Assembly (NCBI GenBank): GCA_027082925.1
Contig: JALWTD010000018.1
Location: 62,001 to 126,000, forward strand
Reading direction: 5' to 3'
Source of the DNA: Flavobacteriaceae bacterium
Lineage (GTDB): Bacteria > Bacteroidota > Bacteroidia > Flavobacteriales > Flavobacteriaceae
DNA: 64,000 nucleotides
Shown: positions 1 through 64,000 of the stretch, piece after piece
How the letters are laid out: every line of letters begins with the position of its first letter
How positions within the stretch are numbered: position 1 is the stretch's first letter
Translations under genes and position numbers: made by a program
The notes under the pieces: model-generated
Databases searched by the model: none
Told to the model about the DNA's origin: nothing
What the model saw: the letters and a program-made list of their open reading frames with translations, nothing else

Positions 1-2
1 TA

Positions 3-224
3 ATAGATTTGTATTGGTGGATGCATCAAGATGAAAAATCTATTTCAATTGCTAAAAAGGCGTATAAAAATAACCTTAAAAACCCGAATATTTCATTTAA
101 GTTGGCGAAGGCCTACCAACGAATGAATGACTTGAAACAAGCAACTAAATTAATGGATAGTATTTTACAAATATATCCGGAGAATCAAAATTATATAACC
201 TTTAAACAATCTTTAAAACAATGA
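3..224 (+). CDS. C-terminal fragment of a TPR-repeat protein (cut by window edge)
   Basis: The reading frame is open to the left edge, so this is the tail of a longer protein; the first in-frame start-like codon (TTG at 9) is probably internal. The visible 73 residues look like a TPR pair: an alanine/lysine-rich helix, then a helix-turn-helix ending in a proline-containing turn (YPEN), the usual end of a TPR motif. Its stop overlaps the ATG of the YaiO-like gene (ATGA), so the two are translationally coupled. In flavobacteria such genes often sit in an exopolysaccharide or biofilm locus with a glycosyltransferase, but the rest of the protein is not visible and no function is assigned. Confidence 0.6.
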   Translation: MDLYWWMHQDEKSISIAKKAYKNNLKNPNISFKLAKAYQRMNDLKQATKLMDSILQIYPENQNYITFKQSLKQ

Positions 225-1489
225 TAAATTCTACAAAAACGGTTGTTAAATTGTTATTTGTACTTACGTTTATAATAACGCTAAATACAAATGCTCAAAG
301 TACTTTTACCGGAAATCCAGACAGTGCGTTTAAAGTGGCAAGAACATTAGCATTTAATAAAGAGCGTAAAAAAGCACAAGACACGCTTCTTTTAATACTT
401 ACAAAATATCCAAATTACCATGATGTTCGTTCCTTTTTAGCAACTACATATTCTTGGGATGGCGAATACCAAAAAGCAAGAGTAGAATTTTCACATATTT
501 TAAAAAAAGCACCTAAAAGAAAAACCACTTGGGTTGCAGCAATTAACAATGAACTTTGGGCAAACAAACCATTTAAAGCTCTGGAATTGGTAAATAAAGC
601 ATTAAAGTATTTTCCTAACGATACAGATATTTTGTATTTAAGAGCAAAGGCTGAGGAAAACACCAATAAACCGGAAGAAGCTTTAAGCACACTTCAAGAA
701 CTTATAAAAACAAATCCTGAAAATAAAAAAGCAAAAGACTATAAAAACAGGTTGGTCAATTCTTTAAGTAGAAATACTGTCGGAATTAGATCTGAAGTAG
801 AGATTTATTCTAAAACATTTGATCCTATGCAATACCACGCTTTTAAGCTGGGAAGAAACACAAAATATGGAAGCATTATAGCAAGGGTTAATTTTAACAG
901 AAGGTTTCAAGAAAACGGAGTGCAATTTGAAGTAGATATGTACCCTAAAATATCGAAAGGATTTTACGCATACTTAAACGTTGGTTTTTCCAATTCCTTT
1001 TTGTTCCCCGATGTTAGATATGGAGCAGAATTGTATAAATCATTACCGCGAGGTTTTGAAATGTCTTTAGGATTTAGAGCATTAAAATACGACACTACAA
1101 CCACCATTTATACAGGATCTGTTGGTTGGTATACAGGAAACAGCTATTGGTCATTTAGACCGTATATTACCCCTAACGATGCCGGAACAAGTTTTTCAGG
1201 AGCATTAAATTACAGACGTTATAGAAACGATGCCGACAACTATTTTAGTATTGTTACAAACGTAGGATATTCTCCTGAAATAAATCAGTTTATTTTTGGA
1301 GGAAATGCAAATACCATTGTAAATTTAAATTCTCAAAAATTGCGATTAGGGTATTACTTTACCTCGTCAAATAAGCAAAATGCTTGGGGAGTTCAAAGTG
1401 GAATTTCTCATCAAGAAATAATTTTTGATCCTGGAAATTACTTTTGGGTATATTCATTTATCTTATCGTGGGAACTAAAATTTAGATAG
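221..1489 (+). CDS. YaiO-family outer-membrane beta-barrel protein with TPR domain
   Basis: A 422-residue exported protein. Residues 1-26 form a signal peptide ending NAQ. About residues 27-175 are TPR-like helical repeats (motifs such as KAPKRKTTW and YFPNDTDILYLRAKAEE). The remainder alternates aromatic and polar residues as in a transmembrane beta-barrel and ends in Phe-Arg after a strand-like WELKF. This two-part plan is that of the YaiO family, periplasmic TPR plus outer-membrane barrel, associated with surface polysaccharide or biofilm functions in other bacteria. It overlaps the upstream TPR gene by 4 bases and the CYTH gene by 1 base, so all three are probably one operon. The exact role is inferred from family only. 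Confidence 0.75.
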   Translation: MINSTKTVVKLLFVLTFIITLNTNAQSTFTGNPDSAFKVARTLAFNKERKKAQDTLLLILTKYPNYHDVRSFLATTYSWDGEYQKARVEFSHILKKAPKRKTTWVAAINNELWANKPFKALELVNKALKYFPNDTDILYLRAKAEENTNKPEEALSTLQELIKTNPENKKAKDYKNRLVNSLSRNTVGIRSEVEIYSKTFDPMQYHAFKLGRNTKYGSIIARVNFNRRFQENGVQFEVDMYPKISKGFYAYLNVGFSNSFLFPDVRYGAELYKSLPRGFEMSLGFRALKYDTTTTIYTGSVGWYTGNSYWSFRPYITPNDAGTSFSGALNYRRYRNDADNYFSIVTNVGYSPEINQFIFGGNANTIVNLNSQKLRLGYYFTSSNKQNAWGVQSGISHQEIIFDPGNYFWVYSFILSWELKFR

Positions 1490-1959
1490 TGAATACCGAA
1501 ATTGAACGAAAATTTTTAGTAAAAGGAGATTTTAAAGGCGATATAATAAAGTCGTATAAAATTCTTCAAGGATTTTTATCTTCAGTACCTGAGCGAACAG
1601 TTAGAATACGCATATTAAACAACAAGGGTTATATTACGGTAAAAGGCATTGGAAACAAAACCGGAACAACGAGGTTTGAATGGGAAAAAGAATTAACACT
1701 AGAAGAAGCTACACAGCTATTTGAACTTACAGAAGCCAATAGAATTGAAAAAATTAGACACATTATTCCTTTAGCCAACAATTTATTTTTTGAAGTAGAT
1801 GTTTTTTTAGGGAAAAATGAAGGCTTGGTTATTGCAGAAATTGAACTTCCTACCGAAGATTTTTCTTTCGAAAAACCTAGTTGGCTTGGAAAAGAAGTAA
1901 CAGGTATTTCTAAGTACTACAATGTATCCCTAGTTAAAAATCCATATTGCAATTGGTAA
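1489..1959 (+). CDS. CYTH-domain protein (triphosphate tunnel enzyme)
   Basis: A 156-residue soluble protein starting with GTG, which overlaps the previous stop by one base. It opens with the CYTH signature EIERKF at residues 4-9, followed by alternating charged strands (RTVRIRI, YITVKG, FEWEKEL, FEVDVF, IAEIEL) that line the eight-stranded tunnel of the family. The pairs of acidic and basic residues expected to bind metal and triphosphate are present. Members act as inorganic triphosphatases or adenylate cyclases; the bacterial stand-alone form of this length is usually a tripolyphosphatase. Substrate cannot be decided from sequence. Confidence 0.8.
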   Translation: MNTEIERKFLVKGDFKGDIIKSYKILQGFLSSVPERTVRIRILNNKGYITVKGIGNKTGTTRFEWEKELTLEEATQLFELTEANRIEKIRHIIPLANNLFFEVDVFLGKNEGLVIAEIELPTEDFSFEKPSWLGKEVTGISKYYNVSLVKNPYCNW

Positions 1960-1995
1960 ATTTTAACTATATTGGAAATCGTTTAATTTTAGTAT

Positions 1996-3816
1996 ATGAT
2001 TGAATTAGCCGGAATCATCGTTTTTGGAATTATTGCTCAGTGGTTTGCTTACAAACTAAAAATACCATCTATTTTACCATTAATTTTAATTGGTTTATTA
2101 GTAGGTCCAATATCTACACTAATTACCGAAGATGGATCAAAATGGATTGAACCTGTTTGGAATGGGCAAAATGGATTATTTCCGGGAGAAAGACTTTTTA
2201 ACTTTGTGTCGTTAGCCATTAGTATTATTCTTTTTGAAGGAGGGTTAACACTTAAAAAAGATGAGATTTTTAATGTAGGCCCTTCTATAATGAAACTTAT
2301 CTCATTAGGATCTTTGGTTACCTTTTTAGGTGGAGGTTTGGCAGCACACTATATTTTTGATTTAAATTGGCAAATATCTTTTTTATTCTCAGCACTAATT
2401 ATTGTTACAGGACCAACAGTAATAGCACCTATACTGCGAAATATTCCTTTAAAAAAAGATATCTCAGCAGTTTTAAAATGGGAAGGTATTTTAATTGATC
2501 CTATTGGAGCATTGGTTTCTGTACTGGTTTTCGAATTTATTATTGCAGGAGAAAGTCATAACTATACCAAAGAAGTATTGGTTGAGTTTGGAAAAATAGT
2601 TGTAATAGGTTTTTCTATAGGGTTTACGTCTGCATATGCGTTGTATTACGCTATTAAGCACAAGGTAATTCCTCACTTTTTACTAAATGTAATTACATTG
2701 GCAAGTGTTTTAGCGGTATTTGTTCTTTCCGATTTGTTTGCTCATGAGTCAGGATTGTTGGCAGTTGTTGTTATGGGAATGGTTATTGGAAATAAAGATG
2801 TTCCCGAGTTGAAAGATATTTTATATTTTAAAGAATCACTAAGTATTTTACTTATTTCTATACTGTTTATTTTACTGGCGGCAAATATTAATATTGATGA
2901 TTTGCTGTTGATATATAATTGGAAATCATTATTATTATTTGCAGTTGTAGTTTTTGTGCTTCGGCCTTTGTCTGTATTTTTAAGCACTATAAATTCAGGA
3001 TTAAAGTTTAATGAAAAGCTATTTATTAGTTGGGTTGGACCTCGAGGTATTGTTGCTGCTGGAATAGCTTCTTTATTTGGACTAAAACTTGTTATGAAGG
3101 GAGAAGAAGGTGCTGATTATATTACACCTTTGGTGTTTATGATTGTGTTAGGAACAGTTTTGCTAAACGCTACTACGGCACGAATTTTTGCCAAAGCAGT
3201 TGGTGTGTTTTTAACATCTTCAAACGGAATTTTAATTATAGGAGCTTCTCCTTTTTCTAGAATTATTGCAAAATACCTTAAAAATAACGGACGAAGAGTG
3301 GTATTGGTAGATTCCAACCCAAAGCACATTCAAAAGGCAAAAGAAGATGGCTTAGAAGCCATAGAAGCCAATATTTATAGTGATGAGCTTATTGAAAATG
3401 TAGAATTAAACGATATTGGCTATTTATTGGCTTTTACCGGAAGTGCTTCTGTAAATAAGTATGCCATTAATCGTTTCACAAAATACTTTGGAGAGAAAGG
3501 AGCTTTTAGGCTAATTTCAGAAGAAGAAATGAAACATAGCGACACAATTCCTTCAGAAGGAATATTTTTACGCACCGATGACTTTTTAAATTTGAGTGAA
3601 GTTGTTAGAGATTATCCTACAATAAACGAAGTTACATTAGAGTCTGAAGCACATTTTAAAAAGTTGTTAAACGCTATTAATAAACACCCAAATGCAGTTC
3701 CTTTATTTGTAAAAGACAATACAGGACACATTCATATTATTTCTTCCAATCCTAATTTTAAAATAGAAGAAGGAAATGTATTAATGTATTTGGGAGCTGC
3801 TGTAAAATTAGAGTAA
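1996..3816 (+). CDS. Cation:proton antiporter (CPA family) with C-terminal RCK/TrkA-N domain
   Basis: A 606-residue membrane protein with about 12 hydrophobic helices in residues 1-400. Helix 2 carries the GLLVGP motif typical of CPA antiporters, and a polar break TGPTVIAP near residue 140 corresponds to the ion-binding crossed helices. Residues about 410-540 form a Rossmann-like regulatory domain (GILIIGASPFSRIIAKYL, then VVLVDSNP); the nucleotide-binding glycine motif is degenerate (GASPFS rather than GxGxxG). It probably exchanges Na+ or K+ for H+ across the inner membrane. It ends 3 bases before a convergent gene. Confidence 0.85.
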   Translation: MIELAGIIVFGIIAQWFAYKLKIPSILPLILIGLLVGPISTLITEDGSKWIEPVWNGQNGLFPGERLFNFVSLAISIILFEGGLTLKKDEIFNVGPSIMKLISLGSLVTFLGGGLAAHYIFDLNWQISFLFSALIIVTGPTVIAPILRNIPLKKDISAVLKWEGILIDPIGALVSVLVFEFIIAGESHNYTKEVLVEFGKIVVIGFSIGFTSAYALYYAIKHKVIPHFLLNVITLASVLAVFVLSDLFAHESGLLAVVVMGMVIGNKDVPELKDILYFKESLSILLISILFILLAANINIDDLLLIYNWKSLLLFAVVVFVLRPLSVFLSTINSGLKFNEKLFISWVGPRGIVAAGIASLFGLKLVMKGEEGADYITPLVFMIVLGTVLLNATTARIFAKAVGVFLTSSNGILIIGASPFSRIIAKYLKNNGRRVVLVDSNPKHIQKAKEDGLEAIEANIYSDELIENVELNDIGYLLAFTGSASVNKYAINRFTKYFGEKGAFRLISEEEMKHSDTIPSEGIFLRTDDFLNLSEVVRDYPTINEVTLESEAHFKKLLNAINKHPNAVPLFVKDNTGHIHIISSNPNFKIEEGNVLMYLGAAVKLE

Positions 3817-3819
3817 AGA

Positions 3820-4146
3820 TTACTTTTTACTTTCCCAATACTGAGGTTTTACATTTTCTGTTTTTTGAAACCAATAATCTTGCGTTACTTTTTTCCCATC
3901 AAAAGTTTTTAATTTTCGTTCAAAAATATAAATGGTTGGGTTAAATACCATATCTGTAACGGCTACAGTATACAACTGAGGTTCTTCTTCACTTTTGCGT
4001 TTTTCTTCTTGAATAATAACTTCAAAACCGTTGTGTTCTAGGAGTTTTTTTAAAAAGTTTTTTCGGTTTTCGTCAATTTTTTTCTCTACAAAAGTAACTC
4101 TTGTATCGTCTATACTTCCAAATAAATGTTTTCCTGCTAACGCCAT
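3820..4146 (-). CDS. Conserved hypothetical protein, last gene of the nuo run
   Basis: A 108-residue soluble protein with no signal peptide or membrane segment, and no family that I recognise. It is rich in Lys, Glu and Phe and appears to be a small alpha/beta protein (FEVIIQEE, LYTVAVTDMVFNPTIYIFERKL). It lies 6 bases downstream of nuoN in the same direction, so it is likely cotranscribed with complex I. That position could suggest an accessory role but may be coincidental. Confidence 0.6.
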   Translation of the reverse strand: MALAGKHLFGSIDDTRVTFVEKKIDENRKNFLKKLLEHNGFEVIIQEEKRKSEEEPQLYTVAVTDMVFNPTIYIFERKLKTFDGKKVTQDYWFQKTENVKPQYWESKK

Positions 4147-4152
4147 AACTTT

Positions 4153-5580
4153 TTAGTTGAGATTACTACTTAGTTCGTAAATATAATCATATAACGGACT
4201 GTACAATCCTAAAATTAAAATACCAATAACGGTAATTATGAGTCCTAACCTCATATACAGTTTGTTTTTAAAAAATGGTATAGGATGATCGCTTTTTCTT
4301 AAAAACATAGCTCTAATTACCAGTAAATAATAATAAAGAGAAATGGTCACATTTACAACTGCTAAAAATACCAGCAAATAGTACCCTTTACTTGCAGCAG
4401 CGGTAAATAAGAAAAATTTCCCAAAAAATCCGGCAACCGGTGGTATTCCGGCTAAGGAAAATAAAGCCAACATCATTACCAAACTAAGGTTTGGATTTGT
4501 TCTGTACAAGCCTTCATAATCGGTCATATTTTCTTTTCCTGTTTTTAAAGAAATAGCTTGAACAACTCCAAAAGCAGCTAAGTTTGAGAAGATATAAATC
4601 ATTACAAAATAAACGATTGTTGCTGTACCAAGTTGAGTTCCTGTTATAAGTCCCAGTAAAATAAATCCGGCTTGAGCAATTGAAGAAAAAGCTAAAAACC
4701 GCTTCATATTTTGCTGTCTTAGTGCAAATAAATTACCGGTAAACATAGTTGCAAGAGCCACTACGTATAAAATATTTTCCCATATATGCATTAGTGGTTT
4801 TAATACGGTAAATAATAAAATCATTAAAATAAAAACTGCAGCACCTTTTGAAATAACAGACAAATATGATGCAACACTAATTGGCGCTCCTTCATAAACA
4901 TCGGCAGTCCAAAAGTGAAATGGTACTAGAGATATTTTAAAAGCCAATCCAGTAAAGAATAATACAAACCCTAAAATAGTAAGATAATTTGCTGTAATGG
5001 TATTTACAATATCATTAAAGTAAATAGATCCTGATGTTGCATAAAGCATAGAAATTCCAAAAAGAGATATTCCCGATGCTAATGCTGCAGAAAGTATTAG
5101 TTTAATACCGGCTTCGCTAGATTTTCTTTTTGAAGTTTCATAGGCAGCAAGTGCAGCTACAGGCAATGTAGATAGCTCTAAACCTAAATAAAACATAAGA
5201 AAATCTCCTGAAGAAATCATAAAATACATTCCTAATAAAGAAGAAAACAGCAGTATAAAAAACTCTGTACCTCTTTGTTGTTGTACCATTTTTTCTTGTA
5301 ACCAATCAGCAGATTGTAGAAGAAGTATTAATACTCCAACATTTAATACATTTTTAAAAAAGTGAATAAGGTTGTTAGTTTTAAACATAGTTCCAAATAA
5401 CACGCCTTCATCCATAGCAAAAAATCCAACAATGGTATGTATACCAAATAGAAATATAGCTAAATGTACAATGCTGCTCTTTTTGTTTTTATGAATAAAA
5501 ATTTCACCAACAATTAGCAATAGTAGTATTGCTAAAAGCAAAATTTCGTGTCTCATCAATAAAAAATTACTAAAATCCAT
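4153..5580 (-). CDS. nuoN: NADH-quinone oxidoreductase-type complex I subunit N
   Basis: A 475-residue antiporter-like membrane subunit with about 14 transmembrane helices. Characteristic elements are YLGLELSTLP in helix 5, the proton-channel region LVPFHFWTADVYEGAP near residue 220, a central lysine-bearing MKRFLAFSSIAQAGF segment, and SLAGIPPVAGFFGKF. Length matches the family. It is the last complex I gene in the operon, 21 bases after nuoM. NuoL, M and N form the distal proton-pumping arm in the inner membrane. Confidence 0.95.
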   Translation of the reverse strand: MDFSNFLLMRHEILLLAILLLLIVGEIFIHKNKKSSIVHLAIFLFGIHTIVGFFAMDEGVLFGTMFKTNNLIHFFKNVLNVGVLILLLQSADWLQEKMVQQQRGTEFFILLFSSLLGMYFMISSGDFLMFYLGLELSTLPVAALAAYETSKRKSSEAGIKLILSAALASGISLFGISMLYATSGSIYFNDIVNTITANYLTILGFVLFFTGLAFKISLVPFHFWTADVYEGAPISVASYLSVISKGAAVFILMILLFTVLKPLMHIWENILYVVALATMFTGNLFALRQQNMKRFLAFSSIAQAGFILLGLITGTQLGTATIVYFVMIYIFSNLAAFGVVQAISLKTGKENMTDYEGLYRTNPNLSLVMMLALFSLAGIPPVAGFFGKFFLFTAAASKGYYLLVFLAVVNVTISLYYYLLVIRAMFLRKSDHPIPFFKNKLYMRLGLIITVIGILILGLYSPLYDYIYELSSNLN

Positions 5581-5601
5581 TTTAGTTGTCTATTTTTAAT
5601 T

Positions 5602-7089
5602 TTATAATACTCCTTGAATAAATGGTTGTAAACTTTCTAATATCATATCGCTTAACCAAAGCGGTGCAACTCCCATTCCAACAATTGGAATAAGAAGCAG
5701 TAATACGCCAATTTTTTCGTACCAAGTTGCTTTAGGTAAGTTCAAATAATCGTTGTTTTTAACAGTACCCATTAACATAATTCCAACAACTCTTAAAATA
5801 TAAACTGCTGTAACTACAATTGCTGAAACAGAAATAATAGTGGCTACTCTATAAAAAGTTTCTTCGTGTTGAAAAGCCCCTACAAAAATGTTCATTTCGG
5901 CAACAAACCCACTAAATCCGGGTAATCCTAAAGAGGCCAATCCGGCAATAACATAAATAGCAGAAATAAAAGGAATTACTTTTAATAAGCCTCCTAATTT
6001 AGTAATATCTCTTGTATGTGTTCTGCCGTAAATCATTCCTATTAACGCAAAGAAAAGAGCAGTCATAAATCCGTGAGAAAGCGATTGTAATATAGCTCCA
6101 TTCCAAGCTGTTTTGTTGAGCATTAGTAAGGCAAACAGCACCATTCCTAAGTGACTCACAGATGAGTATGCATTTATGTATTTTAAATCGGTTTGTTTTA
6201 TAGCTCCAAAGGCACCGTAAATTACACCTGTGGCTGATAAAATGATAAAGAACCACGACCAGTCTATAGCTCCTTGCGGAAGTAAAAACATAGCAACTCT
6301 AAAAACACCGTATCCTCCCAATTTCATAAGTACTCCGGCGTGAAGCATTGATACGGCTGTTGGAGCAGAAGCGTGTCCGTCAGGAGACCAAGTATGGAAT
6401 GGAAATAAAGCGCCTAAAACAGCAAACCCGATAAAAGTAAGTGGAAAAAATAGTTTTTGAGCTTCAAACGGAATATGCACTTTGGCAATTTCTAATATAT
6501 TAAAAGTAAGAGCTCCGCCATCGGCATTAGAGTTAAAATAAATTCCTAAAATACCAACAAGTAATACTGCAGATGCACCCATTAACATAAGTGTTAATTT
6601 CATTGCTGAATATTCTTTAGGTCCGGTTCCCCAAATACCAATTAAAAGATACATTGGTATTACGGCAATTTCGTAAAAAACGAACATGGTAAACAAATCC
6701 ATCGAAATAAAGAACCCATACACTCCGGTTGATAGCACCAAAAGAGATATAAAAAACTCTTTAGGTAATTCTTTCATTTTCCAAGAAATAAACACACCCG
6801 CAAGTACAACAATTGATGTTAATAAGAGCAATGCCACAGAAATACCATCTACGCCAATATTGTAATGAATATTAAATTGCTTAAACCAAACAACATCTTT
6901 GGTGAATAGCATAAGACTATCATTTACAGCTCTTTCTTTAAAATATGCAAAAAGGAGGTTTATAGCCATTCCTAATTGTATTATACTCCCAATCATTGAT
7001 ACCAATCGGGCTTGTTTGAGGCCCTTAGTAAAAACCAACGTTAAAATTGTTAGTACCGGTACTATTACAAAAAGTGATAAAATATCCAT
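5602..7089 (-). CDS. nuoM: Complex I subunit M (antiporter-like)
   Basis: A 495-residue polytopic membrane protein. The conserved Glu in helix 5 is in FVFYEIAVIPMYLLIG, followed by LFPFHTWSPDGHASAPTAVS, the lysine-containing TDLKYINAYSSVSHLGM and SLGLPGFSGFVAE. These are the standard NuoM proton-path motifs and the length is normal. The gene follows nuoL by 9 bases. Confidence 0.96.
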   Translation of the reverse strand: MDILSLFVIVPVLTILTLVFTKGLKQARLVSMIGSIIQLGMAINLLFAYFKERAVNDSLMLFTKDVVWFKQFNIHYNIGVDGISVALLLLTSIVVLAGVFISWKMKELPKEFFISLLVLSTGVYGFFISMDLFTMFVFYEIAVIPMYLLIGIWGTGPKEYSAMKLTLMLMGASAVLLVGILGIYFNSNADGGALTFNILEIAKVHIPFEAQKLFFPLTFIGFAVLGALFPFHTWSPDGHASAPTAVSMLHAGVLMKLGGYGVFRVAMFLLPQGAIDWSWFFIILSATGVIYGAFGAIKQTDLKYINAYSSVSHLGMVLFALLMLNKTAWNGAILQSLSHGFMTALFFALIGMIYGRTHTRDITKLGGLLKVIPFISAIYVIAGLASLGLPGFSGFVAEMNIFVGAFQHEETFYRVATIISVSAIVVTAVYILRVVGIMLMGTVKNNDYLNLPKATWYEKIGVLLLLIPIVGMGVAPLWLSDMILESLQPFIQGVL

Positions 7090-7098
7090 ATTAATTTG

Positions 7099-9018
7099 TT
7101 AGTTTGTCCATAAATAAATAAAAACCAAAGCAATAACTACAACTCCCGAAACAAAATAAAGGGCATAATCTTGAACTTTACCAGATTGAATTCCTTTTAT
7201 TTTATTTGAAGTAACAACGGTTTTGTTTCCTATACCTTCCATTGTAGCATCAACAACTTTTTTGTCGAACCAAGCTATTGGAGCAGCCACACGTTTGAAT
7301 AATATTTTTTTGGTTACAAACATGTATATTTCATCAAAGTAAAATTTGTTGCTTGCCCATTTGTATAGAAAACCAAATCCATTTGCAAACTTATCAGCTA
7401 AATTATTTTCCTTTTTATAAAAAATCCAAGCAACAATGATTCCAATAAGTCCTACAGCAATAGCGATGGCTGCTAACGGATAATCTAAATGAGTTTCAAA
7501 CCCGGCTTTATCAGCAGAAACAAATTCGCTAAATGGAATAAATCCTGTTGAAATACTTAGCAATGCAAGAATCATTAGCGGAAAAGTCATAGATAAAGGT
7601 GATTCATGAGGAGTGTGTTTGTATTCTCTTTCTTTTCCCCAAAAAATGCCAAAGTAAATTCTAAACATATAAAATGCAGTTAGTCCGGCAACAAAAACAC
7701 TTACGTAGTAGATTAATTTATTGTGTTCAAAAGCAGCAACTAAAATTTCATCTTTACTAAAGAATCCGGCAAAAGGAGGGATTCCTGAGATTGCCAATGC
7801 AGCAATTAAAAAGGTGATGTTAGTAATAGGCATATATTTTCGTAATCCACCCATATCTTTCAAGTAATTGCTATGTACGGCATGAATCACAGATCCTGCA
7901 CCTAAGAATAATAATGCTTTAAACATAGCATGTGTAAATAGGTGGAACATAGAAGCCATATACCCAACACCTTCGTGTCCGTCATAACCGGAAACACCTA
8001 AGGCTAACATCATATAACCTAATTGCGACATTGTAGAGAAGGCTAAAACACGTTTAATATCTGTTTGAGTTATTGCTATAACCGCTGCAAATAGGGATGA
8101 AAATGCTCCAACATACGCTACAATGTTTAACGCAAAACCGTCTTCAACAAAATAGTACATTGGAAATAAACGAGCTACCAAATATACACCGGCAACTACC
8201 ATTGTTGCTGCGTGAATTAAGGCCGATACCGGAGTAGGGCCTTCCATAGCATCAGGTAGCCATATGTGTAGTGGGAACATTGCAGATTTACCTGCACCAC
8301 CCATAAAAATTAAGATTAGTGCCCACGTAATTACCGATAAGCCCATAAATGAGGTAGATGCCCAATTTAGTATGGCACTTCCTTCAGGGTTGTTTAGTGT
8401 TTCAAAATCGTATGTACCTGTGTAGTATCCTATAATTAAAATTCCTATTAAGAAACCTAAATCTGCAAACCGAGTTACAATAAAGGCTTTTTTTGCGGCT
8501 GCAACGGCCGAAGTTTTTGTGTAATAATAACCAATGAGTAAGTAGGAAGATACTCCAACAAGCTCCCAAAAGATATATATTTGGAATAAGTTAGTAGCTA
8601 ATACAAGTCCGTAAATAGAAAAAGAGAATAAAGATAGGTATGCAAAAAAGCGTGTATAACCATCATCACCTTTCATGTACCCTCTACTATAAATATGAAC
8701 CATTAGTGATACTATTGACACAACAATAAGCATCATAACAGAAATAGGATCAATTAAGACACCCATATCTATATGTAGTGTATCGGTAAAATTCATCCAA
8801 ACTGTTTTTTCAACAAAAGTTTGATACACGCCATCTACTTTTCCGTAAATAAAAAAGTATTGGTAGGCAGTGTAGAACGATAAAATACCAGATGCTATTA
8901 ATCCAAATACACCAATGTATCCTGAAATAGCAGGTTTAATTTTTTGATTAAAAATTCCTAACAGCAAAAATACTGCTAGCGGAATTAACGGAATTAATAT
9001 TGTATAATTTAGATTCAT
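7099..9018 (-). CDS. nuoL: Complex I subunit L (antiporter-like, with lateral helix)
   Basis: A 639-residue membrane protein with the Mrp-type core (FWELVGVSSYLLIGYY, LHIWLPDAMEGPTPVSALIHAATMV, DIKRVLAFSTMSQLGYMM, SGIPPFAGFFSKDEI). The C-terminal extension, about residues 500-639, should supply the long amphipathic helix that runs along NuoM and NuoN. It lies 11 bases after nuoK. All key charged residues of the pump appear to be present, so the complex should be able to translocate protons despite lacking the NADH module. Confidence 0.96.
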   Translation of the reverse strand: MNLNYTILIPLIPLAVFLLLGIFNQKIKPAISGYIGVFGLIASGILSFYTAYQYFFIYGKVDGVYQTFVEKTVWMNFTDTLHIDMGVLIDPISVMMLIVVSIVSLMVHIYSRGYMKGDDGYTRFFAYLSLFSFSIYGLVLATNLFQIYIFWELVGVSSYLLIGYYYTKTSAVAAAKKAFIVTRFADLGFLIGILIIGYYTGTYDFETLNNPEGSAILNWASTSFMGLSVITWALILIFMGGAGKSAMFPLHIWLPDAMEGPTPVSALIHAATMVVAGVYLVARLFPMYYFVEDGFALNIVAYVGAFSSLFAAVIAITQTDIKRVLAFSTMSQLGYMMLALGVSGYDGHEGVGYMASMFHLFTHAMFKALLFLGAGSVIHAVHSNYLKDMGGLRKYMPITNITFLIAALAISGIPPFAGFFSKDEILVAAFEHNKLIYYVSVFVAGLTAFYMFRIYFGIFWGKEREYKHTPHESPLSMTFPLMILALLSISTGFIPFSEFVSADKAGFETHLDYPLAAIAIAVGLIGIIVAWIFYKKENNLADKFANGFGFLYKWASNKFYFDEIYMFVTKKILFKRVAAPIAWFDKKVVDATMEGIGNKTVVTSNKIKGIQSGKVQDYALYFVSGVVVIALVFIYLWTN

Positions 9019-9029
9019 ATTCTCAAATA

Positions 9030-9347
9030 TTAATACTTCATAGTTTCAGTGTCCTTTACCTCAACAGAGCTTATTTGTCTGTACAGGTTAATAATTATAG
9101 CAACTGCTAAAGCTGTTTCTGCAGCTGTAACGGCGATAATAAAAATTGAAAACAAAACCCCTTGAAGAATGTCAGGATATAAATATTTGTTAATAATCAC
9201 AAAATTTACGACCGAAGCATTCATTATTAATTCTATAGAAATAAGAATTGAAATAAGGTTTTTTCTTGTTATAAATCCGTAAATACCAATAAAGAATAGG
9301 ATGGAGGTTACGGTTAGTATTTCGTATATGCTAATTCCGGCTATCAT
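9030..9347 (-). CDS. nuoK: Complex I subunit K
   Basis: A 105-residue protein with three transmembrane helices. The two conserved membrane glutamates of the family lie in SIELIMNASVVNF (helix 2) and AAETALAVAII (helix 3). It starts 2 bases after the nuoJ stop. NuoK sits between the quinone site and the antiporter-like subunits and contributes to the proton path. Confidence 0.95.
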   Translation of the reverse strand: MIAGISIYEILTVTSILFFIGIYGFITRKNLISILISIELIMNASVVNFVIINKYLYPDILQGVLFSIFIIAVTAAETALAVAIIINLYRQISSVEVKDTETMKY

Positions 9348-9349
9348 TA

Positions 9350-9865
9350 TTAGTTTATTTTATCGGTTAATTTTTTCCCTTTGGCAATTATAATTGCCCC
9401 AATCATTGCGGCTAACAATAGCACACTTATCACTTCAAAAGGAAGTATAAATCCGCCATTTCCGTAGCTTAATAATTTTGTACCTATATCTTCTGTGGTA
9501 GTTGAAATTGAGTTTTCAACAACGTTAAAGTTATACGAGTAGATTGTAGTTAAAAACACCCCAAGACCAATTGCACATATTATTCCTGTAAGTATTTTTT
9601 TTGAAGTTTTGGCAACTTCAAGTTCCATTTCTATGTGGTGTACCAATAAAACTGAAAATATAATGAGTACAATAATACCTCCGGCATATACCGTTAATTG
9701 TATGGCTCCTAAGAAATTGTAATCGATTAAAAAATAAATACCGGCAACACTTACTAATACAAATAGTAAGTAGATAACTGATCGAAGCATTTTACGACTG
9801 CTAACAGATGCAATTGCAAATACAATCATTAATAGTGCTAAAATGTAAAATATTATTTTTTCCAT
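9350..9865 (-). CDS. nuoJ: Complex I subunit J
   Basis: About 171 residues, five transmembrane helices, with the helix-3 region LGAIQLTVYAGGIIVLIIFSVLL, which contains the conserved Tyr-Ala-Gly-Gly turn. I chose the ATG at 9865 (MEKIIFYIL), because the in-frame ATG at 9880 would overlap nuoI and add five poorly conserved residues. It occupies its usual place between nuoI and nuoK. Confidence 0.93.
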   Translation of the reverse strand: MEKIIFYILALLMIVFAIASVSSRKMLRSVIYLLFVLVSVAGIYFLIDYNFLGAIQLTVYAGGIIVLIIFSVLLVHHIEMELEVAKTSKKILTGIICAIGLGVFLTTIYSYNFNVVENSISTTTEDIGTKLLSYGNGGFILPFEVISVLLLAAMIGAIIIAKGKKLTDKIN

Positions 9866-9869
9866 AAGC

Positions 9870-10346
9870 TTATTCTTCAACTCCAGGTTTTAATCTAGAA
9901 CCCGGTTTATTTAATACTCTAGTAAGATACGATCTGTCGTAAACAGAATTTTCAAAGTTTTGTGCCCATTTAATAGCATCGGTAGGACAGGCTTCTATAC
10001 ATAGTCCACACATCGTGCACATTCCTAAATGGTAAATGTGCTTTTCTATCATTTTCTTTTTCTTTCCTGTTTCCGGATCAACTTTTCTATCCCAAATAAT
10101 TTCGATACTTCCGTTAGGACAAGCTAATTCACATTTTTGGCAACCGGTACAACGATGCTCATTGTTCTCATCGTGAGGCATTACAACTTCACCTCTAAAA
10201 CGGTCAAACATTTTTAAGGAGTCTCTATTATCTGGGTATTGTTGTGTAATGGCTCCTTTTCTTGAATTTAAGAAGTACTTTCCGGTAACACTCATTCCCG
10301 TTAAAAGTGTTTTTATACCTTTATATATATCTGAAAAATAACTCAT
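9870..10346 (-). CDS. nuoI: Complex I subunit I (2x[4Fe-4S])
   Basis: A 158-residue ferredoxin-like subunit with two CxxCxxCxxxCP motifs: Cys 66, 69, 72, 76 and Cys 110, 113, 116, 120. These bind clusters N6a and N6b, which pass electrons towards NuoB. In a complex without NuoE, F and G this subunit becomes the natural docking point for an external ferredoxin. The flanking genes and order are standard, and the gene begins 5 bases after nuoH. Confidence 0.96.
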   Translation of the reverse strand: MSYFSDIYKGIKTLLTGMSVTGKYFLNSRKGAITQQYPDNRDSLKMFDRFRGEVVMPHDENNEHRCTGCQKCELACPNGSIEIIWDRKVDPETGKKKKMIEKHIYHLGMCTMCGLCIEACPTDAIKWAQNFENSVYDRSYLTRVLNKPGSRLKPGVEE

Positions 10347-10351
10347 AATTT

Positions 10352-11440
10352 CTAAAATTGAATTGTTAAGTTAAGCCAAACAATAAGTGCCATAAGAACA
10401 ATATTTAATAGGTTTAACGGTAGTAAATATTTCCATTCTAATGTTAACAGTTGGTCAATTCTAAGTCTAGGGAACGTCCATCTAAACCACATCATTAAAA
10501 ACACAATAAGTAGTGTTTTACCTAAAAACCAAAAAACGCCTAATACCGGTATTGATTCTGTAACACCGAAAGGAGAAAGCCATCCTCCAAAAAAGATGGT
10601 TGTGGCTATTGATGCAATAATGAACATATTTATAAATTCGGCTAAAAAGAAGTAGGCAAATTTCATTCCTGAATATTCAGTATGAAAACCGGCTCCTAAT
10701 TCCGATTCTGCTTCTACCATATCAAAAGGGGCTCTGTTTGTTTCTGCAGTTCCGGCAATCATGTAAATCATAAATGCAATTACAGCAGGAATATGTCCTT
10801 GTACAATGAGCCAACCATTTTTTTGAACTTCTACAATTTCTGATAGTTGTAGCGATCCGGTAATTAAGACCATTGTTAATAACGATAAACCAACAGATAG
10901 TTCGTAGCTTATAGTTTGTACACCACTACGCATAGCTCCAATTAAGGCAAATTTATTATTGCTGCTCCAGCCTCCTAATAAAATTCCAATAACTCCAATT
11001 GAAGAAATTGCTATTAGAAAGAAGATACCAATATTTATATCAAAAGCTTGAAACTCCTTTGTAAAAGGGAATACGGCTAAGGCCATTAATGATGAAATGA
11101 TTACAAAGTAAGGAGCTAAGTTGTATAAAAATTTATCAGCTCTATCAGTTCCGGTTAATTCTTTTGATACTAGTTTTAGTGCATCTGCCATAGTTTGTAA
11201 AAGACCTTTAAAACCAACTCTATTTGGTCCTAGGCGTAATTGAAACCAAGCAGCTACTTTTCGTTCTAGTAATACTAAGTACAATCCTGCTACTGCAAAA
11301 ATGGCTAAATACACGAGTGCAATTAATACCATTTCAGTAATGCTTGCTGCACCTTCTGGCATTATACTAAAAAGCCAGTTGTGAATATTTTTTGTGATAC
11401 TTAATGAGATATGATTCATTGTATTTGTTTTATCTGTCAA
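10352..11440 (-). CDS. nuoH: Complex I subunit H (quinone site)
   Basis: A 362-residue membrane protein with about 8 helices. Hallmarks are LLERKVAAWFQLRLGPNRVG, the quinone-chamber loop around ETNRAPFDMVEAESELGAGFHTEYSG, and FRWTFPRLRIDQL near the C-terminus. Its start lies inside the last codons of nuoD (overlap of 11 bases), so nothing intervenes between nuoD and nuoH. That junction is where nuoE, nuoF and nuoG stand in ordinary 14-gene operons. Confidence 0.96.
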   Translation of the reverse strand: MTDKTNTMNHISLSITKNIHNWLFSIMPEGAASITEMVLIALVYLAIFAVAGLYLVLLERKVAAWFQLRLGPNRVGFKGLLQTMADALKLVSKELTGTDRADKFLYNLAPYFVIISSLMALAVFPFTKEFQAFDINIGIFFLIAISSIGVIGILLGGWSSNNKFALIGAMRSGVQTISYELSVGLSLLTMVLITGSLQLSEIVEVQKNGWLIVQGHIPAVIAFMIYMIAGTAETNRAPFDMVEAESELGAGFHTEYSGMKFAYFFLAEFINMFIIASIATTIFFGGWLSPFGVTESIPVLGVFWFLGKTLLIVFLMMWFRWTFPRLRIDQLLTLEWKYLLPLNLLNIVLMALIVWLNLTIQF

Positions 11441-12551
11441 TATCTGGTACTACAATATCTAACGTTGCCATTGTTGCAACTAAATCACCTATTTTACCAC
11501 CAACAGCAATATGGCTTAGAAGTGATAAATTTGAGAATCCAGGAGAACGGAATTTAACTCTGTACGGATTTTTTGTTCCGGTACTAATGATATATACTCC
11601 TAACTCTCCTCTTGCAGTTTCAACTTTTTGATAATATTCTCCTTTTGGAAGTTTTATTACGGCATTAGTTGCTACTTTATAATCTCCTTCAGGAATATTA
11701 TCTATTAGTTGTTCTATAATTGATAGTGATTCCCACATTTCTTGAATTCTAACTTGGTATCGAGCAAATGTATCACCTTCTGTTTTTAAGGCTTCGTTAA
11801 AAGTAACTCTATCAAGTGCACTATACGGATGATGTTTTCTAACATCGCAAGAATATCCTGAAGCTCTACCAACAGGTCCTGAAGCTCCAAAAGAAATAGC
11901 GTCTTCTTTGGTTAAAATACCTACGCCTTTAGTTCTTTTTTGAAAAATCACATTTCCTGTTAATAAGGTGTCGTATTCTGGTAGTTTTGTTTTAAAGTGT
12001 GCAATAAAGTCTTTTACACGCTTTACAAAGTTTGGATGAATGTCAAACATTAATCCGCCCGGAATATTATAATTCATTGTTAGTCGAGCACCGCATGTTT
12101 CTTCAAAAATGTCATTAATCATTTCGCGATCTCTAAACCCATAAAAGTAGGTGGTTAAAGCTCCAACATCCATTCCCATAACTCCCCACCATAAGCAGTG
12201 CGATGCTATTCGAGTAAGTTCACCAATAATGGTTCTAATTACTTTTACTCTGTCTGGCACTTCAATTTGTAGGGCATTTTCTACAGTTAAGCATACAGCT
12301 TCATTGTTTATATGAGATGATAAATAGTCCATACGATCTGTTAAATGAACTATTTGTTGGTAGCTATCGCGTTCGCACATTTTTTCTATAGAGCGATGGA
12401 TATATCCTAAATCAGGTTCAACTTTTTTAATAATTTCACCATCTATGGTTAACAAAAGTCTTAAAACACCATGCGTTGCAGGGTGTTGAGGTCCCATATT
12501 AATGAAATATTCTTCTGATTTAAAGTTGCTATTATTAGTGGTTGTTTCCAT
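11430..12551 (-). CDS. nuoD: Complex I subunit D (49-kDa homologue)
   Basis: A 373-residue subunit, not fused to NuoC. It begins with a short acidic leader and then MGPQHPATHGVLRLLLTIDGE, the quinone-site His loop of the family. LGYIHRSIEKMCER, GGLMFDIHPNF and the C-terminal DIVVPDIDR are also typical. NuoD and NuoB together form the quinone reduction site at the end of the iron-sulfur chain. It overlaps nuoH and follows nuoC by 7 bases. Confidence 0.96.
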   Translation of the reverse strand: METTTNNSNFKSEEYFINMGPQHPATHGVLRLLLTIDGEIIKKVEPDLGYIHRSIEKMCERDSYQQIVHLTDRMDYLSSHINNEAVCLTVENALQIEVPDRVKVIRTIIGELTRIASHCLWWGVMGMDVGALTTYFYGFRDREMINDIFEETCGARLTMNYNIPGGLMFDIHPNFVKRVKDFIAHFKTKLPEYDTLLTGNVIFQKRTKGVGILTKEDAISFGASGPVGRASGYSCDVRKHHPYSALDRVTFNEALKTEGDTFARYQVRIQEMWESLSIIEQLIDNIPEGDYKVATNAVIKLPKGEYYQKVETARGELGVYIISTGTKNPYRVKFRSPGFSNLSLLSHIAVGGKIGDLVATMATLDIVVPDIDR

Positions 12552-12558
12552 AGATTAC

Positions 12559-13020
12559 TTATTTGATAATCATATTAACTTCATCTACGAAGTCTTTTCT
12601 TAAAGGAAATCTTTCCCAATCTTCAGTTAAAAAGAGATTTTTGAGGTTTGGATGATTGTTAAATTTTATTCCAAAAAAATCAAAGACTTCACGTTCATGA
12701 AATTCAGCTGTTGCCCAAATATCAGATACAGAATCGAATGTAGGATTCTCTCTGTCTTCGGTTTTTACTTTAACAACAATAATATGTCTGTGCACGGTAG
12801 ACTCTAAGTGATAAACAACGCCTAGTTCTTTTCCCCAATCAACACCGCTCAAACAAAACAAATAGTCAAATTGAGTTTCGGTATTACTTTTTAATTGATT
12901 CATGAAATGGTGAAGCTGTTCTGGTTGCACATTGATATTTAAAAATTGAGATCCTTCTTCTGTAAATTCCAAATCAGGAACCCAACTATTTACGAGTGTT
13001 TGTATGGCTTCATTTGTCAT
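12559..13020 (-). CDS. nuoC: Complex I subunit C (30-kDa homologue)
   Basis: A 153-residue soluble subunit. The family signature is the segment ATAEFHEREVFDFFGIKFNNHPNL near residue 105-128, ending in LRKDF. It helps assemble NuoB and NuoD in the hydrophilic arm. It is separate from nuoD, as in most Bacteroidota, and lies 11 bases after nuoB. Confidence 0.95.
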   Translation of the reverse strand: MTNEAIQTLVNSWVPDLEFTEEGSQFLNINVQPEQLHHFMNQLKSNTETQFDYLFCLSGVDWGKELGVVYHLESTVHRHIIVVKVKTEDRENPTFDSVSDIWATAEFHEREVFDFFGIKFNNHPNLKNLFLTEDWERFPLRKDFVDEVNMIIK

Positions 13021-13031
13021 AATTTCCGGTT

Positions 13032-13592
13032 TTATAGTCCTTCATCAAATCCGTCAACAGGATTTTTTTTATGCTTCATACTTTCCGTTCTAATTTTATC
13101 TTGAAGCATTAACATTCCTTCTAATAATGCTTCGGGTCTAGGAGGGCATCCAGGCACATAAACATCAACAGGTATTACGTGGTCTGCTCCTTTTACAACA
13201 GAATAGGAGTTGTAAAAAAACGGACCTCCAGAAATAGCACAGGCTCCCATAGCAATTACGTATTTTGGTTCGGCCATTTGGTCGTATAACCTACGTAATA
13301 CGGGTGCCATTTTATTTACAATGGTACCTGCAATTATAATTAAATCGGCTTGTCTAGGTGAAGGCCTTGCTACTTCGAAACCAAACCTTGAATAATCATG
13401 GCGTGCAGCTCCTGTTTGCATCATTTCAATGGCACAACAACTTGTTCCAAAGTAAAGCGACCAAAGTGAATTTGATCGCCCCCAATTAATTATTTTGTCT
13501 AATGAAGTAACAATTACGTTAGCTCCATTTCCTGCAGGAATTACTTTTCCCGGGAAATCTTCCGGTATGTTATTTGTGTTATTTACTCCCAT
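13032..13592 (-). CDS. nuoB: Complex I subunit B (cluster N2)
   Basis: About 186 residues. Ligands for the terminal [4Fe-4S] cluster N2 are visible as the tandem cysteines in [11 protein letters not shown], then MGACAISGG and [14 protein letters not shown]; in the longer 193-residue reading these are Cys 59, 60, 125 and 156. I prefer the ATG at 13592 (MGVNNTNN), which overlaps the end of nuoA by about 10 bases. The alternative ATG at 13613 adds seven residues and a longer overlap. Confidence 0.94.
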
Positions 13593-13933
13593 TTTAAAGC
13601 TCCTTTTTTCCAAGCGTAAATTAAACCTAATCCTAAAATGAGTAGAAATACGAGTATTTCAATAAAAGCTACGGCGCCTACGTTTTTAAATACGACGGCC
13701 CAAGGAATTAAAAATGCTACTTCTACGTCAAAAACTAAAAACAAGATTGCAAATAGGTAGTAACCTACTTTAAATTGAACCCAAGTGGGCCCAATAGTTC
13801 TCATTCCACTTTCGTAAGGTTCTCGTTTTTGAGGATTGTCAGATTTATGCGAGATTAGATTAGATAAAAAATTTGCTCCGGCAACTAATACGATGCCTGC
13901 AAGTAGAAATACAATAATTGCTTCTGACCCCAT
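13583..13933 (-). CDS. nuoA: Complex I subunit A
   Basis: About 116 residues with three transmembrane helices. The conserved loop after helix 1, [43 protein letters not shown], includes the invariant Glu and the FDVE motif. The open frame extends upstream to 14005, but that extra part is basic and unlike the family, so I place the start at the ATG at 13933 (MGSEAIIVF). It is the first nuo gene and is 83 bases from korB. Confidence 0.94.
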
Positions 13934-14016
13934 TTTATTTCTTTTTTTGTGAGATAAAAGTAGTTGAATACTTTTAGTTTTTAGCTGATAATAATCAGCT
14001 ACCAATGTTACTTTTA

Positions 14017-15030
14017 TTACTTAACTTCGTATGTTTCTCCAGAGAAAAATAAGTCGTCTGTTTTTGAAAATTTAGAATTTGCTTTCACTTCTGCAGTTAG
14101 TGCATTTTCTCTTTCTTCAAGTGTTACATCATCAAAACTTCTTATAATTCCTGTTACGAGTGGATATTCTAGTCTAACAAGCATTTGGTGTAATGTTGGA
14201 TCTTGTTCTTTTGCGTCGTGTACTAAAATATCGTCTTCAGTAATACCATTTTCTCCAATGGTAACAACTTCTAATTTAAGACCGTTTAATACAAGTCCTT
14301 TATCGTTGTTTTGACCAAAAATCATAGGTTTACCGTGTTCTACATAAAGTTGCTTATCGGCTTTAACTTTTTTATCTGTAAATTGTGTAAAGCAACCATC
14401 GTTAAAAATTACACAGTTTTGTAAAACTTCAATAAGTGATGTTCCTTTGAATTTTTCGGCTTCAATAAAAATCTTCGTCATATCTTTCGGAGTATTTCCT
14501 CCAATTCTGGCAAAAAATCGAGCTTGTGCTCCAATAGCCAATTCTCCGGGAGAGAAAGGAGGTTGTGTATTTCCGTAAGGAGATGATTTTGTTTTTTGTC
14601 CAACTAAAGATGTTGGAGAAAACTGACCTTTGGTTAATCCGTAAATTTCATTATTAAATAGGATAATATTTAAGTCTATATTTCTTCTTAATACGTGAAT
14701 AAAATGATTTCCACCAATAGCCATAGAGTCTCCGTCACCGGTAATAATCCAAACGCTTAAGTCTGGGTTTGCAAGTTTAACACCTGAGGCAATTCCAGGA
14801 GCTCTACCGTGAATACTATGCATTCCGTAAGTATTCATATAATATGGAAAACGTGATGAACATCCAATACCAGAGATAAATACAACGTCTTCTTTTTTAA
14901 CACCCATTTCAGGAAGAGCTTTTTGCATAGAACGCAAAATAACATAGTCATCACAACCTGGACACCATCTTACTTCTTGGTCACTTGCAAAGTCTTTAAA
15001 TGTATATTTTTTTTCAACTGTTGTTTCCAT
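14017..15030 (-). CDS. korB: 2-oxoacid:ferredoxin oxidoreductase, beta subunit
   Basis: A 337-residue thiamine-diphosphate subunit. The TPP/Mg motif GDGD begins at residue 98 and closes with Asn 126-127 (FNNEIYGLTKGQ). Cys 23, Cys 26 (WCPGC), Cys 57 (GCSSR) and Cys 206 (QNCVIF) are the four expected ligands of its single [4Fe-4S] cluster. There is no extra ferredoxin domain, so a separate ferredoxin must take the electrons. It starts 2 bases after korA and points into the nuo genes. The sequence type fits 2-oxoglutarate oxidoreductases, but pyruvate or branched-chain oxoacids cannot be excluded. Confidence 0.92.
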   Translation of the reverse strand: METTVEKKYTFKDFASDQEVRWCPGCDDYVILRSMQKALPEMGVKKEDVVFISGIGCSSRFPYYMNTYGMHSIHGRAPGIASGVKLANPDLSVWIITGDGDSMAIGGNHFIHVLRRNIDLNIILFNNEIYGLTKGQFSPTSLVGQKTKSSPYGNTQPPFSPGELAIGAQARFFARIGGNTPKDMTKIFIEAEKFKGTSLIEVLQNCVIFNDGCFTQFTDKKVKADKQLYVEHGKPMIFGQNNDKGLVLNGLKLEVVTIGENGITEDDILVHDAKEQDPTLHQMLVRLEYPLVTGIIRSFDDVTLEERENALTAEVKANSKFSKTDDLFFSGETYEVK

Positions 15031-15032
15031 AA

Positions 15033-16889
15033 TTAGTCTACTAATTGTTTAAATTTTTGAATGAGTTCGTTGTTACCAAAAGGCAATCCTTGTACTTTGT
15101 TAAATTGTAACACATTAAAACCTTCTAAGTTCATTCTTAGTACTTTTGCAAATTGACCGTTGTTTAATTCACACACGATAATTTTTTTGAACTTACCTAA
15201 AACTTCACTTGTATTTTTAGGAAGTGGGTTAATGTAGTTAAAGTGTGCAAAGCCAATATTTTTATAACCTTCTTCGTTTAATTGCTTTACAGCAGAGTGG
15301 AGCGATCCGTATGTTCCTCCCCAACCAATAACTAGTAAGTCGCCACTGTCAGCAAATTCTGTTTCTAGATCTGGTATGTAATTTTGAACTCTTTTTATTT
15401 TCTCAGCTCTAATTTTAGTCATGTATTCGTGGTTGTCAGGAACGTAAGAAACGTTTCCGGTAACTCTGTCTTTTTCCAATCCACCAACTCTATGTTCAAG
15501 ACCTTCTGTACCAGGGATAGCCCAGTTTCTAGCTAAAGTATCTTCATCTCTATCATAAGGATGCCAGTTTTCTGAAGCTTCTTTTACAATGTTGTTTTTT
15601 ATTTCAGGCATTTCAGAAACCGATTTTATTTTCCAAGGAGCAGATCCGTTGGCAATATATCCATCTGTAAGTAATATTACAGGTGTCATATGTTCTAGTG
15701 TTAATTTAGCGGCTTCATAAGCAAAGTTGAAACAATTTGAAGGAGTGCTTGCTGCAATAACAATTACAGGACTTTCTCCGTTTCTTCCGTATAAAGCTTG
15801 TAATAAATCCGATTGTTCTGTTTTTGTAGGAAGCCCTGTTGATGGTCCTCCTCTTTGTACGTTTACTACTACCAATGGAAGCTCTAACATCATGGCTAAT
15901 CCTAATGCTTCACCTTTTAAAGCTAAGCCGGGTCCAGATGTGGTTGTAATTGCTAAGTCTCCGGCAAAAGACGCTCCTATAGCAGAGGTAATTCCTGCAA
16001 TTTCATCTTCGGCTTGAAATGCTTTCACGCCAAAATGTTTGTGTTTTACAAGTTCGTGTAAAATATCTGTAGCAGGTGTAATAGGGTAAGACCCTAAGAA
16101 TAATTCTAGACCAGACTTTTCAGCTGCGGCTAAAAATCCCCATGCAGTAGCAGTATTCCCCATAATAATTCTATAAGTTCCGGCCTTCATTTTAGCAGGA
16201 GATATAGTATATGAATTTGGAATTAACTCCAGTGTTTCTGCAAAGTAAAATCCTGCATTTAACACTTTCGTATTTGCTTCAATAATTTGAGGTTTAGATT
16301 TAAACTTTTTATTAAAAAAGTTTATTGTATGCTCGGTAGAACGGTCGTACATCCAGTACACCATTCCTAAGGCGAACATATTTTTGCTTCGAGTAATACT
16401 TTTATTATCTAATCCCTCAACATCTTTTAGTGCTTCTTTGGTTAACGAAGTCATGGCAACTTCAATAACTCTATAGTTTTCTAAACTTCCGTCTTCTAAG
16501 GGATTTGACTCGTACTGTGCCTTTTCTAAATTCTTTTTGGTAAAAGCGTCGGTATCAACAATAATTGTGTGTCCCGGTTTTACGGCGTGTAAATTTGTTT
16601 TTAATCCGGCAGGGTTCATAGCTACCAGCAAATCTACATTATCACCTGGGGTACTTACTTCTACACTACCAATGTGAACTTGGAATCCTGAAACCCCGTA
16701 CAAACTTCCTTGAGGGGCTCTAATTTCTGAAGGGTAATTGGGAAAGGTGGCAATATCATTACCAAACATTGCAGAGGTGTCAGAAAATTGGGTTCCCGTC
16801 AACTGCATTCCATCTCCTGAATCACCAACAAAACGAATGACAACTGCTTCGAGTACTTCGGGTTGATGATTTTTTTTAGCTGTAATCAT
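15033..16889 (-). CDS. korA: 2-oxoacid:ferredoxin oxidoreductase, fused gamma-alpha subunit
   Basis: A 618-residue protein. Residues about 15-200 are the gamma domain (RFVGDSGDGMQLTG, then IRAPQGSLYGVSGFQVHIGS). From about residue 225 comes the alpha domain with GSYPITPATDILHEL, AFQAEDEIAGI, TTTSGPGLALKGE and GGPSTGLPTKTEQSDL. The last motif is characteristic of the 2-oxoglutarate-type enzymes. With KorB it oxidatively decarboxylates a 2-oxoacid to its acyl-CoA and reduces ferredoxin, standing in for the NAD-linked dehydrogenase in the TCA cycle. It is the first gene of the run leading into nuoA-N, and a ferredoxin gene is divergent from it. Confidence 0.93.
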   Translation of the reverse strand: MITAKKNHQPEVLEAVVIRFVGDSGDGMQLTGTQFSDTSAMFGNDIATFPNYPSEIRAPQGSLYGVSGFQVHIGSVEVSTPGDNVDLLVAMNPAGLKTNLHAVKPGHTIIVDTDAFTKKNLEKAQYESNPLEDGSLENYRVIEVAMTSLTKEALKDVEGLDNKSITRSKNMFALGMVYWMYDRSTEHTINFFNKKFKSKPQIIEANTKVLNAGFYFAETLELIPNSYTISPAKMKAGTYRIIMGNTATAWGFLAAAEKSGLELFLGSYPITPATDILHELVKHKHFGVKAFQAEDEIAGITSAIGASFAGDLAITTTSGPGLALKGEALGLAMMLELPLVVVNVQRGGPSTGLPTKTEQSDLLQALYGRNGESPVIVIAASTPSNCFNFAYEAAKLTLEHMTPVILLTDGYIANGSAPWKIKSVSEMPEIKNNIVKEASENWHPYDRDEDTLARNWAIPGTEGLEHRVGGLEKDRVTGNVSYVPDNHEYMTKIRAEKIKRVQNYIPDLETEFADSGDLLVIGWGGTYGSLHSAVKQLNEEGYKNIGFAHFNYINPLPKNTSEVLGKFKKIIVCELNNGQFAKVLRMNLEGFNVLQFNKVQGLPFGNNELIQKFKQLVD

Positions 16890-16956
16890 AATCTTATGCT
16901 AATTTGAAAAATTTTATTAAATTTATGAAAATAATTTTATAACAAAAATTAAGCGT

Positions 16957-16964
16957 CAAATATA
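16957..16964 (-). promoter_or_regulatory. Candidate promoter -7 element for korAB-nuo
   Basis: Read on the minus strand this is TATATTTG, an exact match to the Bacteroidota TAnnTTTG element, about 67 bases before the korA start. The -33 region is weak. The long leader leaves room for regulation, but I see no clear operator. Confidence 0.45.
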
Positions 16965-17000
16965 TAGTTAGTTTTTTGAACAGGAAATGACTTTTATCAC

Positions 17001-17029
17001 GTTGACTTGTATAAAATTATATAATTTTG
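17001..17029 (+). promoter_or_regulatory. Promoter for the ferredoxin gene
   Basis: GTTG at 17001-17004, a 17-base spacer, then TAATTTTG at 17022-17029. This is an exact TAnnTTTG element with a -33-like TTG at proper distance, 28 bases before the ATG at 17058. It lies back-to-back with the korA promoter in a 168-base divergent region. Confidence 0.6.
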
Positions 17030-17057
17030 TGTAATTAAAATTTAAAACTAAAAAACG

Positions 17058-17411
17058 ATGGCTATTAAAATAACTGACGAGTGCATTAACTGCGATGCTT
17101 GTATTTCTGAGTGTCCAAATAATGCAATTTACGAACCAGATAGTGAGTGGGCTTATTCAGACGAAACATCACTAAGTGGTATGGTAACACTACCTAGCAC
17201 AGGTGAAGAAGTTGATGCTGATGAAATGCATGAACCATTATCTGACGAATTTTATTTTATTGTAACTGATAAATGTACAGAATGTAAAGGTTTTCATGAT
17301 GAGCCTCAATGTGCATCTGTTTGTCCTGTTGATTGTTGTGTGCCTGATGAAGACCACGAAGAAACAGAAGAACAATTATTGGCTAAAAAAGCTTGGTTAC
17401 ACGGCGAATAA
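17058..17411 (+). CDS. 2x[4Fe-4S] ferredoxin
   Basis: A 117-residue acidic protein. Cluster one uses Cys 9, 12, 15 and 19 (CINCDACISECP). Cluster two uses Cys 73, 76, 85 and 89 (CTECKGFHDEPQCASVCP), with the longer CxxC-x8-CxxxC spacing of the Alvin-type bacterial ferredoxins. An acidic stretch of about 50 residues separates them and an acidic tail follows, both suitable for docking to basic partners. Its position divergent from korA makes it the likely carrier between KorAB and complex I, although that partnership is inferred. Confidence 0.9.
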   Translation: MAIKITDECINCDACISECPNNAIYEPDSEWAYSDETSLSGMVTLPSTGEEVDADEMHEPLSDEFYFIVTDKCTECKGFHDEPQCASVCPVDCCVPDEDHEETEEQLLAKKAWLHGE

Positions 17412-17421
17412 TTTTAAAAAT

Positions 17422-17451
17422 AAAAAAGAGAGGAATTTTCCTCTCTTTTTT
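17422..17451. terminator. Bidirectional terminator between ferredoxin and lepA
   Basis: A 14-base-pair perfect stem (AAAAAAGAGAGGAA and its complement) with a two-base loop. It has a T run on the plus side and an A run that reads as T on the minus side. It serves the convergent ferredoxin and lepA genes. Confidence 0.85.
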
Positions 17452-17457
17452 ATTTAT

Positions 17458-19254
17458 TTAATCATTTAGTTTTAAAACGGCCATAAAGGCTTGTTGTGGA
17501 ATTTCTACGTTTCCAACTTGTCGCATCCGTTTTTTCCCTTTCTTTTGTTTTTCTAGTAACTTTCGCTTACGAGAAATATCACCACCATAACATTTTGCAG
17601 TTACATCTTTTCGGAGAGCTTTTACGGTTTCTCTTGAAATAATTTTAGCGCCAATAGCGGCTTGTATAGGAATGTCAAATTGTTGTCTAGGAATTAATTG
17701 GCGTAATTTTTCACACATTTTTTTACCAATACTGTAGGCATTGTCAGCGTGAATTAAAGCAGATAGTGCATCAACAGATTGACCGTTGAGTAAAATATCT
17801 ACTCTTACCAACTTAGAGGCTTTCATACCTATTGGATGATAATCAAAGGAAGCGTACCCTTTAGAAACTGTTTTTAGCCTGTCGTAAAAATCAAAAACAA
17901 TTTCAGCCAGTGGCATGTCAAATGTTAGTTCAACCCGTTCGGGCGTTAAATATGTTTGAGCGGTTATTTGACCTCTTTTTTCAATACATAAACTCATTAC
18001 CGGACCAACAAAATCTGATTTTGTGATAATACTTGCTTTAATAAATGGTTCTTCTACTCTGTTGAGTTTAGAAGGCTCTGGCAAGTCAGAAGGGTTGTTA
18101 ACTAAAATAGGTATTTCGGGTTGTTTATGAGTGTACGCATGGTATGACACGTTAGGAACGGTAGTAATCACAGTCATATCAAACTCTCGCTCTAAACGTT
18201 CTTGAATAATCTCTAAATGAAGCATTCCTAAGAAACCACATCTAAAGCCAAACCCTAAAGCAGCAGAACTTTCTGGAGTAAATACAAGAGAAGCATCGTT
18301 CAGTTGTAGTTTTTCCATAGAATTTCTTAACTCTTCATAATCATCGGTGTCAACAGGATAAATTCCGGCGAATACCATTGGTTTTACATCTTCAAAACCA
18401 TCAATAGCATGTTGTGTTGGATTTTTAGCATCGGTTATAGTGTCACCTACTTTTACTTCGCTGGCTGTTTTTATACCGGTAATTAAATACCCTACATCAC
18501 CTGCTTTAATGCTTTTTTTTGCAACTTGATTAAGTTTTAGTGTTCCAACTTCATCGGCAAAATATTCGTTGTTGGTAGACATAAATTTAATGCGTTGCCC
18601 TTTTTTTATTTCTCCGTTTAGCACTCTAAAGTAGGTTTCTACACCTCTATAAGAATTAAAAACAGAATCAAATATAAGCGCTTGAAGCGGCTGATTTACA
18701 TCTCCTTTTGGTGCAGGTATTTTTTCAATAATGGCTTGTAAAATAGTATCAACACCAAAGCCTGTTTTACCACTTGCGTGGATTACTTCTTCGGGTGTAC
18801 AACCTAATAAGTCTACAATATCATCGGTAACTTCATCGGGATTTGCACTTGGCAAGTCAATTTTATTTAAAACAGGTATAATTTCTAAATCATTTTCCAG
18901 TGCTAAATACAAATTGGAAATGGTTTGAGCCTGAATACTTTGAGCTGCATCAACAATAAGTAAGGCTCCTTCGCAGGCAGCAATAGATCTAGAAACTTCA
19001 TAAGAAAAATCAACGTGTCCAGGAGTGTCTATAAGGTTTAAAACATATTCTTCTCCTTTGTAGGTATAGTCCATTTGAATGGCATGACTTTTAATGGTAA
19101 TTCCTCGCTCTCGTTCCAAGTCCATATTATCTAAAAGTTGGTCTTGTTGTTCTCGAGCTGTAACCGTACCTGTAAAGTCTAACAGTCTGTCGGCCAGTGT
19201 ACTTTTTCCGTGATCAATATGTGCAATAATGCAAAAATTTCGGATGTTTTTCAT
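17458..19254 (-). CDS. lepA: Elongation factor 4 (ribosomal back-translocase)
   Basis: A 598-residue translational GTPase. G motifs: [10 protein letters not shown] (G1), the ERGITIK region (G2), DTPGH (G3) and LNKIDLP (G4). The C-terminal LepA-specific domain is recognisable from [11 protein letters not shown], the segment ending GYASFDYHP, and [23 protein letters not shown]. Length is typical. The neighbouring minus-strand gene downstream is korA beyond the convergent ferredoxin, so lepA is probably transcribed alone. Confidence 0.97.
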
Positions 19255-19282
19255 GCGTCGTTATTCTTACTTCTGTGATTGG

Positions 19283-19290
19283 CAAAGATA
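19283..19290 (-). promoter_or_regulatory. lepA promoter -7 element
   Basis: On the minus strand it reads TATCTTTG, an exact TAnnTTTG match about 30 bases before the lepA ATG at 19254. Confidence 0.5.
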
Positions 19291-19330
19291 ACCAAATTCC
19301 GCAGGGCGCAAAAAATACTGAAACTAAGTT

Positions 19331-20440
19331 TTAATCTACCCAATCGGCAACAAATAAATTGGTATCATGAGTACCGTTATTGTTTCTGTTTGAAGAGAAA
19401 ATAAGCTTTTTACCATCAGGAGAAAACATAGGAAAAGCATCAAAAACGGCATCGTATGTAATTTGTTCTAAACCTGTTCCATCAATATTTACCATAAACA
19501 AGTTAAAACTGTGTGTTGTTTTATGGTTTGAAGAGAAAATAACTTTTTTACCAGATGGATGAAAAAATGGCGCCCAATTTGCATTTCCTAAGTTGGTTAT
19601 CTTTTTTAAATCAGATCCGTCAACATTGCAAATGTAAAGTTCCATGTTTGTTGGTTGCACGAGCCCTTGCGCCAGTAAATCTTTATACTCTTTTATCTCT
19701 TCGTCAGTTTTTGGTCTAGACGATCTAAAAATAAGTTTGTTTCCATCAGGAGAGAAAAAAGCACCTCCATCGTAACCTAGCTCAAAAGTAATTTGTTTTA
19801 CATCGGTGCCATCAATATTCATAGTGTATAATTCTAAATCTCCGCTTCTGGTTGAAGTAAAAACAACTTTATCTCCTTTAGGAGAAACAGTAGGTTCTGC
19901 ATCGTACCCATCTTCAAAAGTTAATTGCTTTAGGGTGTTTCCTTTAAGGTCGGCAACAAAAATATCGTATCCTTTATATACAGGCCAAATGTATTTGTTT
20001 CCATAATCTTCTTTTTTTGGAACAGGAGGACAATCTTTACTAGCTAAATGAGTAGAAGAGTACACAATGGTAGAATCTCCCGGTAAAAAATAGCTACAAG
20101 TGGTTCTTCCTGTGCCGGTGCTAATAAGTTGAGGTATTTCTCCATTGCTTAAATCATCATTTAAGTTCATTGTAAAAATTTGGTCGCAGTCCAATCCCCA
20201 TTTTTTATTAGTAGCCTGAAAAGTGAGCTTTGTATTGTCAAAACTCCAATAAGCTTCTGCGTTATCGCCTCCAAAAGTCAATTGCTTAATATTTTGTAAA
20301 TGTTTTTCTTTAGGATAATGAATTACATTCACGATTTTTGTAGCACCTGATTTTTCATCGTGATTTTTATCTTTTTTAGAAGTGTTACAACTAATAGAAA
20401 AGATTAGAATTGCAAGAATTAAAGAAGATTTGATATGCAT
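19331..20440 (-). CDS. WD40-like (PD40/TolB-type) beta-propeller lipoprotein
   Basis: About 369 residues. I take the ATG at 20440 (MHIKSSLILAILIF), because it begins a lipoprotein signal with Cys at residue 17 or so, and the upstream start adds a non-signal leader. The mature part holds repeated blocks of the form F-SPDGNKLIFRS, FSPDGKKLIFSS, VSPKGDKVVFTS and HPSGKKVIFSS. These are PD40 repeats of a six-bladed propeller as in TolB. It probably sits on a periplasmic or surface membrane face and binds a partner or ligand; I cannot assign a specific role. Confidence 0.8.
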   Translation of the reverse strand: MHIKSSLILAILIFSISCNTSKKDKNHDEKSGATKIVNVIHYPKEKHLQNIKQLTFGGDNAEAYWSFDNTKLTFQATNKKWGLDCDQIFTMNLNDDLSNGEIPQLISTGTGRTTCSYFLPGDSTIVYSSTHLASKDCPPVPKKEDYGNKYIWPVYKGYDIFVADLKGNTLKQLTFEDGYDAEPTVSPKGDKVVFTSTRSGDLELYTMNIDGTDVKQITFELGYDGGAFFSPDGNKLIFRSSRPKTDEEIKEYKDLLAQGLVQPTNMELYICNVDGSDLKKITNLGNANWAPFFHPSGKKVIFSSNHKTTHSFNLFMVNIDGTGLEQITYDAVFDAFPMFSPDGKKLIFSSNRNNNGTHDTNLFVADWVD

Positions 20441-20533
20441 AATAGTATAATTTGAATTCCAAAAATACAATTTAAAATCGAATCTAAGAATAATTATAAT
20501 TATGTATTTTTGCGATTGTAAAAGGAACGTAGT

Positions 20534-21514
20534 TTGGTAAAAATAGGCGATATAGAATTGAGCGATTTTCCGTTGTTGTTAGCACCAATGGAAGATGTGA
20601 GCGACCCTCCGTTTAGAGCATTGTGTAAAGAACAAGGAGCAGACGTAGTGTATACAGAATTTATTTCTTCGGAAGGATTGATTAGAGATGCAGCAAAAAG
20701 TGTCAAAAAACTAGATATTTACGAGAAAGAGCGCCCTGTAGGAATCCAAATTTTTGGAGCAAACTTAGAATCAATGCTCAAAACCGTTGAGATTGTCGAA
20801 AAATCTAACCCAGATTTTATTGATATTAACTTTGGATGTCCTGTAAAAAAAGTGGTAAGTAAAGGTGCCGGAGCAGGTATTTTAAAAGACATCGATTTAA
20901 TGGTAAAGCTAACAGAAGCAATGGTAAAACATACCAATTTACCAATTACGGTTAAAACGAGGTTGGGGTGGGATCACGATTCTATACAAATAGTTGAGGT
21001 AGCAGAACGGTTGCAAGATGTTGGCTGTAAGGCTATAGCCATTCACGGAAGAACTCGAGCTCAAATGTATAAAGGAGAAGCTGATTGGACACCAATAGCC
21101 GATGTAAAAAACAATTCTAGAATGCACATTCCCGTCTTTGGAAATGGCGATGTAAATACGCCAGAAAAAGCAATGGAAATGCGCGATAAATACGGATTAG
21201 ATGGTGCTATGATTGGACGTGCAAGTATTGGTAATCCTTGGTTTTTTAAGCAGGTAAAACACTATTTTAAAACAGGTGAACATTTACCTGAAATAACAAT
21301 TGCTGAACGTGTTGAAATGGCTCGAAGACATTTGCAAATGGAAATTGAATGGAAGGGGGTTGAAATTGTGGGTGTTATGGAAACCAGAAGGCATTATACA
21401 AACTATTTTAAAGGAATACCTCATTTTAAAGAATATCGTTTAAAAATGGTTACATCAGATACTGCTCAAGGTGTTTACGATGTTTTTGATGAAGTATTAG
21501 AAAAATTCGCTTAA
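20534..21514 (+). CDS. dusB: tRNA-dihydrouridine synthase
   Basis: A 326-residue flavoprotein of the Dus family. LLAPMEDVSDPPFR opens the TIM barrel; the catalytic Cys is in INFGCPVKKVVSKGAGAGIL. KTRLGWD, AIHGRTRAQMYKGEADW and GAMIGRASIGNPW are family signatures of the FMN and tRNA sites. The start is TTG at 20534: the codon two before it is a stop (TAG) and no ATG lies near, so the start is firm. It reduces uridines in the tRNA D-loop. Confidence 0.93.
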   Translation: MVKIGDIELSDFPLLLAPMEDVSDPPFRALCKEQGADVVYTEFISSEGLIRDAAKSVKKLDIYEKERPVGIQIFGANLESMLKTVEIVEKSNPDFIDINFGCPVKKVVSKGAGAGILKDIDLMVKLTEAMVKHTNLPITVKTRLGWDHDSIQIVEVAERLQDVGCKAIAIHGRTRAQMYKGEADWTPIADVKNNSRMHIPVFGNGDVNTPEKAMEMRDKYGLDGAMIGRASIGNPWFFKQVKHYFKTGEHLPEITIAERVEMARRHLQMEIEWKGVEIVGVMETRRHYTNYFKGIPHFKEYRLKMVTSDTAQGVYDVFDEVLEKFA

Positions 21515-21519
21515 CTTTT

Positions 21520-22242
21520 ATGGGACGAATATATCTCTTTTCAACTTTTTTGGTATTTACACTTATGGGATGTTTTTCTCAAAAAAAACATCCAAAATTA
21601 ACACTTGTTAAAAGTATTCAATTACCCATTAAAGAGCCTTCAGGAATAACAACAAACAATACAAGCTTGTTTATTGTTAGCGATAAAACAGGGAGTATTT
21701 TTGAAGTTTCTTTTAAAGGTGAACTAATTCGAGAAATTAAATCAAAACTGAAAGATTTGGAAGGAATAGCATTTGAATTTTTAACAAACAGTTTTTGGGT
21801 AGTTAGCGAATCTAGCAGAAAGTTAATACAATTAAATTTTTCAGGAAAAGCACTTCAAAAACACAAAATAAAAGGTGAGCAACACCGTAAAAACAACGGT
21901 TTAGAAGGAGTGTGCTTTGGACCAAATAACACGTTAGTTTGCATAAACGAAAAACAACCAAAGCAGTTACTAAAACTAAATAAAGCAGCCCAAATTACAA
22001 AGACATTTAAATTAAAATTTGGGAATGATATCTCGGGTATTTGTTACGATGCCGTTTTAAAGTGCTTTTGGGTGGTAAGCGATGAATCTCAAAAGGTATA
22101 TCAAATTACGCAACAAGGAAAAAAGGTGGCATCGTATTCTATAGCAGTTAAAAAACCGGAAGGAATTACATTGTACAAAAATCGTATTTTTATAGTGAGC
22201 GATTACAACGAAAAACTGTACATTTTTAAAAAACCTGAATAA
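21520..22242 (+). CDS. SdiA-regulated-family lipoprotein (beta-propeller)
   Basis: A 240-residue protein with a lipoprotein signal (VFTLMGC, Cys at about residue 18). The body has repeated propeller strands of the type EPSGITTNNTSLFIVSD, DLEGIAFE, NNGLEGVCFG, DISGICYD and KPEGITLYKNRIFIVSDYN. This matches the SdiA-regulated / NHL-like family. It begins 5 bases after dusB, so it is probably cotranscribed. Role unknown. Confidence 0.72.
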   Translation: MGRIYLFSTFLVFTLMGCFSQKKHPKLTLVKSIQLPIKEPSGITTNNTSLFIVSDKTGSIFEVSFKGELIREIKSKLKDLEGIAFEFLTNSFWVVSESSRKLIQLNFSGKALQKHKIKGEQHRKNNGLEGVCFGPNNTLVCINEKQPKQLLKLNKAAQITKTFKLKFGNDISGICYDAVLKCFWVVSDESQKVYQITQQGKKVASYSIAVKKPEGITLYKNRIFIVSDYNEKLYIFKKPE

Positions 22243-22244
22243 TT

Positions 22245-23447
22245 TTATTCAATTAAGTTTTTTGAAATCCTGCTACTTGCAATTTTTGAAGCAAAAAAAC
22301 CTAAAATAAGAATGGTACAAGCAACAGTAACCACATTTAAAAATGTAAATTCAACCGGATACGGTAAATGTGCTGTTATCATAAAAAGGTGATATTTTTT
22401 TTGAAGCAGCACAAGTGCAACTCCAATAGAAAGACCAAAAACAAGTCCTACAACCGACAATAAAAAGCCTTGTAAAATAAAAATTTGCTTAATCTCTTTA
22501 ATGGTAGCTCCTATGCTAAATAATGTTTTCAGATTTTCTTTTTTATCTAAAATCATCATAATAATAGCGCCAATAACGTTAAATAATGCAATAATTAAAA
22601 TAAGTGTAAAAATTAAGTATGAAGCCAAATGTTCGGTATTTAACATTTTATAAAACACGGCATTTAGTTGCTCTCTTGTTTGTATGTTAAAATTTTCACC
22701 AAATTTCTTTTTCAAAGAAGCTATTGTATTGTCTCGTTTAGAAATATCGTTAACCTTTATCTCAATAGCCGATATTTGAGAAGGCTTGTAATTCAGCAAT
22801 TCTTGTGCTAAATCTAACCAAATAAAGGTGTATTTTTTATCAATTTCATCGGTAAGGGCAAAAATACCTATAGGTTGTGTATTTATTTTATTAAATGCAT
22901 TTTTAGGATTGGTTATATACCCTTTTCCGGGTTTGGGAACATAAATTTTTAACGATTCAAAAAAATCGAAAACACCTACAGATAGTGTGTTAGAAATACC
23001 GTTTCCAACAACAGCTCCAAACGGAATATTTGTATCTAACCAAGTACCTACATATACGGTAGTATCTATTTTATTAACATAAGTGTAAGTACTGTCTACA
23101 CCTTTTATAAAAGCAATATATGTTTTTCCTTTAAAATCAAAAAAAGCGCGTTCTTCAATAACCTTGGTATAAAAAGCAATGTTTTTTTCATGCGCTATAT
23201 TTTTTTGAACAGTACTGTCAAAATAAAAAGATTTTCCTTCGGCAGAAGTTATTTTTATATCAGGATCAGAGGTGTCTAAAAAGCGCAAACTAAACGTTCT
23301 TAATCCAGAAAATCCCGACAATACAATAAACAAAGCCAACGCACCAATTAACACACCAAGCGTTGCAATAAACGTAATAATATTTATGGTATTATTGCTG
23401 CTTTTAGAAAATAAGTACCGCTTAGCTATGTAAAGAGGAAATCTCAA
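22245..23447 (-). CDS. ABC transporter permease, LolC/LolE-like
   Basis: A 400-residue permease with the four-helix plan of the FtsX/MacB superfamily: one helix near residues 20-45 (NTINIITFIATLGVLIGALALF), a large periplasmic domain of about 220 residues, then three C-terminal helices starting with LIFTLILIIALFNVIGAIIMMILD. FPLYIAKRYLFSK at the N-terminus is typical of the lipoprotein-releasing permeases of Bacteroidota. No ATPase gene is adjacent. It follows rbfA by 1 base. Confidence 0.82.
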   Translation of the reverse strand: MRFPLYIAKRYLFSKSSNNTINIITFIATLGVLIGALALFIVLSGFSGLRTFSLRFLDTSDPDIKITSAEGKSFYFDSTVQKNIAHEKNIAFYTKVIEERAFFDFKGKTYIAFIKGVDSTYTYVNKIDTTVYVGTWLDTNIPFGAVVGNGISNTLSVGVFDFFESLKIYVPKPGKGYITNPKNAFNKINTQPIGIFALTDEIDKKYTFIWLDLAQELLNYKPSQISAIEIKVNDISKRDNTIASLKKKFGENFNIQTREQLNAVFYKMLNTEHLASYLIFTLILIIALFNVIGAIIMMILDKKENLKTLFSIGATIKEIKQIFILQGFLLSVVGLVFGLSIGVALVLLQKKYHLFMITAHLPYPVEFTFLNVVTVACTILILGFFASKIASSRISKNLIE

Positions 23448-23448
23448 A

Positions 23449-23841
23449 TTACTTTTTTTTGCGTTTAGATAAAATATCCGGATTTTTAATAGGATTATCC
23501 TTTTCGCCTTTTAAAGCACTATCAATTTCTTCAATATAATCTAAGGTATCATCTACAAAAAACTGTAGTTCGGGCATTCTGCGCAATTGGTTTTTAGTAC
23601 GTTTAGCCAATTCATGTTTAATTAATGAAGAGTTGTATCTAATACCTTCAATTAATTCATCTCTTTTGTTTTGAGGAAAAATACTAATATATACTTTCGC
23701 AATAGATAAATCGGTAGTTACACTTACTTTAGTAACAGATATAATAACACCTTTCATTCCGTCACGAGCAGCATTTTGTAAAACCTCAGCCAAGTCTTTT
23801 TGTAAAACTCCGGCAATTTTTTTTTGTCTATTTGTTTCCAT
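23449..23841 (-). CDS. rbfA: Ribosome-binding factor A
   Basis: About 130 residues. I use the ATG at 23841 (METNRQKKIAGVLQKDLAEVLQ), since the upstream extension to 23925 looks like untranslated leader. The KH-like fold motifs are present (VSVTTDLSIAKVYISIFP, then LRRMPELQFFVDDTLDY). It binds the immature 30S subunit during 16S rRNA maturation. It forms a two-gene run with the LolC/E-like permease, a common flavobacterial pair. Confidence 0.93.
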   Translation of the reverse strand: METNRQKKIAGVLQKDLAEVLQNAARDGMKGVIISVTKVSVTTDLSIAKVYISIFPQNKRDELIEGIRYNSSLIKHELAKRTKNQLRRMPELQFFVDDTLDYIEEIDSALKGEKDNPIKNPDILSKRKKK

Positions 23842-23958
23842 AATGCAAAAATAACATTTAAATATAGATATTTTTTGTTTTTCAGTCAGTTTCAATCCAT
23901 AAAAAGTAAAAAATGGTGTTCCCAAAAAATTAAATCGTCAATTACATTCAAATTTCAG

Positions 23959-23966
23959 TAAATTTG
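23959..23966 (+). promoter_or_regulatory. Promoter -7 element for mce
   Basis: TAAATTTG, an exact TAnnTTTG match 22 bases before the ATG at 23989, in the 147-base divergent region between rbfA and mce. Confidence 0.5.
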
Positions 23967-23988
23967 TAAACCTCAATACAATAAAACG

Positions 23989-24390
23989 ATGAAAAAAATA
24001 GAACATATAGGAATTGCAGTTAAAAATATAGAAACAGCAAATAAACTATTCGCAAGCCTTTTCGGAAAACCACACTATAAAATAGAAGAAGTGATAAGTG
24101 AAGGCGTAAAAACATCGTTTTTTGAAGTTGGTCCTAACAAAATAGAATTACTTGAAGGCACTTCAGCACAAAGCCCAATTTCAAAATTTATTGCAAAAAA
24201 AGGAGAAGGAATACACCATATTGCCTTTTTGGTAGACGATATTTACACAGAAATAGAGCGGCTAAAAAAAGAAGGATTTACAGTGTTAAGTGAAACCCCT
24301 AAAAAGGGAGCCGACAATAAAAAAGTTGCTTTTTTACACCCAAAATCTACCAATGGCGTTCTCATAGAGTTGTGTCAAGAAATAGCGTAG
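23989..24390 (+). CDS. mce: Methylmalonyl-CoA epimerase
   Basis: A 133-residue VOC-fold protein built of two beta-alpha-beta repeats. Metal ligands are expected at His 6 (KIEHIGIAV), the central GEGIHHIAF and the C-terminal Glu in GVLIELCQE, all visible. The KIELLEG and NGVLIEL strands are typical. It interconverts the (R) and (S) forms of methylmalonyl-CoA in the propionyl-CoA to succinyl-CoA route. Confidence 0.9.
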   Translation: MKKIEHIGIAVKNIETANKLFASLFGKPHYKIEEVISEGVKTSFFEVGPNKIELLEGTSAQSPISKFIAKKGEGIHHIAFLVDDIYTEIERLKKEGFTVLSETPKKGADNKKVAFLHPKSTNGVLIELCQEIA

Positions 24391-24395
24391 TATAA

Positions 24396-24489
24396 GGGCG
24401 TTACCCTTTGGGTCGGGCTTTCGCTACTCGCTTTTTAAACAGTTTTTACTGTTTAAAAGAGCTTAAACAAAGCGCTCAATCCCTAACGC
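24396..24489. repeat. Composite palindromic intergenic element
   Basis: A noncoding block between mce and ftsX with G+C content above its surroundings. Its outer ends pair (GCGTTA at 24398 and, at the other end, CCCTAACGC at 24481-24489). An inner 10-base-pair hairpin, TTTTAAACAG/CTGTTTAAAA, spans 24433-24458 with a six-base loop. GGGTCGGGCTTTCGCT and AGCGCTCAATCCCTAACGC resemble intergenic repeats that I recall from many flavobacterial genomes. Only one copy is in this window, so its dispersed nature is inferred. Confidence 0.55.
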
Positions 24490-24532
24490 AAAAGACATGT
24501 AGAATTCACAAAAACTAATAAGTAAATTTGTA

Positions 24533-24540
24533 TATTGCAA
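24533..24540 (+). promoter_or_regulatory. Promoter -7 element for ftsX
   Basis: TAAATTTG, exact TAnnTTTG, 23 bases before the ftsX TTG start. It lies just after the palindromic element. Confidence 0.45.
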
Positions 24541-24563
24541 GCGTATAAGTAATAACAATCACT

Positions 24564-25442
24564 TTGGGAAAATCATTCGAAAAATATCAAAAAAGAAGAC
24601 TTAGATCGTCTTATTTTTCAGTAGTTATCAGTATTGCTTTAGTTTTGTTTTTAGTAGGTTTGTTAGCGCTTATTGTTTTAAAAACCAACAGTTTAACAAA
24701 GCATTTTAAAGAAAAAGTAACAATGACTGTTTTTTTAAATGATAACGCAAAAAAATCTGATATAGAAACATTTAAAGCCGAACTTAAAAAAGCAGGTTAC
24801 ACAAAAACAATTACATATATTTCAAAAAAAGAAGCCGCCGAAAAATACAGTAAAGATATAGGAGAAGATTTTTTAACATTTTTAGGAGAAAACCCTTTAA
24901 AAAACGCAATTGATATTACATTAAAATCAGAATACGTTACTCCTGAAAAAATGGAAGCGATAGAAAAACAATTACTAATTAGAAGTATTATTTCAGAAAT
25001 ATCGTACGATAAACCGCTTATACAGTTATTAACACAAAACATAAACCGTTTAAGTTTATGGATGCTTATATTTAGTGGGTTTTTTACCGTAATAGCAGTT
25101 GTGCTTATTAACAGCTCAATACGTTTATCGGTATATGCAAAACGATTCACTATTAAAACAATGCAAATGGTTGGAGCTACAAAAGGCTTTATTCGTCTCC
25201 CTTTTATTTGGAGAAGTGTACAATTAGGTATGCTAGGTGCCGTTGTAGCTATTGGAACATTGGTAGCCTTGTTGTTTTACGTAAATAAAAACATTCCCGA
25301 ACTAGAACTGCTGTCAGATTATCCAATGCTAGGCATTGTATTTGGCGTTATTTTTTTAATGGGAATTTTAATTACATTTTTAAGCACCTTTTTTGCTACA
25401 CAACGCTTTTTAAATTTAAGAACAGACGAACTTTATTATTAA
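24564..25442 (+). CDS. ftsX: Cell division permease-like protein FtsX
   Basis: A 292-residue protein with four transmembrane helices (about 18-42, 168-190, 215-240, 260-285) and a periplasmic domain between helices 1 and 2. The C-terminal RRFTIKTMQMVGATKGFIRLPF-type region (here AKRFTIKTMQMVGATKGFI) is the FtsX coupling loop. The start is TTG at 24564; an in-frame stop lies 15 bases upstream and no ATG precedes the conserved part. FtsX works with FtsE to control cell-wall hydrolases at the septum. ftsE is not adjacent. Confidence 0.9.
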   Translation: MGKSFEKYQKRRLRSSYFSVVISIALVLFLVGLLALIVLKTNSLTKHFKEKVTMTVFLNDNAKKSDIETFKAELKKAGYTKTITYISKKEAAEKYSKDIGEDFLTFLGENPLKNAIDITLKSEYVTPEKMEAIEKQLLIRSIISEISYDKPLIQLLTQNINRLSLWMLIFSGFFTVIAVVLINSSIRLSVYAKRFTIKTMQMVGATKGFIRLPFIWRSVQLGMLGAVVAIGTLVALLFYVNKNIPELELLSDYPMLGIVFGVIFLMGILITFLSTFFATQRFLNLRTDELYY

Positions 25443-25448
25443 ACACAC

Positions 25449-25691
25449 ATGAAACAAAAGAAAGAACCCAATAAAGACCAATTTCTTTTCGGAAAGAAAA
25501 ATTACACACTCATGCTATTAGGAATTGTGGTTATAGCTGTAGGATTTATACTAATGGCAGGCGGCGGAAGCGACGATCCGGAAGTTTTTAATGATGCTAT
25601 TTATAACTTTAGAAGAATTAGGTTAGCACCTACATTGGTGTTAATTGGTTTGGCTATTGAAATTTATGCCATAATGGTTAAGTCTGAATAG
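25449..25691 (+). CDS. DUF3098 small membrane protein
   Basis: An 80-residue protein with two transmembrane helices (about 19-38 and 58-76) separated by a polar loop with AGGGSDDPEVFNDAIYNFRRI. This matches DUF3098, a Bacteroidota family regularly found right after ftsX. It lies 6 bases after ftsX and 3 before uppP, so the four genes ftsX-DUF3098-uppP-truB form one operon. Function unknown; the location suggests envelope or division work. Confidence 0.85.
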   Translation: MKQKKEPNKDQFLFGKKNYTLMLLGIVVIAVGFILMAGGGSDDPEVFNDAIYNFRRIRLAPTLVLIGLAIEIYAIMVKSE

Positions 25692-25694
25692 TAA

Positions 25695-26492
25695 ATGGGA
25701 TATTTAGAAGCTATTGTTTTAGGAATTATTCAAGGAGTTACAGAGTTTTTACCGGTGTCTTCTAGTGGTCATTTAGAATTGGCAAAAGCATTGTTTGGAG
25801 GACATTTAATACCTCAAGAAAGTTTAACATTTACCGTAGTATTACACTTTGCAACAGCTTTAAGCACTATGGTTGTACTTAAAAAAGAGATTTTCCAAAT
25901 AGTAAAAGGATTGCTTAAGTTTTCATGGAATGAAGAATTGCAATTTTCTTTAAAAATTATTGTTTCTATGATTCCGGCAGTTTTTATAGGATTGTTTTTT
26001 GAGGAAGAATTGGAAACTTTTTTTAGCGGCCAAATTTTATTGGTAGGGTTTATGTTAATAATTACTTCGTTACTACTACTATTTGCCGATAAAGCAAAGA
26101 ACTCTAATAAAGGTGTTTCTTTTTTTAATGCTATTGTAGTTGGTATTTCTCAAGGATTGGCAATACTTCCGGGTATTTCAAGATCTGGAGCAACAATTTC
26201 ATCTTCCGTTCTTTTAGGTATAGACAGAACCACGGCTGCACGTTTTTCTTTTTTAATGGTAGTACCTCTTATTTTTGGTAAAATTGGGAAAGATGTATTT
26301 TCCGGAGCAATAAATTTCCATAATTCACAAATAGGACTCTTAACAGCCGGCTTTTTTGCCTCTTTTTTTGCGGGGTTATTCGCATGTAAATGGATGATAG
26401 CTTTGGTGAAAAAAAGCAAACTATCGTATTTCTCAATATACTGTTTTGTTGTAGGTGTGGCAGCAATTGTTATAACTCTTATGAATAAATAA
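25695..26492 (+). CDS. uppP: Undecaprenyl-diphosphate phosphatase
   Basis: A 265-residue membrane protein (BacA family). Catalytic motifs are GVTEFLPVSSSGHLELA near the N-terminus and SQGLAILPGISRSGATIS around residue 150, the two half-site repeats that form the active centre. It recycles the lipid carrier of peptidoglycan and O-antigen synthesis in the inner membrane. Its stop codon shares a base with the truB start. Confidence 0.96.
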   Translation: MGYLEAIVLGIIQGVTEFLPVSSSGHLELAKALFGGHLIPQESLTFTVVLHFATALSTMVVLKKEIFQIVKGLLKFSWNEELQFSLKIIVSMIPAVFIGLFFEEELETFFSGQILLVGFMLIITSLLLLFADKAKNSNKGVSFFNAIVVGISQGLAILPGISRSGATISSSVLLGIDRTTAARFSFLMVVPLIFGKIGKDVFSGAINFHNSQIGLLTAGFFASFFAGLFACKWMIALVKKSKLSYFSIYCFVVGVAAIVITLMNK

Positions 26493-27175
26493 TGACAGAA
26501 GAAGATTTTAAAAATGGACAAGTTTTATTAATAGATAAACCTTTAGAATGGACTTCATTTCAGGTAGTTAACAAGTTAAGGTGGCATATAAAACAAAAGT
26601 TTGGCCTAAAAAAAATAAAAGTTGGACATGCCGGAACATTAGATCCTTTAGCTTCAGGTTTATTGATTATTTGTACGGGGAAATTCACCAAAAAAATTAA
26701 TGAATATCAAGGGCGAGAAAAAGAATATACAGGCACTTTTTTTTTAGGAGCAACAACACCTAGTTACGATTTAGAAACAGAGGTTAATCATACATTTCCT
26801 ATTTCTCATATTTCAGAAACCTTAATTTACAGTACCGCTAAAAAATTTATTGGACAAATTCGTCAAAAACCACCAATTTTTTCGGCACTAAAAAAAGACG
26901 GAAAACGGTTGTACGAACTTGCAAGAGAAGGTAAAACAACAGAGATTAAAGAACGAGAAATTACCATTTCTGAGTTTGAAATTACAAATATTTCACTTCC
27001 TGAAGTGTCTTTTAGGGTAGTGTGTAGTAAAGGCACTTATATTAGGTCATTGGCTTTTGATTTTGGAAAGGTACTTAATTCCGGAGCCTATTTAAAAGCA
27101 TTGAGAAGAACTAGAATAGGGGAGTTTAAAGTTGAAGATGGTATAAAAATTGATGAGTTTATAGCGAACTTATAA
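26492..27175 (+). CDS. truB: tRNA pseudouridine-55 synthase
   Basis: A 227-residue enzyme. The catalytic Asp lies in KVGHAGTLDPLASGLLIICTG. GREKEYTGTFFLGATTPSYDLE, QKPPIFSALKKDGKRLYELAREG and SKGTYIRSLAFDFG are family signatures. The PUA tail of the E. coli enzyme is missing, as is usual in Bacteroidota. It modifies U55 in the T-loop of tRNAs. Confidence 0.96.
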   Translation: MTEEDFKNGQVLLIDKPLEWTSFQVVNKLRWHIKQKFGLKKIKVGHAGTLDPLASGLLIICTGKFTKKINEYQGREKEYTGTFFLGATTPSYDLETEVNHTFPISHISETLIYSTAKKFIGQIRQKPPIFSALKKDGKRLYELAREGKTTEIKEREITISEFEITNISLPEVSFRVVCSKGTYIRSLAFDFGKVLNSGAYLKALRRTRIGEFKVEDGIKIDEFIANL

Positions 27176-27184
27176 GTTTTTTCT

Positions 27185-27736
27185 GTGAAAAAGATTTTTA
27201 CGTATTTATGGCTTTTGTATTCCGTTTTATTCTTTACTCAAGAATTGAGAGCTCAAAAAAAAGTATCATATTCATTTACTATAAATGGCACGCTTGCTAG
27301 AAATACCAATTATGGTGAATACGACTACTATACAGGAGAACAGGATAAAGCTATTTTTGCAGTAGGAGCCTTTTTTTTAAGAAGTGAATTAAACATACCG
27401 TTAAACAAAACATTTACTACCGGAATTAATATAGGACTCGATTATCACAGCAAATCGCAAATATTAGCCATTCCTTATTTTTTAAATCTTGAAATTACAA
27501 TTTCAGAATTAGACGATGATAGGTTTTTTATTAGAGGAGGTTTAGGAAAATTATTAAAAATCTCTGAGGCATTTGAAAAGGGAAATTACGCTACTGCCGG
27601 AATAGGTTACCACATAGCAACCGATACTTCTCGTAAATATATATTAAGTTTAGATTTTCATCAAAAACAAATAGATGGTTTTGCTAAAGGGAAGTTAAAT
27701 AGTCTTTCTATAGGATTTGGAGTATTATTTTTTTAA
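27185..27736 (+). CDS. Exported beta-barrel-like protein, unknown function
   Basis: A 183-residue protein with GTG start at 27185, followed by a signal peptide ending LRAQ (about residue 24). The remainder shows alternating strands and ends with GFGVLFF, a typical last strand of an outer-membrane barrel ending in Phe. It lies 9 bases after truB and overlaps the convergent gene by 12 bases. I do not recognise a family. Confidence 0.6.
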   Translation: MKKIFTYLWLLYSVLFFTQELRAQKKVSYSFTINGTLARNTNYGEYDYYTGEQDKAIFAVGAFFLRSELNIPLNKTFTTGINIGLDYHSKSQILAIPYFLNLEITISELDDDRFFIRGGLGKLLKISEAFEKGNYATAGIGYHIATDTSRKYILSLDFHQKQIDGFAKGKLNSLSIGFGVLFF

Positions 27737-28213
27737 AAGTCGCCCCAACCAAGAGTCTGTAATATTAATCTCCCAGTCGTATTCCAATTCTTCTTTGGTA
27801 TTTATTAAATTGTTAAACACAACAGTTTTTTTAGATACACCTCTGTTTTTAACCAAATTTTTGAACTCATCTAACTCTTTGTATTGCACAAATTCTCCTT
27901 GCTTGTAGCAAACATTAATTTTGTCTAATAAAACCACGTTGTATTTTTTTTCTAGGTTTTGTATAAATTGAGTAAGTGTATTGTAAAAGTGTGTAGATAG
28001 GTTTTGAACCGTATTATCAACGGCAAAAATAATAAACCTTTGATATCGAATATCAAACGCATATGTTACCCCTTCATTTTTAAGGTCACTTTCGGTTAAA
28101 AACGAGGAGATATACTGGTTTAATTCTGTAAGTTCATGAGTGTAAAATTTACGACTAGATGGAAATACAAAAACTTTTCCCTGATTAGGAATATTATCAA
28201 AATCTACAATCAT
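27725..28213 (-). CDS. Conserved flavobacterial protein of unknown function
   Basis: A 162-residue soluble protein with no signal peptide. It starts MIVDFDNIPNQGKVFVFPSSR and ends DSWLGRLLKK. Homologues in flavobacteria are sometimes labelled ABC transporter ATPase, but no Walker A, signature or Walker B motif is present here, so I reject that label. Secondary structure seems mixed alpha/beta. It lies downstream of the thioredoxin-like gene, with a 27-base gap. Confidence 0.65.
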   Translation of the reverse strand: MIVDFDNIPNQGKVFVFPSSRKFYTHELTELNQYISSFLTESDLKNEGVTYAFDIRYQRFIIFAVDNTVQNLSTHFYNTLTQFIQNLEKKYNVVLLDKINVCYKQGEFVQYKELDEFKNLVKNRGVSKKTVVFNNLINTKEELEYDWEINITDSWLGRLLKK

Positions 28214-28240
28214 TTATCAAAAAAATTTCAGCAAAGGTAT

Positions 28241-28861
28241 TTAAAATACCGATAAAGGCTGTTCAACTTTTTTTAATAATGTTACAATGTCTTCTTGTGT
28301 GCTGTTTCCTTTATCTTTATTGTACCAAACTTGTAAATGTTTTTTAAATTCGACATCAATAGCTCCATTTTTTCTTTTGTAATCTTGTACCATTTGAGTT
28401 GCAACAGCAGGTCTAGGTCCCCAAGTTCCAATAACGTTATTTTTATAGTCTAAAAGAAGGAGTTTTGGTATAGATTTACTTCCGTTTGTTAAAAAAGCAT
28501 TCATAAGTTCTTCATTTTCGTCTCTTAATGCAATTTTTAAATCAATATTGGTAGTTCCTTCAGCAATTTTATTTAGAATAGGTAAAATTTGAGCTGCATC
28601 GCCACACCACCCTTCAGCAATAACCAAAAAAGTATAGTTTACATTTAAACTGTTTAAAAAAGCAATTGTTTGGTCGTTTAATTTCAAAGTTTTATCTAAC
28701 CTATCCATTCTTTTATCGTTTAGAATGCTATAGTTTAAAATTTCTTCAGTTTGATTTTCTCCTGTAGATTTTCCTTCTGAAATTAGTTTTTTAACAAAAG
28801 ATCTGTATAATTGATATGATAATGTTCTTTTTACGTTTTTTTCTACTAAAATGTCGCTCAT
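28241..28861 (-). CDS. Thioredoxin-fold protein with a one-cysteine active site
   Basis: About 206 residues from the ATG at 28861 (MSDILVEKN); a longer start at 28891 is possible. The thioredoxin-like centre reads AEGWCGDAAQILPILNKI, so the second cysteine of CxxC is replaced by Ala. SIPKLLLLDYKNNVIGTWGPRP contains the cis-proline loop. It resembles the Thioredoxin_9 group of cytosolic proteins. Lack of the resolving cysteine argues against a classical disulfide reductase; a monothiol or binding role is possible. Confidence 0.75.
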   Translation of the reverse strand: MSDILVEKNVKRTLSYQLYRSFVKKLISEGKSTGENQTEEILNYSILNDKRMDRLDKTLKLNDQTIAFLNSLNVNYTFLVIAEGWCGDAAQILPILNKIAEGTTNIDLKIALRDENEELMNAFLTNGSKSIPKLLLLDYKNNVIGTWGPRPAVATQMVQDYKRKNGAIDVEFKKHLQVWYNKDKGNSTQEDIVTLLKKVEQPLSVF

Positions 28862-28910
28862 TTTATTTAAATTTAGTTCCCAATTAAACATAGGTTTTTT
28901 TAAAGGCTTA

Positions 28911-28918
28911 CAAAAATA
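28911..28918 (-). promoter_or_regulatory. Promoter -7 element for the thioredoxin-fold gene
   Basis: Minus strand TATTTTTG, exact TAnnTTTG match. It is 50 bases before the ATG at 28861 and 20 before the alternative start at 28891. Confidence 0.45.
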
Positions 28919-28967
28919 GAAATGTTTTGTGTTGCGAGAGTCATATAAAGTGAGTTAATTTGCATTA

Positions 28968-28983
28968 TGTAACAGTAGTTACA
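28968..28983. promoter_or_regulatory. Perfect 16-bp palindrome, possible Crp/Fnr-family operator
   Basis: TGTAAC-AGTA-GTTACA, a perfect dyad with a 4-base spacer. That is the spacing of Crp/Fnr-superfamily sites, but with a GTAAC half-site. It lies about 90 bases upstream of the inferred nos transcription start and about 60 bases from the divergent thioredoxin-gene promoter. Confidence 0.5.
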
Positions 28984-29020
28984 CTAAATTAAAGGATATA
29001 TAAGTCTTTTTATATTATTC

Positions 29021-29036
29021 TATGATATATATCATA
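29021..29036. promoter_or_regulatory. Fnr/NnrR-type operator of the nos cluster
   Basis: TATGATATATATCATA, a perfect 16-base palindrome. It contains TGAT-N4-ATCA, matching the Fnr/Dnr consensus TTGAT-N4-ATCAA except for the outermost base of each half. Its centre is at 29028.5, about 41 bases before the start site predicted from the -7 element at 29058-29065, the position of a class II activator. Confidence 0.65.
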
Positions 29037-29065
29037 TTTCGAATGACCGAGTATGGTTATTTTTG
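29037..29065 (+). promoter_or_regulatory. Promoter of the nos cluster
   Basis: TTTC at 29037-29040, 17-base spacer, then TATTTTTG at 29058-29065 (exact TAnnTTTG). The -33 box is imperfect (TTTC for TTTG), as expected for an activator-dependent promoter. The leader to the first ATG is about 26 bases. Confidence 0.6.
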
Positions 29066-29095
29066 CTTTGTATTTATAAACTAAATCATATTATT

Positions 29096-29671
29096 ATGAA
29101 AAAAATCAAACTAACAATTTCTCTTTTAGCGGTATCAATGCTTTTATTTGTATCGTGTAATGGAGAAAAAAAACAAGATGTAAAAGAAACAAAAACTGAA
29201 GCAGCACCTCTAGGAAAAGGACAATCTGCAGTATCAGATAACGTTTCAGAAGCAAACGCATTACAAGTTGCAAAATCTTTAGACGATTTTAAAACACTTG
29301 TAGTAGCAATTGAAACAGCAGGAGTTGAAGACGCAGTTGTAAACGCAGGTCCGTTAACTATTTTTGCGCCGGTAAATAGCGCTTTTGATAAATTACCTGA
29401 AGGTACCGTTGAAACATTGCTAAAGCCTGAAAATAAAGCAAAATTAGCATACATATTAACAAACCACGTAGCGCCGGCAAACTACCCTATTAAACAACTA
29501 AAAAAAGAAGCGAAAAAAGGACGTAAGTTATATATGGCTTCTGGTAAATATTTAGTTGTAGAAAATAAAGATGGCGATATTTATGTTGGAGGAACAAAAA
29601 TTTTAAAAACAGTAAAAGTGAGTAATGGTTGGATTCACGTTATAGGAGACGTGTTGGTGCCAGCCGAATAA
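29096..29671 (+). CDS. Fasciclin-domain lipoprotein, first gene of nos cluster
   Basis: About 191 residues from the ATG at 29096. Signal MKKIKLTISLLAVSMLLFVSC puts the lipid Cys at residue 21. A single fasciclin (FAS1) domain follows: FKTLVVAIETAG, LTIFAPVNSAFDKLPEGT, LLKPENKAKLAYILTNHV and the closing GWIHVIGDVLVP, which is the conserved H-box end. FAS1 domains mediate adhesion or protein contacts; in Bacteroidota nos clusters they recur next to the cytochrome. A scaffold or metal-handling role near NosZ is inference. No histidine/cysteine metal motif is obvious. Confidence 0.88.
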   Translation: MKKIKLTISLLAVSMLLFVSCNGEKKQDVKETKTEAAPLGKGQSAVSDNVSEANALQVAKSLDDFKTLVVAIETAGVEDAVVNAGPLTIFAPVNSAFDKLPEGTVETLLKPENKAKLAYILTNHVAPANYPIKQLKKEAKKGRKLYMASGKYLVVENKDGDIYVGGTKILKTVKVSNGWIHVIGDVLVPAE

Positions 29672-29696
29672 TTGAGTATATTTAAAAAACTAAAAA

Positions 29697-30179
29697 ATGA
29701 AATTAAAAGTATTAGTATTAGCATTAGTTGTAGCGTTTATATCTAGTTGCGGAGGAGAACAAAAGAAAGATCAAAAAGTTTCTGGTGAAAAAGAAGTAAA
29801 AGAAGTAAAAAAAGAAGCAAAAGCTGAGGAAACTGCCGATCCTATGAAAAACAAAGGAATTGGGCCTATAACAAATGTTGAGCTTGCTGAGATTGATGAG
29901 GCAATGGCAGCAGAAGGAAAAACTGTTTTTAAGGCAAAATGTTCTGCTTGTCACAAAATTAGTAAAAGAGTTGTTGGCCCGGCGTTGGCAGGAGTTACAG
30001 AAAGACGTTCTCCAGAATGGATTATGAATATGATTTTAAATCCGGAAGAAATGGTAGCTAAAGATCCAATTGCTAAAAAATTACTAGGAGAATATTTGGC
30101 GCCAATGGCAAACCAAAGTTTAACAGAAAAAGAAGCAAGATTAATATTAGAATACTTTAGAACAAAAAAAGGAAAATAA
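29697..30179 (+). CDS. Monohaem cytochrome c lipoprotein, likely NosZ electron donor
   Basis: A 160-residue lipoprotein with lipid Cys at residue 18 (AFISSC). A charged Lys/Glu-rich linker (about 20-55) leads to a class I cytochrome c. Haem is bound by CSACH at 82-86, with distal Met 137 in LAPMANQSL. It lies between the fasciclin gene and nosZ, 17-29 bases from each. No nosR/nosX is present, so this cytochrome is the obvious candidate to carry electrons from the quinol chain to the CuA site of NosZ. Confidence 0.9.
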   Translation: MKLKVLVLALVVAFISSCGGEQKKDQKVSGEKEVKEVKKEAKAEETADPMKNKGIGPITNVELAEIDEAMAAEGKTVFKAKCSACHKISKRVVGPALAGVTERRSPEWIMNMILNPEEMVAKDPIAKKLLGEYLAPMANQSLTEKEARLILEYFRTKKGK

Positions 30180-30208
30180 TTAAGTAACAAACAACAAACA
30201 GATATAGT

Positions 30209-32191
30209 ATGAAAACAATTTTTAAATCTCTATTTGCAATTACAGTATTATCGGTAATACTTAGTAGTTGTGGAAATGGAGGAACAAACAAAAAAGGCTC
30301 TCAAGGAGCTTTATCTGGAAATGCTGCAGAGCGAGTATATGTAGCTCCAGGTGAACACGATGAATTTTACGCATTTGTATCAGGTGGATTTAGTGGGCAG
30401 TTATCTGTTTACGGACTTCCTTCAGGTCGTTTATTTAAAGTAATCCCTGTATTTTCTGTAGATGCAGAAAAAGCTTATGGATTTAATGAAGAAACAAAAG
30501 CAATGTTAATGACTTCTCACGGATTTATTCCTTGGGATGATTCTCACCATCCAGATATATCTCAAACAGAAGGAGTATTAGACGGACGTTGGATATTTAT
30601 TAATGCAAACAATACACCTCGTATTGCAAAAATAGATTTAACAACTTTTGAAACAACAGAAATTCTTGAGATTCCAAATTCAGCAGGAAATCACAGTTCT
30701 TCTTTTGTGACAGAAAACTCTGAGTATGTAGTTGCAGGGACACGTTTCGGTATTCCATTCCCTCAAAGAGATATGCCTATTGATGAATATAAAGGAAACT
30801 TTAAAGGAGCTTTATCTTTCATTAAATTAGATCCTGAAGATGGAACAATGGATTTATCTTTCCAAATTAGAATGCCAGGATTTAACTACGATTTATCGCA
30901 CCCAGGACGTGGAAAATCTCACGGATGGTTTTTCTTTAGTACATATAACACTGAAGAATCAAACTCATTACTTGAAGTTAATGCTTCACAAAACGATAAA
31001 GATTATATCGCAGCTGTAAACTGGAAAAAAGCAGAAGAGTACATTAAAGCAGGTAAATATAAAACAATGCCAGCTAGATATGCACATAATACATATGACG
31101 AAAAAACACATACAGCTTCAACAGAATGGGGTAAAGAAGTAAAAGTATTAGACCCAGCAGAATGCCCAGGTCTTGTATATTTTTTACCAACTCCTAAATC
31201 ACCTCATGGTTGTGATGTAGATCCTTCAGGAGAGTACATTATAGGAAATGGAAAATTAGCTGCTGAACTTACAGCACACTCATTTACAAAAATGCTTAAA
31301 GCCATTGAAGAGAAAAAATTTGATGGAGAAGCTTATGGAATTCCTATCTTAAAATACGAAGATATCTTAGCAGGAGTTGTTAAACAACCAGGATTAGGAC
31401 CATTGCATACAGAGTTTGACGGTAAAGGAAATGCATATACTACATTCTTTATTTCTTCTGAAGTAGTAAAATGGAAATTAGGAACTTGGGAAGTAATTGA
31501 CAGAAAACCTACCTATTATTCTGTAGGTCACTTGATGATTCCTGGAGGAAACTCACGTAAACCATTTGGTAAATATGTGCTTGCAATGAATAAAATCACA
31601 AAAGACCGTTATTTACCAACAGGACCAGAGGTAACACAATCTGCTCAGTTATATGATATCACCGGAGAAAAAATGGAGTTATTATTAGACTTCCCTACTA
31701 TTGGTGAGCCTCATTACGCTGCAGGTATTCCGGCTAGTATAATAGCAGAAAACTCTAAGAAAATATACAAATTGGAAGAAAACGAGCATAAATATGCCGT
31801 TAAAAGTGAAGCAGAAGCTAAAGTGGAAAGAAACGGAAACGAAGTACATATTTATATGACAATGATTCGTTCTCACTTTGCACCAGATAATATTGAAGGT
31901 GTTAAAGTAGGAGACAAAGTTTACTTTCACGTAACAAACTTAGAACAAGATTATGACGTACCTCACGGTGTTTCTATGATTGGAGCTCAAACATCAGAGT
32001 TGTTAATTATGCCAGGTCAAACAGAAACATTTATTTGGGAACCAAAAGAAGTAGGTATTTGGCCATTCTATTGTACAGACTTCTGTTCTGCATTACACCA
32101 AGAAATGCAAGGATATGTTAGAGTTTCTCCAAAAGGATCTAAAGTTCCTATTAAATTTACATTAGACGGAGATGCTGTAGATGCCGAATAG
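30209..32191 (+). CDS. nosZ: Nitrous-oxide reductase, clade II (Sec-exported)
   Basis: A 660-residue enzyme with a Sec/lipoprotein-type signal (VILSSCGN, Cys 21) in place of the twin-arginine signal of clade I. Histidines in conserved contexts for the CuZ cluster include His 113-114 (DDSHHPD), 162 (GNHSSS), 238 (SHGW), 333 (SPHGCD), 400 (GPLHTEF) and 502 (EPHYAAG). The C-terminal cupredoxin domain binds CuA with His 586, Cys 622, Cys 626, His 630 and Met 633 (YCTDFCSALHQEM). It reduces N2O to N2 in the periplasm. A strong terminator follows immediately. Confidence 0.97.
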   Translation: MKTIFKSLFAITVLSVILSSCGNGGTNKKGSQGALSGNAAERVYVAPGEHDEFYAFVSGGFSGQLSVYGLPSGRLFKVIPVFSVDAEKAYGFNEETKAMLMTSHGFIPWDDSHHPDISQTEGVLDGRWIFINANNTPRIAKIDLTTFETTEILEIPNSAGNHSSSFVTENSEYVVAGTRFGIPFPQRDMPIDEYKGNFKGALSFIKLDPEDGTMDLSFQIRMPGFNYDLSHPGRGKSHGWFFFSTYNTEESNSLLEVNASQNDKDYIAAVNWKKAEEYIKAGKYKTMPARYAHNTYDEKTHTASTEWGKEVKVLDPAECPGLVYFLPTPKSPHGCDVDPSGEYIIGNGKLAAELTAHSFTKMLKAIEEKKFDGEAYGIPILKYEDILAGVVKQPGLGPLHTEFDGKGNAYTTFFISSEVVKWKLGTWEVIDRKPTYYSVGHLMIPGGNSRKPFGKYVLAMNKITKDRYLPTGPEVTQSAQLYDITGEKMELLLDFPTIGEPHYAAGIPASIIAENSKKIYKLEENEHKYAVKSEAEAKVERNGNEVHIYMTMIRSHFAPDNIEGVKVGDKVYFHVTNLEQDYDVPHGVSMIGAQTSELLIMPGQTETFIWEPKEVGIWPFYCTDFCSALHQEMQGYVRVSPKGSKVPIKFTLDGDAVDAE

Positions 32192-32225
32192 GAATCTCCT
32201 TAGTTAGAATAATTAAAAAATCAAT

Positions 32226-32259
32226 AACGGGCAAGGCACACTATATCTTGCCCGTTTTT
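32226..32259 (+). terminator. Terminator-like hairpin directly after nosZ
   Basis: Perfect 10-bp stem (AACGGGCAAG with CTTGCCCGTT), 11-base loop, then TTT. It lies 35 bases after the nosZ stop and 120 before the next gene. It probably ends or attenuates the nosZ message so that the enzyme is made in excess of the assembly proteins. The 121 bases beyond it, up to 32379, have no clear TAnnTTTG promoter. Confidence 0.75.
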
Positions 32260-32379
32260 ACTAAAAAAGCTTTTAATGAATACTTTCAGTTGTTGCATAC
32301 ATGAGTTATCTCCTTAAGGTTTTGATTTTTTAAAATTGCTATTTGAGTAAACTATTAAAAATTTAAAACTTTAAAAATC

Positions 32380-32967
32380 ATGAAAAAATCTAAAATATTA
32401 ATGATTGTAGGATCATTACTGTTGTTAGGATTGTTTGTACTTCCGTTATGGAATATAACTCTTGAAGCACCTCAATATCCAGATCCTATAGGAATGGATA
32501 TATACATTACAAAAATAGTAGATGCAAAACCCAACGATATAAAAAATATCAACTTAATGAACCACTATGTTGGAATGAAAGAAATTCCAGAGCATATGGC
32601 AGAGTTTGATATTTTTCCAATAGTAATTGGATTTATGGTTGGATTAGGACTGTTAATTGGCTTTAAAGCAAATTATAAATGGTATTTGTTTTGGCTAATA
32701 TTAATGACAGTTTTAGGAATAGCTGGAATGTATGACTTTTACTTGTGGGAATACGACTACGGACATAGTTTAAGTCCTAAAGCAGCTATTAAATTTACAA
32801 ATCCAGACGGTACGCCTATGGCATATCAGCCACCATTATTTGGAACCAAAACAATCTTAAATTTTGTGGCACATTCTTATCCAAGATCAGGAGCGTACTT
32901 TTTGTTTGTAGGAATGATTTCTACCTTAGCAGCTTTCTTTGTAGGAAAAAAAGAAGCTAAAGCTTAA
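32380..32967 (+). CDS. nos-cluster membrane protein of unknown function
   Basis: A 195-residue protein with about four transmembrane helices (7-25, 79-98, 102-122, 168-190). The periplasmic loop between helices 1 and 2 carries NHYVGMKEIPEHM, with His 62, Met 66, His 72 and Met 73, a potential copper- or haem-binding arrangement. The loop after helix 3 has the aromatic-rich YDFYLWEYDYGHSLSP. No known domain is recognised. Its place between nosZ and nosL suggests a role in N2O reduction, either copper delivery or electron transfer from the membrane. Confidence 0.75.
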   Translation: MKKSKILMIVGSLLLLGLFVLPLWNITLEAPQYPDPIGMDIYITKIVDAKPNDIKNINLMNHYVGMKEIPEHMAEFDIFPIVIGFMVGLGLLIGFKANYKWYLFWLILMTVLGIAGMYDFYLWEYDYGHSLSPKAAIKFTNPDGTPMAYQPPLFGTKTILNFVAHSYPRSGAYFLFVGMISTLAAFFVGKKEAKA

Positions 32968-32990
32968 TTTATTACATTTACAAAAAATTA

Positions 32991-33025
32991 TTTAAGCGAG
33001 TGTGTTTATTACATACTCGTTTAAA
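32991..33025 (+). other. Strong mRNA hairpin between membrane protein gene and nosL
   Basis: Fourteen paired positions (12 Watson-Crick, 2 G-U) with a 7-base loop: TTTAAGCGAGTGTG against CATACTCGTTTAAA. No T run follows (TACATTTT), so it is not a classical terminator. It could be a processing or stability element within the nos message. Confidence 0.55.
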
Positions 33026-33057
33026 TACATTTTAGAAACTACTAAAATCTAAAAATT

Positions 33058-33504
33058 ATGAAAAAATCCTTTCAAAAATGGGTTATAGGTGTAATTATTT
33101 TATCTACTTCACTAGCTTGTAAACCAGAACCTCAAGCAATAGAGTACGGCAAAGATCAGTGTAGTTTTTGCAAAATGAATATTGTAGATAAAACACATGC
33201 CGCTCAGTATGTTACAAAAAAAGGAAAACAGTTTAAATTTGATGCTATAGAGTGTATGGTAAATGCCGCAAGCGAAAAAGATGAACAAAGTATCGCTATT
33301 TTTTTAGTGGCAGATTACGGAAACCCAGGACAAATGATTGATGCGTTAAAAGCAACGTATTTAATATCTAAAGAAATAAAAAGCCCTATGGGCGCCAATC
33401 TGTCGGCATTATCCTCTAAAGAAAAAGCAGAAGAATTAAAACAACAATACGGCGGACAATTGTATTCTTGGGAATCATTAAAGCAAAAACTATCCGATAA
33501 GTAA
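33058..33504 (+). CDS. nosL: NosL copper-chaperone lipoprotein
   Basis: A 148-residue lipoprotein with lipid Cys 21 (TSLACKPEP). The NosL copper-binding motif is Cys 35-x-x-Cys 38-Lys-Met 40 (CSFCKM), followed by HAAQYVTKKGKQFKFDAIECM with a further Cys-Met pair. C-terminal PMGANLSALSSKE is also typical. NosL delivers Cu(I) for the NosZ centres, working with NosDFY. Its stop overlaps the nosD start (TAATG). Confidence 0.95.
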   Translation: MKKSFQKWVIGVIILSTSLACKPEPQAIEYGKDQCSFCKMNIVDKTHAAQYVTKKGKQFKFDAIECMVNAASEKDEQSIAIFLVADYGNPGQMIDALKATYLISKEIKSPMGANLSALSSKEKAEELKQQYGGQLYSWESLKQKLSDK

Positions 33505-34739
33505 TGAAGTATAAAATTCTCTTATTTTTTTTATTACTCTTCTCTTTTTCTTCAAAAGCATCACAAATAGAAGTTTGTAAAAGCTGTAAAATCTCTACAA
33601 TAAAAGAAGCAATTAGCATCGCTCAAAAAGGAGATACAATATTTATAAAAAAAGGTTTATATAAAGAACAAAATATAATTATTGATAAACCTCTTTCCTT
33701 GATAGGAGAAGAAGGTGCAGTTATTGATGGTGGCGAGGTAGGTGTAATCCTTGTATTTGAAACAGGTAATTTTACAATTAGTGGATTAAAAATTATTAAT
33801 GTAGGAATTAGCTATACCAAAGACCATGCAGCAATAAAAGTAGTTAAAGCAAATAATTTTGTGATAGAAAACTGCGTTTTGGAGAATGTATTCTTCGGAA
33901 TATTAATAGAAAAATCAAAAAAAGGAATCATTCGAAATAATAAAGTCTCTAGCGATAATAAAAACGAAGCAAGTTCAGGAAATGGAATCCATATTTGGAA
34001 TGGAAATCAAATGGAGATTTATAAGAACGAACTTTTTGGGTTGCGTGACGGTATTTACTTTGAATTTGTAAAAAACAGTAAAATATATGAAAATATAAGT
34101 CACGACAATATTAGATATGGACTGCATTTTATGTTTTCAAATAAAAACGTTTATCACCACAACGAGTTTAGAAATAATGGTGCAGGAGTGGCCGTAATGT
34201 TCTCTAAATTTATTGTAATGCACCATAATAAATTTAGATTAAATTGGGGCTCGGCATCTTACGGATTGCTGTTAAAAGAAATATACGACGCTGAAATTTA
34301 TAATAATTTATTTGAAGAAAACACCATTGGAATTAACGGAGAAGGCTCTACGCGAATTAATTATACAAACAATACGTTTTCCAGAAATGGTTGGGCCGTT
34401 AAAATTACGGGAGCTTGCTACAAAAATATTTTTAAGAAAAATAACTTTTTACATAATTCACTAGATTTATCATACAATAGTAAAATAAATGACAATCTAT
34501 TCGAAAACAATTATTGGAGTGAATATAACGGATACGATTTAGATAAAGACGGTATAGGTGATGTGCCTTACAGACCCGTAAAACTATTTTCGTATGTTGT
34601 TAATAAAACTCCGGAAGCATTGGTTTTATTAAGAAGCTTATTTGTAGATATTATTAATTTTTCAGAAAAAGTATCACCGGTTTTTACACCTGATAATTTA
34701 GTAGATAATAAACCTCTAATGAAGATAATACATGATTGA
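33504..34739 (+). CDS. nosD: NosD periplasmic copper-cluster assembly protein
   Basis: A 411-residue exported protein. The signal peptide is about residues 1-19 (ending SKAS), followed by a right-handed parallel beta-helix with many short repeats of the type NNFVIENCVLENV, GIIRNNKVS, MEIYKNELFG, SKIYENISHDN and NVYHHNEFRNN. NYWSEYNGYDLDKDGIGDVPY is a signature of the C-terminal part. NosD receives copper from NosL and is driven by the NosFY ABC transporter during CuZ assembly. It overlaps nosF by 8 bases. Confidence 0.96.
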   Translation: MKYKILLFFLLLFSFSSKASQIEVCKSCKISTIKEAISIAQKGDTIFIKKGLYKEQNIIIDKPLSLIGEEGAVIDGGEVGVILVFETGNFTISGLKIINVGISYTKDHAAIKVVKANNFVIENCVLENVFFGILIEKSKKGIIRNNKVSSDNKNEASSGNGIHIWNGNQMEIYKNELFGLRDGIYFEFVKNSKIYENISHDNIRYGLHFMFSNKNVYHHNEFRNNGAGVAVMFSKFIVMHHNKFRLNWGSASYGLLLKEIYDAEIYNNLFEENTIGINGEGSTRINYTNNTFSRNGWAVKITGACYKNIFKKNNFLHNSLDLSYNSKINDNLFENNYWSEYNGYDLDKDGIGDVPYRPVKLFSYVVNKTPEALVLLRSLFVDIINFSEKVSPVFTPDNLVDNKPLMKIIHD

Positions 34740-35439
34740 ATTTAAAAATTTACATAAACGTTTTGGAAAACTAACAGTTTTAGACGGCTTAGATTTAGAA
34801 ATAAAGCAAGGAGGTATTTTTGCAATATTAGGTCCAAACGGTTCAGGAAAAACAACTCTTATAAAATGTTTACTTGGGATGGTAATTCCTAACAAAGGAG
34901 ATATTATATACGAAGGGAAAAGTGTTTTGAGAAAATGGGAGTATAGAAATAATTTAAATTACTTACCTCAAATTGCAAATTTTCCACCAAATTTATCGGT
35001 TATAGAGCTTATAAAAATGGTTAAAAATCTTAGACCAAAGACTTCAAATGAAAAAGATTTGATAACCCTTTTTGGACTAGAAGATTTTTTAAATAAAAAA
35101 TTGGGAAATTTATCAGGAGGAACAAAACAAAAAGTAAATCTAGTACTTACTTTTATGTTTGATAGTGATTTAATTATTTTAGATGAGCCTACCACAGGTT
35201 TAGATCCTATTTCTTTAATTCATTTAAAAGAACTTATTCAAAAAGAAAAAAGCAAGGGCAAAACCATTTTAATAACAACTCATATTATGAGTTTTGTTGA
35301 TGAGGTTGCTGACGAAATAGTGTTTTTATTAGATGGTAAAATTTACTTTAAAGGCACTATAGAAGAATTGAAACAAAAAACAGATAACAACAACTTAGAG
35401 CACGCCATTGCTAACTTAATATCAAAACAATATGCTTAA
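34732..35439 (+). CDS. nosF: NosF ABC transporter ATPase
   Basis: A 235-residue ABC ATPase with Walker A GPNGSGKTT near residue 37, signature LSGGTKQK, Walker B LIILDEPTTGLD and the switch His in TTHIMSF. It energises NosD/NosY in maturation of the N2O reductase copper site. It overlaps both nosD and nosY by 8 bases, indicating tight coupling. Confidence 0.95.
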   Translation: MIEFKNLHKRFGKLTVLDGLDLEIKQGGIFAILGPNGSGKTTLIKCLLGMVIPNKGDIIYEGKSVLRKWEYRNNLNYLPQIANFPPNLSVIELIKMVKNLRPKTSNEKDLITLFGLEDFLNKKLGNLSGGTKQKVNLVLTFMFDSDLIILDEPTTGLDPISLIHLKELIQKEKSKGKTILITTHIMSFVDEVADEIVFLLDGKIYFKGTIEELKQKTDNNNLEHAIANLISKQYA

Positions 35440-36214
35440 AATATTAAAATATAGTTTTTACGATTTAATGCGTAGCCGTTGGAGCTATGTGTATTTTATT
35501 TTTTATTTATTGCTAGGATTTGTATTGCTATTTTTAAATAATAATGTGTCAAAAGCGGTGATAACACTAATGAATATTATTATTGTTTTAACACCTTTAA
35601 TAGGAACAATTTTTGGCGTTATGTATTATTATAATTCCAAAGAGTTTACAGAGTTATTACTAGCTCAGCCTATACCTAGAAATAAAATTTTTATGGGTCA
35701 GTATGTAGGTATCTCACTATCGTTAACATTAAGTTTAGTTTTAGGATTAGGAATACCTTTTGTACTGTATGGTTTATTTAGGTCTGCCTCAATTTTTGAT
35801 TTTAGTTTGCTGTTGGTAGTAGGCTCATTTTTAAATTTTATTTTTGTGGCACTTTCATACAACATTGCACTTTCTACCGAAAATAAAATAAAGGGATTTG
35901 GTTATGCTATTCTAATGTGGCTCCTTTTAGCTGTAGTTTACGATGGTGTTTTTTTAATATCGCTTATATTTTTTAATGACTACCCGCTTGATAAATTTTC
36001 GCTTATTGCTACAATGTTTAATCCGATAGATTTATCGCGAATACTTATTTTACTTAAATTAGATATTTCGGCATTACTAGGATATACAGGAGCTGTTTTT
36101 AGAAAATTCTTCGGAACAAATTTTGGAATGGTATTTTCGATGTCAGTTCTGGTATTTTGGGTTATTATTCCTGTTTTTAGGATGAATAGAAAATTGAGAA
36201 AAAAAGACTTTTAG
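35432..36214 (+). CDS. nosY: NosY ABC transporter permease
   Basis: A 260-residue permease with six transmembrane helices. YSFYDLMRSRWSYVYFIFY at the N-terminus, TPLIGTIFGVMYYYNSKEFTELLLAQPIPR and the C-terminal FRMNRKLRKKDF match NosY. It is the last gene of the cluster and is followed by a strong terminator. Confidence 0.94.
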   Translation: MLKILKYSFYDLMRSRWSYVYFIFYLLLGFVLLFLNNNVSKAVITLMNIIIVLTPLIGTIFGVMYYYNSKEFTELLLAQPIPRNKIFMGQYVGISLSLTLSLVLGLGIPFVLYGLFRSASIFDFSLLLVVGSFLNFIFVALSYNIALSTENKIKGFGYAILMWLLLAVVYDGVFLISLIFFNDYPLDKFSLIATMFNPIDLSRILILLKLDISALLGYTGAVFRKFFGTNFGMVFSMSVLVFWVIIPVFRMNRKLRKKDF

Positions 36215-36220
36215 AAATAA

Positions 36221-36250
36221 AAAAAGCCTCAACATTTGTTGAGGCTTTTT
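36221..36250. terminator. Bidirectional terminator after nosY
   Basis: A 14-bp perfect stem, AAAAAGCCTCAACA with TGTTGAGGCTTTTT, with a 2-base loop. It is flanked by A and T runs, and abuts the stop codon of the convergent dehydrogenase gene. Confidence 0.9.
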
Positions 36251-37207
36251 TTATAATTCTTCATATTTATTGTGTAGACTGTTTAGCATGTTCTCAGACA
36301 TTTTTTTAAGGTCAAAATGATGTTTCCAGCCCCAATCTTCTCTTGCTCTAGAATCGTCGATGCTTCTTGGCCAACTTTCAGCAATACGCTGTCTAAAATC
36401 GGTATTGTAAGAAATTTCAAATTCGGGTAAAAAAGTTTTAATCTCGGCAGCAATTTCTTCCGGAGTAAAACTCATAGCTGCTAAATTATAAGAAGACCGA
36501 ATTTTAATATTTTCAGATTTTGCTTCCATGATTTTTATGGTAGCACTAATAGCATCATCCATATACATCATTGGCAATTTAGTGTTTTTGTTTAAAAACG
36601 AATTGTACTTTCCAATAAGCAATGCATTGTGATAAATTTCTACAGCATAATCTGTAGTACCTCCGCCTGGATTTGTTTTCCAGCTAATAATTCCGGGATA
36701 TCTAATACTCCTAACATCTACACCGTATTTATTAAAGTAATATTCACACCATCGTTCCCCGGCAAGCTTGCTAATACCGTACACAGTGGTAGGCTCCATA
36801 ACGGTTTCTTGAGGAGTGTTTTCTTTAGGTGTTGTAGGTCCAAATACAGCTATTGAGCTTGGCCAAAATAATTTTTTAATAGCACCTTCTTTTGCTAAAT
36901 TTAAGACATTAAATAACGAATTCATATTTAGTTCCCAGGCTTTATCAGGAAACTTTTCTCCTGTTGCAGATAGCATTGCTGCCATTAAGTACACCTCTGT
37001 AACCTTGTACGTTTCTAACACGTTTTTAATGCTATCATATTCCATAGCATTTACAAATTCAAAAGGTCCAGACTGCATTAACTCATCACTTCCTTCTCTA
37101 ATATCTGAAGCTATAACAGCGTTTTTACCGTATAATTCACGAAGTTTTAGGGTGAGTTCTGTTCCTATTTGCCCACAAGCGCCAATTATTAATATGCTTT
37201 TATTCAT
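36251..37207 (-). CDS. tdh: L-threonine 3-dehydrogenase of the SDR (epimerase-like) type
   Basis: A 318-residue extended SDR. The NAD motif GACGQIGTEL starts near residue 8, the active-site Ser-Thr/Tyr-x3-Lys is in FWPSSIAVFG and TTVYGISKLAGERW, and the substrate-loop motif is RYPGIISWKTNPGGGTTDYAVEIYH. The PGGGTTDY loop is characteristic of the flavobacterial threonine dehydrogenases, which resemble UDP-galactose epimerases. It oxidises threonine to 2-amino-3-oxobutyrate with NAD. A generic epimerase role is less likely. Confidence 0.88.
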   Translation of the reverse strand: MNKSILIIGACGQIGTELTLKLRELYGKNAVIASDIREGSDELMQSGPFEFVNAMEYDSIKNVLETYKVTEVYLMAAMLSATGEKFPDKAWELNMNSLFNVLNLAKEGAIKKLFWPSSIAVFGPTTPKENTPQETVMEPTTVYGISKLAGERWCEYYFNKYGVDVRSIRYPGIISWKTNPGGGTTDYAVEIYHNALLIGKYNSFLNKNTKLPMMYMDDAISATIKIMEAKSENIKIRSSYNLAAMSFTPEEIAAEIKTFLPEFEISYNTDFRQRIAESWPRSIDDSRAREDWGWKHHFDLKKMSENMLNSLHNKYEEL

Positions 37208-37300
37208 TATCTCTTAGGTAAACCGAATTATTTTGATGTCAAAGATACTTAAAATTCAAAAATCACTACATTTTAAAGCTCTTAATTATTTTAATTTTTG

Positions 37301-37330
37301 TACAATGCATTGTATTAATTAGTATTTTTG
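37301..37330 (+). promoter_or_regulatory. Palindrome overlapping promoter of the lipoprotein pair
   Basis: TACAATGCATTGTA at 37301-37314 is a perfect 14-base palindrome. TATTTTTG at 37323-37330 is an exact TAnnTTTG -7 element. The palindrome occupies the -33 region, which is the usual place for a repressor site. The regulator is unknown. Confidence 0.45.
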
Positions 37331-37349
37331 AATGGAATAATTTTTTGAA

Positions 37350-38024
37350 ATGAAATATTTATACCGTCTTTTTATAGTTGTGTTTTTAGTGGGAGTTTCT
37401 TGTGGTAAAACAAAATCGTCACAAAAAACACCTCAACAATCAGATTCTTTAAAAGAGGAATCTTACCAAATTAAAAATACCATTGCAGAAACTTTACTTC
37501 CGGAAGCACGAAAAGCAGTTGAAGATTGGAAGGAATACCAAGAAGTAGATAAGTTTTTGTTACGGTACTATAATATCTCTGTAAATGAAGCTCTAAATAA
37601 TGCACAAGAACTTTCTGTTTTAGCAAAGCAAATGAAAGATTCTATTAGGGTGCCTGAACTCACACAGCCAAGTGTGGTTGCAAGATTAAACGTTTTATAC
37701 AATGAAACCTTACGACTTGCAGATATGGAACAAATTAGTGCAATTACACCTAATGAGGTTAAAGAAGAAGTTTTTAATATTTTAGAAATATTTTCAGCAT
37801 TAAACGCAAAAATTAATACGATTTACAAATCATCAGCTTTAAAAGCTTCTTTAGGAATAGATACAGTATTTCCCGCTCAAGAAGAAGGGATAGAAAAAAA
37901 AGAGATTAAAAAAGAGGATTCTAAGTTTAAAAAATCGATACCTCCTATTTCTAAAAAAATAGGAAAGCCCGAATTTAAAAAACTAACTAGAACAAGAAAA
38001 CGACCTGTCAAAAAATTAAACTAA
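37350..38024 (+). CDS. Hypothetical lipoprotein
   Basis: A 224-residue protein with lipoprotein signal VFLVGVSCGK (Cys 18). The mature part is mostly helical and highly charged, with a basic tail rich in Lys and Arg (TRKRPVKK). No family is recognised. Its stop is directly followed by the ATG of the next lipoprotein gene, so both are cotranscribed. Confidence 0.65.
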   Translation: MKYLYRLFIVVFLVGVSCGKTKSSQKTPQQSDSLKEESYQIKNTIAETLLPEARKAVEDWKEYQEVDKFLLRYYNISVNEALNNAQELSVLAKQMKDSIRVPELTQPSVVARLNVLYNETLRLADMEQISAITPNEVKEEVFNILEIFSALNAKINTIYKSSALKASLGIDTVFPAQEEGIEKKEIKKEDSKFKKSIPPISKKIGKPEFKKLTRTRKRPVKKLN

Positions 38025-38540
38025 ATGAAAAAAGTAGCTTATTTTATAGTATTTATAACCTTATATTCATGTTGTACAAATACACCTTCTGACGTAGATA
38101 AGGCCGTTGAAAAGGAGCGTATTAATAAAGTACTTAACCAGTGGCACAAAAGCGCCTCTGAGGCAGATTTTGACGCATACTTTGATGCGATGTCAACCAC
38201 AAGTGTATTTATTGGAACCGATGCATCTGAAAATTGGAATAACACAGCTTTTAAAAAATTTAGTAAACCGTATTTTGATAGAGGAAAAGCTTGGAGTTTT
38301 AAAACAATAGAACGTACTATATATCTTAATGATGAGGGCGATTTCGCTTGGTTTGACGAGCTTTTAGATACCCATATGGGTATTTGTAGAGGTTCTGGAG
38401 TTCTTAAAAAAGATACTGAATGGAAAATAGAGCACTATGTACTCTCATTAACAATACCTAATGAGGTAATTGATGAGGTGAAAAAAATTACTAAAAAAAG
38501 AGACTCTATTTTTTTAGCAAAAAAGTTACTTAGGAATTAA
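38025..38540 (+). CDS. SnoaL-like / NTF2-fold lipoprotein
   Basis: A 171-residue protein with a lipoprotein signal (ITLYSCC, Cys 16 or 17). About residues 30-155 form an NTF2-like cone: INKVLNQWHKSASEADFDAYFDAMSTTSVFIGTDASE, FAWFDELLDTHMG, CRGSGVLKKDTEWKIEHYVLS. This is the SnoaL_3/DUF4440 group, with small ligand-binding or enzymatic pockets of diverse function. It overlaps the end of recX by 15 bases. Confidence 0.75.
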   Translation: MKKVAYFIVFITLYSCCTNTPSDVDKAVEKERINKVLNQWHKSASEADFDAYFDAMSTTSVFIGTDASENWNNTAFKKFSKPYFDRGKAWSFKTIERTIYLNDEGDFAWFDELLDTHMGICRGSGVLKKDTEWKIEHYVLSLTIPNEVIDEVKKITKKRDSIFLAKKLLRN

Positions 38541-39002
38541 AGCAGCTACTGTTTGATAAACTAGATTAGACTCAAAGCCTCTTGAGATGAGATAGTTTGA
38601 AAGTTTTTGGCTTTTTTTATAAGGATTAGACTCTCTAATTAAAGCACATTTTTTAGTGGCTACTATTTTTAAAGTTTCCAGATATTCGTCTTCTTTAATT
38701 TCTTTTAAGGCTGTTTTTATATTGTATAAAGAAACTCTTCGTTTTTTTAATTCGTTTGTTATTTTAATTCTTCCCCATTTTTTGATATTGAATTTTCCGC
38801 TAACAAAACTTTTTGCAAAACGTTCTTCGTTTAAAAAATCATGTTGAATCAAGTGAATAATAATCAACTCCTTAGCCTCTGGTATCATATTGAGTTCGGC
38901 CAACTTTTTTTCAATTTCGGAATGACTTCTTTCTTGATAGGCACAAAAATGCTCTAATGCTTTTGTAGCCTCTTCAACAGTGTATGATTTTTGTGTTTTC
39001 AT
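38526..39002 (-). CDS. recX: Regulatory protein RecX
   Basis: A 158-residue all-helical protein of three RecX repeats: YTVEEATKALEHFCAYQERSHSEIEKKL, FLNEERFAKSFVSGKFNIKKWGRIKITNELKKR and the C-terminal KLSNYLISRGFESNLVYQ. It modulates RecA filaments. recA is not adjacent here, as is common in this group. It follows the efflux operon terminator. Confidence 0.9.
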   Translation of the reverse strand: MKTQKSYTVEEATKALEHFCAYQERSHSEIEKKLAELNMIPEAKELIIIHLIQHDFLNEERFAKSFVSGKFNIKKWGRIKITNELKKRRVSLYNIKTALKEIKEDEYLETLKIVATKKCALIRESNPYKKSQKLSNYLISRGFESNLVYQTVAALIPK

Positions 39003-39014
39003 TTTTAAAATGTA

Positions 39015-39041
39015 AAGGAGTGATTTTTTAAATCACTCCTT
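39015..39041. terminator. Terminator at the end of the efflux operon
   Basis: A 12-bp perfect stem, AAGGAGTGATTT with AAATCACTCCTT, with a 3-base loop, between the RND gene and recX on the minus strand. The minus-strand tail is TACATTTT, the plus-strand tail ATTTATTTTT. Confidence 0.75.
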
Positions 39042-39049
39042 ATTTATTT

Positions 39050-42000
39050 TTATTGTTTTCGATTTAGTCTTAATTTTAAATTATTAAGCATAGAAAACAT
39101 TACAGGTACTATAATTAAGGTTAAAAAAGTAGCAAAAGTTAATCCGAATATAATTGTCCAAGACATTGGTCCCCAAAAGGCAACATTTTCTCCTCCAATA
39201 TAAAATTGCGGATTAAACTCTGTAAAAAGTGTCATAAAATTAATATTAATACCAATGGCTAGCGGTAGCAATCCTAAAATGGTTGTAATGGCTGTTAAGA
39301 GTACAGGTCTTAATCTTGTTTTTCCGCCTTCTACAATACTCTCGTAGATAAGGTCTTTTGTTAACACGCCTTCTTCTAAATTTTGCTCAAGTCTTTTTCG
39401 TTTCATTATAAGGTTTGTATAATCAATAAGCACAATGGCGTTATTTACCACAATACCAGCCAACGATATAATACCAATCATAGTCATAATAATGATAAAC
39501 TCCATTCTAAAAACAATTAATCCAATAAGTACACCAATTAAACTGAGGAGTACAGATAATGAAATAATAATAGGAGTAGAGGTAGAATTAAATTGACCTA
39601 CCAATATTAAGAAAATTAAAAACACAGCAATTAGTAAGGCTTTGCTTAAAAAGGCCATTTCTTCGGCTTGTTTTTCTTGTTCTCCTGTAAACGAAATAGA
39701 AACGTTTTTTGGCAAGTCATACTTTTCCAAAAGTTTTCTAATTTGGTCGTTTACTTCGGTAGCGTTGTAATTTTCAAGAACGTTAGAAAAGATGGTAATT
39801 ACTCGGTTTAAATCTTTTCGTTTTACAGCACTAAAAGTAGACGAAACTTCAGAATGTGCAACCGATGAAATAGGTACTTGAACTATTTGTCCGTTTGTTG
39901 GATTTCTAAATGTTATTTTTTGATTAATTAGTGCTTCTTTATTGTAACGATACTTATCCATTAAACGAATATTAATAGGATAATCATCTTCTCCATCTTT
40001 AAAAGTAGATACTTCTTTTCCGTATAGCGAAGTTCTAATTGCATCGGCAATTTGTCCGGTTGAAATATTTAGCCTTCTCGCTTTTTGCCGGTCAATAATA
40101 ATAGGTAATTCCGGTTTTCCTTGTTCTACATCAAGCTTTAAATCTTCAATTCCTAAAATACCTGAGTTATTGATGTACTGTTTAATGTCAGAAGCTGTTG
40201 CTAAAAGAAGTTTATAGTCGTCTCCGGCAACTTCAATATTAATAGGAGCTCCTGTTGGAGGACCTTCTTTTGGTCTGTCAACAGTAATGTTTACTCCAGG
40301 AAAGTTATGTAAAAGGTTTCTAATATCAATTAAAATATCGTTTGTATCAACACCTCTTCGTTCCATAAATTTTACAAAATCTATGGTAATTCTGGCTTTA
40401 TTTGGAGTTGTTCCTCCTTGTTCTTTTCGGTTTGGGTCACTAGTACCTTCACCTACTTGGCCTATGATAGATGTAATTAAAAAGTTTTCGCCATTAACTT
40501 CGTATTTTTTAAGATAGTTTTGAATTTTAGCTTCAATTTCTTTTGAAAGTTCATTAGTAACTTTAATGTCGGTTCCAATAGGATACTCTAAATAAACGTA
40601 TACTTGTTTTGGAGGTGTTTCAGGGAATAGTAATACTTTTGGAGGGAAATTTTTAAATAGAAAAATAGATAAAATAAGGAGTCCAAAAGTACCTAAGAAA
40701 AATGCTCTGGTTCTTTTACCGTGTAAAGCATATTTTAGAATTTTTTCGTACCCGGCTTCTAAACGAGGTAAAAAAGTGTTTTGAAACCAATTGGTAGCCG
40801 GAGTTAGTAGTGTTGTGTTTGCCACTCTTAAAATTCCGGTTAAAACAAGTAATAACCCAAATGCATTTAGTCCTTTTTTGTTTAAAGTGAGTCCGGCAAT
40901 AATCAAAATAACTCCAATACTAAAAGTAGCGGCACTTTTAATAAGCAGTTTTTTAAAGTTTACTTCATCTTCTTTAATTTTCATGTATACAGAGGTTAGC
41001 ATTGGGTTAATTACCAATGCAACAAATAAAGAAGATGTTAAAACAATAATAAGGGTAACAGGTAAAAACCGCATAAACTCTCCCATAATTCCAGGCCAAA
41101 AAGCAAGTGGTAAAAATGCCGCAAGTGTTGTGGCGGTTGAAGCAATAATTGGCATAGCAACTTCACCTACGCCGTATTTTGCAGCATCCATTTTAGAGTA
41201 CCCTTCATCTAGTAATCGGTACACGTTTTCAACAACAACAATTCCATTATCAACAAGCATTCCTAAGGCAATTACAAGCGAAAATAACACCATCATATTA
41301 AGTGTTACTCCAAAGGCATTTAATAAAATAAATGAGATAAACATAGATAACGGAATGGCAATACCTACAAAAAGGGCATTTCTAATTCCTAAGAAAAAGA
41401 GTAAAACCAATACAACTAAAATAACACCTAGTATAATACTGTTTTCTAAATCGGCAACCATAGACTTGGTGTCGTTGGTCATATCATTTGTTTTGGAAAT
41501 ATGTAAATTTGAAGGAAAGTAATCTTTTTTAGCCTTCGCAATAATAGCGTCAATTTGGGTAGAAGCTTTAATTAAATTTTCACCTCCTCGTTTGGTAACA
41601 TCAAGCATTACCACAGGCTGTAAAAACTCTCTAGCATAACTTGTTTTTTCTTGTTCTTTGAAACGAACTTTTGCAATGTCTCTTAGGTAAACAATATTTC
41701 CATGTTCTTGTTTTACAATAATGTTTTCAATTTCTTTGGCCGATTTAAATTCTCCAATAACCCGAACATTTCTTCTAAGACCATTTTCTAATAAACTACC
41801 TCCGGAAACAGTTAGGTTTTCGTTTTTTATTGCCATAGCAATATCGGAGAAGCTTATTTTTGAAACTTCCATTTTATAGAGGTCAACGCTTATTTCAATC
41901 TCTTTATCTTGAATTCCTCTGATGTCAACTTTTGAAATTTCAGGAACTTTTTCAATTTCATCTTCTAAATATTCGCCATATTCTTTAAGCTGATCCATTG

Positions 42001-42475
42001 AAAAATCTCCCGATAAGTTAATGTTCATAATTGGCATAAACTCGGCAAAATTTAATTCTTGCACGTTGGGGTCTGCCGGTAAATCTTTTGGGAAATCTTT
42101 ATCTGCTTTTGCAGCATCAACTTTATCTTTAACTTTCCGAAGTGCTTCAGTAGGAGTTATGCTAAAGTCAAATTTTACTCTAATAGAAGAAAACCCTTCA
42201 ATAGATGTTGAAATAATTTCATCAACACCAGAGATTGCGTTAATTTCTTTTTCTAAAGGACGAGTTATTAATTTTTCTATGTCAATTGCAGAGTTTCCGG
42301 GATAAGGTGTGGCAACAAATATTTCAGGCACAACTATTTCTGGAAAAGCTTCTCTAGGCATGCTTCTGTACGAAAGAATACCGGCAATAAAAATCATTGC
42401 AATGAGCACAAACACAGTCATTTTGTTGTTAATGGCCCATGTTGATAATTTGAATTCTTTTAAGACTTTATTCAT
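39050..42475 (-). CDS. RND efflux pump, HAE1/AcrB type, inner-membrane component
   Basis: A 1141-residue transporter. The first periplasmic half opens with SYRSMPREAFPEIVVPEIFVATPYPGNSA. The proton-relay helix 4 has LGMLVDNGIVVVENVYR, and the second half has GIVVNNAIVLIDYTN and LRPVLLTAITTILGLLPLA. About 90 residues longer than AcrB, because of two extra hydrophobic segments near residues 525-560 between helices 6 and 7. It pumps drugs, metals or other solutes out with proton influx, with the MFP and TolC proteins encoded upstream in the same operon. Confidence 0.94.
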   Translation of the reverse strand: MNKVLKEFKLSTWAINNKMTVFVLIAMIFIAGILSYRSMPREAFPEIVVPEIFVATPYPGNSAIDIEKLITRPLEKEINAISGVDEIISTSIEGFSSIRVKFDFSITPTEALRKVKDKVDAAKADKDFPKDLPADPNVQELNFAEFMPIMNINLSGDFSMDQLKEYGEYLEDEIEKVPEISKVDIRGIQDKEIEISVDLYKMEVSKISFSDIAMAIKNENLTVSGGSLLENGLRRNVRVIGEFKSAKEIENIIVKQEHGNIVYLRDIAKVRFKEQEKTSYAREFLQPVVMLDVTKRGGENLIKASTQIDAIIAKAKKDYFPSNLHISKTNDMTNDTKSMVADLENSIILGVILVVLVLLFFLGIRNALFVGIAIPLSMFISFILLNAFGVTLNMMVLFSLVIALGMLVDNGIVVVENVYRLLDEGYSKMDAAKYGVGEVAMPIIASTATTLAAFLPLAFWPGIMGEFMRFLPVTLIIVLTSSLFVALVINPMLTSVYMKIKEDEVNFKKLLIKSAATFSIGVILIIAGLTLNKKGLNAFGLLLVLTGILRVANTTLLTPATNWFQNTFLPRLEAGYEKILKYALHGKRTRAFFLGTFGLLILSIFLFKNFPPKVLLFPETPPKQVYVYLEYPIGTDIKVTNELSKEIEAKIQNYLKKYEVNGENFLITSIIGQVGEGTSDPNRKEQGGTTPNKARITIDFVKFMERRGVDTNDILIDIRNLLHNFPGVNITVDRPKEGPPTGAPINIEVAGDDYKLLLATASDIKQYINNSGILGIEDLKLDVEQGKPELPIIIDRQKARRLNISTGQIADAIRTSLYGKEVSTFKDGEDDYPINIRLMDKYRYNKEALINQKITFRNPTNGQIVQVPISSVAHSEVSSTFSAVKRKDLNRVITIFSNVLENYNATEVNDQIRKLLEKYDLPKNVSISFTGEQEKQAEEMAFLSKALLIAVFLIFLILVGQFNSTSTPIIISLSVLLSLIGVLIGLIVFRMEFIIIMTMIGIISLAGIVVNNAIVLIDYTNLIMKRKRLEQNLEEGVLTKDLIYESIVEGGKTRLRPVLLTAITTILGLLPLAIGININFMTLFTEFNPQFYIGGENVAFWGPMSWTIIFGLTFATFLTLIIVPVMFSMLNNLKLRLNRKQ

Positions 42476-42507
42476 TTTTTGAAGTTGTAAAGTTTACGTA
42501 AGGTTTA

Positions 42508-43638
42508 TTAGTTATTAATTTTAACAACATCTCCGGCTTTTACAAGTCGAGCTCCTTTGTTAACTAATGTGTCATTTTCAGTTAAACCACTGTCAATATA
42601 AGTTTCGTTATTGTACTCCTTTTTAATGTGTATTATTGTTTTTACTACGGTACTTTTATTATCTAAGTTTTTAATAGTAAAAACATAATTATCTCCTTTT
42701 TGATCTTGCTGAATAAGTTTTGATGGAATGATAATTCCATTTTCTTGAAAATCTAAAATTTTTAAATCGGCTAACAAGTTTGGTTTTATGCTGTGGTCTT
42801 TATTTGAAATATTTGTGCGTATTTTAAAACTTCTATTGTTAGGGTTAATATAGTTTCCTATTTGAGCAATAGAGGTATTTACTTTTTTGTTTATAGATGG
42901 GAAAGATACTACGAGTTCAGTTCCTTTACTAAGTACAGGTAAGTACGTTTCTGTTACATCGGCTTCAACATATACTTTTTCTAAGTTTAACAGTCTAACA
43001 ATAGGGAACTGTGGACTAGTAAGTTCTCCCTTTTTAGGAAAAATTTCATCTACAACACCGCTAAAAGGTGCAATTATCTTCATTTTTTTTGCCTGAGTTT
43101 TAAGAGTAGCTAAGCTGTTCTCTAGTCCTTCTTTTTGAGCTTTGGCTTGTAAATATTGCATTTCAGAGCCTATTTTTTTATCCCAAAGTCGTTTCTGTCT
43201 TTCAAACGTTGTTTTAGCTAAACTTAGCTGAGTGCTAAGTTCGTTTATTTTGTTTTTTATACTACTATCGTCAAGTTGTACTAAAATTTGTCCTTCTTTT
43301 ACTTTTTGTCCTTCTTTTACAAAAATAGATTTTACAGTTCCTCCAAGTTCAGGGTGTATTTCAATGTTTTTGTCAGACTGAACAACACCTTGAATTTCAA
43401 CAAAATGTTTGAACAATCCTTTTTTTACAGGAAGTGTTGTAACTATTAAATGCTTTTTTGTGGTATCTAGTTTTGAAATTTGAGCTTCAATAATTTTTAA
43501 CGTATTATTTAAACTGTCTATTTTATTTGTAATAGCAGTTTTTTGTTTGTTTAACTCGGTTAACGAATTATTTTCCTCTTTTTTATCACAAGAGGTTATA
43601 AAAATAGCTATTGACAGAAGGAATATTATTTTTTTCAT
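42508..43638 (-). CDS. RND membrane-fusion (periplasmic adaptor) lipoprotein
   Basis: A 376-residue protein with lipoprotein signal FITSCDKKE (Cys 17). A coiled-coil segment lies at about residues 28-60. The biotinyl-lipoyl halves read GTVKSIFVKEGQKVKEGQILVQLDD and MKIIAPFSGVVDEIFPKKGE, with a helical hairpin between. It links the RND pump to the TolC channel. It lies 12 bases after tolC and 32 before the pump gene. Confidence 0.93.
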   Translation of the reverse strand: MKKIIFLLSIAIFITSCDKKEENNSLTELNKQKTAITNKIDSLNNTLKIIEAQISKLDTTKKHLIVTTLPVKKGLFKHFVEIQGVVQSDKNIEIHPELGGTVKSIFVKEGQKVKEGQILVQLDDSSIKNKINELSTQLSLAKTTFERQKRLWDKKIGSEMQYLQAKAQKEGLENSLATLKTQAKKMKIIAPFSGVVDEIFPKKGELTSPQFPIVRLLNLEKVYVEADVTETYLPVLSKGTELVVSFPSINKKVNTSIAQIGNYINPNNRSFKIRTNISNKDHSIKPNLLADLKILDFQENGIIIPSKLIQQDQKGDNYVFTIKNLDNKSTVVKTIIHIKKEYNNETYIDSGLTENDTLVNKGARLVKAGDVVKINN

Positions 43639-43650
43639 TTTTTATATATT

Positions 43651-44997
43651 TTAATTTTGGATAGGGATACTTAATGCTTTTAGTAAAGCTGATTTTTTAG
43701 TAATTACATTTAACATAGCCTGCAAGTATTTTTGTTGCATACTGTAAAGTTGTTCTTGTGCTTTTGATAAGTCAAAACTGGTTGAAATTCCTTCAAAAAA
43801 TTTCACCTGTTGCTTTTTTTCAATTCTTTCAGCCAGCTCTAAGTTTTGTTTAGAAGTATTGTATTCTTCTAAACTGTACTGGTAGTTTGTTTTTGCCTCT
43901 TCAAGTTGAAGGAGTAGTTTTTGTTGCGTTAATGTTAAGTCTGTTTTTGCTTTTTCTAAAGCTATTTTTGCTTGTTGTGTTCTGGCACTTCTTTCTAAAC
44001 TGCTAAAAATAGGAATGTTTAAACTTACACCTAATAATGATGAATCAAACCATTGCTGTTCTTTTTTGAAAAAATTAAACTTTTCGCCAAAGCCTGCATA
44101 GCCAAAATTTACAAAGCTACTTAATGAAGGAAGCGCTTTACTTTGCTCTAATTTTACAAGAAGCTCGTTAATTTTTGTGTTGTTTTTCGCTATTTTGTAG
44201 TCAATATGATTTTCAACATCAAGTTTAGATGAAAGCAGTTCTAAATTTATGTTTTCTTCTGCAAGTTTATCTAAAGTATCTGTAAGAATAACAGGAGTGT
44301 TAATATCTATACCTAAAGTAATGTTAAGCATTTTATATGCAATATTTTTCAGCTTTTTGGTTTTAGAAAGCTGACTTTTTATAGCTGCTTTTGTAATTTT
44401 TAATTGCTCAACACTTTCTTCTTCAGTAAACCCATTTAAATAAATTTCGGTTGTTTCCTTTAGATTTTTATCTATTGTTTTTAAGTTTTTTTCTAGTATA
44501 TGAATGTTTTCTTCGCTTAATAGTACATTTCCGTAGGCATTTACAATAGCATCTTTAATACCAAGCTCTGTTTTTACTTTTGCATTTTCTGATATTTTTA
44601 AATATGTTTTTGCAGATTGAAGTCCTACTAAATAAGAACCGTCAAATATCAATTGCGATAGAGTTACAGAAGCATTTATATTGTGTTTTGTGCCAAAAGA
44701 TACTTCTGTAAAATCTCCGGGAGATCCTCCTAAAAACTCAGATGGAATTAAAGCAACTTGTTGCTTAATCCAGTTTTGATACTCAATTTTAGCATTTACT
44801 TGAGGAAGACCAATAGTAGTAGTTTCCCACTTTTTTTTCTTTGCGGCGCTAATGTCTCTATCGGCATTTAATGCTGTATAGCTATTCTTTAATCCGTATG
44901 CAATTGCTTGCTCAAGAGATAATGAAATGTTTTTTTCTTGCCCGTAAGTAACAATGCAAATAAAAAATCCAATAATTAATAAGGTTCCTTTTTTCAT
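43651..44997 (-). CDS. TolC-family outer-membrane efflux protein
   Basis: A 448-residue exported protein with signal peptide ending in TYGQ (about residue 20). It contains two OEP repeats: SLEQAIAYGLKNSYTALNADRDISAAKKKKWE, and the C-terminal AKTDLTLTQQKLLLQLEEAKTNYQYS and FDLSKAQEQLYSMQQKYLQAMLN. These form the alpha/beta channel across periplasm and outer membrane. Its start overlaps the tetR stop by one base. Confidence 0.93.
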   Translation of the reverse strand: MKKGTLLIIGFFICIVTYGQEKNISLSLEQAIAYGLKNSYTALNADRDISAAKKKKWETTTIGLPQVNAKIEYQNWIKQQVALIPSEFLGGSPGDFTEVSFGTKHNINASVTLSQLIFDGSYLVGLQSAKTYLKISENAKVKTELGIKDAIVNAYGNVLLSEENIHILEKNLKTIDKNLKETTEIYLNGFTEEESVEQLKITKAAIKSQLSKTKKLKNIAYKMLNITLGIDINTPVILTDTLDKLAEENINLELLSSKLDVENHIDYKIAKNNTKINELLVKLEQSKALPSLSSFVNFGYAGFGEKFNFFKKEQQWFDSSLLGVSLNIPIFSSLERSARTQQAKIALEKAKTDLTLTQQKLLLQLEEAKTNYQYSLEEYNTSKQNLELAERIEKKQQVKFFEGISTSFDLSKAQEQLYSMQQKYLQAMLNVITKKSALLKALSIPIQN

Positions 44998-45605
44998 TAG
45001 TTGTGTGTATTTTTTTTGAGTTGCTCTTCTAAAACTTCTAATCCTTTTGGTGTTGCGATAGCTCTGGTATGGTATTCCAGTACGCTTATTTCTAGCTTGT
45101 TTAAGGTGTTTTTATTATAGGTGTGTAGATTTGAGTTATGAACACTCATAGCTACCGTAAAATAAAATTTTGTAATTAAATCTTTGTCAATATCAGCTCT
45201 GTACAAGCCCTCTTCAATTCCTCGCTCTATGTTTTTTGAAATACAATCTTTAAACATTGAAAATTCATGGTCCATAATTTTTCGAAATGTTTTTGGATAG
45301 TATTTTTCAAGTTGATACATAGGAGAGTCATCTAAGTTTTTAAACATGTCTTTAAACATATTTTTAATTTCAAAGTTTTCTTGAATTGCATTAAATCCTT
45401 TAGTGCATATTTTGTTTACAGCATCATGCATGCTTTGGTGTAAAAATGTAATAGCTTCATCAACAAGTTCTTCTTTGTTTTTAAAATACTTGTATATGGT
45501 TTTTTTTGATATTGCTAATGAGTTAGCAACATCATCCATGGTTACACTTTTGAACCCGTATTTTAGAAATAACTCACCAGCTTTTTGTAAAATTGTTAAT
45601 TTCAT
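44997..45605 (-). CDS. TetR-family repressor of the efflux operon
   Basis: A 202-residue regulator. Residues about 1-48 form the TetR DNA-binding domain (ILQKAGELFLKYGFKSVTMDDVANSLAISKKTIYKYFKNKEELV), and the rest is a helical ligand-binding domain. It is the first gene of the tetR-tolC-MFP-RND operon, so it probably controls its own synthesis. A 7+7 inverted repeat (45647-45674) covers the promoter and is the likely operator. The inducer is unknown. Confidence 0.92.
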   Translation of the reverse strand: MKLTILQKAGELFLKYGFKSVTMDDVANSLAISKKTIYKYFKNKEELVDEAITFLHQSMHDAVNKICTKGFNAIQENFEIKNMFKDMFKNLDDSPMYQLEKYYPKTFRKIMDHEFSMFKDCISKNIERGIEEGLYRADIDKDLITKFYFTVAMSVHNSNLHTYNKNTLNKLEISVLEYHTRAIATPKGLEVLEEQLKKNTHN

Positions 45606-45633
45606 TTATGTTTTTTGCTATAAAAATAGGGTG

Positions 45634-45641
45634 CAAATATA
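45634..45641 (-). promoter_or_regulatory. Promoter -7 element of the efflux operon
   Basis: On the minus strand TATATTTG, an exact TAnnTTTG match, 29 bases before the tetR ATG. The -33 region falls within the inverted repeat. Confidence 0.55.
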
Positions 45642-45646
45642 CAAAA

Positions 45647-45674
45647 GGAAACTATAAATACCATAAAAGTTTCC
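45647..45674. promoter_or_regulatory. Inverted repeat, candidate TetR operator
   Basis: GGAAACT (45647-45653) and AGTTTCC (45668-45674), perfect 7-base arms 14 bases apart. They occupy the spacer and -33 region just upstream of the -7 element of the efflux operon. This location fits repression by the TetR protein encoded next to it. Confidence 0.6.
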
Positions 45675-45774
45675 GTAGTTTTAACATTTTGATAACATTT
45701 AGTGAATTATTTGTTTTCATTTTTATAAAACAATAATTTGTAAAGATGTATTTTTACTGAAAATTTTATGCAGA

Positions 45775-46746
45775 ATGGATGTTATTGATGCTTATAAAAA
45801 AGAATTTATATCTTATTTAAATTTGAAGGTAAAAAATAGAGAGCCTAAAAATTTATACGAACCCATTTCTTACATTTTAAAACTAGGAGGAAAACGATTA
45901 CGGCCAGTTTTAACTCTAATGTCTTGTGAGTTGTTTGGTGGAAAATCTTCGGAAGCTTATGATGCCGCTTTGGCGATAGAAATGTTTCATAATTTCACGT
46001 TGATTCATGATGATATTATGGACAATGCTTCGCTTAGGAGAGGAAATTCAACCGTTCATACAAAATGGGATTTAAATACAGGAATACTGTCTGGAGATGC
46101 TTTAATGATTATGGCTTATCAGAGTTGTGAAAATTATCCGTCGCATTTATTTAAAAAATTACTACTACTTTTTAGTAAAACAGCGCTAGAGGTTTGTGAA
46201 GGGCAGCAACTGGATATTGATTTTGAAGATAGAGAAGATGTTTCTTTAGATGAATACCTGAAAATGATTACTTACAAAACTTCTGTATTAGTTGCGGCAG
46301 CGTTACAAATGGGAGCTTTAATTGCAAATGCTTCAGAAAGTGATATTTCATGTATTTATGATTTTGGGTTAAATATTGGTATTGCATTTCAATTACAAGA
46401 CGATTACCTTGATACGTTTGGGAATGCCGAGACATTTGGAAAAAAAATAGGAGGTGATATTCTAGAAAACAAAAAAACCTTTTTGTATTTAAAAACACTT
46501 GAGGTTGCAAGTGCTAATGATAAAAATGAGTTAATTTCTTTATATCATTTGAAAGATTTAAATAAGCAAAAAATAGAAGCGGTAACAAAATTATTTATAA
46601 AAAATAACATACCTGCTATAACCAAAAATGAGATAGCACATTATACAGAGAAAGCGTTTGATAGTCTCAAAAAATTAAGTGTTTCTAAAGAGAAAAAAGA
46701 GCTTTTAAAGGCATTTGGATTAGATTTAATGAAAAGGACTATTTAA
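45775..46746 (+). CDS. Long-chain polyprenyl diphosphate synthase
   Basis: A 323-residue trans-prenyltransferase. The first Asp-rich motif is FTLIHDDIMDNASLRRG, the second is AFQLQDDYLDTFG, and GGKRLRP near residue 38 binds the pyrophosphate. The residues before the first motif are small-bodied, compatible with a long product such as the isoprenoid tail of menaquinone. Exact chain length cannot be read here. It is followed after 1 base by a small conserved gene. Confidence 0.9.
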   Translation: MDVIDAYKKEFISYLNLKVKNREPKNLYEPISYILKLGGKRLRPVLTLMSCELFGGKSSEAYDAALAIEMFHNFTLIHDDIMDNASLRRGNSTVHTKWDLNTGILSGDALMIMAYQSCENYPSHLFKKLLLLFSKTALEVCEGQQLDIDFEDREDVSLDEYLKMITYKTSVLVAAALQMGALIANASESDISCIYDFGLNIGIAFQLQDDYLDTFGNAETFGKKIGGDILENKKTFLYLKTLEVASANDKNELISLYHLKDLNKQKIEAVTKLFIKNNIPAITKNEIAHYTEKAFDSLKKLSVSKEKKELLKAFGLDLMKRTI

Positions 46747-46747
46747 A

Positions 46748-47104
46748 ATGCTACCTATAAAAAATACTAATGATTTACAAAAAGCGTTAAAAGAAGAAAT
46801 GCTGTATACCGCTTTTATTAATCAAATCAATAAAGATTTTTATTTAACAAATATTGACGTGAGGTTTAAAACAGATATAGCTTTTGAAGATTTAAAAGAA
46901 TCTGTTAGAGATTTTTTAGTACGGTTAATAGAAAACGAATATGATTCTTACTTAAATTTAATTTATAGAGTAGATATTTCAGAAAAAGAACTGAAAAATA
47001 TCAACGAAACAAATTTAATAAATACCATTAATCAAATTACGTATCTATTTTTAAAGCGAGAATATCAGAAAGTTTGGATAAAAGCACATTATAGTACAGA
47101 GTAA
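46748..47104 (+). CDS. Conserved hypothetical protein downstream of the prenyl synthase
   Basis: A 118-residue soluble, largely helical, acidic protein with no motif that I recognise. It starts 1 base after the prenyl synthase stop and ends before a terminator-like hairpin, so the two are an operon. No signal peptide or membrane segment. Confidence 0.6.
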   Translation: MLPIKNTNDLQKALKEEMLYTAFINQINKDFYLTNIDVRFKTDIAFEDLKESVRDFLVRLIENEYDSYLNLIYRVDISEKELKNINETNLINTINQITYLFLKREYQKVWIKAHYSTE

Positions 47105-47152
47105 ATTTTAGAGTAAACCCTGTATAAACAGTGTGTTGTAATTATTAAAACG

Positions 47153-47182
47153 AAAAACCTTCAGAAACCATTTAAGGTTTTT
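47153..47182 (+). terminator. Terminator-like hairpin
   Basis: Stem AAAAACCTT/AAGGTTTTT (9 bp) with a 12-base loop, 48 bases after the small conserved gene. The stem itself provides the T run. Confidence 0.5.
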
Positions 47183-47202
47183 GAAAAAAATAAAAAAAAC
47201 TG

Positions 47203-47233
47203 TTGTACATAAAACAAAATAATAGTAGTTTTG
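47203..47233 (+). promoter_or_regulatory. tRNA promoter
   Basis: TTG at 47203-47205, spacer of 20 bases, then TAGTTTTG at 47226-47233 (exact TAnnTTTG). The mature tRNA begins 13 bases later. Confidence 0.6.
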
Positions 47234-47245
47234 CCTCCAGTTTCA

Positions 47246-47319
47246 GGACCCATAGCTCAGCTGGTTAGAGCACCTGACTCATAATCAGGGGGTCGAAGGT
47301 TCGAGCCCTTCTGGGTCCA
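47246..47319 (+). tRNA. tRNA with CAT anticodon (Met, possibly Ile2)
   Basis: Complete cloverleaf: acceptor GGACCCA/TGGGTCC, D stem GCTC/GAGC, anticodon stem CCTGA/TCAGG with CAT at 47280-47282, T stem GAAGG/CCTTC with loop TTCGAGC, and discriminator A. CCA is not encoded. The anticodon CAT with a Watson-Crick first acceptor pair (G-C) excludes the initiator. It is elongator Met or the lysidine-modified Ile2, which cannot be told apart with certainty here. Confidence 0.95.
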
Positions 47320-47357
47320 CAAATAAAATTGCAAAAAAAGATTTAAAATAAATATTA

Positions 47358-47365
47358 TATATTTG
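47358..47365 (+). promoter_or_regulatory. Promoter -7 element for the small PID-type protein
   Basis: TATATTTG, exact TAnnTTTG, 50 bases before the ATG at 47416. The leader is AT-rich and ends with CAACCCCCATAG just before the start. Confidence 0.5.
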
Positions 47366-47415
47366 TAGTTAGATATTTTTTAATTAATTTTATATATCAA
47401 CATCAACCCCCATAG

Positions 47416-47607
47416 ATGAAAAATAGATTTAATAAATACTTATTAAGTTTCCTGTTGGTGCTTTCTTGTGCAGTAACATTTGCTCAGATTACACCACCTC
47501 CTCCGGGGCCACCGCCTCCTCCAGGGCTTCCAATAGATGGAGGTTTAGTTTACTTATTGCTTTCTGGAATTGCTTTTGGGGTTTTTAAAATAAAACACAA
47601 AAAGTAA
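47416..47607 (+). CDS. Small exported PID/C-terminal-sorting-type protein
   Basis: A 63-residue protein. Residues 1-24 are a signal peptide (ending TFAQ), followed by a proline-rich tract (ITPPPPGPPPPPGLPIDGG) and one hydrophobic helix (about 44-58), then a basic tail KIKHKK. The order PIDGG, hydrophobic segment, Lys-rich end is that of the small PID-CTERM proteins in flavobacteria, thought to be handled by a sorting enzyme. It is far too small for an enzyme and is probably anchored in the envelope. Its stop abuts the convergent ribE gene. Confidence 0.75.
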   Translation: MKNRFNKYLLSFLLVLSCAVTFAQITPPPPGPPPPPGLPIDGGLVYLLLSGIAFGVFKIKHKK

Positions 47608-48192
47608 TTATTTTTCTAGTAGTCTTGCTACATATTTTCCAATTACGTCAAACTCTAAATTAACAACGCTTCCTATTTCTAAAGTGTGGAAATTTGTAAA
47701 TTCGTACGTATATGGAATTATAGCAACAGAAAAACTGCTTTTTGCTGAGTTTACAACTGTTAAACTTGTTCCGTTGACAGTGATAGATCCTTTTTCAATA
47801 GTTACGTTGTTTAAAGAAGCATCATACTCAAAAGTAAAAACCCAGCTACCGTCTTCTTTAAGAATATTTGTGCATACAGCAGTTTGATCTACATGGCCTT
47901 GAACAATGTGTCCGTCGAGTCTAGCTCCAAGAATCATAGCACGTTCCAAGTTAATTAATGCGCCAATACTAATGTGTTTAAAATTAGATTTATCTAGAGT
48001 TTCTTTAATTGCCGTAACAGTATATTCTTTATCATTAATATCTACAATAGTCAGGCAAACTCCGTTGTGAGCAATACTTTGATCTATTTTTAATTCAGAT
48101 GTAAAATCACTTTCAATTGTGATGTGAAGATTATCACCATCTTTTACAATATTTTTAACAACACCTATACTTTCAATAATGCCTGTAAACAT
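47608..48192 (-). CDS. ribE: Riboflavin synthase, alpha chain
   Basis: A 194-residue enzyme with two lumazine-binding barrels. MFTGIIESIG opens the first, with HNGVCLTIVD, and the second has GHIVQGHVDQTA and VNGTSLTVVN. It dismutates two 6,7-dimethyl-8-ribityllumazine molecules into riboflavin. It is divergent from pdxA. Confidence 0.96.
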   Translation of the reverse strand: MFTGIIESIGVVKNIVKDGDNLHITIESDFTSELKIDQSIAHNGVCLTIVDINDKEYTVTAIKETLDKSNFKHISIGALINLERAMILGARLDGHIVQGHVDQTAVCTNILKEDGSWVFTFEYDASLNNVTIEKGSITVNGTSLTVVNSAKSSFSVAIIPYTYEFTNFHTLEIGSVVNLEFDVIGKYVARLLEK

Positions 48193-48212
48193 ACTTTATC
48201 AATTTAATTGAT

Positions 48213-48220
48213 TACCTTTG
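48213..48220 (+). promoter_or_regulatory. Promoter -7 element for pdxA
   Basis: TACCTTTG, exact TAnnTTTG, 32 bases before the pdxA ATG. Confidence 0.5.
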
Positions 48221-48252
48221 ACACCTCAAAATTAAGTATAAAAAGCTGATTT

Positions 48253-49290
48253 ATGAACAAATCTGACAAAATAAAATTAGGAATTTCTATAGGAGATTTT
48301 AACGGAATTGGAATTGAGATTATTTTAAAAACTTTTTTAGATAAACGAATGTTAGATTTTTGTACACCTATAGTTTTTGGTTCTACAAAATTAATAACTT
48401 CTTACAAAAAAATATTAGATATAAACATACCTTTTAACGGTATAAAAGATGTAGAAAGGGCTATAAACGGAAAGTTAAACATACTAAACCTTTGGAAAGA
48501 AGAAATAACGCTTCATTTAGGAACGCCAACAAAAGCTTCTGGAGAATACGCATATAAGTCATTGCAGTCTGCAACCGAAGCTTTGGCTCAAGGAAAAATA
48601 GACGTATTGGTTACAGCTCCTATTAATAAAGACAATATACAATCTGAAGATTTTAAGTTTCCTGGACATACAGAGTTTTTAGAGTCAAAGTTAGAAGGTG
48701 AGAGCTTAATGATATTAATGCGCGATACATTACGAATAGGTTTAATAACAGGACATATTCCTATTTCGGAAGTTCCAAAATCAGTTACTCCTGAGTTAAT
48801 AAAAAAGAAAGTAGCGATTTTACATAGTACTTTAATACAAGATTTTGCAATTGTAAAGCCTAAAATAGCAATTTTAGGGTTAAATCCTCATTGTGGCGAT
48901 AATGGAGTTATAGGAGATGAAGATACAACTATTATAATGCCAACAATTATGGAAATTCAAGAAACAGGAAAGTTGGTTTATGGTCCTTATGCGGCAGATA
49001 GCTTTTTTGGTTCAGAAAATTACAAGAACTTTGACGCAATATTGGCAATGTATCACGATCAAGGTTTGTCTCCTTTTAAAACACTCTCGTTTGGAGAAGG
49101 TGTTAATTTTACAGCTGGATTAAATAAAATTAGAACCTCACCAGATCACGGAACAGCGTACCAATTAGCCGGAAAAAATCAGGCAAATATTAACTCTTTT
49201 AAAGAAGCTGTATATAGCAGTATACAGTTGCTTAGAAATAGAGAAGAGTATAAGAGTTTGACTAAAAACATTTTAAAAACGTCGAATTAA
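48253..49290 (+). CDS. pdxA: 4-hydroxythreonine-4-phosphate dehydrogenase
   Basis: A 345-residue enzyme of pyridoxal phosphate synthesis. ISIGDFNGIGIEI begins the fold. Metal-binding histidines are in FPGHTEFL, LNPHCGDNG and MYHDQGLSPFK, and GVNFTAGLNKIRTSPDHGTAY is the nucleotide/product loop. Length is normal for the family. Confidence 0.95.
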   Translation: MNKSDKIKLGISIGDFNGIGIEIILKTFLDKRMLDFCTPIVFGSTKLITSYKKILDINIPFNGIKDVERAINGKLNILNLWKEEITLHLGTPTKASGEYAYKSLQSATEALAQGKIDVLVTAPINKDNIQSEDFKFPGHTEFLESKLEGESLMILMRDTLRIGLITGHIPISEVPKSVTPELIKKKVAILHSTLIQDFAIVKPKIAILGLNPHCGDNGVIGDEDTTIIMPTIMEIQETGKLVYGPYAADSFFGSENYKNFDAILAMYHDQGLSPFKTLSFGEGVNFTAGLNKIRTSPDHGTAYQLAGKNQANINSFKEAVYSSIQLLRNREEYKSLTKNILKTSN

Positions 49291-49344
49291 AAAGAAAAAC
49301 GATAAAAATTCAAAATATATTTCGCAAAATATTTTATAATTTTA

Positions 49345-49352
49345 TATCTTTG
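49345..49352 (+). promoter_or_regulatory. Promoter for DUF177-rpmF
   Basis: TATCTTTG, an exact TAnnTTTG followed by CA, 22 bases before the ATG at 49375. TTCG about 20 bases upstream may be the -33 box. Confidence 0.55.
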
Positions 49353-49374
49353 CACGCTCAAATTGAAATTCTAA

Positions 49375-49950
49375 ATGAAAGATTTAAAAGAGTTTGATAT
49401 ATCTTTTATAGGTTTAAAAGAAGGAATGCATCAATTTGAGTATAAAATTGAAAAGGAGTTCTTTGATTTTTTTAACTATGATGAATTTTACAATTCAGAG
49501 GTCAACGTTGGAGTTCAGTTTTTAAAAAAAGCGACAATGTTTGAATTGAGTTTTCAATTCAATGGCTGGGTTGAAATTAATTGTGATGTTACAAACGAAC
49601 GATATCATCAACCAATAGAAACAAGTATTGATTTAGTTGTAAATTTTGGTGATGAGTTTAATGACGAGAATGAGGAATTATTAATTATTCCGTATTCAGA
49701 GTATAAAATAAATATTGCTCAGTATATTTACGAAGCAATTGTTTTAGATGTACCGCTAAAAAGAATACATCCGGGGCTTGAAGACGGAACATTGCATTCA
49801 GAAGTTTTAGAAAAATTAAAAGAATTTGAAATACCTGAAGAGGTAGAAGAAGTTGACGAAAATAAAGAAATAAATCAGGACATAGATCCTAGATGGAATA
49901 AATTAAAAGATATACTAATAGATAAAAATACAAGTAATGGCACATCCTAA
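49375..49950 (+). CDS. DUF177 (YceD-type) ribosome-assembly-linked protein
   Basis: A 191-residue acidic protein. The core, [31 protein letters not shown] and [16 protein letters not shown], is the DUF177/YceD pattern, although one pair of the zinc-like cysteines of some homologues is reduced. The gene overlaps rpmF by 14 bases, the universal neighbour. The family is linked to 23S rRNA processing and L32 in other organisms. Confidence 0.9.
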
Positions 49951-50131
49951 GAGAAAAATATCAAAAACCAGAAGAGATAAAAGAAGAACTCATTATAAAG
50001 CGATAACTCCGCAAATTGCTATTGATCCTACTACAGGAGAAGCTCATTTATATCACAGAGCACATTGGCATGAAGGAAAGCTTTATTACAGAGGTCAAAT
50101 TGTAATAGATTCTGAAGAAAATCAGGCTTAA
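49937..50131 (+). CDS. rpmF: Ribosomal protein L32, zinc-free form
   Basis: A 64-residue basic protein that begins [21 protein letters not shown], the L32 signature. The CxxC pairs of zinc-binding L32 are absent, so this is a C-minus type, common in Bacteroidota. The acidic tail after QIVID is typical. It follows DUF177 in the same operon. Confidence 0.96.
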
Positions 50132-50155
50132 TAAAATATTTTGAAAAAAACCCCA

Positions 50156-50184
50156 AAAACTCTCATTTTGAGGGTTTTTTTTAT
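50156..50184 (+). terminator. Terminator after rpmF
   Basis: Stem AAAACTCTCA with TGAGGGTTTT (one G-U pair), loop of three bases, followed by eight more T-rich bases. It separates rpmF from fabH. Confidence 0.75.
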
Positions 50185-50284
50185 TTTTTGACTCAAAAAT
50201 GAGTAAAAAACGATGAAAATCATCAATAAATCGAAATAAATTTCATTACTTTGAACCTCTTTTTTTACTAAAAGGAAACAAATT

Positions 50285-51280
50285 ATGGCAAAAATTACCG
50301 CAGCAATTACAGCCGTTGGAAAATACATTCCAGATTACATTTTAACAAATGCAATGTTGGAAAAAATGGTTGATACAAATGATGAGTGGATAACTACCAG
50401 AACAGGAATTAAAGAACGAAGAATTCTTAAAGGAGAAGGAAAAGGAACATCTTACATGGCTATTAAAGCTGCAAAAGAACTGTTAGAGAAAAAAAAGTTA
50501 GATCCAAAAGAAATAGAACTTGTTATTGTAGCCACAGCAACCCCAGATATGCAAGCTGCAGCCACATCGGTTTATGTTGCTACTCAAATAGGAGCAGTAA
50601 ATGCATTTGGTTTTGATTTAGAAGCAGCCTGTTCTAGTTTTTTATACGGAATGTCTGTTGCAGCAAAATATATAGAATCAGGAAGATATAAAAAAGTACT
50701 TTTAATAGGTGCAGATAAATGTTCTTCTATGATTGATTACACAGATAGAGCTACTTGTATTATTTTTGGAGATGGAGCAGGAGCGGTTTTGTTTGAACCA
50801 AGCGAAGAAGGATTAGGACTACAAGACGAATACTTAAAAAGTGATGGTGTAGGAAGAGAGTATTTACAAGTTAAAGCTAGTGGTTCTTTGTATCCGGTTA
50901 CAAAAGAAGCCATAGATAAAAAAGAAAACTTTGTATATCAAGATGGTAAAACAGTTTTTAAAAATGCTGTTTTTAATATGGCAGATGTTGCTGTTAAAAT
51001 ACTAGAAAGAAATAATTTAACTAACGACGATATAAATTGGTTAGCAGCACACCAGGCTAATAAACGAATTATTGAAGCTACGGCTAGGAGAATTAATTTA
51101 GAGAGTTCTAAAGTAATGATGAATATTCAAAAATATGGAAATACAACTTCAGCAACCATTCCATTGCTTTTAGCCGATTACGAACAACAACTCAAAAAAG
51201 GAGATAATATAATTTTTGCATCATTTGGAGGTGGTTTCACCTGGGGATCAATATACTTTAAATGGGCTTATAATTCTTAA
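50285..51280 (+). CDS. fabH: 3-oxoacyl-ACP synthase III (KAS III)
   Basis: A 331-residue initiating condensing enzyme. The active-site Cys is in EAACSSFLYG, His in AAHQANKRII and Asn in KYGNTTSATIP. NDEWITTRTGIKERR and the glycine-rich FGGGFTWGSIYF end are typical. It condenses acyl-CoA with malonyl-ACP. Its own promoter is probably the near-consensus TTACTTTG ending at 50253, followed by accB after 28 bases. Confidence 0.95.
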   Translation: MAKITAAITAVGKYIPDYILTNAMLEKMVDTNDEWITTRTGIKERRILKGEGKGTSYMAIKAAKELLEKKKLDPKEIELVIVATATPDMQAAATSVYVATQIGAVNAFGFDLEAACSSFLYGMSVAAKYIESGRYKKVLLIGADKCSSMIDYTDRATCIIFGDGAGAVLFEPSEEGLGLQDEYLKSDGVGREYLQVKASGSLYPVTKEAIDKKENFVYQDGKTVFKNAVFNMADVAVKILERNNLTNDDINWLAAHQANKRIIEATARRINLESSKVMMNIQKYGNTTSATIPLLLADYEQQLKKGDNIIFASFGGGFTWGSIYFKWAYNS

Positions 51281-51308
51281 TAAAATAACGACCAAAACTC
51301 AATAAATT

Positions 51309-51791
51309 ATGGATTTAAAAGAAATTCAAAATCTGATAAAATTTGTCGCTAAATCTGGCGCAACTGAAGTTAAGTTAGAAATGGAAGATGTTAAAATTAC
51401 CATTAAAACAGGCTCAGGAAAAACAGAAACTACAATTGTTCAACAAGCACCAATGGCAGTGCCTCAAATGCCTGTTGCAGCGCCAACAGCACCACAAGCA
51501 GCTTCTGACACTACTCAAGCTGATTTGAGTGAAAAAGAGAATGACTCAAAATATATAGAAATAAAATCGCCTATAATAGGTACTTTTTACAGAAAACCAT
51601 CGCCAGATAAACCTGTTTTTGTAGAAGTTGGAGATACCGTAACTCCAGAGTCAATAGTTTGTATTGTTGAAGCCATGAAATTATTTAATGAAATAGAATC
51701 AGAAGTTTCAGGAAAAATTGTAAAAGTATTGGTTGATGATGGAACACCAGTAGAATTTGGACAACCACTATTTTTAGTAGACCCTTCATAA
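51309..51791 (+). CDS. accB: Acetyl-CoA carboxylase biotin carboxyl carrier protein
   Basis: A 160-residue protein. An N-terminal helical region is followed by an Ala/Pro/Gln-rich linker (about 46-73), then the biotinyl domain with the biotin-accepting Lys in VEAMKLFNEI. Spacing to accC is 74 bases. Confidence 0.96.
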   Translation: MDLKEIQNLIKFVAKSGATEVKLEMEDVKITIKTGSGKTETTIVQQAPMAVPQMPVAAPTAPQAASDTTQADLSEKENDSKYIEIKSPIIGTFYRKPSPDKPVFVEVGDTVTPESIVCIVEAMKLFNEIESEVSGKIVKVLVDDGTPVEFGQPLFLVDPS

Positions 51792-51865
51792 AAGTTTAAC
51801 CCAAATAATAAACTTTAATTTTAGTTAAAATTGAAGCAGAAATATTTCGTAATACCAAGCACGTT

Positions 51866-53212
51866 ATGTTTAAAAAGATATTAATTGCCAATAGAGGCGA
51901 AATAGCTTTACGGGTTATAAGAACTTGTAGAGAAATAGGAGTTAAAACAGTAGCGGTTTACTCGACAGCAGATGCAGAAAGCTTACATGTTCGTTTTGCT
52001 GATGAAGCTGTATGTATAGGTCCGGCTCCAAGTAGTGAATCTTATTTAAAAATGTCCGCAATTTTAGCAGCTGCAGAAATTACAAATGCAGATGCCATTC
52101 ATCCGGGATATGGATTTTTAGCAGAAAACGCCAAATTTTCTAAATTATGCGAAGAGCACAATATTAAATTTATTGGAGCTACTGCTGAAATGATTAACAA
52201 AATGGGCGATAAAGCTTCTGCCAGAGCAACAATGAAGGCCGCAGGAGTACCTACAATACCAGGATCTGACGGAATTTTAGAAACCTATGAAGAAACAGAA
52301 GCATTGGCAAATAAAATGGGATATCCTGTAATGCTAAAAGCAACTGCAGGAGGAGGAGGAAAAGGAATGCGTGCTGTTTGGAAAAAAGAAGATTTAAAAC
52401 CTGCTTGGGAATCTGCAAGGCAAGAAGCATTTGCTTGCTTTGGGAATGACGGTATGTACATGGAGAAACTTATTGAAGAACCTAGACATATTGAAATTCA
52501 AGTTGTAGGAGATTCATTTGGAAAAGCATGTCATTTATCTGAAAGAGATTGTTCTATTCAACGCCGTCATCAAAAATTGACAGAAGAAGCACCATCTCCA
52601 TTTATGACACCACAACTGCGAAAAAAAATGGGAGAAGCTGCAGTAAAAGCAGCTGAATACATTGCTTACGAAGGAGCGGGAACAGTAGAGTTTTTAGTTG
52701 ACAAACATAAAAACTTCTATTTTATGGAAATGAATACTCGTATTCAGGTTGAGCATCCAATAACAGAACAAGTTATTGACCACGATTTGATTTATGAGCA
52801 AATAAAAGTAGCAGCAGGAATTCCAATTTCAGGGAAAAATTACATTCCAAAATTGCATTCAATAGAATGTAGAATTAATGCAGAAGATCCTTCAAATGAC
52901 TTTAGACCTTCTCCAGGTAAAATCACAACATTACACGTACCGGGAGGCCATGGAGTTAGAGTAGATTCGCATGTATATGCAGGGTATACAATACCTCCTA
53001 ATTACGACTCTATGATTGCTAAATTAATTACAACAGCACAAACAAGAGAAGAGGCAATAAGTAAAATGAGAAGAGCTTTAGATGAGTTTGTGATTGAAGG
53101 CGTAAAAACAACCATACCTTTCCATAGACAGTTAATGGATAATCCAGATTATATCTCTGGAAATTATACCACTAAATTTATGGAGGATTTTGAAATTAAT
53201 CCTGAAGATTAA
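51866..53212 (+). CDS. accC: Acetyl-CoA carboxylase biotin carboxylase subunit
   Basis: A 448-residue ATP-grasp enzyme. [20 protein letters not shown] opens the pre-ATP-grasp domain; the glycine loop is [12 protein letters not shown]. The catalytic Glu/Arg region is [16 protein letters not shown]. It carboxylates biotin on AccB at the entry to fatty-acid synthesis. It is followed by a strong terminator. Confidence 0.97.
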
Positions 53213-53234
53213 AACATTTTAGATATAAATTAAA

Positions 53235-53270
53235 ATAAAGGATATAAGAGATTATATCCTTTATTTTTTT
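53235..53270 (+). terminator. Terminator after accC
   Basis: 13-bp perfect stem ATAAAGGATATAA with TTATATCCTTTAT, loop GAGA, followed by TTTTTTA. Confidence 0.9.
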
Positions 53271-53294
53271 AATTTTACTTTCAAATTTTAATGT

Positions 53295-53759
53295 ATGAAG
53301 CAAAAAGAATTACATATTGACGGAATTGATAAGATAATTTTAAAGTCGTTAATGAAAGATGCTAGGACGCCTATTTTAGGAATTGCTCGTAAAATAGGAA
53401 TTTCAGGAGCCGCAATTCACCAACGCTTGAGAAAATTAGAGGCTTCCGGATTAATTTCAGGGTCAAAATTTGTCATAGAGCCAAAAGTACTTGGTTATAA
53501 AACACTTGCTTTTGTGGGAATATTTTTAGAAGCAGCTAGTAAATATAGTGCTGCAATAAAACGACTTAAAGAGATACCCGAAGTTATAGAGAGCCATTAT
53601 ACAACAGGGAACTATGCGATTTTTATAAAAATTTTATGTAAAGACAATGAACACCTTATGAAAGTTTTAAATCAAGAAATTCAACTCATAAAAGGCGTTG
53701 CCAGAACAGAAACATTTATTTCGCTAGATCAACAAATAGATAGACAGATACAATTGTAG
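53295..53759 (+). CDS. Lrp/AsnC-family transcription regulator
   Basis: A 154-residue protein. Residues about 8-62 form the HTH (DKIILKSLMKDARTPILGIARKIGISGAAIHQRLRKLEASGLI), and a RAM/AsnC ligand-binding domain follows (AFVGIFLEAASKYSAAIKRLKEIPEVIESHYTTGNYAIFIKI). Effector and targets are unknown; members sense amino acids. It is monocistronic and converges on the protease gene. Confidence 0.93.
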   Translation: MKQKELHIDGIDKIILKSLMKDARTPILGIARKIGISGAAIHQRLRKLEASGLISGSKFVIEPKVLGYKTLAFVGIFLEAASKYSAAIKRLKEIPEVIESHYTTGNYAIFIKILCKDNEHLMKVLNQEIQLIKGVARTETFISLDQQIDRQIQL

Positions 53760-53763
53760 TACC

Positions 53764-54462
53764 CTAATCTCTAGAGCCTAAAATACTCAATCCCCAATAC
53801 AATAGCATTGCTAAAGAAGCAAGTGCAGCAACCAAGTAAGTTCTTGCAGCCCATTTTAGGGCGTCTTTTGCGCCATCTTGCTCTTCATGGGTTAGCATGT
53901 TGTTAGATTTTAACCAGTTTAACGCTCGGTTACTCGCATCATATTCAACAGGAAGTGTTATAAAGCTAAAAAGTGTAGCAAGCGCCATCATAGCCAATCC
54001 AACAATAGCAATCATAAAACCAACTCCTACATTTCCTGAAGCAGCACCTAAAATAAGTCCTCCAATAACGAGCCATTGAGATAATTTTGAAGATACATTA
54101 ACGGCTGGTACTAAATTAGAACGCAAAGTTAGCCATTTGTAAGCAGTTGCATGCTGAACGGCATGCCCAACCTCATGAGAGGCAACTGCCGCTGCTGCTG
54201 CGTTTCTTTGGTTATAAACCGCTTCGCTTAAATTTACAGTTTTGTTTATTGGATTGTAATGATCTGTAAGTCTTCCAGATGTTGAAATGACTTTGACATC
54301 GTAAATTCCATTATCATGTAGCATTTTTTCAGCAATTTCTCTTCCGGTTAGTCCATTTCTTAAATGTACTTTAGAGTAATAGTTAAACTTTCGCTTAAGC
54401 GTATTTCCAACTAACCAACTGATTAAAGATATAATTCCTATTAAAATGTAAAATCCTGCCAT
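53764..54462 (-). CDS. Membrane zinc metallopeptidase (YugP-type)
   Basis: A 232-residue membrane protein. The zinc motif HEVGHAVQH is at about residue 97, and IVGLAMMALATLFSFITLPVEYDASNRALNWL carries the third ligand region. Three to four membrane segments surround the site. This matches the peptidase family represented by Bacillus YugP, thought to act at the inner membrane; substrates are unknown. Confidence 0.9.
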   Translation of the reverse strand: MAGFYILIGIISLISWLVGNTLKRKFNYYSKVHLRNGLTGREIAEKMLHDNGIYDVKVISTSGRLTDHYNPINKTVNLSEAVYNQRNAAAAAVASHEVGHAVQHATAYKWLTLRSNLVPAVNVSSKLSQWLVIGGLILGAASGNVGVGFMIAIVGLAMMALATLFSFITLPVEYDASNRALNWLKSNNMLTHEEQDGAKDALKWAARTYLVAALASLAMLLYWGLSILGSRD

Positions 54463-54537
54463 ATCGTTACTAAATTAATGTATTTTTATTTGGTAAATTT
54501 ACAGCATAAATTATTCCAAACCCAGATTACAGACAAA

Positions 54538-55575
54538 ATGGCAAAAACACCACATCTACTTTTAATATATACCGGAGGAACAATAGGAATGGTCAAAGAC
54601 TTTAAGACAGGAGTATTAAAGCCTTTTAATTTTGACAAACTTATAAAACACATTCCCGAAATAAATCATTTAGATTGTACGGTTGATAGTTTTTCTTTTG
54701 ATACGCCAATTGATTCGTCAGATATGAATCAAGAAGAATGGATTTTATTGGTAGAAATTATTGAAAAAAACTATGATAAATACGACGGATTTGTAGTGCT
54801 TCACGGTTCAGATACAATGTCTTATACAGCATCAGCAATTAGCTTTATGCTCGAAAACCTCGGTAAACCGGTTATTTTTACAGGATCTCAGTTGCCAATA
54901 GGAGATTTAAGAACCGATGCTAAAGAAAATTTGATAACTTCCATAGAAATTGCCTCAACTCAAAAAAACGAAAAACCTTTGATTACTGAAGTATGTCTTT
55001 ATTTTGAGTACAAATTATACCGAGCAAATAGAACAACCAAAATAAATGCAGAACACTTTGAAGCATTTACCTCTCCAAATTACCCTCCGCTTGCGGTTAG
55101 TGGAGTTCATTTAAAGTTTAACTATCACTTGTTTTTTAAGAAAGAAAATGCAGCACCATTAAAAGTTAGAAAAAACTTAGAGAACAACATCGTCATTCTA
55201 AAAATATTTCCAGGGATAACAAAAGAGATTGTGCAAAATATTTTACGAATACAAGATTTAAAAGGAGTTGTTTTAGAAACCTACGGTTCAGGAAATGCCC
55301 CAACAAAGAAATGGTTTGTAAATTTATTAAAAGATGCCGTTAAAAAAGGGGTTTATATAGTAAATGTAACCCAATGTGTTGCCGGAAGTGTAATTATGGG
55401 ACAATATGAAACAAGTGTTGAGCTAGAAAAAATAGGAATTATTAGTGGAAATGACATTACAACAGAGTCTGCCTTAGCAAAACTAATGTACTTATTAGGC
55501 GAAAATATACCTAAAAATGAGTTTAAAAAGGTTTTTGAAAGCCAACTTAGAGGAGAAATGAGCGAATTGACTTAA
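54538..55575 (+). CDS. ansA: Type I (cytoplasmic) L-asparaginase
   Basis: About 345 residues from the ATG at 54538 (MAKTPHLLLIYTGGTIGM). I prefer it to the upstream in-frame start at 54478, which adds a tail lacking homology. The two catalytic threonine loops are YTGGTIGM and VVLHGSDTMSYTASA, and the downstream Lys is in LRTDAKEN. There is no signal peptide, so it is the cytosolic type. Together with the exb genes downstream it forms a recurrent flavobacterial neighbourhood. Confidence 0.93.
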   Translation: MAKTPHLLLIYTGGTIGMVKDFKTGVLKPFNFDKLIKHIPEINHLDCTVDSFSFDTPIDSSDMNQEEWILLVEIIEKNYDKYDGFVVLHGSDTMSYTASAISFMLENLGKPVIFTGSQLPIGDLRTDAKENLITSIEIASTQKNEKPLITEVCLYFEYKLYRANRTTKINAEHFEAFTSPNYPPLAVSGVHLKFNYHLFFKKENAAPLKVRKNLENNIVILKIFPGITKEIVQNILRIQDLKGVVLETYGSGNAPTKKWFVNLLKDAVKKGVYIVNVTQCVAGSVIMGQYETSVELEKIGIISGNDITTESALAKLMYLLGENIPKNEFKKVFESQLRGEMSELT

Positions 55576-55810
55576 TAGTTTATTGACTGAATAAGCTTTT
55601 TATTGATTTAATTTTAAATAAAATAGTTTTATCCCGCTCTATTTTATCAAAAATTAAAAAAAAACGGGTATTTCAAAAAAATTACTTAAAGTATATGTAA
55701 AATTTTTAGAACTCAACATTTTTTTGTTACTTGCCACACGCAAAAGATGTTATACAAAGAATTTAATGTTATAATAGTTACTTTAAGTAGCTTTCTCTTT
55801 GTTAGACTTG

Positions 55811-55839
55811 TTTGTTTTGTGAAAATTATTATATATTTA
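55811..55839 (+). promoter_or_regulatory. Promoter for the exb operon
   Basis: TTTG at 55811-55814, 17-base spacer, TATATTTA at 55832-55839 (one mismatch to TAnnTTTG). It is 35 bases before the ATG. The rest of the 299-base gap from 55576 has A+T-rich sequence with a CCCG...CGGG pair (55634 and about 55663) that may form a weak terminator for asparaginase; I see no gene in it. Confidence 0.5.
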
Positions 55840-55874
55840 ACCCGTTAAAAAATTAATAAATTAACTATTACACG

Positions 55875-56624
55875 ATGAAAAGAGTATTTACTATCCTTGC
55901 AATTACAGGATTATTGTTATTTGGAGCAGCACCTAAAGCGATAGCGCAAGATGCAGCAAAAACTGAGCAAGTTGCTGACGATGCAACAACTGAAAAAACA
56001 TTTCACCAAGAATTAAAACAACGTTTTATTGAAGGTGGACCATTCTTTATGGGAATTGTATTAGTAACCTTAATATTAGGGTTAGCTATTGCTATTGAGA
56101 GAATTATTTATCTTAATATGGCAACAACAAATACAAAAAAATTAGTGTCTAGTGTAGAAGAGGCTTTAGCTTCAGGTGGTGTAGAAGCTGCTAAAGAAGT
56201 TTGTAGAAATACAAAAGGCCCTGTTGCTTCAATATTTTATCAAGGATTAGATAGAATGGATGAAGGTGTAGACGCTGCAGAAAAAGCCGTTGTTGGTTAT
56301 GGAGGTGTACAAATGGGATTATTAGAGAAAAACATCTCTTGGTTATCTCTTTTTATTGCCTTAGCACCAATGCTTGGTTTCATGGGAACGGTAATTGGTA
56401 TGATTGGAGCATTTGACTCTATTCAAGCAGCAGGAGATATTTCTCCAACAGTTGTGGCAGGAGGTATTAAAGTAGCGTTATTAACAACGGTATTTGGTTT
56501 AGTTGTAGCAATTATTCTTCAAATATTCTATAACTATATTATCTCAAAAGTAGATAGTATTGTTAATAGTATGGAAGATGCGTCAATTTTACTTGTTGAC
56601 CTTTTGATTAGACACAAAAAATAA
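55875..56624 (+). CDS. exbB: ExbB/TolQ/MotA-family proton channel
   Basis: A 249-residue protein with an N-terminal signal-like helix ending AIAQ (about 25), unusual outside Bacteroidota, then three channel helices at about 56-78, 148-175 and 190-220. LAPMLGFMGTVIGMIGAFDSIQAAGDISPTVVAGGIKVALLTTVFGL is the family signature. It converts proton flow into work for TonB- or Tol-type machinery. Confidence 0.92.
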   Translation: MKRVFTILAITGLLLFGAAPKAIAQDAAKTEQVADDATTEKTFHQELKQRFIEGGPFFMGIVLVTLILGLAIAIERIIYLNMATTNTKKLVSSVEEALASGGVEAAKEVCRNTKGPVASIFYQGLDRMDEGVDAAEKAVVGYGGVQMGLLEKNISWLSLFIALAPMLGFMGTVIGMIGAFDSIQAAGDISPTVVAGGIKVALLTTVFGLVVAIILQIFYNYIISKVDSIVNSMEDASILLVDLLIRHKK

Positions 56625-56632
56625 GAGAAATT

Positions 56633-57094
56633 ATGAATAATAAGTTATCAAAAATATTAACAATTGTAGCTGGGATAGTAGGGTTTATAGGATTCTATTA
56701 TTTCATTAGAATTGTTATGGTGGGCGATGATGTCCTCGAAAATGATGTAGACTTACAAAATAGTATTTTGTCTCCATTTGTTTCATTTTCACTTTACTTG
56801 TTAATTGCTGTAACAGGAATGGCTGTGGTATTCTCTATGTTAAATTTATTTAAGAACCCACAAGTACTTAAAAGAACATTAATAGGTGTTGGAGCTTTGG
56901 TTATACTATTGGTTGTAGCCTATTCAATTTCACCTGATGGAGCAGTTACAGACGGAATGGGAAATGTATTACCTGACGGAGAAGCAGGAAGTGTATCAAA
57001 ATGGGTAAGTACCCTTATAAACTATAGCTTTATTTTAGGAGCAATAGGTTTGGTATTCTTTTTGGTAGACTTTGTAAGATCATTAGTAAAATAA
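56633..57094 (+). CDS. Membrane protein inserted in the exb operon
   Basis: A 153-residue protein with four hydrophobic helices (about 8-28, 49-72, 82-100, 127-149) and acidic loops (GDDVLENDVDLQN; SPDGAVTDGMGNVLPDGEAG). No family is recognised. It lies 8 bases from exbB and from the first exbD, so it is part of the same operon. It could be an accessory of the ExbB/ExbD complex. Confidence 0.7.
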   Translation: MNNKLSKILTIVAGIVGFIGFYYFIRIVMVGDDVLENDVDLQNSILSPFVSFSLYLLIAVTGMAVVFSMLNLFKNPQVLKRTLIGVGALVILLVVAYSISPDGAVTDGMGNVLPDGEAGSVSKWVSTLINYSFILGAIGLVFFLVDFVRSLVK

Positions 57095-57101
57095 AATTAT
57101 C

Positions 57102-57719
57102 ATGGCAAGAAGAGAAAACTCAGAAATTAATGCTGGTTCAATGGCAGACATTGCGTTCTTGCTTTTAATATTTTTCTTAGTAACTACTACTATGGATGTT
57201 GATTCTGGAATTTCACGTAAATTACCAGAAAAAAGTGAAGAACCTCCAAAAGTTACAATTAAAGAAAAGAACGTACTAGATATCGTTGTTAACAGAAAGA
57301 ATCAAATTTTAGTTGAAGGAGATCAATATGTTCAAGTGAAAGATATTAAACAGATAGCGATTGACTTTATTGACAATGGAGGAGGATTAAGTGCACCTAA
57401 AGATGGTAAACCAGGAGAACCTTGTGATTACTGTGAAGGCAAAAAAGATCCAAACTCATCAGATCATCCTTCTAAGGCAATTATATCTTTACAAAGTGAC
57501 AGAGGTACAACTTACGGTATGTATGTATCAATTCAGAACGAAATTGAAGCAGCTTACAATGAGTTAAGAAACAGGTTAGCACTTAAACTGTACGGTCGAT
57601 CTTACAAAGATTTGTTAAAAGATCAGAAAGACAATCCTTCTGAAAGTTTGAAAGCGAAAATAGATAATTTAAAGGAAAAATATCCTCAAATTATCTCTGA
57701 ACCAGAACCAATAAAATAG
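57102..57719 (+). CDS. exbD: ExbD/TolR-like protein with cysteine-bearing insertion
   Basis: A 205-residue protein. A cytoplasmic start (NSEINAGSMADIAFLLLIFFLVTTTMDVD) holds the conserved membrane Asp, followed by a periplasmic domain. An insertion around residues 100-130 contains PCDYCEGKKDP, a CxxC pair not found in classical ExbD. The C-terminal part extends as a charged coil. It is the larger of two adjacent ExbD proteins. Confidence 0.88.
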   Translation: MARRENSEINAGSMADIAFLLLIFFLVTTTMDVDSGISRKLPEKSEEPPKVTIKEKNVLDIVVNRKNQILVEGDQYVQVKDIKQIAIDFIDNGGGLSAPKDGKPGEPCDYCEGKKDPNSSDHPSKAIISLQSDRGTTYGMYVSIQNEIEAAYNELRNRLALKLYGRSYKDLLKDQKDNPSESLKAKIDNLKEKYPQIISEPEPIK

Positions 57720-57726
57720 TATCAGT

Positions 57727-58197
57727 ATGAGTAAATTTAAAAAGAAGAAAAAAGGACTACCTGCAATTTCTACTGCATCATTACCTGATATTGTATTTAT
57801 GTTGCTATTCTTTTTTATGGTATCTACCACTATGCGGGAGACTGATTTGTTGATTAAAAAACCAGTTTTACCAACCGCAACAGAAGTAAAAAAGCTAGAA
57901 CATAAAAGTTTGGTAAGTACAATTTATGTTGGTAAATCTAATAATGAAAAGATATTAGGAGATAAAATTCAAGTTAATGATAAAATTATTGACGTGAAAG
58001 ATGTTCCTAGTTTTATCCTTTCAGAAAGAGCTTTACGTAAAGAAGAAGAAGTTAAATATATGACTACTTCTATTAAAGCAGATAAAGAAGCTAACGTAGG
58101 TACAATTTTAGATATTAAAGAACAATTAAGAGATATTAATGCTTTAAAAATTAGCTTTTCTACTACCAAAGGTGGTGACATAAGTAAAAACTATTAG
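57727..58197 (+). CDS. exbD: Second ExbD/TolR-like protein
   Basis: A 156-residue protein with the ExbD start LPAISTASLPDIVFMLLFFFMVSTTMRE, including the membrane Asp, and a periplasmic domain ending GGDISKNY. It is smaller and without the cysteine insertion of its neighbour. Two different ExbD copies could form a mixed dimer within the ExbB pentamer. A terminator follows. Confidence 0.9.
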   Translation: MSKFKKKKKGLPAISTASLPDIVFMLLFFFMVSTTMRETDLLIKKPVLPTATEVKKLEHKSLVSTIYVGKSNNEKILGDKIQVNDKIIDVKDVPSFILSERALRKEEEVKYMTTSIKADKEANVGTILDIKEQLRDINALKISFSTTKGGDISKNY

Positions 58198-58223
58198 TAT
58201 TATATATACTCTTTGAGATATTT

Positions 58224-58258
58224 AAAAGGCAACTAAATTATATTTGGTTGCCTTTTTT
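58224..58258 (+). terminator. Terminator after the exb operon
   Basis: 15-pair stem AAAAGGCAACTAAAT with ATTTGGTTGCCTTTT (one G-U pair), followed by further T residues. It separates exbD from the PorT-like gene. Confidence 0.85.
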
Positions 58259-58283
58259 ACTTTTATAAAGTATATTTGTTTTT

Positions 58284-58961
58284 ATGAAAAAATACGGGTT
58301 TGTAGTGTGTTTGTGCTTTGCTCTTTTACAAGGAAGAGCTCAGGAGTCTTCCAATATAGTGATTGACGAAAATTATTTAGAAGATCAATTGTACCTTTCG
58401 TTTACATATAACATGCTTACAAATAAGCCTGAAACCATTGCAACACATGGATTTTCAGGAAGCTATTCAATAGGGTTTATAAAAGATATTCCGTTAAATA
58501 AAAGGCGAAATATAGGTTTTGGTGTAGGAATTGGATACACTTATAATGCATACATTCAAAATTTAAAAATAACTGAAAATAGTGGAGGTACTTTGTTTGA
58601 AGTTGCTCAAGACTACACCACCAATAAGTTTATAACAAGAGCTTTGGAAATGCCTATGGAGCTTAGATGGAGAACTTCTACTCCAAGTAAGTATAAATTT
58701 TGGCGTGTTTACAGTGGTATTAAGTTTTCGTACTTATTGTTATCAAAAGCAACGTATAGCGATGTAAATACTAAAATAACAGCTAAAAATATTCCGGAAG
58801 TTAACAAACTACAATACGGTTTAACAATGGCTGCAGGATATGGAACTTGGAACTTATATGTGTACTACGGGTTGAGTTCTTTTTTTGACAACGCTTTTTT
58901 GAATAGTGAGCGTATAGATATATCAGATTTTACAGTAGGACTTAAGTTTTACATTATGTAA
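58284..58961 (+). CDS. PorT-like outer-membrane beta-barrel protein
   Basis: A 225-residue exported protein with signal peptide ending RAQ (about residue 20). Alternating strands such as NIGFGVGIGYTYNAYI, ALEMPMELRWRTS, LTMAAGYGTWNLYVYYGLSSFF and the final FTVGLKFYI point to an eight-stranded barrel. Position after the exbD genes matches the PorT proteins of other Bacteroidota, which are linked to type IX secretion. Identity as PorT proper is likely but not proven. It overlaps the PAP2 gene by 13 bases. Confidence 0.7.
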   Translation: MKKYGFVVCLCFALLQGRAQESSNIVIDENYLEDQLYLSFTYNMLTNKPETIATHGFSGSYSIGFIKDIPLNKRRNIGFGVGIGYTYNAYIQNLKITENSGGTLFEVAQDYTTNKFITRALEMPMELRWRTSTPSKYKFWRVYSGIKFSYLLLSKATYSDVNTKITAKNIPEVNKLQYGLTMAAGYGTWNLYVYYGLSSFFDNAFLNSERIDISDFTVGLKFYIM

Positions 58962-59554
58962 ATACCATACACTACAAATTGGCTTAAAATGCCAATAACA
59001 TACCCTATAAAAACTTCTTTTAAGCTGTGAGCATTTAAAACTAGTCTAGAGTACCCTATAAGACCTCCTAAGGCAAAAAATAAGCTAATAAATACAATAA
59101 GGTTTATTTTATAAAAGTGGCTAAAATAAATCAGAAAACCAATTAAACTACTAACTGCTGCAGTATGTAAACTGATTTTAATTTTGAAATACAAGAAAAT
59201 ATAAGCTAAAATTAGCGTTAACCCATATCCGAAGTATAACATTGCTAAAATATCAACTAGAGAAGATTTGTATAGCCAATTTCCAATGATATATGATATG
59301 GAAATAAAAAGGAGCGTAGGAAATTTACGCTCTTCTATTGTAACCATATGATGACTACCAATCATTCCAAACTTTTTAAGAAGAAAAAGTAACAGTAATG
59401 GAAATGCATATGTTCCTAAAAAAATCACAATTAGCATTAAGTGCTCTTGCGATTTAAAAATATGTTTAGGGAGTAGTAGGAAAAATAATACAGATCCAAT
59501 AATGGAGAAGTTTATAGGATGGAAAAAATAAGATATAAATTTTGATAATTTCAT
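58949..59554 (-). CDS. PAP2-like integral membrane protein
   Basis: A 201-residue protein with about six transmembrane helices. The C-terminal segment SLHTAAVSSLIGFLIYFSHF, followed by GYSRLVLNAHSLKEVFIGYVIGI, resembles the two phosphatase motifs of the PAP2 family (SxxT, then SRxxxxxHxxxDxxxG). Here Asp is replaced by Glu and the usual first Lys-rich motif is not evident. Enzymatic activity is thus uncertain. Confidence 0.7.
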   Translation of the reverse strand: MKLSKFISYFFHPINFSIIGSVLFFLLLPKHIFKSQEHLMLIVIFLGTYAFPLLLLFLLKKFGMIGSHHMVTIEERKFPTLLFISISYIIGNWLYKSSLVDILAMLYFGYGLTLILAYIFLYFKIKISLHTAAVSSLIGFLIYFSHFYKINLIVFISLFFALGGLIGYSRLVLNAHSLKEVFIGYVIGILSQFVVYGIYIM

Positions 59555-59571
59555 GAATAGGTATTATTGGG

Positions 59572-61026
59572 CTAAATTTGTTTTCTAAGTCTTGCTACCG
59601 GAATATCTAACTGCTCTCGGTATTTTGCTACCGTTCTTCTAGCAATAGGATATCCCTTTTCTTTTAGTATAGCAGCTAATTTATCATCTGTTAAAGGTTT
59701 CTTTTTGTCTTCTTCTTTAACAACGGATGCTAAAATATTTTTAATTTCTCTTGTAGAAACGTCTTCACCTTGTGTGTTTTTCATAGATTCTGAAAAGAAT
59801 TCTTTGATAAGTTTAGTTCCGTAAGGTGTTGAAACGTATTTGCTGTTTGCGACACGAGATACTGTAGATACATCCATACCAATTAAGTCTGCAATATCTT
59901 TTAAAATCATGGGCTTTAATTTTCGCTCATCACCGGTTAAAAAATATTCTTTTTGATATTGCATAATTGCATTCATAGTTAGCAAAAGAGTTTGTTGGCG
60001 CTGTTTTATGGCATCAATAAACCACTTTGCGGCATCTAACTTTTGTTTTACAAATAATACAGCATCTTTTTGTGTTTTAGATTTGTTTTTTGCCTCTTTA
60101 TATCCGCGTAATAAATCGTTATACTCTTTAGAAATATGTAGTTCTGGAGCATTTCTTGAGTTAAGAGTTAACTCTAATTCTCCTTCTACAATTCGAATGG
60201 TAAAATCAGGAACAATTTGTTCGGCTATTTTATTGTTGTTAATATAAGAGCCTCCCGGTTTTGGATTTAGTTTTTCAATTTCTTTAATTGCTTTTTTTAA
60301 CTCTTCTTCTGAAATATGAAATTTTTGAAGGAGCTTATTGTAGTGCTTTTTTACAAAGTGTTCAAAAGAGTTTTCTAAAATATTAATAGCAAGTGAAACA
60401 CTTGGTTGCTCTTCTTTTCTTTTTAGTTGTATAAGTAAGCACTCTTTTAAGTTTCTGGCTCCAACACCTGCTGGATCTAGCTGTTGTACAATTTTAAGCA
60501 ACCGTTCCAATTCTTCAATAGTAGTGTAAATGTTTTGGGTAAATGCAAGGTCATCTAAAATATCTGCTAAGTCACGCCTAATATAGCCACTCTCATCAAT
60601 AGACCCTATTAAAAAATCGGCAATAATTTCTTCTTCTTCATTTAACCTGAAGGTGCTTATTTGATTTTTTAGATGTTGTGTAAATGAAATACCTGAGGCA
60701 TATGGAACTTGTTTGTCTTCATCATCGGCCGAATAATTGTTAGCTTGAGTTTTGTAATTGGGAATTTCGTCGTCACTTAAATATTCGTCTATATTAATAT
60801 CTTCGGTATTAATATTTTCACTTCCATCATTTTCATAATCGTTTTGAAATGTATCTTCAAACTCTTCATTTTTTTCTTTTCCGCTTTCTAATGCCGGATT
60901 TTCTTCTAATTCTTGCTTAAGGCGTTGCTCAAAAGCTTGTGTAGGCAATTGAATCAATTTCATCAACTGAATTTGCTGAGGCGAGAGTTTTTGTAGTAGT
61001 TTATATTGTAAACTTTGTTTAAGCAT
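59572..61026 (-). CDS. rpoN: RNA polymerase sigma-54 factor
   Basis: A 484-residue sigma factor. Region I is rich in Gln and Leu (LQYKLLQKLSPQQIQLMKLIQLPTQAFEQRL), then an acidic region II (about 50-110), the core-binding part, the HTH (DIADLIGMDVSTVSRVANSKYV) and the RpoN box ARRTVAKYREQL near the end. No activator or recognisable -24/-12 promoter was noted nearby. Monocistronic. Confidence 0.96.
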   Translation of the reverse strand: MLKQSLQYKLLQKLSPQQIQLMKLIQLPTQAFEQRLKQELEENPALESGKEKNEEFEDTFQNDYENDGSENINTEDINIDEYLSDDEIPNYKTQANNYSADDEDKQVPYASGISFTQHLKNQISTFRLNEEEEIIADFLIGSIDESGYIRRDLADILDDLAFTQNIYTTIEELERLLKIVQQLDPAGVGARNLKECLLIQLKRKEEQPSVSLAINILENSFEHFVKKHYNKLLQKFHISEEELKKAIKEIEKLNPKPGGSYINNNKIAEQIVPDFTIRIVEGELELTLNSRNAPELHISKEYNDLLRGYKEAKNKSKTQKDAVLFVKQKLDAAKWFIDAIKQRQQTLLLTMNAIMQYQKEYFLTGDERKLKPMILKDIADLIGMDVSTVSRVANSKYVSTPYGTKLIKEFFSESMKNTQGEDVSTREIKNILASVVKEEDKKKPLTDDKLAAILKEKGYPIARRTVAKYREQLDIPVARLRKQI

Positions 61027-61104
61027 AAAAAATTTAAAAGAAATGGTTTTTAAAAATACAAAAAAACATAGTACAGTCTATATTATGTTTTTGTAATTTA
61101 TGAA

Positions 61105-62538
61105 CTAAAATTCGGCATTTTGAGGTGTTCTAGGATAAGGAATTACATCGCGTATGTTCCCCATTCCTGTGGTAAATAAAACCAAACGCTCAAAACCTAA
61201 TCCAAATCCGCTATGAACGGCTGTTCCAAATTTTCGAGTGTCCATATACCACCATAATTCTTTTTCGTCAATACCAAGCTCTTCTACTTTTTGTTTTAAA
61301 ACGTCTAAGCGTTCTTCACGTTGGCTTCCGCCAACTATTTCACCAATGCCCGGAAATAAAACATCCATAGCTCTTACTGTTTTTCCATCCTCGTTCAAAC
61401 GCATATAAAATGCTTTGATATTTGCAGGATAGTCAAATAAAATAACGGGGCATTTAAAGTGCTTTTCTACCAAGTAACGTTCGTGTTCACTTTGTAAGTC
61501 TGCACCCCATTCTTGAATTACAAACTGAAATTTTTTCTTTTTATTGGGTTTGGAGTTTCGTAAAATATCAATAGCTTCTGTATAACTCACTCTTTTGAAA
61601 TTATTATCAACTACAAAATGTAATTTTTCCAATAGCGACATTTCGCTTCTTTGATTAGCCGGTTTCGTTTTTTCTTCCTGAAGAAGTCTTTGGTCTAAAA
61701 ACACCAAATCATCATTACAGTTTTCTAAAACATATGAAATAACATATTTGATAAAGTCTTCTGCTAAATCCATGTTATCATCCAAATTATTAAAAGCCAC
61801 TTCGGGTTCAATCATCCAAAATTCTGCTAAATGGCGTGTGGTATTTGAGTTTTCAGCTCTAAAAGTAGGTCCAAAAGTGTATACTTTACCCAAAGCCATA
61901 GCATACGTCTCTGCTTCTAACTGTCCGGATACGGTAAGGTTTGTGGTTTTACCAAAAAAATCTTTAGAAGTATCTACATTTCCGTGCTCATCTTTTGGAG
62001 GGTTGTTTGGGTCAATAGTTGTTACAGTAAACATTTCTCCTGCTCCTTCGGCATCAGAGCCCGTAATTATTGGTGCGTGAAAATTATAAAATCCATTTTC
62101 AGTAAAATATTTATGTACGGCAAATGATAATGCCGAGCGAACTCTCATAACAGCACTAAATGTATTTGTTCTAATACGAAGGTGTGCATTTTCTCTTAAA
62201 AATTCAAAACTGTGCTTTTTAGGTTGAATAGGGTATTCATCTGGATTAGAATCTCCTAAAATTTCAATTTTAGTAACCTGTATTTCAACTTTTTGTCCTT
62301 TTCCTAAGCTTTCGGCTAAGGTTCCTGTTACAGCCAATGCAGCACCGGTAGTAATTCTCTTTAGAATAGATTCATCGGTATTTTCAAAATCAACAACGCA
62401 TTGAATGTTATTTATGGTTGAGCCATCGTTTAGCGCAATAAACCTATTTGCTCTAAATGTTCTAACCCAACCTTTTACAGTAACTTCTTGTAAAAACTTA
62501 TCTGACTCTAAAAGTTCAGCAACGTTGTATTTTGTCAT
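61105..62538 (-). CDS. asnS: Asparaginyl-tRNA synthetase
   Basis: A 477-residue class IIb synthetase. An N-terminal OB-fold ([20 protein letters not shown]) is followed by class II motif 2 ([21 protein letters not shown]) and motif 3 ([29 protein letters not shown]). The [12 protein letters not shown] context separates AsnRS from AspRS. Confidence 0.96.
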
Positions 62539-62559
62539 ATTCTTTTAATTTATAAGTTG

Positions 62560-62567
62560 CAAAGATA
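62560..62567 (-). promoter_or_regulatory. asnS promoter -7 element
   Basis: Minus strand TATCTTTG followed by CA, exact TAnnTTTG, 21 bases before the asnS ATG. Its upstream half lies in the tandem repeat at 62569-62606. Confidence 0.55.
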
Positions 62568-62568
62568 C

Positions 62569-62606
62569 ATGAACAATTGCGAATGAACAATTGCGAATGA
62601 TTGCGA
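62569..62606. repeat. 14-base tandem repeat in the asnS promoter
   Basis: Two perfect copies of ATGAACAATTGCGA (62569-62582, 62583-62596), then a shortened copy ATGATTGCGA. The repeat covers the spacer and -33 region of the asnS promoter. Confidence 0.75.
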
Positions 62607-62641
62607 AACAACACAAATTTTGTATTGTAAAGCTGGTAAAT

Positions 62642-64000
62642 TTACTTTTTATCTTCTGAAGATAAAATATCGAGTGTTGGTTCTTTAAATATTTCTTTAT
62701 TTGCAATTTTCTTTTCTAAAGAAAGAAGGAGCGATGGTAGTAACAATAGATTTGAAACCATGGCAAATAAAAGTGTGATAGAAACCAATCCTCCAAGAGC
62801 TATGGTACCTCCAAAACTTGAAATGGTAAATACCAAGAATCCGAAAAATAATACAATAGAGGTGTAAAACATACTTACCCCAGTTTCTCTTAGTGCTGCG
62901 TAAACAGATTGTTTAATTCTCCAGTTATTTGCTTTTAACTCTTGACGATATTTTGCTAAAAAGTGAATAGTGTCATCTACCGATATTCCAAAAGCAATGC
63001 TAAAAACCAGAATGGTTGAAGGTTTTATAGGTACACCTAAATACCCCATTAAACCAGCGGTTAATAGTAGTGGAAAAATATTTGGAATTAATGATACTAC
63101 AATCATTCTAAACGACCTAAACATAAAAGCCATAAATAGTGCAATTAATATAATTGCAAGTGAAAGTGATACAATTAGGTTGTTTATTAAAAAGTGAGTT
63201 CCCTTTAAAAATACGAGCGCTTTTCCTGTTAACATGACCGAATATGATTTTTCAGGGAAAACTTTAGCTATTTTTTGTTGTAAACGCTCTTCAATACGAC
63301 TCATTTTATCGGTACCAATATCTTTCATAAACGTAGTCATACGGGCATACCTTCCGGTAGAATCTACAAAGTTGTTAAGAAATTTTACGTTAGATGTAGA
63401 GTTTTTGGTATATGCTAAAATCCAATTTTTTTCTTGATTGTTAGGTAGCTGATAATATTTTGGTTTACCACTATAAAAGGCTTGTTTTGAGTATTTTACA
63501 AGATTTAATATTGAAATTGATTTTGATAACTGTGGAATTTCATCAATAGTTTCATCTAATTTGTTCATTCGTCTAAGGGTTGCTAAATTCATAACACCCT
63601 TTTCTTTTTTGGTATCTATTATAATTTCAAGAGGCATAATACCACCAAATTCTTCTTCAAAAAATACAATATCTTTAAAAAACTGTTTGCCCTTAGGCAT
63701 ATCTTCAATTAAACTACCAGATACTTTAATTTTGTAAATACCAATCATACTTACTATAATTAGTGCAATGGTAGTTGCATATACTGTGAACCTATGATTT
63801 CGAACAATAGATTCCATCCATTTTACAGCTTTTTCAATCCATTTTCGTTCAAGGTGCTTTAAATGCTTCTCTTTTGGAAGCGGCATAAAACTATAAATAA
63901 TAGGTATAATTAGCAATGCAAGAACAAAAATTCCTAAAATATTAATAGAGGCTATAATACCAAACTCTTTAAGTAGTTGACTTTTGGTAAAAATAAAGGT
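62642..64000 (-). CDS. RND/MMPL-family exporter, C-terminal part (cut by window edge)
   Basis: The frame stays open to the right edge (28 further codons before the internal Met at 63916), so only the last 452 residues are visible. They contain TM helices near the start, a periplasmic domain, and the second helix bundle with IALFMAFMFRSFRMIVVSLIPNIFPLLLTAGLMGYLGVPIKPSTILVFSIAFGISVDDTIHFLAKYR, the proton-relay signature of the MMPL/SSD-type RND transporters. These export lipids, hopanoids or other hydrophobic molecules. No adaptor gene is visible in the window. Confidence 0.85.
   Translation of the reverse strand, partial: TFIFTKSQLLKEFGIIASINILGIFVLALLIIPIIYSFMPLPKEKHLKHLERKWIEKAVKWMESIVRNHRFTVYATTIALIIVSMIGIYKIKVSGSLIEDMPKGKQFFKDIVFFEEEFGGIMPLEIIIDTKKEKGVMNLATLRRMNKLDETIDEIPQLSKSISILNLVKYSKQAFYSGKPKYYQLPNNQEKNWILAYTKNSTSNVKFLNNFVDSTGRYARMTTFMKDIGTDKMSRIEERLQQKIAKVFPEKSYSVMLTGKALVFLKGTHFLINNLIVSLSLAIILIALFMAFMFRSFRMIVVSLIPNIFPLLLTAGLMGYLGVPIKPSTILVFSIAFGISVDDTIHFLAKYRQELKANNWRIKQSVYAALRETGVSMFYTSIVLFFGFLVFTISSFGGTIALGGLVSITLLFAMVSNLLLLPSLLLSLEKKIANKEIFKEPTLDILSSEDKK

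Follow-up and report, generated by a model that had tools for sequence, protein, structure and literature searches.

A complex I gene run without its NADH module, beside a 2-oxoacid:ferredoxin oxidoreductase in Flavobacteriaceae, probably encodes a ferredoxin:menaquinone oxidoreductase

Background

Which electron donor feeds a complex I that lacks its NADH-oxidizing module? Headless (11-subunit) complex I is already known in Bacteroidota: excerpts of papers on Bacteroides fragilis and Prevotella describe nuoABCDHIJKLMN without nuoEFG, with NADH oxidized by Nqr and, in B. fragilis, also by NDH2 (PMC7002350, PMC6560451, PMC10542786). In the same excerpts, the donor is given as an "unknown electron donor (Xred.)" (PMC7002350), and on function it is stated that "More experiments are needed" (PMC10542786). 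The ferredoxin idea is likewise already published, with the excerpts seen proposing it for 11-subunit complexes (PMC3534657, PMC6338057, PMC11238625), including PFOR-reduced ferredoxin as donor in a strict anaerobe (PMC11238625). Among titles and abstract openings, we found no report of linkage between kor and nuo genes, of alternation between rnf and nuo, or of a twelfth gene.

Here, we studied a window (the whole stretch of DNA analyzed, 64,000 nt; positions 62,001-126,000 of contig JALWTD010000018.1, Flavobacteriaceae bacterium GCA_027082925.1) in which such a complex is encoded together with a candidate electron source, and compared it with 149 genomes of Flavobacteriaceae (family level) and 295 genomes sampled at class level.

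Results

Gene content of the run and type of complex I

The genes korA-korB-nuoABCDHIJKLMN form a single minus-strand gene run at 4153-16889 according to the ORF listing and strands, as a first-pass annotation of the window had described. Two genes overlooked there, orf108 and fdx, complete the list:

fdx, 17058..17411, plus strand: 117-aa 2[4Fe-4S] ferredoxin, divergent from korA
korA, 15033..16889, minus strand: 2-oxoacid:ferredoxin oxidoreductase, a single polypeptide with gamma and alpha domains
korB, 14017..15030, minus strand: TPP-binding beta subunit
nuoA, 13583..14005, minus strand: ATG start at 13933 likely
nuoB, 13032..13613, minus strand: NCBIfam match; four cysteines in what we take to be N2-ligand motifs
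nuoC, 12559..13020, minus strand: NCBIfam match
nuoD, 11430..12551, minus strand: quinone-type, without CxxC pair
nuoH, 10352..11440, minus strand: NF004741, 341 bits (cut-off 305)
nuoI, 9870..10346, minus strand: 158 aa, two CxxCxxCxxxCP motifs
nuoJ, 9350..9880, minus strand: NCBIfam match
nuoK, 9030..9347, minus strand: NCBIfam match
nuoL, 7099..9018, minus strand: NF005141, 648 bits (cut-off 556)
nuoM, 5602..7089, minus strand: TIGR01972, 418 bits (cut-off 264)
nuoN, 4153..5580, minus strand: TIGR01770, 372 bits (cut-off 333)
orf108, 3820..4146, minus strand: conserved small protein, putative twelfth gene for this subtype of complex I

All eleven Nuo subunits (A, B, C, D, H-N) were identified by name via NCBIfam, with several best scores under the curated cut-offs (NuoI, 90.8 of 113; NuoC, 120.3 of 122). 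The gaps of at most 83 bases reported earlier were recovered, the 83-base gap following from the first ATG of nuoA at 13933. An 11-base overlap claimed for nuoD and nuoH holds with a TTG start of nuoH but becomes a 10-base gap with its first ATG, and the word "fused", used for complex I and the oxidoreductase, is apt for one gene run and in no other sense. A scan found 62 promoter-like sites (56.9 expected) and 8 terminator-like sites (8.1 expected); with counts so close to expectation, it is uninformative on transcription.

Neither the interval between nuoD and nuoH, where the standard 14-subunit complex carries NuoEFG, nor the rest of the run contains nuoE, nuoF, or nuoG; by contrast, at locus L125 (G021), queries with the NuoEF and FdhA of a formate dehydrogenase (FDH; see below) match between nuoD and nuoH. 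The four NuoB cysteines and both NuoI motifs, presumably 4Fe-4S ligands, are intact on sequence inspection, and NuoD has the GPxHPxxHG and RxDY motifs without the CxxC that we assume to mark the NiFe type. Since NuoD lacks NiFe ligands, the complex is not an Ech/Mbh hydrogenase. The locus thus has the sequence features of an 11-subunit headless NDH-1: the full set NuoA-D and NuoH-N, cluster ligands in NuoB and NuoI with none of NiFe type in NuoD, and a genome in which no NuoE, NuoF, or NuoG belonging to complex I was found. It is not of the 12-subunit Campylobacter type that keeps NuoG, which is absent from the run and from the PF00384 matches.

NADH oxidation and other electron routes in the genome

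The first-pass annotation had suggested looking for nuoE, nuoF, nuoG, and nqrA-F across the genome. The single PF01512 protein found is the NuoEF fusion of the FDH, whose catalytic subunit scores 787 against the Fdh-alpha cut-off of 666 and 308 against the NuoG cut-off of 470, with an fdhD-like gene adjoining the catalytic-subunit gene. A hidden NADH module was accordingly rejected, the sole NuoEF found belonging to FDH. PF00384 has three matches, namely FdhA, a DMSO-reductase-like protein (below the DMSO-reductase cut-offs), and a protein that we take to be ActB-like (Qrc-type matches below cut-off); the latter two, also molybdopterin proteins, were rejected as NuoG on these likenesses. The genome has no match to an RnfC-type PF01512. 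It does encode a complete nqrA-F (Na+-NQR), by which NADH oxidation is predicted to be covered. Among the 17 Flavobacteriaceae genomes with this NuoD, a PF01512 (NuoF-type) protein was not found in seven. Because sucAB-like genes also occur in the genome, KorAB is not the sole route through 2-oxoglutarate.

KorAB and the adjoining ferredoxin

KorA matches TIGR03710 (OAFO_sf) at 656 bits (cut-off 483), with Pfam POR and POR_N above cut-off and PFOR_II at 25.2 of 27; KorB reaches 244 bits against TIGR02177 (PorB_KorB), just under its cut-off of 262, and carries TPP_enzyme_C (Pfam). Gamma, alpha, and beta domains, the TPP site, and the CPGC cluster motif of a KOR are all present, and the four PDB relatives of KorB at E 1e-10 are all 2-oxoacid, 2-oxoglutarate, or pyruvate ferredoxin oxidoreductases, while the only KOR HMM above cut-off names just the 2-oxoacid superfamily.

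The fdx gene lies 168 bases from korA, and its product scores 95.1 bits (cut-off 86) as a YfhL-family dicluster ferredoxin (NCBIfam), with CxxCxxCxxxCP at residue 9, CxxC-x8-CxxxCP at residue 73, and 30 D+E residues versus 5 K+R. A divergent fdx copy adjoins korA in 44 of the 54 mapped family-level loci, counting cut-off contigs. The fdx product could serve other enzymes too, which we count against a ferredoxin route.

Linkage of kor and nuo among relatives

At family level, 17 genomes have this NuoD, and all of them fall within the 26 that have this KorB. In 16 of the 17, korB lies at most about 3 kb from nuoD; G271, where both modules are present but apart, speaks against obligatory linkage. 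Every korB-nuoA pair mapped in related loci (33/33, L029 and L106 being one record) is co-directional, with match edges -45 to 503 bases apart, so the adjacency is more than chance. Conversely, korAB needs neither nuo nor rnf alongside, as five of the 26 KorB genomes lack both nearby (one is cut by a contig end). PFOR was found on 27 of the 54 mapped family-level stretches.

The earlier suggestion of a wider survey has a less uniform answer, in that linkage is not general in Bacteroidota: own locus aside, kor is linked to the nuo subtype at 12 of 35 decidable class-level loci and absent from the stretch at the other 23 (the 35 include L174, of the subtype and unlinked), which speaks against a ferredoxin route. 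Other families have two further kor-nuo arrangements, among them fdx-korAB-nuo-orf108-PFOR, all on one strand; in one of the two, the KorBs come from a different lineage. In G387, a PFOR match lies within the same gene run. In seven genomes whose NuoD is 48-59% identical in longer open frames, orf108 and kor were not found adjacent. The genomes of loci L119-L124 and L126 belong to other classes of the phylum.

Exchange with Rnf

Rnf is a ferredoxin oxidoreductase, a machine unrelated to complex I. In five of the 26 KorB genomes, an rnf operon occupies the locus in place of nuo, and at L017 RnfA, B, C, D, E, and G all score over cut-off at the kor locus. Of the 54 family-level loci, eight have rnf genes at the kor locus by tblastn (among them L108, which shows only Rnf A, E, G, D, and C before its contig end), while none of the mapped family-level loci has nuo and rnf together; the interval from korB to an antiporter holds rnf, other genes, or nothing in some relatives. 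Within a genome, nuo and Rnf seem not to be exclusive, a point against a ferredoxin route: five of the 17 NuoD genomes (G134, G150, G193, G262, and G288) have, away from the locus, a PF01512 frame whose 444-460 aa would suit RnfC.

On the KorB tree, a short search with 44 of 114 inner branches weak and long end branches including L167 and L161, nuo versus rnf neighbors require at least seven changes (leaving out L096, at a contig end). Clustering of the rnf label on this tree is not clear, with 59 of 500 shuffles as low when the truncated loci L014, L015, L022, and L023 are labeled as having neither neighbor. When KorBs from the Flavobacteriaceae, G049, and G482 loci were constrained to group with those of the divergent loci, the resulting tree was rejected (p-AU 5e-8); for this comparison and the count of at least seven changes, groups were chosen after seeing the tree, and p values are indicative.

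A small gene that tracks the complex I subtype

The 108-aa orf108 lies six bases after nuoN on the same strand. Searches gave no NCBIfam match at E 1e-5, no Pfam match reaching the family cut-off, and nothing significant in PDB (best E 0.086 by profile, 0.045 by single sequence). Below threshold, four of 18 members match Pfam VWD (best E 0.0083) and one matches DUF7349 (E 0.0013), and the AlphaFold model has a mean pLDDT of 42.6, from an alignment of four rows, three of them truncated. At family level, orf108 occurs in 16 of the 17 genomes with the NuoD subtype and in none of the other 132; at class level, it occurs in all 45 subtype genomes and in none of the other 250. It follows nuoN in all 19 family-level loci holding it and in all 32 class-level subtype loci that contain nuoN, both with and without linked kor. 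Its product probably serves the subtype as an accessory subunit at the periphery or as an assembly factor.

Discussion

In our favored and probable reading, this member of the complex I family works as a ferredoxin:menaquinone oxidoreductase, and its electron source is encoded alongside it. In this scheme, KorAB would oxidatively decarboxylate a 2-oxoacid, probably 2-oxoglutarate, and pass electrons to the ferredoxin encoded beside korA; reduced ferredoxin would deliver them to the NuoI clusters, exposed because NuoEFG is absent, from which they would reach N2 in NuoB and then, at NuoD/H, menaquinone; this electron flow would drive NuoL/M/N/H to pump ions. Much the same ferredoxin:quinone reading had been put forward in the first-pass annotation, and NuoEFG absence and comparative gene context support it in part; the electron-transfer steps, the pumping, and the quinone we infer. 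Gene context supports ferredoxin as donor and makes it, on genomic grounds, the best explanation, strengthened by the comparative genomics (kor linkage, rnf at the same locus, and NuoF-less genomes).

Several other readings were weighed. Electrons might run the opposite way, with menaquinol and the ion gradient reducing ferredoxin and KorAB carboxylating succinyl-CoA to 2-oxoglutarate. Gene content and linkage are compatible with either direction, the sucAB-like genes are available for the oxidative step, and Rnf, the alternating complex, can run in reverse according to an excerpt of PMC6560451. The PFOR in the G387 run and on the family-level stretches, however, better fits catabolic ferredoxin reduction. 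Uphill ferredoxin reduction by menaquinol would moreover be energetically costly, and we consider reverse flow unlikely. It is quite improbable that KorAB docks on NuoI/NuoB, perhaps via orf108, and hands over electrons directly as a substitute NADH module, giving a 2-oxoacid:quinone oxidoreductase: korB-nuoA gaps are short and the run encodes no delta subunit of the separate, ferredoxin-like kind, but kor keeps a ferredoxin gene next to it across loci, kor is elsewhere paired with rnf or alone, and orf108 is there regardless of kor linkage.

The NuoE-, NuoF-, and NuoG-like domains of the NuoEF-FdhA formate dehydrogenase could suggest that this enzyme docks as the electron-input module, yet its catalytic-subunit scores, the adjoining fdhD-like gene, and the NuoD genomes in which PF01512 was not found make this very improbable, and like genes of the strict anaerobe are re-annotated as FDH in the excerpt of PMC11238625. 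We give equally little credence to an inherited neighborhood without functional link, the donor being another such as flavodoxin; the class-level loci without kor linkage would agree with it, whereas three kor-nuo arrangements whose KorBs are not one clade and the repeated nuo/rnf change on the KorB tree argue against it.

Beyond the favored ferredoxin reading, a bolder version is offered tentatively, as possible but doubtful: a class-wide complex I subtype in which orf108 is a dedicated twelfth subunit building the ferredoxin dock, the whole being a proton-pumping ferredoxin:menaquinone oxidoreductase repeatedly exchanged with Rnf beside KorAB. For the donor left open in print, the neighborhood supplies a candidate pair, one particular ferredoxin and one particular oxidase, and makes that question testable; it also occurs in a deposited strain (L018, Lutibacter agarilyticus DSM 29150). 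Loci with rnf, or with neither nuo nor rnf, provide a natural genomic control, and orf108, tracking the subtype with zero counterexamples in the 295 class-level genomes, provides an experimental handle.

Among known systems, the B. fragilis and Prevotella complexes are alike in having, per the excerpts, the same 11 nuo genes and NADH left to Nqr, and differ in that the window has linked kor and orf108 behind nuoN; passages of those papers write NuoCD or NuoC/D (PMC6560451, PMC11304471), whereas nuoC and nuoD are separate here. The strict anaerobe likewise has no NADH module and NuoEFG-like genes elsewhere that are FDH, but the excerpt mentions neither a ferredoxin gene nor a 2-oxoacid oxidoreductase within its run, unlike the window (PMC11238625). 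In cyanobacterial NDH-1, extra subunits deliver electrons from ferredoxin (as cited in the excerpt of PMC11238625). The likeness to cyanobacterial/plastid NDH-1, a ferredoxin-fed complex I, is for the window a proposal, and orf108 differs in lacking significant NCBIfam, Pfam, or PDB matches.

In Campylobacter, flavodoxin is a carrier reduced by a 2-oxoacid oxidoreductase. Its complex I is fed by a small carrier, not NADH (Weerakoon and Olson 2008, as cited), and is described in one excerpt as keeping NuoG with 12 subunits (PMC7002350) and in another as having NuoE and NuoF instead (PMC10542786). The window differs in lacking NuoE, NuoF, and NuoG alike. In relatives, finally, Rnf replaces nuo at the korAB locus; it differs in reducing NAD+, not quinone.

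The gene run and its host genome

Open-reading-frame and NCBIfam profile checks confirmed the korA-korB-nuoABCDHIJKLMN run read from sequence in the first-pass annotation, and we assigned two extra genes to it, a ferredoxin gene beside korA and a short gene, orf108, after nuoN:

4153-16889 (-): korA-korB-nuoABCDHIJKLMN, a 2-oxoacid:ferredoxin oxidoreductase (KorAB) and a headless complex I, i.e., without nuoEFG
17058-17411 (+): fdx, 117-aa ferredoxin, divergent, 168 bases from korA; strongly acidic, with a CxxCxxCxxxCP and a CxxC-x8-CxxxCP motif
3820-4146 (-): orf108, 108 aa, same strand as nuoN, starting 6 bases past the nuoN end

The host genome comprises 2.47 Mb in 21 contigs (99.98% complete), and the nearest named relative of its KorB is from Lutibacter sp. 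B1 (92%). A second, distant KorA/KorB-like pair (KorB 36%) lies at C19:60615-62370, where the KorA-like match begins at profile position 186 and the gamma part is thus absent. The window also holds a Sec-dependent (Gp-type) nitrous oxide reductase NosZ (30209-32191, +; 946 bits, cut-off 625) and the maturation protein NosD (33504-34739, +; 430, cut-off 300), from which the organism can probably respire N2O, and, in a row at 39050-44997 (-), an RND efflux permease-like protein (1141 aa, under cut-offs), a 376-aa ORF, and an outer-membrane efflux protein.

Search for the NADH module and Nqr

The nuoE, nuoF, and nuoG genes had been noted as missing from their standard place, and genome-wide the only NuoE-NuoF found belongs to a formate dehydrogenase (FDH):

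L002:9615-14755 (own genome C17, about 221614-226754): NuoE-NuoF fusion, FdhA, and FdhD-like gene; NAD-linked FDH

PF01512 (NuoF) matches once, at C17:222157, in a NuoE-NuoF fusion of 541 aa. Behind this fusion come a 905-aa protein, scoring 787 as Fdh-alpha (cut-off 666) versus just 308 as NuoG (cut-off 470), and then an fdhD-like gene (215 bits, under its 269 cut-off). Given this partner and the fdhD-like gene, we rejected the fusion as the complex I NADH module, for which simple annotation could mistake it. The two PF00384 proteins other than this FdhA gave DMSO-reductase-type and Qrc-type matches, both under cut-offs; the latter, a 1018-aa protein at L010:4101-7157 (C18, about 161100-164156) with QrcB/QrcC-type matches, resembles ActB, hinting at an alternative complex III. 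A search for nqrA-F found all of them at C16, each above a cut-off.

Among 149 Flavobacteriaceae genomes, 17 carry this NuoD at >=74% identity and 36 have PF01512 matches. Seven of the 17 (G103, G154, G183, G249, G252, G271, and G275; draft or complete, 95-100% completeness) fall outside those 36, and this complex therefore seems to do without NuoF. In a phylum sample of 148 genomes, NuoD was found in 131 and PF01512 in 111.

Linkage of kor to nuo

All 17 NuoD genomes of the Flavobacteriaceae sample carry KorB at >=62%, and in 16 korB lies within about 3 kb of nuoD on the same contig, the exception being G271 (separate contigs); nine further genomes have the window-type KorB without the window-type NuoD. 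Mapping the korB regions of 25 genomes beyond our own gave 26 loci in all, with nuo adjoining in 16, rnf in five (straight after korB and convergent in G207, G208, and G270; 4 kb past korB in G285; 5' of korA in G276), and neither in five (G179, G250, G289, G194 (contig ends), and G271 (nuo elsewhere)). The 28 closest named loci (L011-L038) comprised 18 with nuo, three with rnf (Aureibaculum luteum, Allomuricauda nanhaiensis, and one MAG), and seven with neither on the stretch; L029 and L106 are one record. The matches to nuoB in L012 and to korB in L114 are each split in two, suggestive of a frameshift or a misassembly.

A class sample of 295 genomes contained 45, our own included, with NuoD at >=60%. 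The korAB-nuo linkage that the first-pass annotation proposed to survey held in part across the nuoD regions of the other 44: 12 were kor-linked, spread over six further family codes, 23 had no kor on the stretch, and nine were undecidable (contig ends, or nuoD apart from nuoA). In three genomes (G535, G309, and G380; loci L134, L141, and L148) the subtype nuoD stood alone on its stretch with orf108 on a different contig, and their complex I genes seem dispersed.

Arrangements varied among the linked loci: kor and nuo are co-directional in G049 and G482, as in the window, the divergent gene of G049 being a 100-aa FdxA-like ferredoxin (under cut-off); G387 has fdx-korA-korB-nuo-orf108-PFOR, all co-directional; and at nine loci kor is divergent from nuo, with a ferredoxin detected in between in seven. 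Mere inherited neighbourhood might account for such linkage, but the eight readable KorBs of the divergent loci fall in a separate, well-supported part of the KorB tree, and a topology that groups these eight with the KorBs of the Flavobacteriaceae, G049, and G482 was rejected (p-AU 5e-8, for groups picked after the tree was seen). Since these KorBs are a separate lineage, kor and nuo probably became associated, or associated anew, on more than one occasion, and inherited neighbourhood leaves this unexplained.

Alternation of nuo and rnf at one site

No nuo and rnf occurred together on any of 54 mapped loci. An RnfC-length PF01512 frame away from the locus was found in five of the 17 nuo genomes, so one genome may probably hold both. 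In the window and at L017, L011, and L095, an interval runs from korB to a cation/proton antiporter gene in identical orientation; these antiporter genes are related, sharing 63-73% identity with that of the window, and score under the NCBIfam cut-offs. The interval contains nuo and orf108 in the window, rnf in L017 (six subunits, A-E and G, each above cut-off), glycosyltransferase-like and phosphoesterase-like genes in L011, and nothing in L095, where the match edges are about 6 bases apart. On the KorB tree (118 rows), the 52 labelled rows of the weakly resolved Flavobacteriaceae part (35 nuo, eight rnf, nine none) need at least seven nuo-rnf changes. Under a first labelling, which counted the truncated loci L014, L015, L022, and L023 as "none," well-supported branches alone forced three rnf gains or losses, and rnf changes were as few in 59 of 500 shuffles.

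Distribution of orf108

For the orf108 product NCBIfam gave no family match and Pfam none above cut-off; the protein has zero cysteines and 19 invariant positions including the start (18 sequences). Within the 149 Flavobacteriaceae genomes it occurs in 16, all among the 17 NuoD genomes, and in the remaining one (G288) the contig stops before nuoN. At E 0.001, it was found in 45/45 class-level genomes with the NuoD subtype and in 0/250 lacking it, lying 7.3-9.5 kb past nuoD on the same contig and strand in 32/44 and on another contig in 12/44. Of the 25 family-level stretches that include nuoN, 19 have orf108 behind it, and the remaining six break off inside nuoN or where it ends; the class-level subtype stretches with nuoN show this order in 32/32 cases, and it also holds where kor sits elsewhere (G271, L116). 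The gene was absent from seven genomes with NuoD of 48-59% identity, whose open frames of 526-717 aa probably join NuoC and NuoD, and from seven other-class loci with nuoH directly past nuoD (L119-L124, L126).

Proposed function and relation to known systems

NuoB, NuoI, and NuoD keep their electron-transfer motifs, which we take to be those expected for transfer from NuoI to quinone, and motif inspection found no hydrogenase motifs in them. With NuoEFG absent, a soluble carrier would most naturally deliver its electrons to the NuoI clusters, and the locus holds both a carrier gene and a ferredoxin-reducing enzyme; in relatives it also holds PFOR, or else Rnf as the other ferredoxin oxidoreductase. 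From these motifs, the absence of NuoEFG, and these genes, the complex is most likely a ferredoxin:menaquinone oxidoreductase fed by KorAB; we infer the direction, substrate, docking, and pumping of this route. The main rival is reverse electron flow toward reductive carboxylation, favored by sucAB-like genes in the same genome (tblastn with L011 genes above the sucA and sucB cut-offs).

In the openly available literature searched, as far as its text could be consulted, we found no report of kor-nuo linkage, Rnf exchange, or orf108. The Lutibacter profundi genome paper, in the parts consulted, lists NADH-dehydrogenase complex I and Na+-NQR with missing subunits unmentioned (PMC5219744). Already known are the headless form, reported in Bacteroidota and, in B. 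fragilis, without NADH activity (PMC7002350, PMC6560451, PMC10542786), and ferredoxin as a candidate donor of 11-subunit complexes (PMC3534657, PMC6338057, PMC11238625).
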